From Sedimentisphaerales bacterium (GTDB lineage Bacteria > Planctomycetota > Phycisphaerae > Sedimentisphaerales > Anaerobacaceae): a DNA stretch of 34,045 bases. The notes beneath the pieces are model-generated. The model was given only the letters and a program-made list of their open reading frames with translations. It ran no database searches and was not told the origin of the DNA. A program made the translations under genes and the position numbers. The stretch spans positions 1-34,045 of the forward strand of contig JANQFY010000227.1 in assembly GCA_028277585.1 (NCBI GenBank). Reading direction: 5' to 3'. Shown here piece after piece: positions 1-34,045 of this stretch (position 1 is the first letter of the stretch; each line of letters opens with the position of its first letter).

Positions 1-1716
1 CTTCTTGTCGGCCAGCATCGTAGAGAGCGAAGGCACCGACTTCGCCGAACCAACGCGACGCAACATCCGACAGGCGAACTGCTTGGCCGCGAAGCTGGAC
101 TTCGGTGATTTCAAGGCGGGCAACAACTTGGCCTCAACCTTGGGGAACGAACTGCGGGGCAGCGTGTGGATTTCCTCTTCGATCGCCGCCAGGGCCGCCC
201 GCGATTTGCCGAAATCGTACTTCTCGATAGCCTCATAGTCGCCCGAGAGGATCGCCCGCAAGCTGACCTCGTCGGCGGTCGGGAAATCGTCCGGCACGTC
301 CATCTGCGTGACGCGGCCGGTCGCGGCCCATTCGGTGCCCCGGACAAACGTCGTGATGAACCCCACACAGCGACACTGCTCGGCGGCGTGCCCCAGGACG
401 GTGTGGAAGACGCGACCCTTGCCGTACTTGATGGTGAACAGGGCCGGCTCATGCTCGCCCGTACCCTTCTTGGCGGGGTCAGCGTACGCGGTGGCGAGCA
501 CCGTCATGTTCTTGGCCGGGCCGCGCAGCGTGCTATAGAGTTCATCCTTGCTGTGCATCCATTTTTCCGGGAGCCCCGCCATAATCGCATGGTGACGCTC
601 GCGGGTGATCACCTGGAACGCATGCTGAGGACCGTGACTGCCGCCCCGACCCGGTGAGTGGTCGAAGACGACCTTCCCGTCACGATAGCGAACCATGGGG
701 CCGGACTTCTCATCCCGGCCGCCCCAGCCGCCGACGCCGATCATCTCGTTCCATTCTTTCCACTTGGGGAACGCGTTGTCGGCGGCGTGGAAGATGACCA
801 GCCCCCCACCGTTTTCCATGTAATCGACCAGTGCGTCTTGAGTCACCTGCGGCCAACTGTCACCCGTGTAGTTCGAGACTATGACATCGTAGCGATCGAA
901 CTTAGGCTTGAACGACCCCATGGGCTCGCCCTTGCTGGGCGTAGTCGCGACATCGACGGCAAACAGCCCCGTCTCCTCCAGCAGTGCCTTGAGGACAGGA
1001 GTCGTGCCCTTCCAGTCGTGGTTGTTCTGACCATCGACGATCAGCGCCTTGAGCGTCTTCGGGCCGTTCTTGCGCGTCAGGTCCTGGATGCGGATGTTGC
1101 GCCACTTGATCTTCTGGTCAGCCGTCTTGGAGCCATGGACCTGCAACGCGATGAAGCCGGTCGAGGTCATGTCGTCGGTCAGATCGGCCGCGGGGACACC
1201 ATTGACCCACGTGCGAATGCGGTCGCCGATCGCCTCGATGCGGTAGTGGTTCCACTGATTTTGTTTGAACGCCTTCTGCGCGGCAGGCTTGTCCTTCAAC
1301 GGGAACAGCCAACCCCGGCGCGCTTCGTCATAGATGCCGCCGCTCCAGGCCCGGCTCGAGGTATCGATCTCGACCTGGTAACCGTGCACGCGATAGTTGT
1401 TGTAGTGCTTGAAGCTATTGCTGCGGATCTGAATCCCCGAATTCATCCCGGGCTGGACCAGATACTCCAGTTCGAGAATGAAATCGGTGTACATCTTCTC
1501 CGTGCAGAGGAAGCTGTTCGGCGTGTTCAGCACGGTGGTTCCGACGATCATGCCGTCTTCCACCGTGTACTTAGCCTTTCCGTTGCGTTGGACCCAATGG
1601 TCGAGGGTCTTGCCGTCGAAGAGGCTCTGCCAGTCCCCGTCACCGGCCCAGGACACGGCCGAGAGCAACATGCAGGCGAGGCTGCCTATCACAAACAGCG
1701 AGGTGAGTTTCTTCAT
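1..1716 (-). CDS. Secreted DUF1080 (3-keto-disaccharide hydrolase) - ThuA - HEAT-repeat fusion, 3' end outside window
   Basis: This open frame runs without a stop from the ATG at 1716 to the window edge, giving 572 visible residues with the C-terminus missing. AGGAG lies 8 nt before the ATG. Residues 1-24 are a Sec signal peptide ending near SWA/GDGDW. Residues about 27-212 form a DUF1080 concanavalin-like fold (SLFDGKTLDHW, then GMNSGIQIRS). Residues about 218-475 are a ThuA-like glutamine-amidotransferase fold (KALIVDGQNNHDWKG, GGGLVIFHAADNAF). Residues from about 500 are helical and look like the start of HEAT/PBS-lyase repeats. DUF1080 proteins cleave 3-keto-glycosides in known systems, and ThuA acts with a Gfo/Idh-type dehydrogenase in trehalose oxidation. 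Its upstream operon partner, 42 bp away, is a Gfo/Idh/MocA oxidoreductase, so a role in 3-keto-glycoside breakdown outside the cytoplasm is a reasonable inference. The exact substrate is unknown. Confidence 0.88.
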   Translation of the reverse strand, partial: MKKLTSLFVIGSLACMLLSAVSWAGDGDWQSLFDGKTLDHWVQRNGKAKYTVEDGMIVGTTVLNTPNSFLCTEKMYTDFILELEYLVQPGMNSGIQIRSNSFKHYNNYRVHGYQVEIDTSSRAWSGGIYDEARRGWLFPLKDKPAAQKAFKQNQWNHYRIEAIGDRIRTWVNGVPAADLTDDMTSTGFIALQVHGSKTADQKIKWRNIRIQDLTRKNGPKTLKALIVDGQNNHDWKGTTPVLKALLEETGLFAVDVATTPSKGEPMGSFKPKFDRYDVIVSNYTGDSWPQVTQDALVDYMENGGGLVIFHAADNAFPKWKEWNEMIGVGGWGGRDEKSGPMVRYRDGKVVFDHSPGRGGSHGPQHAFQVITRERHHAIMAGLPEKWMHSKDELYSTLRGPAKNMTVLATAYADPAKKGTGEHEPALFTIKYGKGRVFHTVLGHAAEQCRCVGFITTFVRGTEWAATGRVTQMDVPDDFPTADEVSLRAILSGDYEAIEKYDFGKSRAALAAIEEEIHTLPRSSFPKVEAKLLPALKSPKSSFAAKQFACRMLRRVGSAKSVPSLSTMLADKK

Positions 1717-1758
1717 TCTACTGCTCCTATGGTTCAAATCGTTCTGATCGTATCGTTT

Positions 1759-3042
1759 CTAGAGGACCCACGGCTCACGGTAGGACCGGCCCAGCAGAGC
1801 GCTGGCTTCCGGATCACCGATGATCTCTTCGGTATCGGGGTTCCATTTGATCTTACGCCCTGTCAACATGGCGATCTCGCCCAGCAGACCCACGCTGATC
1901 GAGCGTAACCCCACTTCGGCCGGGCAGATCGTCAGCTTGCGGCTCTTGACACAGTCCAGGAAATTCTGCTTGTGATCGCGGCTCTCGTACAGATGGATCT
2001 CGTTGGGGCCGATCTCTTCCTTGAGGATCTTCTCATTCGAAGCGCTCAGCCCGCCGCGGCTGACATGGATCCAGCCCTTCTCGCCAAACCACTTGGCGCC
2101 CTGGGGGATCTGTTTGTTGTTGGCGACCGTCATGACGGTGCCATCCTTATAGGTACAGTTGAAGCGATACTCCGTAGGAACGTTGTAGAGGCCATCCTTG
2201 GGATAGTTGCCCTTGCCCTCGATCTCGACAGGACCGGTGTAATCCCAGCCCATGCCCCAGTGGGCGATATCGATGTGGTGTCCGGCCCAGTCCGTCAACT
2301 GACCGCCGGAATAGTCCATGATCCAGCGCCAATTCCAGTGGACGACGCCTCGGTACGGCACGTAGGGAGCCGGGCCCAGCCAGAAATCCCAGTCGAGCCC
2401 TGCGGGCACCTTGGCCGGCGCCTTGACATCGGTCCCCCCGCCCGTGGGCAAACCAACCTCGACCTTGAGGATCTTGCCGATCCGACCGTTACGAACCAGT
2501 TCGCATGCGCGACGGAACTTGTAGTCGGAGCGTTGCTGGCTCCCCGTCTGCCAGACGCGGCCGTAGCGATGGACGGCATCGCACATGGCGCGGCCTTCCC
2601 GGATGGAGCGGGCGAACGGCTTCTGGCCGTGGATGTCCAAGCCGGCGCGGAGGGCCGCAATAGCCGGAATGGCATGCCAGTGATCCGGCAGCGCCAACAG
2701 CACGGCGTCGAGATCCGCGCGCTCGATCACCTCCCGGAAATCGAGGTAGCTCTTGCAGTCACGGTTGCCATACCTGTCGTCGCAGAGCTTCTTCGCGCGG
2801 TCGCGATGAGCCTTCTCCACATCACAGACAGCGACCATCTGGACCTCGCTCTTGCCGAGGAAGCCGCGCATATCGCCCGTGCCCTGGGATCCGACGCCGA
2901 TGGCGCCCATTACAATGCGATTGCTCGGCGCGTTCGCGCCGAAAACTGAACGGGGAACGATGGCGGGAAACGCCATCGCGGCACCGACGCCGGCCGTTCT
3001 CCGGAAAAAGTCTCGTCGTGTGATCGACCTTCTACTCTTCAT
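1759..3042 (-). CDS. Tat-exported Gfo/Idh/MocA family oxidoreductase
   Basis: This is a 427-residue NAD(P)-dependent sugar oxidoreductase of the Gfo/Idh/MocA family. The N-terminus carries a twin-arginine signal (TRRDFFRRTAG, residues 8-18) followed by a hydrophobic stretch, so it is exported folded with its cofactor. The Rossmann loop is at about residues 46-56 (GAIGVGSQGTG). The usual E-K-P active-site motif reads Q140-K141-P142, as in some planctomycete paralogues. The C-terminal fold holds GGQLTDWAGHHIDIAHW, which contains the metal- and substrate-side histidines. AGGAG lies 7 nt before the ATG. The downstream gene encodes a DUF1080-ThuA protein, suggesting oxidation of a glycoside to its 3-keto form followed by cleavage. 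The gene diverges from the sulfatase gene at 3312. The family is certain; the substrate is not. Confidence 0.93.
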   Translation of the reverse strand: MKSRRSITRRDFFRRTAGVGAAMAFPAIVPRSVFGANAPSNRIVMGAIGVGSQGTGDMRGFLGKSEVQMVAVCDVEKAHRDRAKKLCDDRYGNRDCKSYLDFREVIERADLDAVLLALPDHWHAIPAIAALRAGLDIHGQKPFARSIREGRAMCDAVHRYGRVWQTGSQQRSDYKFRRACELVRNGRIGKILKVEVGLPTGGGTDVKAPAKVPAGLDWDFWLGPAPYVPYRGVVHWNWRWIMDYSGGQLTDWAGHHIDIAHWGMGWDYTGPVEIEGKGNYPKDGLYNVPTEYRFNCTYKDGTVMTVANNKQIPQGAKWFGEKGWIHVSRGGLSASNEKILKEEIGPNEIHLYESRDHKQNFLDCVKSRKLTICPAEVGLRSISVGLLGEIAMLTGRKIKWNPDTEEIIGDPEASALLGRSYREPWVL

Positions 3043-3222
3043 CGTGCACTCCTAGCAAGAGTCGTGGAGGTTTGAGGCATGGGCGTTACAGGCACCAAGG
3101 CCCCCTATGATAGCACATGGTATTCTGGGCAAGGGTGATTTGCAAGCCTTCATCCCCCGGATCGAGAGTCAGTCCGCGTCCCCACGAACGGGCCGCTCAG
3201 TCGCGAAATCTCAGAGGAGCAT

Positions 3223-3251
3223 TTGAATCCGGCTGCCAACCACACTACACT
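3223..3251 (+). promoter_or_regulatory. Candidate sigma70-type promoter for the first sulfatase
   Basis: TTGAAT at 3223-3228 and TACACT at 3246-3251 are separated by 17 bp; each hexamer matches consensus at four of six bases. It lies in the 269-bp divergent gap 3043-3311 and would give a leader of about 50 nt before the ATG at 3312. A separate TATGAT at 3106-3111 has no properly spaced -35 box. No convincing promoter was found for the minus-strand gene of the divergent pair. Confidence 0.35.
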
Positions 3252-3294
3252 CATCTGGAGTACTTGACGCGTGAAACTGATCCAGAGTTCCCAC

Positions 3295-3301
3295 AGGGAG
3301 G
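3295..3301 (+). promoter_or_regulatory. Ribosome binding site that sets the start of the first sulfatase
   Basis: AGGGAGG lies 10 nt before the ATG at 3312. The frame stays open upstream to an ATG at 3117, but that start has no such site and would place about 65 non-signal residues before the Tat motif. Confidence 0.6.
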
Positions 3302-3311
3302 CAGAAACGCC

Positions 3312-4745
3312 ATGAAGCATGGTCTGAATCGACGAGACTTCCTCAAATCCATCGGCGCGAGTGCCGCAGCAGTCAGTGTATTGGGATGCACGAGTCTTCC
3401 GGGCGGGATCGCCGCCGGAGGGAAACGACGCCAGCCGAACATCATCTTCGTTCTGGCCGACGACTTGGGCTATGGCGATCTGGGCTGTTATGGGCAGAAG
3501 CGGATCAAGACGCCCAATATCAATCGCATGGCGACCGAGGGAATGCGGTTCACCGACCACTATGCGGGCAGCACGGTCTGCGCGCCGTCTCGGTGCTCCC
3601 TGATGACAGGGCTGCATACGGGCCATACCTATGTGCGGGGCAACCGCGAGATCAAACCGATGGGCCAACTACCTCTGCCCCAGGGCACGGTCACTCTGCC
3701 CAAGGTGCTCAAACAAGCCGGGTACAAGACCGCGCTGATCGGCAAGTGGGGGCTGGGCGGTCCCGACAGCGACGGAACACCGAATAAGCAGGGCTTCGAC
3801 TATTTCTTCGGCTATCTCTGTCAGAGGCACGCCCACAACTACTATCCCGAGTTCCTGTTCCGCAACGACCAGCGCGTGCCCCTCCGCAACAAAGTAGCCG
3901 GCGACCGTCCGGACGGCGCCGGCGTCGCGACGGAGAAGGTGGACTACTCCTATGATCTCATGGCGGCCGACGCCCTGAAGTTCGTCCAAGAGAACAAAGC
4001 GACCCCCTTCTTCCTGTGTCTGACGATCACGATCCCGCACGCCAACAACGAGGCGGGTAAGAAGGGAATGGAAGTGCCCGACCACGGTATCTACGCCGAT
4101 GAGAATTGGCCGGAACCTCAGAAGGGTCACGCTGCGATGATTTCGCGTCTGGACCGGGACATGGGACGACTGATGCAGACCCTGAAGGACACCGGCCTCG
4201 AGGAGAACACGCTGGTCCTGTTCACCAGCGACAACGGCCCCCACCGCGAGGGCGGCGCTGACCCCGATTTCTTCAACAGCAACGGCCCGCTGCGCGGCAT
4301 TAAGCGGGACCTGTACGAAGGAGGCATCCGCGTGCCCTTGATCGCCCGCTGGCCCGGTAAGGTCGAGGCAGGCTCCGAGAGCGACCATATCTCAGCTTTC
4401 TGGGATTTCCTCTCCACCTTCGCCGAGTTGGCCGATGCCGAGGCGCCGAGCGGGACGGATGGAATCTCCATGGTCCCGACATTGCTGGGCCGGTCGGACA
4501 AACAGAAGCGGCACGAGGCGCTCTACTGGGAATTCCACCAGCGTCGCACCAACCAGGCGGTGCGCATGGGTCCCTGGAAAGGGGTCCGCTTCGGCGCCTC
4601 CGGCAAACTGCAACTGTTCGATTTGCGGATGGACCTGGGCGAAACGACCGACGTCGCCGATCGCCACCCGGACATCGTCGCCAAGATCGAGCAGTACCTG
4701 GCGACCGCGCGAACCGATTCACAGTTCTGGCCCCTCAAGCCCTAG
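3312..4745 (+). CDS. Tat-exported sulfatase, arylsulfatase type (S1 family), possible lipoprotein
   Basis: This 477-residue formylglycine sulfatase hydrolyses sulfate esters, probably on a glycan. The start at 3312 is chosen for its AGGGAGG site and because the Tat motif (NRRDFLKS) then begins at residue 6. V-L-G-C26 right after the hydrophobic stretch resembles a lipobox, so the protein may be a lipid-anchored Tat substrate. The active-site motif is C90-A-P-S-R followed by CSLMTG; C90 would be converted to formylglycine. Metal ligands are visible as D50-D51 (LADDLGYGDLG) and D307-N308 (SDNGPHREGG). The C-terminal subdomain ends with LQLFDLRMDLGETTD, typical of the family. No sulfatase-maturating enzyme is present in the window. 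The next gene starts 55 bp downstream on the same strand. Confidence 0.94.
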   Translation: MKHGLNRRDFLKSIGASAAAVSVLGCTSLPGGIAAGGKRRQPNIIFVLADDLGYGDLGCYGQKRIKTPNINRMATEGMRFTDHYAGSTVCAPSRCSLMTGLHTGHTYVRGNREIKPMGQLPLPQGTVTLPKVLKQAGYKTALIGKWGLGGPDSDGTPNKQGFDYFFGYLCQRHAHNYYPEFLFRNDQRVPLRNKVAGDRPDGAGVATEKVDYSYDLMAADALKFVQENKATPFFLCLTITIPHANNEAGKKGMEVPDHGIYADENWPEPQKGHAAMISRLDRDMGRLMQTLKDTGLEENTLVLFTSDNGPHREGGADPDFFNSNGPLRGIKRDLYEGGIRVPLIARWPGKVEAGSESDHISAFWDFLSTFAELADAEAPSGTDGISMVPTLLGRSDKQKRHEALYWEFHQRRTNQAVRMGPWKGVRFGASGKLQLFDLRMDLGETTDVADRHPDIVAKIEQYLATARTDSQFWPLKP

Positions 4746-4800
4746 CCTCCACTGCCACAAGAGAAGAACCGGAACGATCCGAACCACTAAAGGAACCGCT

Positions 4801-7800
4801 ATGAGAACCGTCATGTCCCGCTTGCCCAACTCGTCCATTTCACGTCACCCCAGCAAGTTGGGCGTTGCACTCCTACTATGTCTTGCCGGCGCCTTCTGGC
4901 AAACTGCCGCCGCCGACCCGGCCGGGGCGACCACGCCCAGAGAGAGAAGACAGGCCTTCCGTCAGCGCCGCAAGATGGCGCGTAAGGGCCTGTTCCGGGA
5001 CCTTTCGTTCCGTTGCGTCGGACCGGTGGTGATGAGCGGCCGCGTGGTGGACATCGAACCATGCCCGGACGATCCGTACACCTTCTTCGTGGCCTACGCC
5101 ACCGGCGGACTGTGGAAGACCGAGAACAACGGCATGCGTTTTGTCCCTCTCTTCGAAGGCAAGGATGCGGTAGCGATCGGTGACATCGCCGTCCAGCACG
5201 ACGATCCGAATACGATCTGGGTCGGCACGGGCGAGGCCAACTCGGCGCGCAGCCATTATTCGGGGACGGGCCTGTACAAGACGACCGATGGCGGCGCGAC
5301 GTGGAAGCGCCGGGGGCTGAGGGACTCGCACCATATCGGCAGGGTCCTGATTCACCCGGACGATCCGAACACGCTGCTCGTCGCGGCCATGGGGCATCTC
5401 TATACGCCCAACGCCCAGCGGGGCGTCTTCTTGACGGATGACGGCGGAGACACGTGGGAGAAGGTGCTCTACGTGAACACAACGACCGGCGCGATTGACA
5501 TCACGTTCGACCCGTCGGACCCGAGCGTCGTCTACGCCGCGATGTGGGAGAAGACCCGCCGGGCCTGGAACATCGATGAATCGGGACCGAGCAGCGGCAT
5601 CTACAAGAGCACCGACGGGGGCCGCACGTGGGATCTTCTGGACGGTTTTTCTCAGGGCAAACACATCGGTCGGATCGGCCTGGCGGTCGCGCCGAGCAAT
5701 CCGAACGTTCTCTACGCCCTGCTGGACAATCAGGCGCCCAAGCCGGACGAGGACCAGTACGGCGACGACAAGATCAGCAAACGCAAACTGCCCACCATGA
5801 CCAAGGCGGATGTCCTGGCGCTGACGGATAAGGAACTGGAGAACTTCATGCGGCGCTGTCGGTTCCACGAGGACTACGCCGTCAAAGACATTCGTAAGCA
5901 ATTGGACGCCAACGAGATCACGGTGCAGGATCTAGTCGATTATATGGTCAAACTGGACCCCGGTGCGCTGGAGCCGATCGTTCGCGGCGCCGAGGTCTAT
6001 CGCAGCGATGACGCCGGGGCGACCTGGCAGAAGATGAACCTCACCGATCTGGACGCCATGTACAACATCGCAGGCTATTACTTCGGGCAAGTCCGCGTGG
6101 CGCCGGACGATGAGGACCTGATCTACATCATGGGCGTCCCCCTGCTGAAATCCGAGGATGGCGGCCGCACCTACGATTCCATTGGCGGTCGCGGCGTACA
6201 CGTGGACCACCACGCCATGTGGATCGACCCGGCCCATCCGCGCCACATCATCAACGGCAACGACGGCGGGCTGAACCTCACCTACGACGGGGGACAGACC
6301 TGGCAGAAGCTCAACTACGTTCCGGTCGGTCAATTCTACGCCGTCAATGTCGACATGGCCGAGCCGTACAACATCTACGGCGGACTCCAGGACAACGGGA
6401 CCTACAAAGGCTCCAGCCGCTCGGTCCCCAACGAGAGCGCCCCCTGGGAGAGCATCGCCGGCGGGGACGGCTTCTATATCCAGATCGCCCCGGACTTCAC
6501 GACCTATGCAGGCAGCCAGTGGGGACACTACGCGCGGATTGAGACGAATGGACGGCGCGTGCGGGTGCGTCCCGACCATCCACGCATGGACGAACCGGGT
6601 CTGCGTTTCAATTGGCAGACGCCGATTCTGCTATCCAGCCACAGTCCCAACGTGCTCTACTACGGGGCCAATCGACTGTTCCGCTCGCTGGATCAAGGGG
6701 AGAACCTGCGCGCCATCAGTCCCGTCCTGACCGCCCCGCCGGAATCGGGCAATGTCCCCTACGGCACGATCACGACAATCGCCGAATCCAAGCAGACCTT
6801 CGGCATCCTCTATGCCGGGACCGACGATGGACGCATCCACATGACACCTGACGGTGGGTTCAGTTGGAAAGAGATTGGTCAGGGTCTGCCCAAGGAACTC
6901 TGGTGCTCACGACTGGAAACGTCCTACCAGACCGATGGCGTCGTCTACTTGAGTCTGAACGCCTATCGCAACGACGACTTCGAGGTCTACCTGTACCGCA
7001 GCGACGACTATGGTCAGACCTGGTCCTCGATCAAGGGGAACCTGCCGGCCGAATCGGTTAACGTGGTCCGGGAGGACCCCATCAACCCGCACGTGCTATA
7101 CGTCGGCACCGACATGGGTGTCTTCGTGTCGCTCGACAAAGGGATATCCTGGGAGGCCCTGCAGAACGGTATCCCGGTCTCCCCGGCCCATGACCTCGTC
7201 ATCCACCCGCGCGACCGTGACCTCGTGGTCGGCACGCACGGGCGCAGCATCTACGTGATGGACATCGAGCCGATCCAGAAGCTGACGCCGAAGATCCGCA
7301 ACAAACCGGTACACGTGTTCGAACTGCCCTGGGTGGGCGATTACAACCGCTGGGATCGCGAACCCTCGGCGCTGGTGCGAAAGTCCAAGCGCGACCCGAT
7401 GAAGATTCGATACTGGGCGTCGCGGGGCGGCTACGCGCAGATCACCGTCAAGGGCAAAGACGATCGACTCGTGCACGAGTGGGAACAGCCTTCGCATCGC
7501 GGTGTCAATGTTGCGGAGTGGGACCTGGCCGTCGATCGTGACACCGAACTGCAATGGCAATTGAGTGAGGCGCAAGAGGAGTTGGAGGAAGCCAGGGACA
7601 AGCTCGCCAAGGCAAAGGAGAAGGCCGAGGCGGATCCGAACGAAACGGATACCACGGAGAAAGACGCCGAGGCTCAGGAAGAGAAATCGAAGGAGAAGGA
7701 CGACGAGAAACTCGCCAAGCTCGTCAAGACCGAGGAAGAAGCTGCTGAGAAAGTCGAGACCATCCAGAAAGTCATCGACGAGGCGAAGCAATACGCCGAT

Positions 7801-8007
7801 CAACCCGAGGCCACCCGCGAAAGGATGATCCGAAAGGTCTATCTCAGCAAGGGTGAGTACACCATCGAGGTCACGCTGAGGAAGAACGCCGACCCGCAGA
7901 AGCTGACAGTGGGTGGAGATCGAAAGAGGCCTGAGAAGCCTGACACGAAGAAGAAGCGCCAGGCCGAGACGCTGCGACTCCTGGAAGGATACGACATCGC
8001 CAAGTAG
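4801..8007 (+). CDS. Large secreted VPS10/sortilin-like beta-propeller protein with C-terminal coiled coil
   Basis: This 1068-residue exported protein starts at the ATG at 4801, preceded by AAGGA. A second in-frame ATG at 4813 is possible. Residues to about 38 include a hydrophobic signal segment (LGVALLLCLAGAFW) ending near TAAA. The body is built of BNR/Asp-box repeats of the S-x-D-G-G-x-T-W type, for example KTTDGGATWKR (about 160-170), KSTDGGRTWDL, RSDDAGATWQK, LTYDGGQTWQK and MTPDGGFSWKE, as in VPS10/sortilin-like and xyloglucanase-type propellers. Compared with its paralogue at 8588 it has about 70 extra charged, helical residues near 315-397. It also has a Glu/Lys-rich coiled coil at about 915-1000. 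Its role is probably glycan or protein binding or hydrolysis; no catalytic residue can be assigned. The PepSY gene follows after 27 bp. Confidence 0.87.
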   Translation: MRTVMSRLPNSSISRHPSKLGVALLLCLAGAFWQTAAADPAGATTPRERRQAFRQRRKMARKGLFRDLSFRCVGPVVMSGRVVDIEPCPDDPYTFFVAYATGGLWKTENNGMRFVPLFEGKDAVAIGDIAVQHDDPNTIWVGTGEANSARSHYSGTGLYKTTDGGATWKRRGLRDSHHIGRVLIHPDDPNTLLVAAMGHLYTPNAQRGVFLTDDGGDTWEKVLYVNTTTGAIDITFDPSDPSVVYAAMWEKTRRAWNIDESGPSSGIYKSTDGGRTWDLLDGFSQGKHIGRIGLAVAPSNPNVLYALLDNQAPKPDEDQYGDDKISKRKLPTMTKADVLALTDKELENFMRRCRFHEDYAVKDIRKQLDANEITVQDLVDYMVKLDPGALEPIVRGAEVYRSDDAGATWQKMNLTDLDAMYNIAGYYFGQVRVAPDDEDLIYIMGVPLLKSEDGGRTYDSIGGRGVHVDHHAMWIDPAHPRHIINGNDGGLNLTYDGGQTWQKLNYVPVGQFYAVNVDMAEPYNIYGGLQDNGTYKGSSRSVPNESAPWESIAGGDGFYIQIAPDFTTYAGSQWGHYARIETNGRRVRVRPDHPRMDEPGLRFNWQTPILLSSHSPNVLYYGANRLFRSLDQGENLRAISPVLTAPPESGNVPYGTITTIAESKQTFGILYAGTDDGRIHMTPDGGFSWKEIGQGLPKELWCSRLETSYQTDGVVYLSLNAYRNDDFEVYLYRSDDYGQTWSSIKGNLPAESVNVVREDPINPHVLYVGTDMGVFVSLDKGISWEALQNGIPVSPAHDLVIHPRDRDLVVGTHGRSIYVMDIEPIQKLTPKIRNKPVHVFELPWVGDYNRWDREPSALVRKSKRDPMKIRYWASRGGYAQITVKGKDDRLVHEWEQPSHRGVNVAEWDLAVDRDTELQWQLSEAQEELEEARDKLAKAKEKAEADPNETDTTEKDAEAQEEKSKEKDDEKLAKLVKTEEEAAEKVETIQKVIDEAKQYADQPEATRERMIRKVYLSKGEYTIEVTLRKNADPQKLTVGGDRKRPEKPDTKKKRQAETLRLLEGYDIAK

Positions 8008-8034
8008 GCCAAGCAACCGGAGAACGAACGCAAC

Positions 8035-8553
8035 ATGAAACCCTACAAGGTCTTCTGGGAAGTCCACAAGTGGATTGGCATCCTGCTGTCGGCCGTGCTG
8101 ATCAATGTCTCGGTCACGGGTCTTCTCCTGCTGGAGAAGAAGCAATACGAATGGATTCAACCGGCCACGCGAGAGGGTCAGGAAGGCGCGACGGCTGACC
8201 TGATCAGCATGCAGCGCGTCTTCGACGCCGTGCTCGCCTGCAATCACCCGGACTTCCCCGATATCGACGCCATCGATCGCATTGACTTCCGGCCCGGCAA
8301 GCGGGTTCACAAGGTCCGCTCGAAGGCGCACCACGCCGAGATACAAATCGACGCCATCACGGGCGAGGTGCTCAATATCGCCACCCGACCCAGCGATTTC
8401 CTGGAACAATTGCACGACGGGTCCGTGCTGGGCGAATGGATGCATGGCAAGGTCATGCCCGTCGCGGCAATTGCCAACATCATCCTGGTGGTCAGTGGTC
8501 TGTATCTGTGGCTCGGGCCGAAGTTCAGGAAGAAGAGACAATCGGCGACATAA
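8035..8553 (+). CDS. Small PepSY-domain membrane protein
   Basis: This 172-residue protein has two membrane segments, about residues 13-33 (IGILLSAVLINVSVTGLLLL) and 140-162 (VMPVAAIANIILVVSGLYLW). They flank a soluble domain with a PepSY-like core (VHKVRSKAHHAEIQIDAITG). The pattern H11-K-W with T-G-L-L-L at the N-terminus and L-H-D-G before the last helix is that of the PepSY-associated transmembrane family, here in a reduced two-helix form. PepSY domains are linked to protease inhibition, and the multi-helix relatives to iron reduction, but neither role can be assigned here. The gene sits between two paralogous propeller genes with 27-bp and 34-bp gaps, so co-expression is likely. Confidence 0.8.
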   Translation: MKPYKVFWEVHKWIGILLSAVLINVSVTGLLLLEKKQYEWIQPATREGQEGATADLISMQRVFDAVLACNHPDFPDIDAIDRIDFRPGKRVHKVRSKAHHAEIQIDAITGEVLNIATRPSDFLEQLHDGSVLGEWMHGKVMPVAAIANIILVVSGLYLWLGPKFRKKRQSAT

Positions 8554-8587
8554 GGAACAAACTGCCACCTCTAGAGGACGGGTATCC

Positions 8588-10858
8588 ATGACGAAGGCTT
8601 CTTATCTGACCATCGCGGCGCTCGCCGCCTTGAGCCTGCACGCTCTGACAAGCAACGCAACGGCACGAACCGTGAACCGAAACGAGGCTTGGGAACAGCA
8701 CATCAAGCTGCAAGAGGAATCGATCTTCAAGGATCTGCAGTGGCGCTGCGTCGGCCCGGCCTACTGCGGCGGGCGCATCGAGACCATCGCCTGCCCGGCC
8801 GGCTACACGTCGACCATCTACGTCGGCGCCGGCGCGGGCAACCTCTGGAAGAGCGAGAACAACGGAACTACGTGGGAACCAATCTTCGAGAACGAATCGA
8901 CGTTCGCCATCGGCGCCGTCGCCGTGGCGCCGACCGATCCGAACGTCGTCTGGGTCGGGACCGGCGAAGTGCTTATGGCCCGCAGTTCGTACGCCGGTAC
9001 GGGTGTTTTCAAGTCTGTCGATGGCGGTGCATCCTGGCGAAACATGGGCCTGGCCGACACCTACCATATCGCGAGAGTGCTCATCGACCCAAGGGACCCT
9101 GAGACCGTCTACGTCGCGGCCATCGGTCATAACTACACACAGAACGAACAACGCGGGCTGTTCAAGACCACCGACGGAGGAAAGACCTGGAACAAAACCC
9201 TCTACGTCTCGGAGCAAACCGGCTGCATCGAGGTCGTAATGGACCCGCGTGACAGCCAAACCCTGTACGCCGTCATGTGGGAGAGAGATCGCAAGGCGTG
9301 GAACAACGTCGTTGCCGGGGCGGAGAGCGGCGTGTACCGAAGCAGAGACGGAGGCGAAACGTGGAAACGTCTGGCCGGCGGTCTGCCCAGCGGAGAACAC
9401 GTCGGACGCATCGGACTGGCGATTGCACCGTCCCGACCCGATGTGGTGTACGCCCTCGTAGATAACCACCTACCAAGGCCGAACGGCAAGAGACGGATCA
9501 GTGGAGAGGTCTACCGCTCCGAAAACGGCGGCGAGTCCTGGGCAAAGGCCCATGAGGAGCCGTTGCCAACGGCCATTGGCTACGATTTCTGTCTGATCCG
9601 AGTGTCACCCGACAACGAGAATCAGATCTATGTGCTGGGAAACTACCTGTTGATGTCCCAGGACGGAGGCAAGACCTATACGAGAAACCAGGGGCAGATC
9701 GTCAACCTCCGGCCCCATGGCTCGCGCGTAATCCACCTGGATCACCATGATATGTGGATCGACCCGCTGAATCCCGACCGACTTCTCAGCGGCACCGACG
9801 GCGGGCTCTACATGTCCTACGACCGGGGCAAGACCTGGCTGCGAGTCAACAACTTCGCCATCGCCGAGGTCTATGCCGTCTCCGTCGACATGGCCGAACC
9901 TTACAACATCTACATCGGCACACAGGACAACGCCGCCATGCTGGGGCCGGGCAACTACACGGTGAGCGACGACGGCATCGAGCCCTGGCGGCACATCTAT
10001 CTGGATCCCTGGGGCGGAGGGGACAGCTATTTCACCTGGGTCGATCCGGTCGACAACGACATCATCTATTACGAGCATCAGTTCGGGGACATGCGGCGCA
10101 AGAACATGCGCACCGGTCAGTCCAAGTCCATCCGCCCACGCCCCGAGGAGGGCGAACCGCCGCTGCGTTTCAATTGGATGACACCATTCTTCACCTCTCA
10201 CCACGACCCGGCAACGCTGTACTGCGGCACGAACAAGCTGTTCAAGTCCATAGACAGGGGAGACCACTGGGAATGCATCAGCCCCGACCTGTCCACTCAG
10301 CCCGGCCCGGACCGACAGGGCAACGTCCCGTTTGGGACCATCACGACGGTTTCGGAATCTCCCCTGAAGCAGGGCTTGATCTACGTCGGAACCGATGACG
10401 GTAATCTCCACGTGACCTCAGACGACGGCGCCACCTGGACGAGGATCGCCCAGGGCCTGCCGGACAAATGGGTCAGCCGTGTGCGCGCGTCGCAACACGA
10501 ATTGGGGACGGTCTACACCTCCTTCACCGGATACCGGGATGATGACTTCGAAGCCTATTTCTACGCCTCGGACGACTTCGGGCGCAAGTGGAAGTCAATC
10601 AAGAACAACCTGCCCTCAGAATCAGTCAACGTCGTGATCGAAGACCCCCGCACGAAGAACATCCTCTACGTGGGCACCGACCTGGGTGTATACGTTTCGC
10701 TGGACCGCGGCGCGAACTGGATCTCCCTATGCAACGGCCTGCCCACCACCCCCGTCCACGATCTCGTCATCCATCCGCGCGAGCACGAACTGGTCATCGG
10801 CACCCATGGACGGGGTGTGTTCGTGCTGGACGTGAGCGGCATCGCGGCGCCCCAATAG
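8588..10858 (+). CDS. Secreted VPS10/sortilin-like beta-propeller protein (second paralogue)
   Basis: This 756-residue exported protein starts at the ATG at 8588, after GAGG about 11 nt upstream. The frame extends upstream into the PepSY gene, but only this start leads into a signal peptide (residues 1-27, LTIAALAALSLHAL). It parallels the 4801 gene throughout: FKDLQWRCVGP here against FRDLSFRCVGP there, shared YAGTGVFKSVDGGASW-type Asp boxes, MAEPYNIYIGTQDN, and the closing stretch LVIHPREHELVIGTHGRG. It lacks the 70-residue insertion and the C-terminal coiled coil of that paralogue, so it represents the compact form. It is probably a cell-envelope or extracellular propeller that binds or cleaves polymers. 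The pair most simply reflects tandem duplication. Catalytic residues are not identifiable from sequence alone. Confidence 0.87.
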   Translation: MTKASYLTIAALAALSLHALTSNATARTVNRNEAWEQHIKLQEESIFKDLQWRCVGPAYCGGRIETIACPAGYTSTIYVGAGAGNLWKSENNGTTWEPIFENESTFAIGAVAVAPTDPNVVWVGTGEVLMARSSYAGTGVFKSVDGGASWRNMGLADTYHIARVLIDPRDPETVYVAAIGHNYTQNEQRGLFKTTDGGKTWNKTLYVSEQTGCIEVVMDPRDSQTLYAVMWERDRKAWNNVVAGAESGVYRSRDGGETWKRLAGGLPSGEHVGRIGLAIAPSRPDVVYALVDNHLPRPNGKRRISGEVYRSENGGESWAKAHEEPLPTAIGYDFCLIRVSPDNENQIYVLGNYLLMSQDGGKTYTRNQGQIVNLRPHGSRVIHLDHHDMWIDPLNPDRLLSGTDGGLYMSYDRGKTWLRVNNFAIAEVYAVSVDMAEPYNIYIGTQDNAAMLGPGNYTVSDDGIEPWRHIYLDPWGGGDSYFTWVDPVDNDIIYYEHQFGDMRRKNMRTGQSKSIRPRPEEGEPPLRFNWMTPFFTSHHDPATLYCGTNKLFKSIDRGDHWECISPDLSTQPGPDRQGNVPFGTITTVSESPLKQGLIYVGTDDGNLHVTSDDGATWTRIAQGLPDKWVSRVRASQHELGTVYTSFTGYRDDDFEAYFYASDDFGRKWKSIKNNLPSESVNVVIEDPRTKNILYVGTDLGVYVSLDRGANWISLCNGLPTTPVHDLVIHPREHELVIGTHGRGVFVLDVSGIAAPQ

Positions 10859-10874
10859 CACAACCACAGCACCT

Positions 10875-10903
10875 TTGTACTGCCGACGGATCTCTGGTAT
10901 GAT
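10875..10903 (+). promoter_or_regulatory. Candidate strong sigma70-type promoter for the ThuA-sulfatase group
   Basis: TTGTAC (10875-10880) and TATGAT (10898-10903) are separated by exactly 17 bp. TGG immediately before the -10 box gives an extended -10 element. It lies in the 100-bp gap after the second propeller gene and 55 bp before the ThuA start, so the genes from 10959 onward can be transcribed independently of the propeller block. Confidence 0.5.
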
Positions 10904-10958
10904 GGCGTACTGATTTCGAATCTCACGGGAACATCATGGACAGGTATAGGAGGTCTTC

Positions 10959-11912
10959 ATGGCCGGCAAGTCCCCTCGTCGTCACACCCTTCTTCTGGTC
11001 GCTTTGTCATTCTGTTGGGCGCTGGTCCTCTTCGCTTCGCCGGTTCACGCCGCAACAAAGGAAGTGGTCTTCATACCCGGGCGCCAGAGTCACGGCTGGA
11101 GCGGGCACGCCTACAACGCCGACTGCAAGCTGCTGGCCGGCATATTGAACAAGAACGTCTCGGGAATCGAAGCCGTCGTCCTGGAAGGCGGCTGGCCCAA
11201 GAAGCCCAGCACTCTGGAGGACGCGGCCGCGATCGTCATCGCCTGCGATGGGAACAGCCTGATCGGCGCCGAATCCAACTGGAAAGCCCTCGACCAACTC
11301 GCCAAGAAGGGAGTCGGCATCGCCTTTATGCATTACGCCCTGGACCCGGGCAAACGGTACGGTCCATATGTGAAGAGCTGGATCGGGGGCTACTACGAGC
11401 AACACTGGTCGGTCAATCCCTCCTGGCTCGCGAAGTTCGAGACCTTACCCGACCATCCCATCACGCGAGGGGTCAAACCCTTCACCATTCACGATGAGTG
11501 GTACTATCACATGCGGTTCGTTGACAGTATGAAGGGCGTGACACCGATCCTGACCGCGATCCCGCCGGACAGCACACGCAAGCGCCCCGACGGCCCGCAC
11601 AGTGGCAACCCCACGGTGCGCGGACGGATGGGCCTGCCCGAGCACGTCGCCTGGGCGTACGAGCGACCCGACGGTAGTCGCGGCTTTGGCTGTACCGGCG
11701 GGCATACCCACTGGGTCTACGCCCAGAACGATTTCCGCAAACTCATGCTCAACGCCGTCTGCTGGATCGCCAAGATCGAGGTCCCGGCCGGCGGAGTCCC
11801 GACCCCGACGCCGACCGTTGCCGAAATGGAGGCTAATCTCCAGGGCAACCGGCCGGGAAACTGGAGCGCAGAGAGAACCAGACAGACCATCGAAAGACTG
11901 AACGAGCGTTAG
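10959..11912 (+). CDS. Secreted ThuA-like domain protein
   Basis: This 317-residue protein has a clear Sec signal peptide (LLLVALSFCWALVLFASPVHA, ending near residue 31). A consensus AGGAGG at 10948-10953 lies 5 nt before the ATG. The mature part is a ThuA/glutamine-amidotransferase-like fold: VVFIPGRQSHGWSGHAYNAD at its start, a strand-turn AAIVIACDGNSLIG, KGVGIAFMHYALDPGK, and a late GFGCTGGHTHWVYAQNDFRK followed by a helix that closes the domain. Such proteins occur in planctomycete carbohydrate loci, often near Gfo/Idh oxidoreductases and DUF1080 proteins. The founding member, ThuA, acts in trehalose and disaccharide oxidation. The gene is followed after 9 bp by a sulfatase, so it is probably the first gene of a glycan-processing operon. 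The exact reaction is unknown. Confidence 0.87.
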   Translation: MAGKSPRRHTLLLVALSFCWALVLFASPVHAATKEVVFIPGRQSHGWSGHAYNADCKLLAGILNKNVSGIEAVVLEGGWPKKPSTLEDAAAIVIACDGNSLIGAESNWKALDQLAKKGVGIAFMHYALDPGKRYGPYVKSWIGGYYEQHWSVNPSWLAKFETLPDHPITRGVKPFTIHDEWYYHMRFVDSMKGVTPILTAIPPDSTRKRPDGPHSGNPTVRGRMGLPEHVAWAYERPDGSRGFGCTGGHTHWVYAQNDFRKLMLNAVCWIAKIEVPAGGVPTPTPTVAEMEANLQGNRPGNWSAERTRQTIERLNER

Positions 11913-11921
11913 AAACAGCAT

Positions 11922-13484
11922 ATGCTATTGAGGACCAGGGAAGTGAAGAAGGACGCATCCAATCCGATCACCCGCCGGTCGTTCTTGAAGAGCACGGCCT
12001 GCGCCTCCTCGGCATTCATCATCCCCTCGACACTATCGGCTTCGCAGCCCCGAAAGCGACCGAACATCCTGTATCTCATGACGGACCAACATCGCGGGGA
12101 TTGCCTGGGCTGCGCGGACAACGCCGCCATCAAGACCCCGAACCTCGACGCGATCGCCGCCGAGGGGGTGCTGTTCCCGAACGCGTATTCGTCGACACCA
12201 AGTTGCACGCCGGCGCGGAGCGGCATCCTCACCGGGCTTTCCCCCTGGCATCACGGCATGCTCGGATATGGTCGCGTGGCGGGCAAGCACCGCTTCGAAC
12301 TGCCCCAGGCTCTGCGTGAAGCTAGGTACTATCTGTTCGGCATTGGCAAAATGCATTGGTATCCCCAGCGGAAACTGCGCGGCTATCACGGCCTGCTGCT
12401 CGACGAATCGGGACGCTCTGAGACGCCGGGCTTCGTCAGTGACTATCGGCTCTGGTTCAAGCAGCAGGCGCCCGACCTGAATCCCGATGCAACGGGAATC
12501 GGCTGGAACGACTATCGCGCCAAATCCTACGTCTTGCCCGAGCGGCTGCATCCGACGACCTGGACCGGCGACCGCGCCGTGGAGTTCATCGAAGGATACA
12601 ACCAATCAAAACCGTTTCTCCTGAAGGTCTCCTTCGCCCGGCCGCACAGTCCGTACGACCCACCGCAACGATTCATGGACATGTACGACGTCGATGACAT
12701 GCCGGCGCCCAATGTTGGCGATTGGGCCGACCGATACGCACCTCACAAGGACCCGCCCAATCCAGGCCAGTGGCATGGCAATCTCGGCGTTCAGCAGGCC
12801 AAGGAGTCCCGCCGGGCGTACTACGCCTCCGTCACCTTTATCGACGAGCAGATCGGACGCATTCGGGCGGCACTCAAGAAACGGGGCATGGACGATAACA
12901 CGCTGATCGTGTTCTTCTCCGACCATGGCGACATGCTGGGCGACCACCATCTCTGGCGCAAGACGTACGCTTACGAGGGCTCCGCCCAGATCCCCATGAT
13001 TCTGCGCTGGCCCAGAACGATGGGCATGGACAACCGGCGGGGCAAGAAGCTCCCTCAACCGGTCGAACTGCGTGACGTGCTGCCCACGTTCCTCGACACG
13101 GCCCAAGCGCCGATTCCCGATCACCTCGACGGCCAGAGCCTGCTGGACCCGGTCCGGGGTAAGACCGAAGACTGGCGTCCCTACATCGACCTTGAACATT
13201 CAATGTGCTACAACAAGGATCACTGGAACGCGCTGACGGACGGGCGATTCAAATACATCTACTACGCGTTCGATGGAAGGGAGGAACTCTTCGACCTGAT
13301 CAAGGACCGCGCCGAACTCCACAATCTGGCCGGCAAGCCCGAGCACGCCGCGGCCCTAAAGCAATGGCGCCAGCATATGGTCGAGCACCTATCCGAACGC
13401 GGCGAGGCGTTCGTGCGCAACGGCGAACTGGCCCTTCGCAAGAAGCGCATGCTGTATTCGCCCAACCATCCGAAGGACAGTTGA
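11922..13484 (+). CDS. Tat-exported sulfatase (S1 family, T-D-Q type)
   Basis: This formylglycine sulfatase has 520 residues from the ATG at 11922. A GTG at 11943 in the same frame has the better ribosome binding site and would give 513 residues; both keep the Tat motif TRRSFLKS. The nucleophile motif is C95-T-P-A-R followed by SGILTG (ATG numbering), a C-x-P-A-R variant of C-x-P-S-R. The N-terminal metal motif is T-D-Q (MTDQHRGDCLGC) rather than D-D, as in choline- and N-sulfatase-like subfamilies. D334-H335 (FFSDHGDMLGDHH) supplies the second metal pair. The C-terminus has FKYIYYAFDGREELFDL. It follows the ThuA gene by 9 bp and precedes another sulfatase, suggesting sequential desulfation of one sulfated glycan. 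The substrate is unknown. Confidence 0.93.
   Translation: MLLRTREVKKDASNPITRRSFLKSTACASSAFIIPSTLSASQPRKRPNILYLMTDQHRGDCLGCADNAAIKTPNLDAIAAEGVLFPNAYSSTPSCTPARSGILTGLSPWHHGMLGYGRVAGKHRFELPQALREARYYLFGIGKMHWYPQRKLRGYHGLLLDESGRSETPGFVSDYRLWFKQQAPDLNPDATGIGWNDYRAKSYVLPERLHPTTWTGDRAVEFIEGYNQSKPFLLKVSFARPHSPYDPPQRFMDMYDVDDMPAPNVGDWADRYAPHKDPPNPGQWHGNLGVQQAKESRRAYYASVTFIDEQIGRIRAALKKRGMDDNTLIVFFSDHGDMLGDHHLWRKTYAYEGSAQIPMILRWPRTMGMDNRRGKKLPQPVELRDVLPTFLDTAQAPIPDHLDGQSLLDPVRGKTEDWRPYIDLEHSMCYNKDHWNALTDGRFKYIYYAFDGREELFDLIKDRAELHNLAGKPEHAAALKQWRQHMVEHLSERGEAFVRNGELALRKKRMLYSPNHPKDS
11930..11934 (+). promoter_or_regulatory. Ribosome binding site pointing to an alternative GTG start
   Basis: GAGGA lies 8 nt before the in-frame GTG at 11943, whereas the ATG at 11922 has no recognisable site in the gap after the preceding stop (11912). 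The sulfatase may therefore begin at 11943, or translation may be coupled to the ThuA gene. Confidence 0.45.
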
Positions 13485-13515
13485 CAGCGATAAGAAAGAG
13501 CTGGGGAAGTAAGGC

Positions 13516-15045
13516 ATGACAACCGAGAGAACTCACGGCAAGCATCTGGACCGACGCGCCTTTCTCAAGCACACAGGTCGAACGATCGCGGCGCTGGCGA
13601 CCCTGGGCGCCGCCAGTTCGCGCGCCGCCCGGTCGAGGACCAAGACCGGCAAGCGAAACGTCATCCTGGTTCTCAGCGACGATCATCGCTACGACTTCAT
13701 GGGGTTCATGAAAGGCGCGCCGGCGTTTCTGAAGACGCCGAACATGGACCGCATGGCGCGCGAAGGCGCGCACCTGGCCAACGCCTTCGTCAGCACCTCG
13801 CTGTGTTCGCCCAGCCGGGCGTCGATCCTTACGGGCCAGTACATGCACAACCATCGCATTGTCGATAACCAGCGTCCCGCGCCGCCCGGGACGGTGTTCT
13901 TTCCCCAGTACCTGCAGAAAGCGGGGTACCAGACCGCCTTCGTGGGCAAGTGGCACATGGGACACGAACACGACGATCCGCGCCCGGGCTTCGATCACTG
14001 GGTCAGCTTCAAGGGTCAGGGCACCTACTTCGATCCGACGCTGAACATCAACGGCGAACGCAAGACGTTCGAAGGCTACACGACCGATGTCCTGACCGAC
14101 CAGGCGCTGAACTGGCTGCAAAAGGACCGGGATGAGGACCAGCCTTTCTTCTTGTATCTGTCCTTCAAGGCGGTTCACTATCCCTTCCAGCCGGCCGAAC
14201 GCCATGCGGGTCGCTATCGCAACGAGCCGATCGAGCGTCCCGAGACGATGGCTAATACCGAGCGGAACTACCAGACGCAACCCCACTGGGTCCGCGAGCG
14301 GCGCTACAGCATCCACGGCATCGATCACATGGAGACGGGGCCCTACGACAACGATCCGGTCCCGTCGTTTGACGATCTGTATCACCAGTACTGCGAAACC
14401 GTTCACGGGCTGGACGAGAACCTTGGCCGCGTGCTGAACCACCTCGACCAGACAGGGCTAAGCGACTCGACACTGGTGCTGTACATGGGCGACAATGGAT
14501 TCGCCCTGGGCGAGCACGGATTCTACGACAAGCGCGACGCGTTCGAGGAATCGATCCGCGTTCCCATGCTGGCATACGCTCCCGGGATGATCCGCCCCGG
14601 AACGAAGGTCTCGCAGATGGTTCAGAACATTGACATCGCGCCCACGTTGCTGGAAGCAGCCGGCGTCAAGCGTCCGAAATCGCCCGGCATGGATGGGCAA
14701 TCCTTCCTGCCCCTGCTGCGCAACAAGTCGATCTCGTGGCGCGATCACATTCTCTACGAGTACTACTGGGAGTGGAACTTCCCCGCCACGCCGACGGTGT
14801 TCGCCATTCGCTCGGAACGCTACAAGTACATCTTCTATCACGGCCTCTGGGACCACGACGGATTCTATGACTTGCAGACCGACCCGCACGAGCGGCACAA
14901 CCTGATCAACGTCCCGGCCTACGCCGAGCGGATCGAGACCATGAAGAAGCAACTGTTCGACGAACTCGAAAGCCAGGGTGGGCTCGATATTCCGGTGCGC
15001 CGCCCGCTAGGCGAGCGCCTCGATCAGCGGAAGAACCGGCGCTGA
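13516..15045 (+). CDS. Tat-exported sulfatase (S1 family)
   Basis: This 509-residue formylglycine sulfatase has a twin-arginine signal (DRRAFLKHTGR, residues 12-22). The metal motif is SDDHRYDFMGF, the nucleophile motif C97-S-P-S-R followed by ASILTGQY, and the second metal pair D326-N327 (MGDNGFALGEHGFYDKRD). The late stretch DGFYDLQTDPHERHNL is typical of planctomycete sulfatases. A purine-rich GGGGAAG and a closer AAGG precede the ATG. It begins 31 bp after the previous sulfatase and is probably co-transcribed with it. Its D-D-H metal motif differs from the D-D-L and T-D-Q forms of the other two sulfatases, so the three are unlikely to be recent duplicates and probably attack different sulfate positions. 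The latter point is an inference. Confidence 0.94.
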   Translation: MTTERTHGKHLDRRAFLKHTGRTIAALATLGAASSRAARSRTKTGKRNVILVLSDDHRYDFMGFMKGAPAFLKTPNMDRMAREGAHLANAFVSTSLCSPSRASILTGQYMHNHRIVDNQRPAPPGTVFFPQYLQKAGYQTAFVGKWHMGHEHDDPRPGFDHWVSFKGQGTYFDPTLNINGERKTFEGYTTDVLTDQALNWLQKDRDEDQPFFLYLSFKAVHYPFQPAERHAGRYRNEPIERPETMANTERNYQTQPHWVRERRYSIHGIDHMETGPYDNDPVPSFDDLYHQYCETVHGLDENLGRVLNHLDQTGLSDSTLVLYMGDNGFALGEHGFYDKRDAFEESIRVPMLAYAPGMIRPGTKVSQMVQNIDIAPTLLEAAGVKRPKSPGMDGQSFLPLLRNKSISWRDHILYEYYWEWNFPATPTVFAIRSERYKYIFYHGLWDHDGFYDLQTDPHERHNLINVPAYAERIETMKKQLFDELESQGGLDIPVRRPLGERLDQRKNRR

Positions 15046-15052
15046 GACGCCC

Positions 15053-15081
15053 TTGACGCGATGGACCGCACGTGATACCGT
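15053..15081 (+). promoter_or_regulatory. Candidate extended -10 promoter for the second MocA gene
   Basis: TTGACG (15053-15058) is followed after 17 bp by TACCGT (15076-15081), with TGA directly before it forming an extended -10. It lies within the 84-bp gap between the third sulfatase and the MocA start at 15130. The -10 box itself is a weak match. Confidence 0.35.
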
Positions 15082-15129
15082 AAAACGTCCACGATAACCC
15101 GCTATCAGAAAAACAAGGAGTGGTGGTCC

Positions 15130-16449
15130 ATGCATCGAAACATGACACGTCGCAGTTTCCTCCGCAACGCAACCCTGGCCGGCTCAGGCCTGGTCATTCT
15201 CTCGAATAGCCAATCGGTCCGGGGCACGCCGGCCAACAGCAAGCTGAATATCGCCGGGATCGGCATCGGCGGCCGCGGCGCCGCCAACATTCAGGGCGTC
15301 GCCAGTGAGAATCTCGTCGCCCTGTGCGACGTCGATGAAGAGCGGGCGGCCGATACCTTCGCGAAGCATCCGAACGCCAAGAAGTTCGCCGATTTCCGGC
15401 GGATGCTCGACAAGGTCCATAACGATATCGATGCGGTGGTGATCGGCACGCCGGACCATACGCACGCCCCGATCGGCATGATGGCGATGAAGATGGGCAA
15501 GCACTGCTACTGCGAGAAACCGCTGACCCACAGCGTCTATGAGGCCCGCCAGATGGCGGAGGTCGCGCAGCGATACAAGCTTGTTACGCAGATGGGAACA
15601 CAGATCCACGCGGGCAACAACTATCGCCGCGCGGTCGAGTTGGTGCAGTCCGGCGCGATCGGCCCGGTTCGCGAAGTCCACGTCTGGCTGGGCGCCAATT
15701 TCGACGGCCCGGCGAAACCGACAGACATGTCTCAGCCCGAGGCGCCCACCGACAAACCTGAGGTCCCCAAGGGCCTCGACTGGGACCTCTGGCTGGGCCC
15801 GGCCCCCTATCGCCCCTACCATTCCAAGTACGCCCCCTTCGGCTGGCGCTACTGGTGGACCTTCGCCAACGGACAACTGGGCGATTTCTTCTGCCACTTC
15901 TGCGATCTCGCCTTCTGGGCGCTGAAGCTCAAGCACCCAACGACGGTCGAAGCCGAGGGCCCCGTTCATCCCGAGAGCACGGCCAAGTGGACGATCGCCA
16001 AGCAGGAATACCCGGCCCGCGGAGATATGCCCCCGGTGACGCTGAACTGGTACAACGGCGGCGCCTACCCGGCACTGGTCAAAGAGAAGAACGTACCGAA
16101 GTGGGGCAGCGCCGTGCTGTTCATCGGCGCCGACGGCATGCTGATCTCCGACTACGGCAAGCACAAGCTCTTGCCCGAGGACAAGTTCGCCGATTTCGAG
16201 CCGCCTGAGCCGTTCATCCCTAACTCGATCGGCCATCATAAGGAATGGATCGAGGCCTGCAAGGCCGGCGGACCGACCACCTGCAATTTCGACTATTCCG
16301 GCGCTCTGACCGAAGCGGCGCTGCTGTGCAACGTCGCGTTGCGTTCGGGCCAGAAGATCACCTGGAAGGCGGACGAGCTCAGAGCGATCGGTAGTTCCGA
16401 AGCCAACGCGCTGCTCCGCCGTCCTTACCGCCGAGGTTGGAAACTCTAG
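15130..16449 (+). CDS. Tat-exported Gfo/Idh/MocA family oxidoreductase
   Basis: This 439-residue NAD(P)-dependent oxidoreductase has a twin-arginine signal (TRRSFLRNATL, residues 6-16), a Rossmann loop GIGIGGRGAAN and the classical E129-K130-P131 active-site motif (CYCEKPLTHS). AAGGAG lies 11 nt before the ATG. The C-terminal domain contains NGQLGDFFCHFCDLAFWAL, where the GQLTDW-HH pattern of the first MocA protein (1759-3042) is changed to GQLGDF with one histidine and two cysteines, so the two enzymes probably act on different sugars. The family closes with LLRRPYRRGWKL. It follows three glycan genes on the same strand and may oxidise sugars released after desulfation. The substrate cannot be read from the sequence. 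Confidence 0.93.
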   Translation: MHRNMTRRSFLRNATLAGSGLVILSNSQSVRGTPANSKLNIAGIGIGGRGAANIQGVASENLVALCDVDEERAADTFAKHPNAKKFADFRRMLDKVHNDIDAVVIGTPDHTHAPIGMMAMKMGKHCYCEKPLTHSVYEARQMAEVAQRYKLVTQMGTQIHAGNNYRRAVELVQSGAIGPVREVHVWLGANFDGPAKPTDMSQPEAPTDKPEVPKGLDWDLWLGPAPYRPYHSKYAPFGWRYWWTFANGQLGDFFCHFCDLAFWALKLKHPTTVEAEGPVHPESTAKWTIAKQEYPARGDMPPVTLNWYNGGAYPALVKEKNVPKWGSAVLFIGADGMLISDYGKHKLLPEDKFADFEPPEPFIPNSIGHHKEWIEACKAGGPTTCNFDYSGALTEAALLCNVALRSGQKITWKADELRAIGSSEANALLRRPYRRGWKL

Positions 16450-16464
16450 GCGGCTGGAAGTTAG

Positions 16465-16494
16465 TTCGCGCCCGATTGCAGGATTGTGTATAAT
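16465..16494 (+). promoter_or_regulatory. Candidate promoter with perfect -10 box for the prepilin-like gene
   Basis: TATAAT at 16489-16494 matches the -10 consensus exactly. The best -35 candidate is TTCGCG at 16465-16470 with an 18-bp spacer, which is weak. It sits in the 134-bp gap after the MocA gene and gives a leader of about 80 nt before the start at 16584. Confidence 0.45.
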
Positions 16495-16570
16495 GAATTG
16501 GCCCGTTTTCTCTTCCGTGGAGGAAGCAGGTCGACTGTCCGGCAAGGAGTATGAGCGATCTCTCTGGAAA

Positions 16571-16580
16571 GGGAGGTGAG
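16571..16580 (+). promoter_or_regulatory. Ribosome binding site that sets the prepilin-like start
   Basis: GGGAGGTGAG lies just before the ATG at 16584. An earlier in-frame ATG at 16551 would place this site inside the coding region and put 11 extra residues ahead of the short charged leader that prepilins need. Confidence 0.65.
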
Positions 16581-16583
16581 GAC

Positions 16584-17378
16584 ATGAAGGTGAGAAGACG
16601 CGCATTCACACTGATCGAGCTGCTCGTAGTGATCGCGATCATCGCACTACTCATGGGCATCCTCATGCCCAGCCTCCAGCGGGTCCGCAACCAGGCGCGA
16701 GCCGTGACGTGTCGCTCCAATCTCAAGCAGTGGGGCCTGATGTGGTACTTCTACACGGAAGACACCGATGGCAAGTTCAATACGGGTATCTACGAAGACA
16801 GCGCAGCGGCCAATAACTGGATGGTCGCCCTGTTGCCCTACTACCGCGAGAAGGGCAAACTGGCGATGTGTCCTTCCGCTACGCTACCCGGGGCGAAGGC
16901 AGGCGCGTTCGAATTCCGTGCCTGGAACTGGGATGGCGGCGGCTGGGGCGATGTCAGAAACAAGGACCCCGAACTCCGCGACCGGGGCAGCTACGGCCAG
17001 AACGAGTGGTTCTGTGATCGCGAGCGCAGCGAGAATGAGTGGAGGAGTATCCAGCGTGTCAAGAATCCGACAAATGTACCGCTATTCTTCGACTGCGGAT
17101 ACGTCGATACGATGCCAGGCCACACGCAAGGCCCCCCGGACATCAAGGGTTTTGATGTCGCGAACGGCAACGAATGGAATGTCGTGTGCATCGACCGCCA
17201 TTCCGGCTCGGTCAATATGGTGTTCGCCGACTTCACGACGGTTCGCAAGGTGGGACTCAAGGAACTCTGGACCTTGAAATGGCACCGTAACTTCGACATC
17301 AACGGCCCTTGGACGAAGGCCGGGGGCGTCCAGGCCAGCGATTGGCCTGACTGGATGAACAGCTACAAAGATTACTGA
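16584..17378 (+). CDS. Prepilin-like protein with planctomycete-type C-terminus (type II secretion/pilin N-terminus)
   Basis: This 264-residue protein begins with a six-to-seven-residue basic leader (MKVRRRA) followed by F-T-L-I-E-L-L-V-V-I-A, the class III signal of type IV pilins and type II pseudopilins, with Glu at mature position 5. The residue before the cleavage site is Ala rather than the usual Gly. After the single N-terminal helix comes SLQRVRNQARAVTCRSNLKQ, then an aromatic globular domain with paired cysteines, and a C-terminal region with D-R-H-S-G-S-V-N and F-A-D followed by ELWTLKWHRNFD. This layout is common in the large prepilin-like families of Planctomycetes, which are usually of unknown function. 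No secretion or pilus machinery genes are nearby. It is probably a secreted, membrane-tethered surface protein. Confidence 0.85.
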   Translation: MKVRRRAFTLIELLVVIAIIALLMGILMPSLQRVRNQARAVTCRSNLKQWGLMWYFYTEDTDGKFNTGIYEDSAAANNWMVALLPYYREKGKLAMCPSATLPGAKAGAFEFRAWNWDGGGWGDVRNKDPELRDRGSYGQNEWFCDRERSENEWRSIQRVKNPTNVPLFFDCGYVDTMPGHTQGPPDIKGFDVANGNEWNVVCIDRHSGSVNMVFADFTTVRKVGLKELWTLKWHRNFDINGPWTKAGGVQASDWPDWMNSYKDY

Positions 17379-17409
17379 CAACAGGAAGGATCGACACGAT
17401 TCACGCGAG

Positions 17410-17462
17410 GGTGTCCGGTACCTTTTCCGGCAACGGTATATGAAGAGGTACCGGACACCTTT
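17410..17462 (+). repeat. Perfect 14-bp inverted repeat between prepilin and peptidase genes, terminator-like or REP-like
   Basis: GGTGTCCGGTACCT at 17410-17423 is exactly complementary to AGGTACCGGACACC at 17446-17459, with a 22-nt loop. The right arm is followed by TTTCTATTT, a poor but T-rich tract, so the structure may stop transcription of the prepilin-like gene. The long loop and perfect GC-rich arms also fit a dispersed palindromic repeat. No second copy was seen in this window. Confidence 0.65.
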
Positions 17463-17489
17463 CTATTTACGAAGAAGGAGATCACCCCT

Positions 17490-20400
17490 ATGAGAGCACT
17501 GCGTTTTGTCCTGGGCATTGGTTTCTTGTGTATGAGCCTTTCTCCGCTGGCCGCCGGCGATTCTGAGCCTGGCGCCAAGGCTGAGAAGAGCGACAAAGAT
17601 GTGGTGCAGATCAAGAAGGAACTCCAGTTACTGGAGAAGGTCGCGAAGCGGCGCCTCTTGCTCCACTTCCTCAAGGCGGAGAAGGACACGCGCGGGGCGG
17701 CCTTGGGTGAACTCGCGCCGGAATCAGCCGGTACGGTGCGCCGGCTCTTCGAGAAGGATGCGGCTTTCAAGCAACTCGACTATCATCTCCTGGAGAAGAT
17801 GGAGAACTGCGAGAAGCGCCTGCTCGCCCAATTGAGGAACGACAAGTTCCAGGGTGTCGAGGACCTTCTGGAGTTCGTCGCCGACAAGAAGCATCCAGAC
17901 AGCGCCATCTACGCCCGCCTCATGGGAACAGTCGAATTGAACTTCCGCTACGCGCGGCGCAAGGACCTGATCGCAAAGGACGACTTCGCCAAGGACCTGC
18001 CCGGCCGGCTCACTGAGACGGCGTTGCGCGTCCAGGGCACGGCGGGGCACTCGGTAACGGAGTTGGCGAAAGCCACCTGGAAAGGCAAGAAATCCGACGC
18101 GCTCCCCGTCTGGTGGTTCGATCGCGCCTCGGCGACCGTCACATTCGCCTTCGCTCCGGTGCCTGCTTCACCCGATTACCCTCTGCTGGACCTGAACGAA
18201 ACGACCAAGGAACAGTTGCTTGCTCTGCCTTCGGTTGAGCAGGAGACCGCCGAGGCCATTCTGAAATACGCCGAGAAACGCGGATTCCAGGGCCCGGAGG
18301 AATTGCGTCTGATCCCCGAGGTCCCGCGCCATTTGCTCGCCCCGCTGCAGACGCTCTGCAAAGCGAGCGAACTAAAGAAAAAGAAGAAATGGACGGTGAT
18401 GGTGTTCCTCAACGCCGCCAATAACCTTGAACCGTTCGGCATCGAGGACCTGAACGAAATGGAAAAGGTCGGGTCCAGCCGCCAAGTGAACGTGGTGGTC
18501 GAACTGGCCCGTTACTACCCGAAGCTCAAGGCCCCGGCGGTCAACAGCAGCTACTTCTTCAATCCACTGGCCGAGCGACACCCTGTCTTCTACTACGGCC
18601 TGGACAACGAACCGGGCGTTTCACGCTACTATGTCCTCCAGGATGACGACGAGGTGCGGATCCGCTCGGTGCTCAAAGCCAAGGGCCCGAAAGCGGACGC
18701 GGGGCGTCCCGAGTCACTCATCGACTTCGCCAAGTGGGCAATCGAGCACTACCCGGCTGAGCATTACGCGCTGGTGATCTGGAATCACGGCGCCGGCTGG
18801 TCCGGCGTGTCCTACGATGACAACACCCACCACGGCATGGATATGCCTGAGGTGCGCACCGCCCTCGAAGAGATCTGCGCGACCCTGGGCGACGACCGCC
18901 GTATCGACATCCTGGACTTCGACGCCTGCCTGATGGCAACCCTTGAGGTCGGCTACGAACTCAAGGACACCGTCGATTTCCTGCTCGCCTCCCAGGCGCT
19001 CGAACCGGGCGACGGCATGCCCTACGATGATTACCTCAAGTGGCTCGTGACCTATCCTTCGGCCCCGCCGGTCTCGTTCGCCAAGGCCATGGTGGACAGC
19101 TATGTGCATTCCTACGCTCCGAAGGGCTCACAGGTCGAGGGGGACAATTCTGCGTTCTTCGAAACCAAATCCGCCGTGCGCCTGTCGCGCATGGCCGAAC
19201 TGCGTGACGCCGTGAATCGAGTGGCGGAACTGCTACTCGCCCGTCCCGCCCTGCTGGGCGAAGTGACCGAACAGGTGATGAGCGATGTGCGCCGCTTCGG
19301 CCGTCTGGTGGACATCCACGACTTCTTCACCAAGCTGGCGAAACACCAGAAACAGGATGAGGAACTCAAGAAGGCGGTCGAAGCCGTCGTCGATCTGATT
19401 GGCTACCCGGAGGACCGCTACAAACTCGTCAACGAGGTGGTCATCAAACGCCGCTCGAAAGGCAACGTGATCTGGGGATTCAATGGATGGCTCGCGCCGC
19501 CTCGCTCGTTGGCGCCTTACGTGCACGAAGGCAAGCACGCCAAGACGCCCCTGGTCGGTCCTGACGAGCGGGGCAATTACGTTGCGCGGCTGCGTTTCCG
19601 GCCGCGACTGCTCGACCCCAAGAACAAGAAACGCGTCGAGGTCAAAGAGATCAACTACCGCTTTGAGGACGAGCAAATCAAGAGGACGGCCAAGGACTTC
19701 AAGAACCTGTTCTTCGCCACGGACTTCCCGGAGAACGGCGCGGTGGTCGCCGAGGGGCACATGGTCAGCAACAGCCGCAGCCACGGCTTGTCGATCTACT
19801 TCCCCGCCTACCTCGGATTCCATCCCGAATACCAGCGTCTGCAGTTCGCCAAGGACTGTCCCTGGGCCCAGCTCTGTGCCCGGTTCCCGCTCAAGACCCT
19901 CGAATCGAAGCGAGAGATCGCGCTGCTGGGTGTGCAGCACATGACGCGCCCGGAGCGCGAACGTTTGGGTAAGATCGTCACTCCCGAGGCGTTCCGCAAA
20001 GCCGCGCGGGAACTGGACACCGCTGCGCCGCTGCGCGAGGCGCTCGAGGCAAGCGGATACCCCTTCACGGTCACACCCGACCCGCGCCCCTATGGAAAGG
20101 ACTGGGCCGAACTGATTGCCCAGTGGGAACCGAGGATTGTCGTGGTCGACAACACCGTCGGGTCCCCTTCGGGCCGACAGGATCCCTACGGATATCTCTC
20201 CAGCCGGCGCCCGACCTTGCCGAACGTTCAGGGGCCGGATACGCGAACGCTCAGCGAATACCTGGGCCGCAGTGGAAGGCTCTTGCTAATGAGCCCCACG
20301 ATCCTCTCTCGATCCTGGGATTGGCCCTTCTATCGCGATGTGCTCGGGCTCCAGTACGGCCAAGCGTGGGACCGCTCGTACAAGTTCCACTTGGCCGGCA

Positions 20401-20738
20401 AGGAGGATGCGACGTTCGAGATTCTGACCCAGCGCAAGGGCCAATCCGTTCGCGTCTTCGAAGGAGGCGAAGGGGTGGAACCCCTGTGCCTGCTGGCCGA
20501 TACGAAGGCGATGATCGGCGCCAAGATCACGCGCACGCACCCGACCACCAAGACGCCCTTCCGCGCCGTCGTACTCGGGTTCTACCTGTCGGATATCCAG
20601 GACGAAGATCAGCGCAAGAATCTTCTCAAGGAGATCCTGACGTTCCTCGACCCGGAGGGGACGATCCCCGTGACACCGCCTTCGGAGAGCGAAGAGAAGG
20701 ACGCGAAAGAAGAGGCGCCGTCCGAGCAGGAAGGCTAG
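17490..20738 (+). CDS. Large secreted clostripain-family (C11) cysteine peptidase with helix-hairpin-helix segment
   Basis: This 1082-residue protein starts at the ATG at 17490, with AAGGAG 8 nt upstream, and has a Sec signal peptide (residues 1-22). Residues about 30-225 are an uncharacterised, charged, mostly helical region. Residues about 231-290 form a ComEA-like helix-hairpin-helix segment (LLDLNETTKEQLLALPSV, then FQGPEELRLIPEVP). The C11 peptidase domain starts near residue 300 (KKWTVMVFLNAANNLEP). The catalytic dyad is visible as H433 in W-N-H-G-A-G-W and C480 in D-A-C-L-M-A. SRSHGLSIYFPAY closes the core. About 250 further residues form an additional domain with a strand such as PRIVVVDNTVG, ending in an acidic tail. 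At 1082 residues it is about twice clostripain's length. The family cleaves after basic residues; its target here is unknown. Confidence 0.9.
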   Translation: MRALRFVLGIGFLCMSLSPLAAGDSEPGAKAEKSDKDVVQIKKELQLLEKVAKRRLLLHFLKAEKDTRGAALGELAPESAGTVRRLFEKDAAFKQLDYHLLEKMENCEKRLLAQLRNDKFQGVEDLLEFVADKKHPDSAIYARLMGTVELNFRYARRKDLIAKDDFAKDLPGRLTETALRVQGTAGHSVTELAKATWKGKKSDALPVWWFDRASATVTFAFAPVPASPDYPLLDLNETTKEQLLALPSVEQETAEAILKYAEKRGFQGPEELRLIPEVPRHLLAPLQTLCKASELKKKKKWTVMVFLNAANNLEPFGIEDLNEMEKVGSSRQVNVVVELARYYPKLKAPAVNSSYFFNPLAERHPVFYYGLDNEPGVSRYYVLQDDDEVRIRSVLKAKGPKADAGRPESLIDFAKWAIEHYPAEHYALVIWNHGAGWSGVSYDDNTHHGMDMPEVRTALEEICATLGDDRRIDILDFDACLMATLEVGYELKDTVDFLLASQALEPGDGMPYDDYLKWLVTYPSAPPVSFAKAMVDSYVHSYAPKGSQVEGDNSAFFETKSAVRLSRMAELRDAVNRVAELLLARPALLGEVTEQVMSDVRRFGRLVDIHDFFTKLAKHQKQDEELKKAVEAVVDLIGYPEDRYKLVNEVVIKRRSKGNVIWGFNGWLAPPRSLAPYVHEGKHAKTPLVGPDERGNYVARLRFRPRLLDPKNKKRVEVKEINYRFEDEQIKRTAKDFKNLFFATDFPENGAVVAEGHMVSNSRSHGLSIYFPAYLGFHPEYQRLQFAKDCPWAQLCARFPLKTLESKREIALLGVQHMTRPERERLGKIVTPEAFRKAARELDTAAPLREALEASGYPFTVTPDPRPYGKDWAELIAQWEPRIVVVDNTVGSPSGRQDPYGYLSSRRPTLPNVQGPDTRTLSEYLGRSGRLLLMSPTILSRSWDWPFYRDVLGLQYGQAWDRSYKFHLAGKEDATFEILTQRKGQSVRVFEGGEGVEPLCLLADTKAMIGAKITRTHPTTKTPFRAVVLGFYLSDIQDEDQRKNLLKEILTFLDPEGTIPVTPPSESEEKDAKEEAPSEQEG

Positions 20739-20777
20739 ACGCGCCGGAAACGGCGCCAGATCACTGGGAACGGATAC

Positions 20778-21554
20778 ATGTCATCCGAACTGAACCATGA
20801 GGCGATCGAGCAGGTCGTCGGTTTCCTGAAACAGAGCAACCGCATTCTGTTCATTACAGGCGCGGGCATCTCGGCCGACTCCGGCCTGCCCACTTACCGT
20901 GGCATTGGCGGACTCTACAACGTCGAGACCACCGAGGACGGCCTGCCCATCGAGAAGGCCCTTTCGGGTGACATCATTGACGAACGCCCGGAACTGACGT
21001 GGAAGTATCTCGCGCAGATCGAGCAGACATGCCGCGGCGCAGAGCCGAATCGCGCCCATGAGGTGATCGCGGAAATGGAGGCGCGTTTCGAGCGGATCTG
21101 GACACTGACGCAGAACGTCGACGGGTTTCATCACCGGGCCGGTAGTAAGAATATCATCGATATTCATGGCAACTTGCACGACCTCCGTTGCACGAGCTGC
21201 GACTACTGCCGAACCGTCGAGGACTACAGCAGATTGTCCTTGCCCCCGCGTTGCCCGAAGTGCGAAGCGATCGTGCGCCCTGATGTTGTTCTGTTCGGCG
21301 AGATGCTCCCTCAGGAAAAGGTGCAGAGCCTCTACAAGGAACTCTACGAGGGCTTTGACACGATCTTCACCGTGGGGACCACCAGCGTGTTTCCTTACAT
21401 CGCCGAGCCGATCCGCGTGGCGGGTTCGATGGGCTGGAAGACCGTCGAGATCAATCCGGACACGAGCAATGTGTCGCATCGCGTAGACGTGAAGCTGGCG
21501 ATGCGCGCCGCGACGGCTTTGGAAGCCATCTGGCAGCGATACCTGGAAACGTAG
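20778..21554 (+). CDS. Sir2-family NAD-dependent protein deacylase
   Basis: This 258-residue cytoplasmic sirtuin removes acyl groups from protein lysines with NAD+ as co-substrate. The NAD motif GAGISADSGLPTYRG (residues 28-42), T-Q-N-V-D (111-115), catalytic H130 in D-I-H-G-N, and the zinc ribbon C138-C141 with C159-C162 (CTSC, CPKC) are all present, as is RPDVVLFGE. The length is normal for bacterial Sir2. It starts 39 bp after the peptidase gene and may be co-transcribed with it. It ends only 16 bp from the convergent hydrogenase operon, with no obvious terminator between them. A link to redox state through NAD+ is possible but not shown. The residues used to sort sirtuins into desuccinylase or deacetylase types are not clear to me here. 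Confidence 0.92.
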   Translation: MSSELNHEAIEQVVGFLKQSNRILFITGAGISADSGLPTYRGIGGLYNVETTEDGLPIEKALSGDIIDERPELTWKYLAQIEQTCRGAEPNRAHEVIAEMEARFERIWTLTQNVDGFHHRAGSKNIIDIHGNLHDLRCTSCDYCRTVEDYSRLSLPPRCPKCEAIVRPDVVLFGEMLPQEKVQSLYKELYEGFDTIFTVGTTSVFPYIAEPIRVAGSMGWKTVEINPDTSNVSHRVDVKLAMRAATALEAIWQRYLET

Positions 21555-21570
21555 CTTCGGCCGAATCGAT

Positions 21571-22056
21571 CTACACGGCCAGCGGGAAGAGATCGCGGAG
21601 GAGGCCCGTCACCGTCTGGATGGACTTCCACACAGACGGCGACACCGGCTCTCCCAGTCGCACACACTCCGGCTGGATGCCCAGCAGAAAGACCTCCACG
21701 TCGACATCCTGGCGCAGCATATCGACGAAGAGATGGAGCGACAATGCGTGCGTGGAGAAGGCGAAATCACTGACCTGATCGGGGCGGTACAGTCTCATCT
21801 CTCCGGGCACTCCACCGAAATCAACGGCGTCGACCACCAGGAGATTCTCCGGCGCGGCGTGAACGATCGGCCGGATATAGTTCTCGGGGACGGTCCCGGC
21901 GTCGATCACCCGGGCCGAAATGCTCCCAGTGACATTCTCGCACACGAGCGGGCCGACGCCGTCGTCGCCCTTGAGGATATGCCCCACGCCCAGAATGACG
22001 GTCTCCGAGCCGCGCAGGCTGCCCAGGCACTCTGAGAGATCCCGTTCGTCGCTCAT
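21571..22056 (-). CDS. hycI: Hydrogenase maturation endopeptidase, HycI-like
   Basis: This 161-residue protease belongs to the HycI/HyaD/HybD family, which removes the C-terminal extension of a [NiFe]-hydrogenase large subunit after nickel is inserted. The N-terminal motif reads LGVGHILKGDDGVG. D32, D76 (VVDAVDFGG) and H103 (STHALSL) correspond to the nickel-sensing ligands of the family, by inference from E. coli HycI. IDAGTVPENY is typical of the HycI branch serving group 4 enzymes. It is the last gene of the operon; its ATG lies 4 nt after the stop of the NuoI-like gene and has no good ribosome binding site, so translational coupling is likely. The matching substrate is the large subunit at 28658-29875, which carries an uncleaved extension. 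No other hyp genes lie in the window. Confidence 0.92.
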   Translation of the reverse strand: MSDERDLSECLGSLRGSETVILGVGHILKGDDGVGPLVCENVTGSISARVIDAGTVPENYIRPIVHAAPENLLVVDAVDFGGVPGEMRLYRPDQVSDFAFSTHALSLHLFVDMLRQDVDVEVFLLGIQPECVRLGEPVSPSVWKSIQTVTGLLRDLFPLAV

Positions 22057-22060
22057 GGCG

Positions 22061-22693
22061 TCACAGCCGGATGTTCAACTCGCACTTGCACTTGGGGCAG
22101 AGAATCCGCATGAAGTCACGGGTCTGCATCTCCTTGGGCGCTGCCTCGGTCGGCGTCTTGGCGCCTTCCGACCCGTTGCCTCCGGAGCCATTCTTCCAGA
22201 GCGCTGCATTCTTGGCCAGCAGCAGAGAGGGATTGGTGTACGCCAGCGGACCAAGCTTCTCGTAGAGCCAGACCAGGTGCTTCTTCGTGCCAATCACGGC
22301 GCCGCACTTCTCGCACAACTGAAGTTCATGCTCGTGAACCTCCGCCATGCTCTCTCGGTCCAGCCCCGCCAGGTCCCACTGATTCGACAGTTCGATGCCG
22401 CGTTCGGTAGTGCAGCCGTCCTGACAGTTGCCGCAGAAGATACACGTATCGTAGCGTAAGGTGATCTTCCGGATCGATCGATCCCCATTGACCTCGTCGA
22501 CCTGGGTCAGCGCCTTGGTCGGACATACATTGACGCATGCCCCGCAGCCCACACACAGATCAGGATCGAATTCGGGCTTGCCCCGATAGCGATCGGGCAC
22601 GATGCAAGGTTCAGCCGGGAAGCGCGTCGTGAAGCGGGGCGACACGACAGCCCGGACCGCCTCTTTCAATTCTCGTAGTTTCGGTAAACGCAC
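22061..22693 (-). CDS. NuoI/HycF/MbhN-like two-cluster ferredoxin subunit with zinc-ribbon cysteines
   Basis: This 210-residue iron-sulfur subunit of the hydrogenase complex starts at a GTG at 22693, supported by AAGGAG 7 nt upstream. Two [4Fe-4S] motifs are visible: C47-x2-C50-x2-C53-x3-C57 (CVGCGACVNVCP) and C84-x2-C87-x2-C90-x3-C94 (CIFCGNCQDGC, with Thr instead of Pro after the last Cys). Two further pairs, C127/C130 and C199/C202, can form a zinc ribbon, a feature of NuoI-type subunits of group 4 hydrogenases; a Gly/Ser-rich linker at about 168-185 separates them. It should pass electrons between the electron-entry proteins and the NuoB-like small subunit. It lies far from the other hydrogenase core genes, after the Mrp genes, and just before the maturation protease. 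Confidence 0.88.
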   Translation of the reverse strand: MRLPKLRELKEAVRAVVSPRFTTRFPAEPCIVPDRYRGKPEFDPDLCVGCGACVNVCPTKALTQVDEVNGDRSIRKITLRYDTCIFCGNCQDGCTTERGIELSNQWDLAGLDRESMAEVHEHELQLCEKCGAVIGTKKHLVWLYEKLGPLAYTNPSLLLAKNAALWKNGSGGNGSEGAKTPTEAAPKEMQTRDFMRILCPKCKCELNIRL

Positions 22694-22700
22694 TTCACTG

Positions 22701-22706
22701 CTCCTT
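22701..22706 (-). promoter_or_regulatory. Ribosome binding site supporting a GTG start
   Basis: On the minus strand AAGGAG lies 7 nt before the GTG at 22693, the first codon of the NuoI-like gene. No ATG lies nearby in that frame. Confidence 0.6.
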
Positions 22707-22733
22707 TAGGGCGTCGGGCCCGGCGAGCGGCCG

Positions 22734-23072
22734 TCACGACCTTCCCGAACCGGCGCGTTCAGCGTATTTGTCCACCACCGTCTTCTCCCAGAGCTTGACA
22801 CCGGAGGCATAGGCGCCTTTGGCGATCGCGTGGGCGGCAGTCGGAGACGTCACCAGAATGAACACGGCGCAGACGATCGCCTTGGCCGCGGTGGAACCGA
22901 CGCCGCCCACGAGGGCGACGCCGACCAGGAGCAAAACGGTGCCCAACGTCACGCACTTGGTCGCGGCTTGAAGTCGGTTGTAGACGTCGGGAAAACGCAC
23001 CAGACCGATACACCCGAAAATGTTGAAGAGAATGCCGACGAAGATCAGAATGTAGCCAACAACATCAATCAT
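22734..23072 (-). CDS. mrpG: MrpG/MnhG (MbhC-like) antiporter subunit
   Basis: This 112-residue membrane protein has three hydrophobic segments. The family signature GLVRFPDVYNRLQAATKCVT (residues 23-42) is present, where many homologues have RLHAATK. MrpG is a small subunit of multi-subunit cation/proton antiporters; in membrane-bound hydrogenases of the Mbh type the equivalent is MbhC. The ATG at 23072 overlaps the end of mrpF by 8 bp, so the two are translationally coupled. The soluble tail (VVDKYAERAGSG) is short and charged. Its presence with E, F, B, C and D subunits shows that a complete small-subunit ion-translocation module accompanies the hydrogenase. Confidence 0.93.
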   Translation of the reverse strand: MIDVVGYILIFVGILFNIFGCIGLVRFPDVYNRLQAATKCVTLGTVLLLVGVALVGGVGSTAAKAIVCAVFILVTSPTAAHAIAKGAYASGVKLWEKTVVDKYAERAGSGRS

Positions 23073-23331
23073 CGAAGCACCTGCCCTCCAGGAACTTGGC
23101 CAGCGCGATGGTGCCGATGAAGCTGAGCAACGCCCAGGCCAGAGCCACGTTCAAATAGAAATCCTGGCCCGTCGCCAGTCCGAGCAAAGCGCAGAACCCG
23201 ACGAGGACGATACCCAGAATGTCGATCGCCACCGTACGATCGGGAGCGCTGGGCCCGCGCCCGATGCGGTACAAGCAGAGGAAGCAGCAGGCACACAAAC
23301 CGAAGTAGAATGATTGCATTAGCACGAACAT
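23065..23331 (-). CDS. mrpF: MrpF/MnhF (MbhB-like) antiporter subunit
   Basis: This 88-residue membrane protein begins at the ATG at 23331, where GAGGTG lies 5 nt upstream. The frame is open further upstream into mrpE, but those residues are not hydrophobic and lack support. Three membrane segments are predicted. The family motif GPSAPDRTVAID (residues 26-37) is present, with the conserved Asp-Arg and Asp of MrpF. MrpF is essential for multi-subunit antiporter assembly; its counterpart in Mbh hydrogenases is MbhB. It begins 14 bp after the end of mrpE and overlaps mrpG by 8 bp. Confidence 0.92.
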   Translation of the reverse strand: MFVLMQSFYFGLCACCFLCLYRIGRGPSAPDRTVAIDILGIVLVGFCALLGLATGQDFYLNVALAWALLSFIGTIALAKFLEGRCFDD

Positions 23332-23345
23332 AAACGCACCTCGAG

Positions 23346-23849
23346 CTACTCGAAAATCTTGTGAAGGAACCACTCGAATCGCTGGGCGATCAACTGTGTC
23401 GCCGGCTCGATGTCCTCGGCCTGCACATTGATCCAATGGATGTACAGATAACCGTCATCGGTCAGATCGACGGTCAGTGTGCCCGGCGTCAGAGTGATGG
23501 AGTTGGCTAGCGCAGTAATCGCCGAATCGGTCTTCAGGCTCGTCTTGATCTTGACGATCCCCGGCCGGATCGGCATCGCCGGGTGCAGGGCGCGATAGAC
23601 CACATCCAGATTGGCGCGGAGGACATAGTAGAAGAACACGGGGACATACGCCAGGAACCAGAAGACCCGGACCGGCGAGATGAAGACGTGGTGCTCCTTG
23701 GGCAGGATGTCGTGGAACAGCAGCGCCACGAGCAGCGAGGCCATCAGCCCGGCGACGACCACCTGAACATCGATCCGTCCGTCCACGAAGGGCCAGGAGA
23801 CCAGGATCCAGACCAAAAACGCCAGTACGAAATAGATCAAACGTCGCAT
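23346..23849 (-). CDS. mrpE: MrpE/MnhE (MbhA-like) antiporter subunit
   Basis: This 167-residue protein has two or three N-terminal membrane helices followed by a cytoplasmic domain. RANLDVVYRALHP and ITLTPGTLTVD are the hallmark stretches of the MrpE/MnhE family. GAGG lies about 9 nt before the ATG. In archaeal mbh operons the equivalent gene (mbhA) comes first, ahead of mbhB and mbhC; here E-F-G follow the MrpD gene instead. Gaps to the neighbours are 18 bp and 14 bp, indicating one transcript. Its role is structural within the ion-translocating arm. Confidence 0.93.
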   Translation of the reverse strand: MRRLIYFVLAFLVWILVSWPFVDGRIDVQVVVAGLMASLLVALLFHDILPKEHHVFISPVRVFWFLAYVPVFFYYVLRANLDVVYRALHPAMPIRPGIVKIKTSLKTDSAITALANSITLTPGTLTVDLTDDGYLYIHWINVQAEDIEPATQLIAQRFEWFLHKIFE

Positions 23850-23867
23850 AGGATCAACCTCAATAAG

Positions 23868-25382
23868 TCAATGCGCCACCACGGCCGCCGGCGCTGTGCC
23901 CGCCTGGACCAGGACGTCGACCGCCGGTTGCAGAACCGTCTCTCGCAATCCCGGGAGCAGGACCAGCAGACTCATGGCCAAACAGAGCACCGCCAGGAAG
24001 GCCATCGCCCCGAGCATGAAGCCTCCGTTCTCCTGCGTACGCTCAAGATCCTCGGGCAACTGGCCCAGGAAGACATAGCGCTGTACCTTCAGGAACGAAA
24101 GCAACGTCACCAAACTGACGATCACCGTCACCGCCGCCAGAAGATAGAACCCCGCCTGAACGGCGGCGAGGACCAGAATCAGCTTGCTCCAGAATCCATT
24201 GAAAGGCGGCACGCCGGCGATCGACGCCGAGGCGATCGCACACGTCGCCCGCGTGTAGGGCATCCGTTCGACGAGTCCGCCCATCTTCTTGAGCTGTCGG
24301 GTCCCCGTCGCCATCTCCACCGAACCGCTGGCCAGGAACAGAAGCGATTTGAAGACCGCGTGATTGAGCAGGTGGAACAGGCCGCCCAGGATGGCCAGGG
24401 ACGCCCACAGGGGATCCCCTTCTCGCGCGAGGATCAGTGCGCCCAGGCCCACGCCCAGAACAACATAGCCCATCTGTGAGATGCTGTGGTAGGCGAGCAG
24501 GCGTTTGAAGTCCCACTGCCCGACCGCCAGGAAGACGCCAATCACCATGCTCGAGACGCCCAGCGCAATCAGGACCCAGGCGACGGGAACGGAGACGCCG
24601 AAGACCGTGAAGATCAAGCGCGCCAGAACGTAGACGCCCAGCGCCTTGATCAGCACGCCCGAGAGCATGGCGGAGATCGGCGCCGGCGCCGAGGGATGCG
24701 CGTCGGGCAGCCAGGCATGGAAGGGAACCAGGGCGGCTTTGAGACCGAACCCTGCGACGAACAAGCTCAAGGCAAACGCCAGACCGATGTTCATTCCGAT
24801 CTGACGGATCGTCGCGGAGATCTGCGCCATGTTGAGCGATCCGGTATTGGCGTAGACGAGCGCGACGCCGAAGAGAACGAGCGCCGAGGCGACACTGCCC
24901 AGCACCATGTACTTGAACGACGCTTCGAGTTCCTCGTGCTCCCCTCCGAAGCCAACCAGCGCATAGGACGCAATGGAAGCGATCTCCAGAAACACATAGA
25001 GATTGAAGATGTCCCCCGAGAGGACGACGCCGTTCATGCCGGCGACCATCAACAGAAACAAGCTGAAATACTTGGGCTTGGCGGTGTACTGCTCCATGTA
25101 GCGAACGCTGAAGAGCATCGCCGCGGCGCTGATGACGCCGATCGCCAGGAGCAGGAGCGAACTGAGACCGTCCAACACGAGGTTGATGCCGAGCGGAATC
25201 GTCCAGTTCCCCATCGCATACGTTCCCGTCTTGCCGACAGACATCACCGCCAGGGCAAGCAGAGTGAGCGTCACAAGATTGGCCAGCAGGGTCGCGACAG
25301 GTTTGAGCCCCCCCTTCAAGACAGGGAGTACGAACGCCGCCACCAGGGGAATGGCTACGAACATGGGCAAGGGCGCATTCAT
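23868..25382 (-). CDS. mrpD: MrpD/MnhD (MbhH-like) antiporter subunit, NuoL/M/N family
   Basis: This 504-residue polytopic protein has about 14 membrane helices of the complex-I antiporter type. Key residues are visible: E133 in YVFLEIASIASYAL on TM5, K215 in GLKAALVPFHAWLPDAH on TM7, and the broken-helix stretch DFKRLLAYHSISQMGY. These form the proton or sodium path along the membrane axis in homologues. The ATG at 25382 overlaps the stop of mrpC by an ATGA motif. The last 30 residues are a short polar tail. This is the first of two NuoL/M/N-type subunits of the operon (the other is at 26794-28656). The AHPSAPAPISAMLSGVLIK stretch fits MrpD/MbhH better than NuoL. Confidence 0.94.
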   Translation of the reverse strand: MNAPLPMFVAIPLVAAFVLPVLKGGLKPVATLLANLVTLTLLALAVMSVGKTGTYAMGNWTIPLGINLVLDGLSSLLLLAIGVISAAAMLFSVRYMEQYTAKPKYFSLFLLMVAGMNGVVLSGDIFNLYVFLEIASIASYALVGFGGEHEELEASFKYMVLGSVASALVLFGVALVYANTGSLNMAQISATIRQIGMNIGLAFALSLFVAGFGLKAALVPFHAWLPDAHPSAPAPISAMLSGVLIKALGVYVLARLIFTVFGVSVPVAWVLIALGVSSMVIGVFLAVGQWDFKRLLAYHSISQMGYVVLGVGLGALILAREGDPLWASLAILGGLFHLLNHAVFKSLLFLASGSVEMATGTRQLKKMGGLVERMPYTRATCAIASASIAGVPPFNGFWSKLILVLAAVQAGFYLLAAVTVIVSLVTLLSFLKVQRYVFLGQLPEDLERTQENGGFMLGAMAFLAVLCLAMSLLVLLPGLRETVLQPAVDVLVQAGTAPAAVVAH

Positions 25383-25747
25383 CCTCGCAACCTCCTAATC
25401 TCGGTGATGTCGAACGTGCCGTACTTGGCATAGGTCCGGATGCAGATCGAAATCATCAGGGCCAACGAACCCAGGCTGATGACGATCGAGGTCAGCACCA
25501 GCGCCTGCGGCAAGGGGTCGACCGAAGCGTTCAGGAACTCTGAGGCAATCGCCTTGGTGGCGCCGTCATACTGGGAGCGTTCGATGATCGGGGCGACGCC
25601 GCCCTTGACGTAGCCGAGCATGATCAGGAAGAGGTTCACCGCGTACTCCATGATCACGATGCCCAGAACGATCTTGACCATGTTCTTCTTCACCACGGCG
25701 CAATACAGCCCGATCATGAACAGCAGGAAACACAATGCATAGGCCAT
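25379..25747 (-). CDS. mrpC: MrpC/MnhC (MbhG-like, NuoK-type) antiporter subunit
   Basis: This 122-residue protein has three membrane helices and is of the NuoK/MrpC type. The ATG at 25747 is chosen because AAGGAG lies 7 nt upstream and the preceding frame is polar. The conserved glutamate in IVIMEYAVNLFLIM (TM2) and the late DPLPQALVLTSIVISLG, where the DPLPQALVLT block is diagnostic, are both present. In Mbh complexes the equivalent MbhG contributes to the ion path between MbhH and the rest of the membrane arm. It starts 4 bp after mrpB and overlaps mrpD by ATGA, so expression is tightly coupled. Confidence 0.94.
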   Translation of the reverse strand: MAYALCFLLFMIGLYCAVVKKNMVKIVLGIVIMEYAVNLFLIMLGYVKGGVAPIIERSQYDGATKAIASEFLNASVDPLPQALVLTSIVISLGSLALMISICIRTYAKYGTFDITEIRRLRG

Positions 25748-25751
25748 GGTT

Positions 25752-26234
25752 CTACTCCTTGCCCCTGACGCCCGGGTCCGCCAGATCCTGTTCGGTCGGC
25801 TGCTGGGATTCGGCACGAAAGGCGGCCAGCGTGAGGATGACGAGAAACAGTGACGCGCCGACCTTGATGCCGATCGCCATGTTCGACAGCGGAATCGTGC
25901 CGGCGCTGACCAACGCGAATGGCTCTCCGGGGAAGTATTCCTGGTAGAGGAAGTTCACGAAGAATGTCCCGCCGCAGACCAGGCCCAGAATGGCGATCAG
26001 CGCGAACAGGAACGCACCGAGACAATCCAGCCGGGAGGCGAGCGACCCCGGAAGGTTGGACGCGACGAAACTTCGTCCGAAAGCGAGCATCAGCAGTACG
26101 TAGGACGAAGCCAGAATCACACCGCCGGCAAACCCCCCGCCGGGCGTGAGGTGTCCGGAGAGAATGATGTAGATCCCGAAGAGGAAGATCAACACCTTGA
26201 CCCAACTGCTAACGGTCTTGACGATGACAGTCAT
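25752..26234 (-). CDS. mrpB: MrpB/MnhB (MbhF-like) antiporter subunit
   Basis: This 160-residue membrane protein has four hydrophobic segments. GHLTPGGGFAGG (residues 27-38) is the defining MrpB/MnhB motif. The ATG at 26234 overlaps the stop of the preceding MbhD-MbhE gene by ATGA. The cytoplasmic tail after residue 145 is polar (AESQQPTEQDLADPG). In Mbh hydrogenases the equivalent MbhF is part of the sodium-translocating unit shared with Mrp antiporters. The stop lies 4 bp before the mrpC start. Confidence 0.94.
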   Translation of the reverse strand: MTVIVKTVSSWVKVLIFLFGIYIILSGHLTPGGGFAGGVILASSYVLLMLAFGRSFVASNLPGSLASRLDCLGAFLFALIAILGLVCGGTFFVNFLYQEYFPGEPFALVSAGTIPLSNMAIGIKVGASLFLVILTLAAFRAESQQPTEQDLADPGVRGKE

Positions 26235-26782
26235 AGCTCGGGGTCCTCCAATCGCTTGCGACTGCGGCTGCGCAGGATCGCGGTCGCACCGATAACAGCG
26301 GTAAACAGTACGGTCGCCTCGCCCAGCGTGTCATAGGCGCGGTAGTCCAGATAGATGGACGTTACGATATTGGTTGCTCCGGTATCGTTCAGACCCTTGG
26401 CGATGTATGCCTGGGAGGCCGCTTCCGGGCGCTGCGCAAAAACGGGCTCGCCGAACTCAGGCAGCGTGTCGCAGATCCGCATGCCCGCCATAAAGACCAG
26501 GAACAGAATCACCACGGATGCAACCGTGCCGAAGAACTCCCGATCGCCACTGATGAAGGTCAGATCGCGCGAAATCGTCGCGCGGATCAGAATGACCAGC
26601 CCCAACACCTCCACCACGATTTGTGTCATGGCGATGTCCGGGGCTCGTAACAGGAGGAACATCAACGAACCGCCGAAGCCAATGGCGCCGACGCAGATCA
26701 CCGCGCTGAGCAGGTCTTTGGTCTCGACCGCAATGATCGCCGCGATCACCATGAAGATGAGCAGAATGTAAAACAAGGCCAT
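26231..26782 (-). CDS. MbhD-MbhE fusion (MrpA C-terminal part, DUF4040 plus MbhE domain)
   Basis: This 183-residue membrane protein starts at the ATG at 26782, with AAGGA 8 nt upstream; the frame runs 34 codons further up, inside the preceding gene. Residues 1-70 match the MbhD/DUF4040 part of MrpA (LLRAPDIAMTQIVVEVLGLV). Residues about 84-171 match MbhE (LDYRAYDTLGEATVLFTAVI). In the archaeal mbh operon these are two genes; in Mrp antiporters they form the C-terminus of the large MrpA. Here they are one small protein, separate from the NuoL-like gene upstream. It links the hydrogenase side to the Mrp-type subunits and overlaps mrpB by ATGA. Confidence 0.88.
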   Translation of the reverse strand: MALFYILLIFMVIAAIIAVETKDLLSAVICVGAIGFGGSLMFLLLRAPDIAMTQIVVEVLGLVILIRATISRDLTFISGDREFFGTVASVVILFLVFMAGMRICDTLPEFGEPVFAQRPEAASQAYIAKGLNDTGATNIVTSIYLDYRAYDTLGEATVLFTAVIGATAILRSRSRKRLEDPEL

Positions 26783-26793
26783 CGCCGTCGTCC

Positions 26794-28656
26794 TTACCAG
26801 ATATTGCAGAGCATCAGCAGAACCAGCAGCAACCCGAGAACCACCCACGTCAGGTAGACGGGCAGGACACCGTTGTGCAGCCACCGGAGCAGCCCGGTCA
26901 GCGCCAGGCCTGCCCGGCCGCTCTGGTCGTACAGATCGAAATGCCCCCGTCGCTGTACGCTGTATAACTGTTTGAGTCCCTTCATCGAGGAGACCGTCTT
27001 GTAGAAGTGTGTCCCCGGGATAATCATGTCGTCATTCGCCTGTGTCTCGCCACATGCCCAGGTCGGGACCGACCGCACCTGCTTGGCAAACGCGCTGACG
27101 AACAGCACGATCGCACCGACGCCAATCCCAATCAACAGTAGCGCCGTCGCCAGGATGGCGTTCCAGGACCCCAACGCCGCCTCGGTTTCCTCCGCCGCGC
27201 CCAGAGCGGGCAAGATGAACTGGCGCAGAGGAACGCGATAGAACACGCCGAAGAAGACGCACAGGAAAGCCAGCACCAGCATCGGCGCCGTCTGGAGACC
27301 CGAAGCCTCCTTCGTCTCGCGCAGCCGATCGGGCACGCGCGACAGGAAGATCGAATGGAGGATCTTGACGAACGAAGCCAGCGTCAGGGCGCTGCCGAAC
27401 ATGGCGCCGAGCAGCCAGAGAGGCCACATCACGCCGGCCGCTCCGGTCTGGGTCCGGCCCATCTCGACGACGCCGTGATAGACCATCCACTTGGAGGCGA
27501 ATCCGTTGAGCGGCGGGATGCCGGAAATGCTCAGGGCCGCGATCAGACAGGCGACGAATGTCAAAGGCATCCTCTTGCCCAATCCACCGAGTTCCTCCAA
27601 CTCGGCCGTGCCGGTCGCGTCTTCCACCGCCCCGCCACAGAGGAACAGACACGACTTGTAGATGGCGTGGTTGAGCATGTGGAACACCCCGCCGGCGATG
27701 CCGATCGGCGTCATGGTCGCGATCCCCAAGATCATATAGCCCACCTGGCTGATCGCATGGTACGAGAGCAGTCGCTTGAGATTGTGCTGGACCATCGCAA
27801 TCATGACGGCAATGACGATGGTCGCCACGCCGATGATCGCCAGAACCAGACTCAGCGCCCCGCCGCTCTTGAGCACGAACATGCCGCGCGTGATCACGAT
27901 CAGAAGGTAGATCCCGAGCAGTTTGTCCAGGGCGGCCGGCAGCAGCGCCATGACTGAGGTGGGAGCGTACTCGCCTCCGGTGGGAAGCCAGGTGTGCAAG
28001 GGCATGGCGCCGGCCTTGGTGATTGCGGCTAACATCAGCAGCAAGAATGCGATCACGGGCAGCGCCGATGTCGTCGCCAGGCTGATCTGCGAGATGACGA
28101 ACGTCCCCGATAGCGCCCAGACCATCGCGGCGCCCAACAGGAAACTGGCGTCGGAAGCGCCAATCATCGCGAAGCTCTTGGTCGCCGCGAAATTGGAGTC
28201 TTTGCCCCCCGTGCTGATGAGCAGGTACAGCGCCGCCGTGACGATCTCCCAGAAGATCAGCAAGAACAACAGATGATCGCAGAGCAGAATCCCCGCGGAC
28301 CCGCCGATCGCCAACAGGATCGAGCCGTAGTATTCGTTGATGCGGCGCACGCTCGCGCTGGACTTGAACGAATAGAGGGTGATCAGCACGCCGAAGCCCA
28401 TCGCGAACATCAGGATGAACGACCCCAGGGGTTGGGTCGTCAGCAACAGGTCCAACGTGAACGCGTCCAAGGCCAGCACGGTCCAGGTGTAGGCGCCTTC
28501 ATCGAGCCGAAAGATCCGAATCGAGAACACCAGCGCGGCGACCGAGACCATCAATGCCACCACTTGAGAGAGTCGTCCCAGCGAGCGGGGCAGGAACAGC
28601 ATGACGAACCCGACCGCCAGAGGCACTATGACCGGATAGAGCAGGATCGTATCCAA
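26794..28656 (-). CDS. Long NuoL/MrpA-like proton-conducting subunit of the hydrogenase complex
   Basis: This 620-residue antiporter-type subunit starts at a TTG codon at 28656, with GGAGG 9 nt upstream inside the end of the large-subunit gene. About 14 core helices carry E137 (IFWEIVTAALYLL), K214 (ITKAGAMPLHTWLP) and K294 (HNLKRLLSYHAISQ), the charged residues of the ion channel. The C-terminal 110 residues include a cytoplasmic loop (VPTWACGETQANDDMIIPGT) and a last helix, reminiscent of NuoL/HyfB-type or Mbx H'-type proteins, and it is clearly longer than the MrpD at 23868. Together with MrpD it gives the complex two candidate ion-pumping subunits. The gap to the MbhD-MbhE start is 11 bp. 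Confidence 0.88.
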   Translation of the reverse strand: MDTILLYPVIVPLAVGFVMLFLPRSLGRLSQVVALMVSVAALVFSIRIFRLDEGAYTWTVLALDAFTLDLLLTTQPLGSFILMFAMGFGVLITLYSFKSSASVRRINEYYGSILLAIGGSAGILLCDHLLFLLIFWEIVTAALYLLISTGGKDSNFAATKSFAMIGASDASFLLGAAMVWALSGTFVISQISLATTSALPVIAFLLLMLAAITKAGAMPLHTWLPTGGEYAPTSVMALLPAALDKLLGIYLLIVITRGMFVLKSGGALSLVLAIIGVATIVIAVMIAMVQHNLKRLLSYHAISQVGYMILGIATMTPIGIAGGVFHMLNHAIYKSCLFLCGGAVEDATGTAELEELGGLGKRMPLTFVACLIAALSISGIPPLNGFASKWMVYHGVVEMGRTQTGAAGVMWPLWLLGAMFGSALTLASFVKILHSIFLSRVPDRLRETKEASGLQTAPMLVLAFLCVFFGVFYRVPLRQFILPALGAAEETEAALGSWNAILATALLLIGIGVGAIVLFVSAFAKQVRSVPTWACGETQANDDMIIPGTHFYKTVSSMKGLKQLYSVQRRGHFDLYDQSGRAGLALTGLLRWLHNGVLPVYLTWVVLGLLLVLLMLCNIW

Positions 28657-28657
28657 T

Positions 28658-29875
28658 TTAGATATCCTCCAGTTTCATCACCGGCGTCCCGATCTCCTTA
28701 CGCAGTTGCGCCGTCTTGGCGCGGCTGAGTTGCAGGAGGCTGGCGTAGTCGTGGATCACCGAATCGTGGCTGTCCAGCACCGCGACACGCTCCGTGCAAC
28801 TGTAGCAAGGATCGACGGCCGCCAGCGTCAGGGTCACATCCGCAATGTGCTGACCGATGCAGGACGCCTTGAACGAAGGGACGTTGACATAGCTCGGGGC
28901 GCGGACCTTGTGCCGAATGGGCCGGTTGCCTCCGTCGCTGCGTACGTAGTGGAACGTCTCACCGCGCGGGGCCTCGGCATGGCCGCATCCTTCGCCGGGC
29001 GGAATCTCCTTGACCTCGGCCGCCACCGGTCCCGAGGGCAGTTTCTGTAGCGCCTCGCGGACCATCTTGATCGATTCGAACGTCTCCAGTAACCGCACGA
29101 CCGCCTTGGCGAACACGTCACCCTCGGTCTGACTGATCACCTTCCAGTCGAGATCGGCGTAAGCGGCGTAGGGATCGTCGTGCCGCACATCGATCGGGAC
29201 GCCGCTGCCGCGCGCCGTCGGACCGGTCACCGCGAAGTCAACGGCCGCGTCCTTCTGCAACACTCCGACGCCCTTGAGCCGCGCGTGCAGGACAGGATCG
29301 TCCAGGACCGCCTTGGTGAGCATCTCCGTCTTCTTCTCGATCGTGTCCAGCTCCGCCAGAATCCGGGGGCGAACGTCGTCCGGCACATCCTCGCGACAGC
29401 CCCCGATCCGAACGTTTCCATAGTTGTTTCGGTTGCCCGTAATCTCCTCCAGCAGATCGAGTACGGGCTCGCGGTACTTCCACGCCCACATGAAGACGGT
29501 GTCGTACCCGATGAAATGCCCGGCCAACCCCACCCAGAGCAGGTGACTGTGGATGCGCTCCAACTCGTTGATGATCGTCCGGACGTAGAGCGCGCGTTCA
29601 GGCACCTTGACCTGGGCGATCTCCTCCACCGCCTGCACGTACGCCAGCGGGTGCGAAGCCGAACAGATCCCGCAAATCCGCGAGACCAGAAACGGCACCT
29701 GGTCGAACTGCAGTGTCTCGCTGAGCTTCTCGATGCCGCGATGATTGTAGGAAATCCGGACATCGATATCCGTGACCGTTTCGCCGTCGACGGTCAGTTG
29801 AAAGAACTCCATTTCCTCCTGAAGAGGATGGAAGGGGCCGACCGCCAAAACCGATTTTCGCGCCGTCTCTTTCAT
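28658..29875 (-). CDS. Group 4 [NiFe]-hydrogenase large (catalytic) subunit, MbhL/HycE/EchE-like
   Basis: This 405-residue catalytic subunit carries both nickel-binding pairs: C68-x2-C71 in SRICGICSASH near the N-terminus and C357-x2-C360 in DPCYSCTER near the C-terminus. Their presence separates it from NuoD, which lost them, and predicts a functional Ni-Fe site that forms or oxidises H2. After R363 there is a 42-residue tail starting VAVLDSHDSV; in the HycE group the tail is removed after this Arg, and a HycI-like protease gene ends the operon. The ATG overlaps the NuoC-like gene by ATGA. NuoC-like and NuoD-like parts are separate genes, as in Mbh and Ech, not fused as in HycE. Confidence 0.95.
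   Translation of the reverse strand: MKETARKSVLAVGPFHPLQEEMEFFQLTVDGETVTDIDVRISYNHRGIEKLSETLQFDQVPFLVSRICGICSASHPLAYVQAVEEIAQVKVPERALYVRTIINELERIHSHLLWVGLAGHFIGYDTVFMWAWKYREPVLDLLEEITGNRNNYGNVRIGGCREDVPDDVRPRILAELDTIEKKTEMLTKAVLDDPVLHARLKGVGVLQKDAAVDFAVTGPTARGSGVPIDVRHDDPYAAYADLDWKVISQTEGDVFAKAVVRLLETFESIKMVREALQKLPSGPVAAEVKEIPPGEGCGHAEAPRGETFHYVRSDGGNRPIRHKVRAPSYVNVPSFKASCIGQHIADVTLTLAAVDPCYSCTERVAVLDSHDSVIHDYASLLQLSRAKTAQLRKEIGTPVMKLEDI
28666..28670 (-). promoter_or_regulatory. Ribosome binding site supporting a TTG start
   Basis: On the minus strand GGAGG lies 9 nt before the TTG at 28656. It overlaps the last codons of the large-subunit gene, whose TAA ends one base before the TTG. The next in-frame ATG is 18 codons further in, within the first membrane helix, so TTG is the better start. 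Confidence 0.6.
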
Positions 29876-30312
29876 GGTTGCACTTCCTTCCGCAAGGGGT
29901 ACACTCCCTCCGGCCAGTCGTCGTTCAGGATCAGACGCTGCAAGTTCGGATGATGGGTGAACGCGATTCCCAAGATGTCATGAATCTCCCGCTCGATCCA
30001 TTCGGCGCCGGGGATCAGCGGCGTGATCGAATCGAGTTCGGGATTCTCACGGTCGCGCACGAAGGCCTTGACCGTCACCATGCAACCACATTCGTCGTCG
30101 GCAAAGTGGTGTAGCACCTCGAAGCAGTGCTCGGCGTCCACGCCTGTTGTGATCACGAACCGCAGGTTCAGCGTATCGAACAGGAACCGGCAGACGTCAT
30201 AGACGTTCTCCGATTCGCAGAGCAGATAGACGCGGTTCTCCTGCGTGCGCTCGATACCGATGAGTCGATCCGCCGTTTCTTCGAGTCGCTTGTCGAGCGT
30301 TTGCTGATTCAT
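29872..30312 (-). CDS. NuoC-like (MbhK/EchD-type) hydrogenase subunit
   Basis: This 146-residue soluble subunit belongs to the 30-kDa NuoC family. The signature part is IPGAEWIEREIHDILGIAFT followed by HPNLQRLILNDDWPEG and PLRKE, close to the E-R-E-x-x-D-x-x-G motif of NuoC. The N-terminal 90 residues form an alpha/beta domain. It should pack beside the large subunit in the hydrophilic arm and has no cofactor ligands. It starts 12 bp after the small-subunit gene and ends in an ATGA overlap with the large-subunit gene. Confidence 0.92.
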   Translation of the reverse strand: MNQQTLDKRLEETADRLIGIERTQENRVYLLCESENVYDVCRFLFDTLNLRFVITTGVDAEHCFEVLHHFADDECGCMVTVKAFVRDRENPELDSITPLIPGAEWIEREIHDILGIAFTHHPNLQRLILNDDWPEGVYPLRKEVQP

Positions 30313-30324
30313 AGTCAGTCTCTT

Positions 30325-30756
30325 CTAAATCGCGGCCAGCGCCTTGACGACGCCGGAGATCATCGCCTCGGGTTTCGGAGGGCAACCGGGCACGTAGGCT
30401 ACAATGGCGTTCGGATCGACCTCCTTGACGATCTTGTCCACCGGGCCCGCGACATGATAGGCGCCTTCGAAGATGCCCGTCCCACACGCGCAGGCGCCCA
30501 TGCAGAAGACCACGCACGGCTTGGACGTCTGACGATACACCTCCTGCAGCCGCAGCGCCGCCTGACGGGTTCCCACTCCAGTGACCAGCAGCGCGTCGGC
30601 GTGACGGGGCGAGCCCACCAGCTTGATGCCGAACCGCTCCACGTCGAACTTCGGGGTCAGCAGGTTCACGATTTCGATGTCACAGTTGTTGCACGCGCCG
30701 GTGTTGACGTGAAAGACCCAAACCGACTTCTTCAATGACCATAGCTTCCAATTCAT
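30325..30756 (-). CDS. NuoB-like (MbhJ/EchC-type) hydrogenase small subunit with proximal [4Fe-4S] cluster
   Basis: This 143-residue small subunit delivers electrons to the Ni-Fe site. Cluster ligands are C22 and C25 (GACNNCDIEIV), C89 (CMGACACGTG) and C125 (PGCPPKPEA), as in group 4 hydrogenases and NuoB. Cysteines at 81, 85 and 91 are extra. The N-T-G-A-C-N-N-C motif is typical of Mbh, Ech and HycG-type proteins. AAGGTGAG precedes the ATG, and it lies 9 bp after the NuoH-like gene. It is short and lacks any membrane segment. Confidence 0.94.
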   Translation of the reverse strand: MNWKLWSLKKSVWVFHVNTGACNNCDIEIVNLLTPKFDVERFGIKLVGSPRHADALLVTGVGTRQAALRLQEVYRQTSKPCVVFCMGACACGTGIFEGAYHVAGPVDKIVKEVDPNAIVAYVPGCPPKPEAMISGVVKALAAI

Positions 30757-30765
30757 GGGCTCACC

Positions 30766-31722
30766 TTAAAGCCATGTGAGGCCGTAGTAGTTCCCCAGCA
30801 TCGCCAGGATGACCGCCGCGACCAGCAGTGGGCCGCAGTAGCACCAGAAGAACCGCATCGCTTGGTCGATCCGCACGCGGGGATTCGTGTTCTTGATCAG
30901 GATCACCAAGACGAGCACGATCACGTATTTGCCGATCCCTCCGCCCAGCGCCCACCCCGAAGTCCCGACGCCGCCCAGGAAGACGACCACCAGGAAGAGG
31001 GGAAGCGCCACCAGCATCAACGTTTGCATGAGCTTCCAAACGGCCAGCAACGCCCCGGAGTATTCGATCATGACGCCGCTGGCGACTTCAGTTTCCGATT
31101 CGGCGATATCGAACGGCACGAAGCCGAGCTTGGCCTGCACACACAGCAGCGCCACGATGAAGGCCAGCGCCCCCGAGATACTTGCAACGGGCGTGTGTTG
31201 AGCGATTGCGACCAGACTCAACTGCTCGGCGGGTTCCAGCACGCCGGCGGTCTTGACCACCGCGACGATGAACGCCAGGATCAGAGGCAATTCGTACCCC
31301 ATGACCAGCTTCATCTCCCGGGCCGCTCCGACCGACGCGTGAGGACTGCCGCTCGAACTGCTGCCCAGGATCAACGCCAACGAGGGCAAGACCATCAGGT
31401 AGATCGCGACGATCACATCGCCCACGAAAGCTACCCCCGCGCCGGCCAGCCAGAGCATCGCCGCCAGGAGCAGCACACCCGAGAGCCCCACCAACGGGGC
31501 CGCCACGAATACGGCGCGATGGGCCTCCTCGGGGATGAGAATCTCCTTGCCCATCAGTTTCATCACATCCACCGCCGGCTGGTACACGGGTGGGCCGACG
31601 CGGTACTGCACCAGCGCACTGACTTTGCGCACCAGCCAGGAGGCGAGCAGCCCGACCGCCAGGGTGAAGACGAAGCCCGGAAAGATCAGAATCCAGAACA
31701 GATTGGTCAGCACCTCCATCAT
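30766..31722 (-). CDS. NuoH-like (MbhM/HycD/EchB-type) membrane anchor subunit
   Basis: This 318-residue protein has about eight membrane helices. The family hallmark VPFDIAESETEVASG (about residues 200-215) and VQYRVGPPVYQPAVDVMKL near the N-terminus are the stretches that form the quinone-like pocket in complex I and the hydrogenase interface in Mbh. It anchors the hydrophilic arm to the membrane and couples redox change to ion movement. The ATG at 31722 overlaps the stop of the preceding ferredoxin gene by ATGA; a second ATG directly follows it. Confidence 0.95.
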   Translation of the reverse strand: MMEVLTNLFWILIFPGFVFTLAVGLLASWLVRKVSALVQYRVGPPVYQPAVDVMKLMGKEILIPEEAHRAVFVAAPLVGLSGVLLLAAMLWLAGAGVAFVGDVIVAIYLMVLPSLALILGSSSSGSPHASVGAAREMKLVMGYELPLILAFIVAVVKTAGVLEPAEQLSLVAIAQHTPVASISGALAFIVALLCVQAKLGFVPFDIAESETEVASGVMIEYSGALLAVWKLMQTLMLVALPLFLVVVFLGGVGTSGWALGGGIGKYVIVLVLVILIKNTNPRVRIDQAMRFFWCYCGPLLVAAVILAMLGNYYGLTWL

Positions 31723-32243
31723 CGCTCGGCCCCCTGCTTATCCTTCAGGAATGGTTCCCACGTCTGCCCCCCGGCGACCTTGGCGACGATCCCGTCGAAG
31801 ACCTCCACTAGATCGCCGCCCGCCTTGACGGCCCGGTAGTCCAGAGCCCCATCCGAGCAAGTCTGAACGCAGAGGGGCTTCTCACCATCCTCAAGGCGGT
31901 CCCGGCAGAGATCGCAGACACTGCTGGGATACGGAATCAGGTCGGTATAGACCGTCCCGAAGGGACACGCGATCGCGCAGGTGCCGCAACCGGTGCAGAG
32001 CATGTTGGCCCGCTTGAGAATCCCGGCGTCATGCGTTTCGCTCGGCGCCTTCTCCAGCGCGCCCTGGGGACAGGCCTTAACGCAGGGAGCGCTCTGACAC
32101 CGGCGGCAGATCAGCGCGAAGCGGACCATCTCCAGCAGCGCGTCGAAGCCTCGGTTGCCCGGATGGTGCTTGTACGAGCACTGAACCTGCGAATCCGCCT
32201 GCAGGTCGGCCTTGGCGATATCGATGATCAGTTTCGCACTCAT
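31719..32243 (-). CDS. HycB/HydN-like polyferredoxin, three [4Fe-4S] clusters
   Basis: This 174-residue electron-transfer protein has twelve cysteines in three cluster-like groups: C46, C49, C54, C58 (CRRCQSAPCVKACP), C83, C86, C89, C93 (CTGCGTCAIACP) and C110, C113, C125, C129 (CDLC...CVQTC). Spacing is that of the HycB/HydN/DMSO-reductase beta family, which links formate dehydrogenase or other donors to hydrogenase. In this operon it lies between the FAD protein and the membrane anchor, so it may wire the flavin module to the hydrogenase core. The gap to the upstream flavoprotein is 33 bp. The donor could be NAD(P)H, ferredoxin or an enzyme encoded off-window. Confidence 0.9.
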   Translation of the reverse strand: MSAKLIIDIAKADLQADSQVQCSYKHHPGNRGFDALLEMVRFALICRRCQSAPCVKACPQGALEKAPSETHDAGILKRANMLCTGCGTCAIACPFGTVYTDLIPYPSSVCDLCRDRLEDGEKPLCVQTCSDGALDYRAVKAGGDLVEVFDGIVAKVAGGQTWEPFLKDKQGAER

Positions 32244-32276
32244 GATCGCACGTCTCTTTCCACAATCACAACCGTG

Positions 32277-33098
32277 TCACTCCCATATCTTCGGGTACTT
32301 CTGGACTTGTGCGTAGGTGAAGACCGGGCCGTCCTTGCAGACGTAGTACTTGCCCAGCATGCAGTGTCCGCACTTGCCGATCCCGCAGCTCATGTTCTTC
32401 TCCATCGACAGGTAGATGCGCTCCGGGTCGAATCCGTACTCCAGCAGGTTGATCGTCGCGAACTTCATCATGATGGGCGGGCCGCACACCACCGCGACGG
32501 CGTTCTTGATGTCCACGTCCTTCGGATCGAGAATCGTCGTGACCACCCCCACGTTGCCGTCCCAGTCTCCGTTGCACTCGTCAACGGTCAGCTTCATCTC
32601 CACGCCGTCCAATTCCCGCCAACTGCCAAAAAGTGTGTGCTTGTAGATGAAGTCTTCCGGCGTCCGCGCCCCGAACCGACAGACCACCTTCTTGAAGTCT
32701 CCGATGCGATCGGCCAGCGTCAGGAAGAGCGACCGGATCGGCGCCAGACCGACCCCGCCGCCGACGATGTAGACCTCTTTGCCGACGAATTCGTCGATCG
32801 GATAGCCCTTCCCATAGGGCCCCCGGATGGCGACAGGCTGGCCCTTCTGGCAGGTGTGCAACTGGGCCGTGATGCGGCCGGCCTTCATGATCGTGATTTC
32901 CATCTTCTCCTTGATCGCCGGCGATGAAGAGGGCGTAAAGGGCGCTTCGCCCTCGCCAGGGAGCGTCAACTCAACGAACTGCCCCGTCTCGAAGCCGAAC
33001 TCCTGTTCCGGCGCGATCACGAAACTCTTGATCGTCGGAGACTCGTCGATCACCTCGACGATTTCGCCGTTGATGGGTTGGTACAGATTCGCCTTCAT
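32277..33098 (-). CDS. FAD/NAD(P)-binding [2Fe-2S] protein, sulfhydrogenase gamma (HydG) or AsrB-like
   Basis: This 273-residue ferredoxin-NADP reductase-type protein has a FAD-binding barrel (residues about 1-105, with FTPSSSP in place of the R-x-Y-S motif), a nucleotide-binding domain (VYIVGGGVGLAPIRSLFL, then AVVCGPPIMMK) and a C-terminal PyrK-like [2Fe-2S] site, C238, C243, C246, C254 (CGIGKCGHC). This is the architecture of the gamma subunit of archaeal sulfhydrogenase and of AsrB of anaerobic sulfite reductase. It should exchange electrons with NAD(P)H. Its ATG overlaps the stop of the beta-like gene by ATGA, as expected for partners. The Asr reading is unlikely because no AsrC is present and hydrogenase genes follow. 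Confidence 0.92.
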   Translation of the reverse strand: MKANLYQPINGEIVEVIDESPTIKSFVIAPEQEFGFETGQFVELTLPGEGEAPFTPSSSPAIKEKMEITIMKAGRITAQLHTCQKGQPVAIRGPYGKGYPIDEFVGKEVYIVGGGVGLAPIRSLFLTLADRIGDFKKVVCRFGARTPEDFIYKHTLFGSWRELDGVEMKLTVDECNGDWDGNVGVVTTILDPKDVDIKNAVAVVCGPPIMMKFATINLLEYGFDPERIYLSMEKNMSCGIGKCGHCMLGKYYVCKDGPVFTYAQVQKYPKIWE

Positions 33099-34045
33099 TT
33101 TGTCTTCTTCGCTACCACCCTGCCCTTGTCGGTCAGTTCATCACTCAGCTTCCTGAGCAGAACACGGATATCCACCTCGCCGGCTTCTGCGTCGACGCAC
33201 CGCCCACATCCGACGCACATCTCCACGCCGTAGCGTTCGAGGAAGTAGTTGAACTTGTGCATCATGCGGTGCCGCAGCCGGTCGCCGAGCATTTCCCTCG
33301 GGTTGCCCCCTCCGGCCACGGCGGCATAACCCGTCCGCATGCAACTGTCCCACATCTTCATCTTGCCGAAATAGTCTTGTTGCTTGGTGTCGTACAGGTA
33401 GAAGCAGTGGCAGGTCGGACAGACTCGCGTGCAGGCCTGACACTCCACGCACGTCTCGGCCTGTTCGTCGAATACGTCGGATTCATACCCGCGCTCGACC
33501 ACTTCCTGGGGCAGCGCCTTGAGTTGGAACTCGCCGTTGGCCTTCTCCAGTTGCGCGCGTGTCGCCGCCCGGTGCTTCTCGCGCTCGGCCAACAGCGCGT
33601 CGGGCACATCCCCAAACAACGACGTCTGCGCGGTCAGGAAGCGTCTGCCTTTGTTCGAACCGGCCTGGATGATGAAGCCGTCATCGACGGTCGAGACGCT
33701 CAGATCGAAACCCTCCTCCGGATAAGGCTGGCCCGCCAGAATGCTGCAGAAGCAACTCTCGTGCGGGTCCGAGCAGTCCGACGCGATCACAAGCATCTTC
33801 TCGCGTCGTGCGACATAGAGCGCATCCTCGAACTCCTCCTCCAGGAACACCTTGTCCAGGATCTCCATGGAGCGCAGGTCGCAGGCCTTGAGTCCGAAGA
33901 CAGCGAACGGCGCCACCTCGTTCGGCGTGGTCGGCTCGGGGAACACGGCCGCCAGTTCACGGAGCGGGAAGAGGAATTCCTTCACCGGCGTGCACACGCG
34001 AACGTCGTTGAACTCCGGAGCTTGCGCGTCCTCGGGATCGTAGCT
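33095..34045 (-). CDS. Sulfhydrogenase beta (HydB) or AsrA-like iron-sulfur protein, N-terminus outside window
   Basis: The frame is open to the right edge, leaving 316 visible residues; the GTG at 33995-33997 lies mid-frame and is not taken as a start. The visible part has the family stretch AVFGLKACDLRSMEILDKVF, then DCSDPHESCFC, a first cluster motif CVECQACTRVCPTCHC and, near the C-terminus, CVGCGRCVDAEAGEVDI. In the last motif the fourth cysteine expected three residues after the third is Glu (codon GAA at 33185-33187), and the following Pro is Ala. This protein is the electron-transfer partner of the FAD protein encoded next. Together they resemble the HydB-HydG pair that lets sulfhydrogenases use NADPH, here attached to a membrane hydrogenase operon. 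The operon continues off-window upstream. Confidence 0.9.
   Translation of the reverse strand, partial: SYDPEDAQAPEFNDVRVCTPVKEFLFPLRELAAVFPEPTTPNEVAPFAVFGLKACDLRSMEILDKVFLEEEFEDALYVARREKMLVIASDCSDPHESCFCSILAGQPYPEEGFDLSVSTVDDGFIIQAGSNKGRRFLTAQTSLFGDVPDALLAEREKHRAATRAQLEKANGEFQLKALPQEVVERGYESDVFDEQAETCVECQACTRVCPTCHCFYLYDTKQQDYFGKMKMWDSCMRTGYAAVAGGGNPREMLGDRLRHRMMHKFNYFLERYGVEMCVGCGRCVDAEAGEVDIRVLLRKLSDELTDKGRVVAKKTK

Follow-up and report, generated by a model that had tools for sequence, protein, structure and literature searches.

The locus raises the question of how an Fe-S subunit with two ferredoxin-type Cys motifs holds its clusters when the last Cys of the second motif has become Glu. 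The window, i.e. the whole stretch of DNA analysed (34,045 nucleotides, the entire contig G000:C30), carries the gene on its minus strand. The open reading frame, translated from the span 33095-34045 (minus strand), contains ERYGVEMCVGCGRCVDAEAGEVDIR and, towards its C-terminal end, ERYGVEMCVGCGRCVDAEAGEVDIRVLLRKLSDE. Its 5' end is cut by the contig end at 34045 and the N-terminus is missing. The features of the subunit are as follows.

33098..34045, minus strand: HydB/AsrA-like Fe-S subunit (316 aa, P0001), from translation, Pfam, phmmer and the model of an orthologue
33404..33451, minus strand: motif I, C199-VE-C202-QA-C205-TRV-C209-PT-C212-H-C214, from the sequence, all Cys invariant in relatives
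33182..33217, minus strand: motif II, C277-V-G-C280-G-R-C283-V-D-A-E287-A, from the sequence, aligned with 61 relatives
33185..33187, minus strand: Glu287 codon GAA (plus strand TTC), replacing the expected fourth Cys, from the sequence

Two complete CxxCxxCxxxC motifs are not present in the window protein, as motif II ends in E287. Translation confirms the central observation of the preliminary description, Glu (GAA) in place of the fourth motif-II Cys; the motif itself is real, and its position is 33182-33217, six bases away from the 33176-33211 first quoted. The relatives use TGT or TGC for Cys, GAT or GAC for Asp and GAA or GAG for Glu at this site, and a change from TGY to GAA or GAG takes three base changes, one to GAY two, in agreement with the earlier claim that several are demanded. 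A sequencing, assembly or frame artefact might be suspected where an open reading frame extends off a contig end, but independent MAGs carry Glu or Asp at position 287 in intact frames and with differing codons. The orthologues refute a sequencing or frame error, which had rightly been called unlikely, and leave an artefact of any kind a negligible probability.

The identity of the subunit was established from domain and fold. Pfam places a Fer4_22 dicluster domain at residues 198-286 of the window protein (E 4.7e-29), and phmmer matches the protein to the beta subunit of Pyrococcus furiosus SHI (9nez_B, E 2.3e-45). An AlphaFold model of L003, a full-length orthologue (mean pLDDT 90.3), superimposes on 9nf0_B and 9nez_B with Z ~34.7 over 329 residues (rmsd 2.4), the next structural matches being FdhB- and FrhB-type proteins. 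An FrhB/FdhB-like N-terminal domain and a Fer4_22 dicluster domain with the HydB fold are thus both found. The best NCBIfam models for the window protein are HydB (NF040833, 160 bits against a cut-off of 750), ShyB (NF040829, 155 against 690) and AsrA (TIGR02910, 153 against 323), all far under their equivalog cut-offs, and full-length L003 likewise stays under them (HydB 155, ShyB 166, AsrA 131 bits). Because the modelled fold matches 9nf0_B so closely while the NCBIfam scores remain below the cut-offs, the subunit is, by its predicted fold, of the HydB/AsrA type without being a member of these equivalogs. The window's own genome also has a HydB-like paralogue (G000:C529, L002) that keeps the Cys, CVGCGRCVGACLPGIAN; it belongs to a second HydBG pair at G000:C529:5878-8822, accompanied by a distant [NiFe]-type large subunit and with canonical Cys.

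The gene stands at the head of a hydrogenase operon.

32277..33098, minus strand: HydG/AsrB-like subunit for FAD and NAD(P)H, with four Cys (CGIGKCGHC...C) for a [2Fe-2S] cluster towards its C-terminus; NCBIfam AsrB 215 bits, HydG 184 bits, and sequence
31719..32243, minus strand: CooF/DmsB-like polyferredoxin subunit, first CxxCxxC motif degenerate; DmsB-type match, sequence and comparison
30766..31722, minus strand: NuoH-like membrane subunit
30325..30756, minus strand: NuoB-like small subunit, in part from the sequence
29872..30312, minus strand: NuoC-like subunit
28658..29875, minus strand: group 4 [NiFe] hydrogenase large subunit (NuoD-like) with RICGIC and DPCYSC; sequence and motifs of relatives
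26794..28656, minus strand: NuoL/MrpA-like antiporter subunit
26231..26884, minus strand: MrpA C-terminal-like (DUF4040) subunit
25752..26234, minus strand: MrpB-like subunit
25379..25816, minus strand: MrpC/NuoK-like subunit
23868..25382, minus strand: MrpD-like subunit
23346..23849, minus strand: MrpE-like subunit
22061..22693, minus strand: NuoI-like 2[4Fe-4S] ferredoxin subunit
21571..22056, minus strand: HycI-type hydrogenase maturation protease

The order on the minus strand is HydB, HydG/AsrB, CooF/DmsB, NuoH, NuoB, NuoC, NuoD-like, NuoL, MrpA-C, MrpB, MrpC, MrpD, MrpE, NuoI-like and HycI, and it is kept in other planctomycete genomes with Glu, Asp or Cys at position 287. NuoB, NuoC and NuoH homologues, antiporter subunits and a maturation protease thus share one operon, which is intact, with the Ni ligands in place, in relatives of both the acidic and the Cys state. 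Since the large subunit and its relatives have both Ni ligand motifs (RICGIC and DPCYSC), the enzyme is a genuine group 4 [NiFe] hydrogenase, and the complex is of the Mrp type with an attached module. Domain, fold and operon evidence together uphold the earlier placement of a HydB/AsrA-type subunit beside a group 4 hydrogenase. A single flavoprotein, of the FNR type (HydG-like), was identified in the module. The module probably uses NAD(P)H, and the HydB-like subunit is probably the one through which electrons from NAD(P)H enter the membrane hydrogenase.

Several observations were made at or around related genes. Beside the operon the window encodes a 1082-aa clostripain-family (C11) peptidase at 17490-20738 (plus strand), followed by a SIR2-family open reading frame at 20778-21554 (plus strand). 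At L085 (G006) and L090 (G074) HydB is intact, HydG is matched only to residue 110/142 and no hydrogenase genes adjoin; a NuoD-like hydrogenase was not found anywhere in G006, and one lies ~600 kb away in G074. G076 has a second HydB copy at L160 (6765-7568, minus strand); its match, which lies inside an open frame of 700 aa, breaks off ahead of motif II, and within a few kb there are distant matches of hydrogenase type (HycI, NuoD, HydG).

Conservation of position 287 was followed through orthologues gathered at the level of family, class and phylum and from named genomes; the closest of these genomes are without exception Planctomycetota MAGs, most of them titled Sedimentisphaerales, Phycisphaerae or Phycisphaerales. 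The preliminary description had asked whether C-V-D-A-E is conserved in relatives; it is so in part: of the 37 order-level orthologues (Sedimentisphaerales/Phycisphaerae), 18 carry Glu at the site, 8 Asp and 11 Cys. Cys occupies it in 24/24 outgroups (order, class and phylum level) and, mostly as Cys-Pro, in 66/67 named loci that are more distant (27-37% identity, L092-L158); the match to L155 fell on motif I and not on motif II, which leaves that locus uninformative here. Residues other than Cys, Asp and Glu were not seen at 287 in orthologues, outgroups or distant loci. Homologues with a standard Cys-Pro had been named as evidence against the first reading. They exist, e.g. P. furiosus HydB with CVGCGRCTAFCPANI, and they mark the substitution as derived without speaking against its existence. 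The Pro that usually follows the fourth position is a separate matter: it is missing in most members of the hydrogenase-linked subfamily, with or without the Cys. Because Cys-bearing relatives also lack it (C-A/L/M/Y-G), its loss stands apart from the event, and the alignment indicates that it is older than and unrelated to the change from Cys to acid, of which the Ala had initially been taken to be a part.

The 26 acidic rows span a subtree of ~6.4 substitutions per site, over which position 287 is only Glu (18) or Asp (8). Columns restricted to Asp and Glu make up 3 of the 238 variable columns in these rows, and columns 288-291, directly beside the site, vary. C199, C202, C205, C209, C212, C214, C235, C277, C280 and C283 are kept in all acidic and all Cys rows, and C55, C91, C98 and C100 are missing from no more than one or two acidic rows, among which are L014, masked there, and L015, truncated there. 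The loss of a run of Cys in the acidic rows was considered and rejected, the other motif Cys being retained. An alternation of thiolate and carboxylate with nothing else accepted would be the expected look of a metal ligand, and it suggests that in this clade of uncultured planctomycetes the swap of Cys for Glu or Asp marks a real change in how the cluster is held. It is on the whole probable that the substitution places a carboxylate as fourth ligand on a retained [4Fe-4S] cluster. Glu is longer than Cys and rarer as a ligand than Asp, which counts against ligation in the Glu-bearing members.

The cluster concerned is probably not the one first named. A ferredoxin domain of the interleaved 2[4Fe-4S] type builds each cluster from three leading Cys of one motif and the fourth Cys of the other, and a CP-type Cys of motif II normally ligates the motif-I cluster. 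If the domain of this subunit interleaves in the usual way, E287 would be paired with C199, C202 and C205, and C209 with C277, C280 and C283; E287 thus probably completes the motif-I cluster, and the earlier assignment is probably the wrong way round. From the conservation pattern we infer that the carboxylate binds iron, and from the fold which cluster it binds.

Two other accounts keep the cluster and deny the acid this permanent role. The first, considered unlikely, has the site hold a [3Fe-4S] cluster, either permanently or in exchange with a [4Fe-4S] form, the acid being nearby and bound loosely or on demand, and would give the complex a switch of higher potential or one sensitive to oxygen or iron. 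Where three Cys serve a 4Fe site, the fourth iron is indeed often labile, yet a pure [3Fe-4S] site needs no carboxylate and would leave the restriction to Asp and Glu over so long a subtree without a reason. From general knowledge, an obligate [3Fe-4S] cluster would also be energetically awkward in a low-potential wire to a hydrogenase. More favourable to this account, the Asp-ligated cluster of Pyrococcus has an aerobically labile Fe, and substitution of a Cys in PsaC can yield a [3Fe-4S] cluster (PMC4070099). The second account, for which the odds appear poorer again, makes C209, C212, C214 or C235 the fourth ligand, originally or by replacement, and the acid a second-shell residue such as a helix cap or salt bridge partner. 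These four Cys are invariant in 61/61 rows, and the six CxxCxxC Cys added to them make more than the eight ligands that two clusters need; but they are just as invariant where 287 is Cys, which gives no sign of compensation, and column counts over the 61-row alignment revealed no new Cys column consistent in the acidic rows. A second-shell role would, moreover, leave the alternation of Cys with Asp and Glu only unexplained. Ligation of a retained [4Fe-4S] cluster by the carboxylate fits this alternation better.

Loss of the cluster, the third fate originally offered beside a [3Fe-4S] and a Glu-ligated cluster, can be judged together with the neighbouring genes. In most of the clade the first CxxCxxC of the CooF-like subunit is gone and the sequence reads CxxQxxSxxxC; the window has AxxQxxSxxxC, KADLQADSQVQC. 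The motif is retained at four outgroup loci where HydG and CooF lie far enough apart for a molybdopterin-type gene; this gene was seen directly in L161 and L164, and L167 and L168 show a matching gap. L162 and L166 have neither the molybdopterin-type gene nor the first CooF motif. This distribution suggests that the lost CooF-like cluster was the contact to a molybdopterin-type subunit. A tie between the acid state of HydB and the loss of the CooF motif was rejected, as L012 (Glu) and L047 (Asp) keep the motif and L007 (Cys) is without it. By analogy with this decay of a whole motif next door, and with the truncated HydG beside HydB in G006 and G074, the HydB-like subunit might itself be one cluster short, electrons bypassing the site. 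A lost cluster should let its other ligand Cys drift, however, and C199, C202, C205, C277, C280 and C283 are kept in 26/26 acidic rows; there is no relaxation, whereas in the CooF-like motif the Cys themselves vary. Loss is disfavoured on these grounds and must be regarded as very improbable. Among the original options, ligation by Glu or Asp is the best supported, and loss, with the other ligands unrelaxed, is without support.

The history of the site was traced on a tree computed with the motif masked, whose backbone is weakly supported. Parsimony gives a minimum of 7 switches between Cys and acid (10 if Glu and Asp are counted separately). By an approximately unbiased (AU) test, a single clade that unites all acidic rows is rejected (p 0.021), but no longer once L035 is omitted (p-AU 0.361). 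A strong claim of many independent switches was abandoned on this account, and the count of 7 is soft because a single origin plus conversion of L035 is not rejected. It is safe to state one change from Cys to acid and at least one further change within the group of L007, L034 and L035. L007 (Cys) and L035 (Asp) are near-identical sisters (amino-acid branches about 0.02), yet 21/48 bases differ between them in the fourth-ligand block against 52/1011 elsewhere (Fisher p 1e-13). The tract in L035 spans ~48 bp at about positions 960-1008 of the gene, so that the whole block has been exchanged, and it is nearest to DADAG-type genes, with 8/48 differences each to L037 and L049. The further change in this group is recombination that converted Cys to Asp in L035. 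L007 and L034 differ in another divergent tract, at about positions 506-598 of the gene; because it sits elsewhere, recombination is not special to the ligand block.

A mechanism may be proposed on this basis. The subunit would supply the Fe-S half of HydBG, a probable NAD(P)H-oxidoreductase module that docks on the Mrp-linked group 4 [NiFe] hydrogenase. NAD(P)H would reduce the FAD of the HydG-like subunit, and electrons would pass through its [2Fe-2S] cluster to the HydB clusters, the ferredoxin-like subunits and the [NiFe] site, or in reverse, with their transfer coupled to the Mrp-type membrane arm. Where Glu or Asp replaces the fourth motif-II Cys, it would become the fourth ligand of a kept [4Fe-4S] cluster within this wire. 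Carboxylate ligation probably changes the potential or the lability of the cluster: the potential, probably lowered, or the coupling may be altered, or the iron may be labile, site-differentiated and exchangeable. The ligand would in this way tune or gate electron flow between the HydG flavin and the hydrogenase. It is a more tentative, and on present evidence doubtful, extension that in this Mrp-type hydrogenase lineage one [4Fe-4S] cluster of the NAD(P)H module has an exchangeable Cys/Asp/Glu ligand site that sets the potential or gates electron entry and is swapped among relatives by short recombination tracts and point mutation.

Natural exchanges of a Cys ligand for Asp or Glu that are fixed across a clade are uncommon and are usually known one protein at a time. 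Because the Cys and Asp orthologues L007 and L035 are near-identical, matched natural proteins are available in which to test how the ligand affects potential and electron coupling. The site is relevant, too, to the exchange of electrons between NAD(P)H and group 4 hydrogenases that carry AsrAB modules.

Among characterized proteins, HydB of P. furiosus SHI (chain B of 9nez and 9nf0) shares with the window subunit the fold, the Cys pattern and a neighbouring HydG-type flavoprotein. The Pyrococcus protein has the canonical fourth Cys and serves a soluble hydrogenase, whereas the window subunit has Glu or, in its relatives, Asp there and is the partner of a membrane group 4 hydrogenase. As a whole, the complex has a known architecture, that of an AsrAB/CooF-Mrp-type group 4 hydrogenase, since Saganbacteria RX5A has been described with a hydrogenase, Mrp-like subunits and cooF, asrA and asrB as a putative oxidoreductase module, a complex that was called enigmatic (PMC6349859). 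By gene content the two sets are alike. Compared by gene description only, the window clade differs in being without the molybdopterin-type gene carried by outgroup loci, in its degenerate first CooF-like motif and in the Glu or Asp at the AsrA-like fourth ligand.

Carboxylates and related side chains are known as Fe-S ligands in other enzymes, e.g. Glu in GltS and Gln in DPD (PMC8097209). In NfnL the proximal [4Fe-4S] cluster has a Glu ligand, and its replacement by Cys alters electron partitioning, uncouples the two branches and causes a leak between them (PMC9503767). NfnSL thus presents three Cys and one Glu on a [4Fe-4S] cluster of an NAD(P)H-Fe-S-flavin enzyme, the arrangement proposed for the window subunit; NfnL is, however, an unrelated protein whose Glu-ligated cluster takes electrons from a bifurcating flavin, of which none is evident in the window system. 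In the ferredoxin of Pyrococcus the Asp stands at the second position of CxxCxxC, and in NsrR the Asp ligand is supplied by the other monomer. The NsrR cluster is a [4Fe-4S] with an Asp ligand (PMC5411485). A [NiFe] hydrogenase tolerated Asp better than any other substitute for Cys, Pyrococcus ferredoxin being the natural example, and one cited Asp variant of PsaC had a lower potential (PMC4070099). Pyrococcus ferredoxin and NsrR both have a carboxylate as the single non-Cys ligand, as is proposed for the window subunit; unlike them, the latter would carry its acid at the fourth position, usually CP, and as either Glu or Asp.
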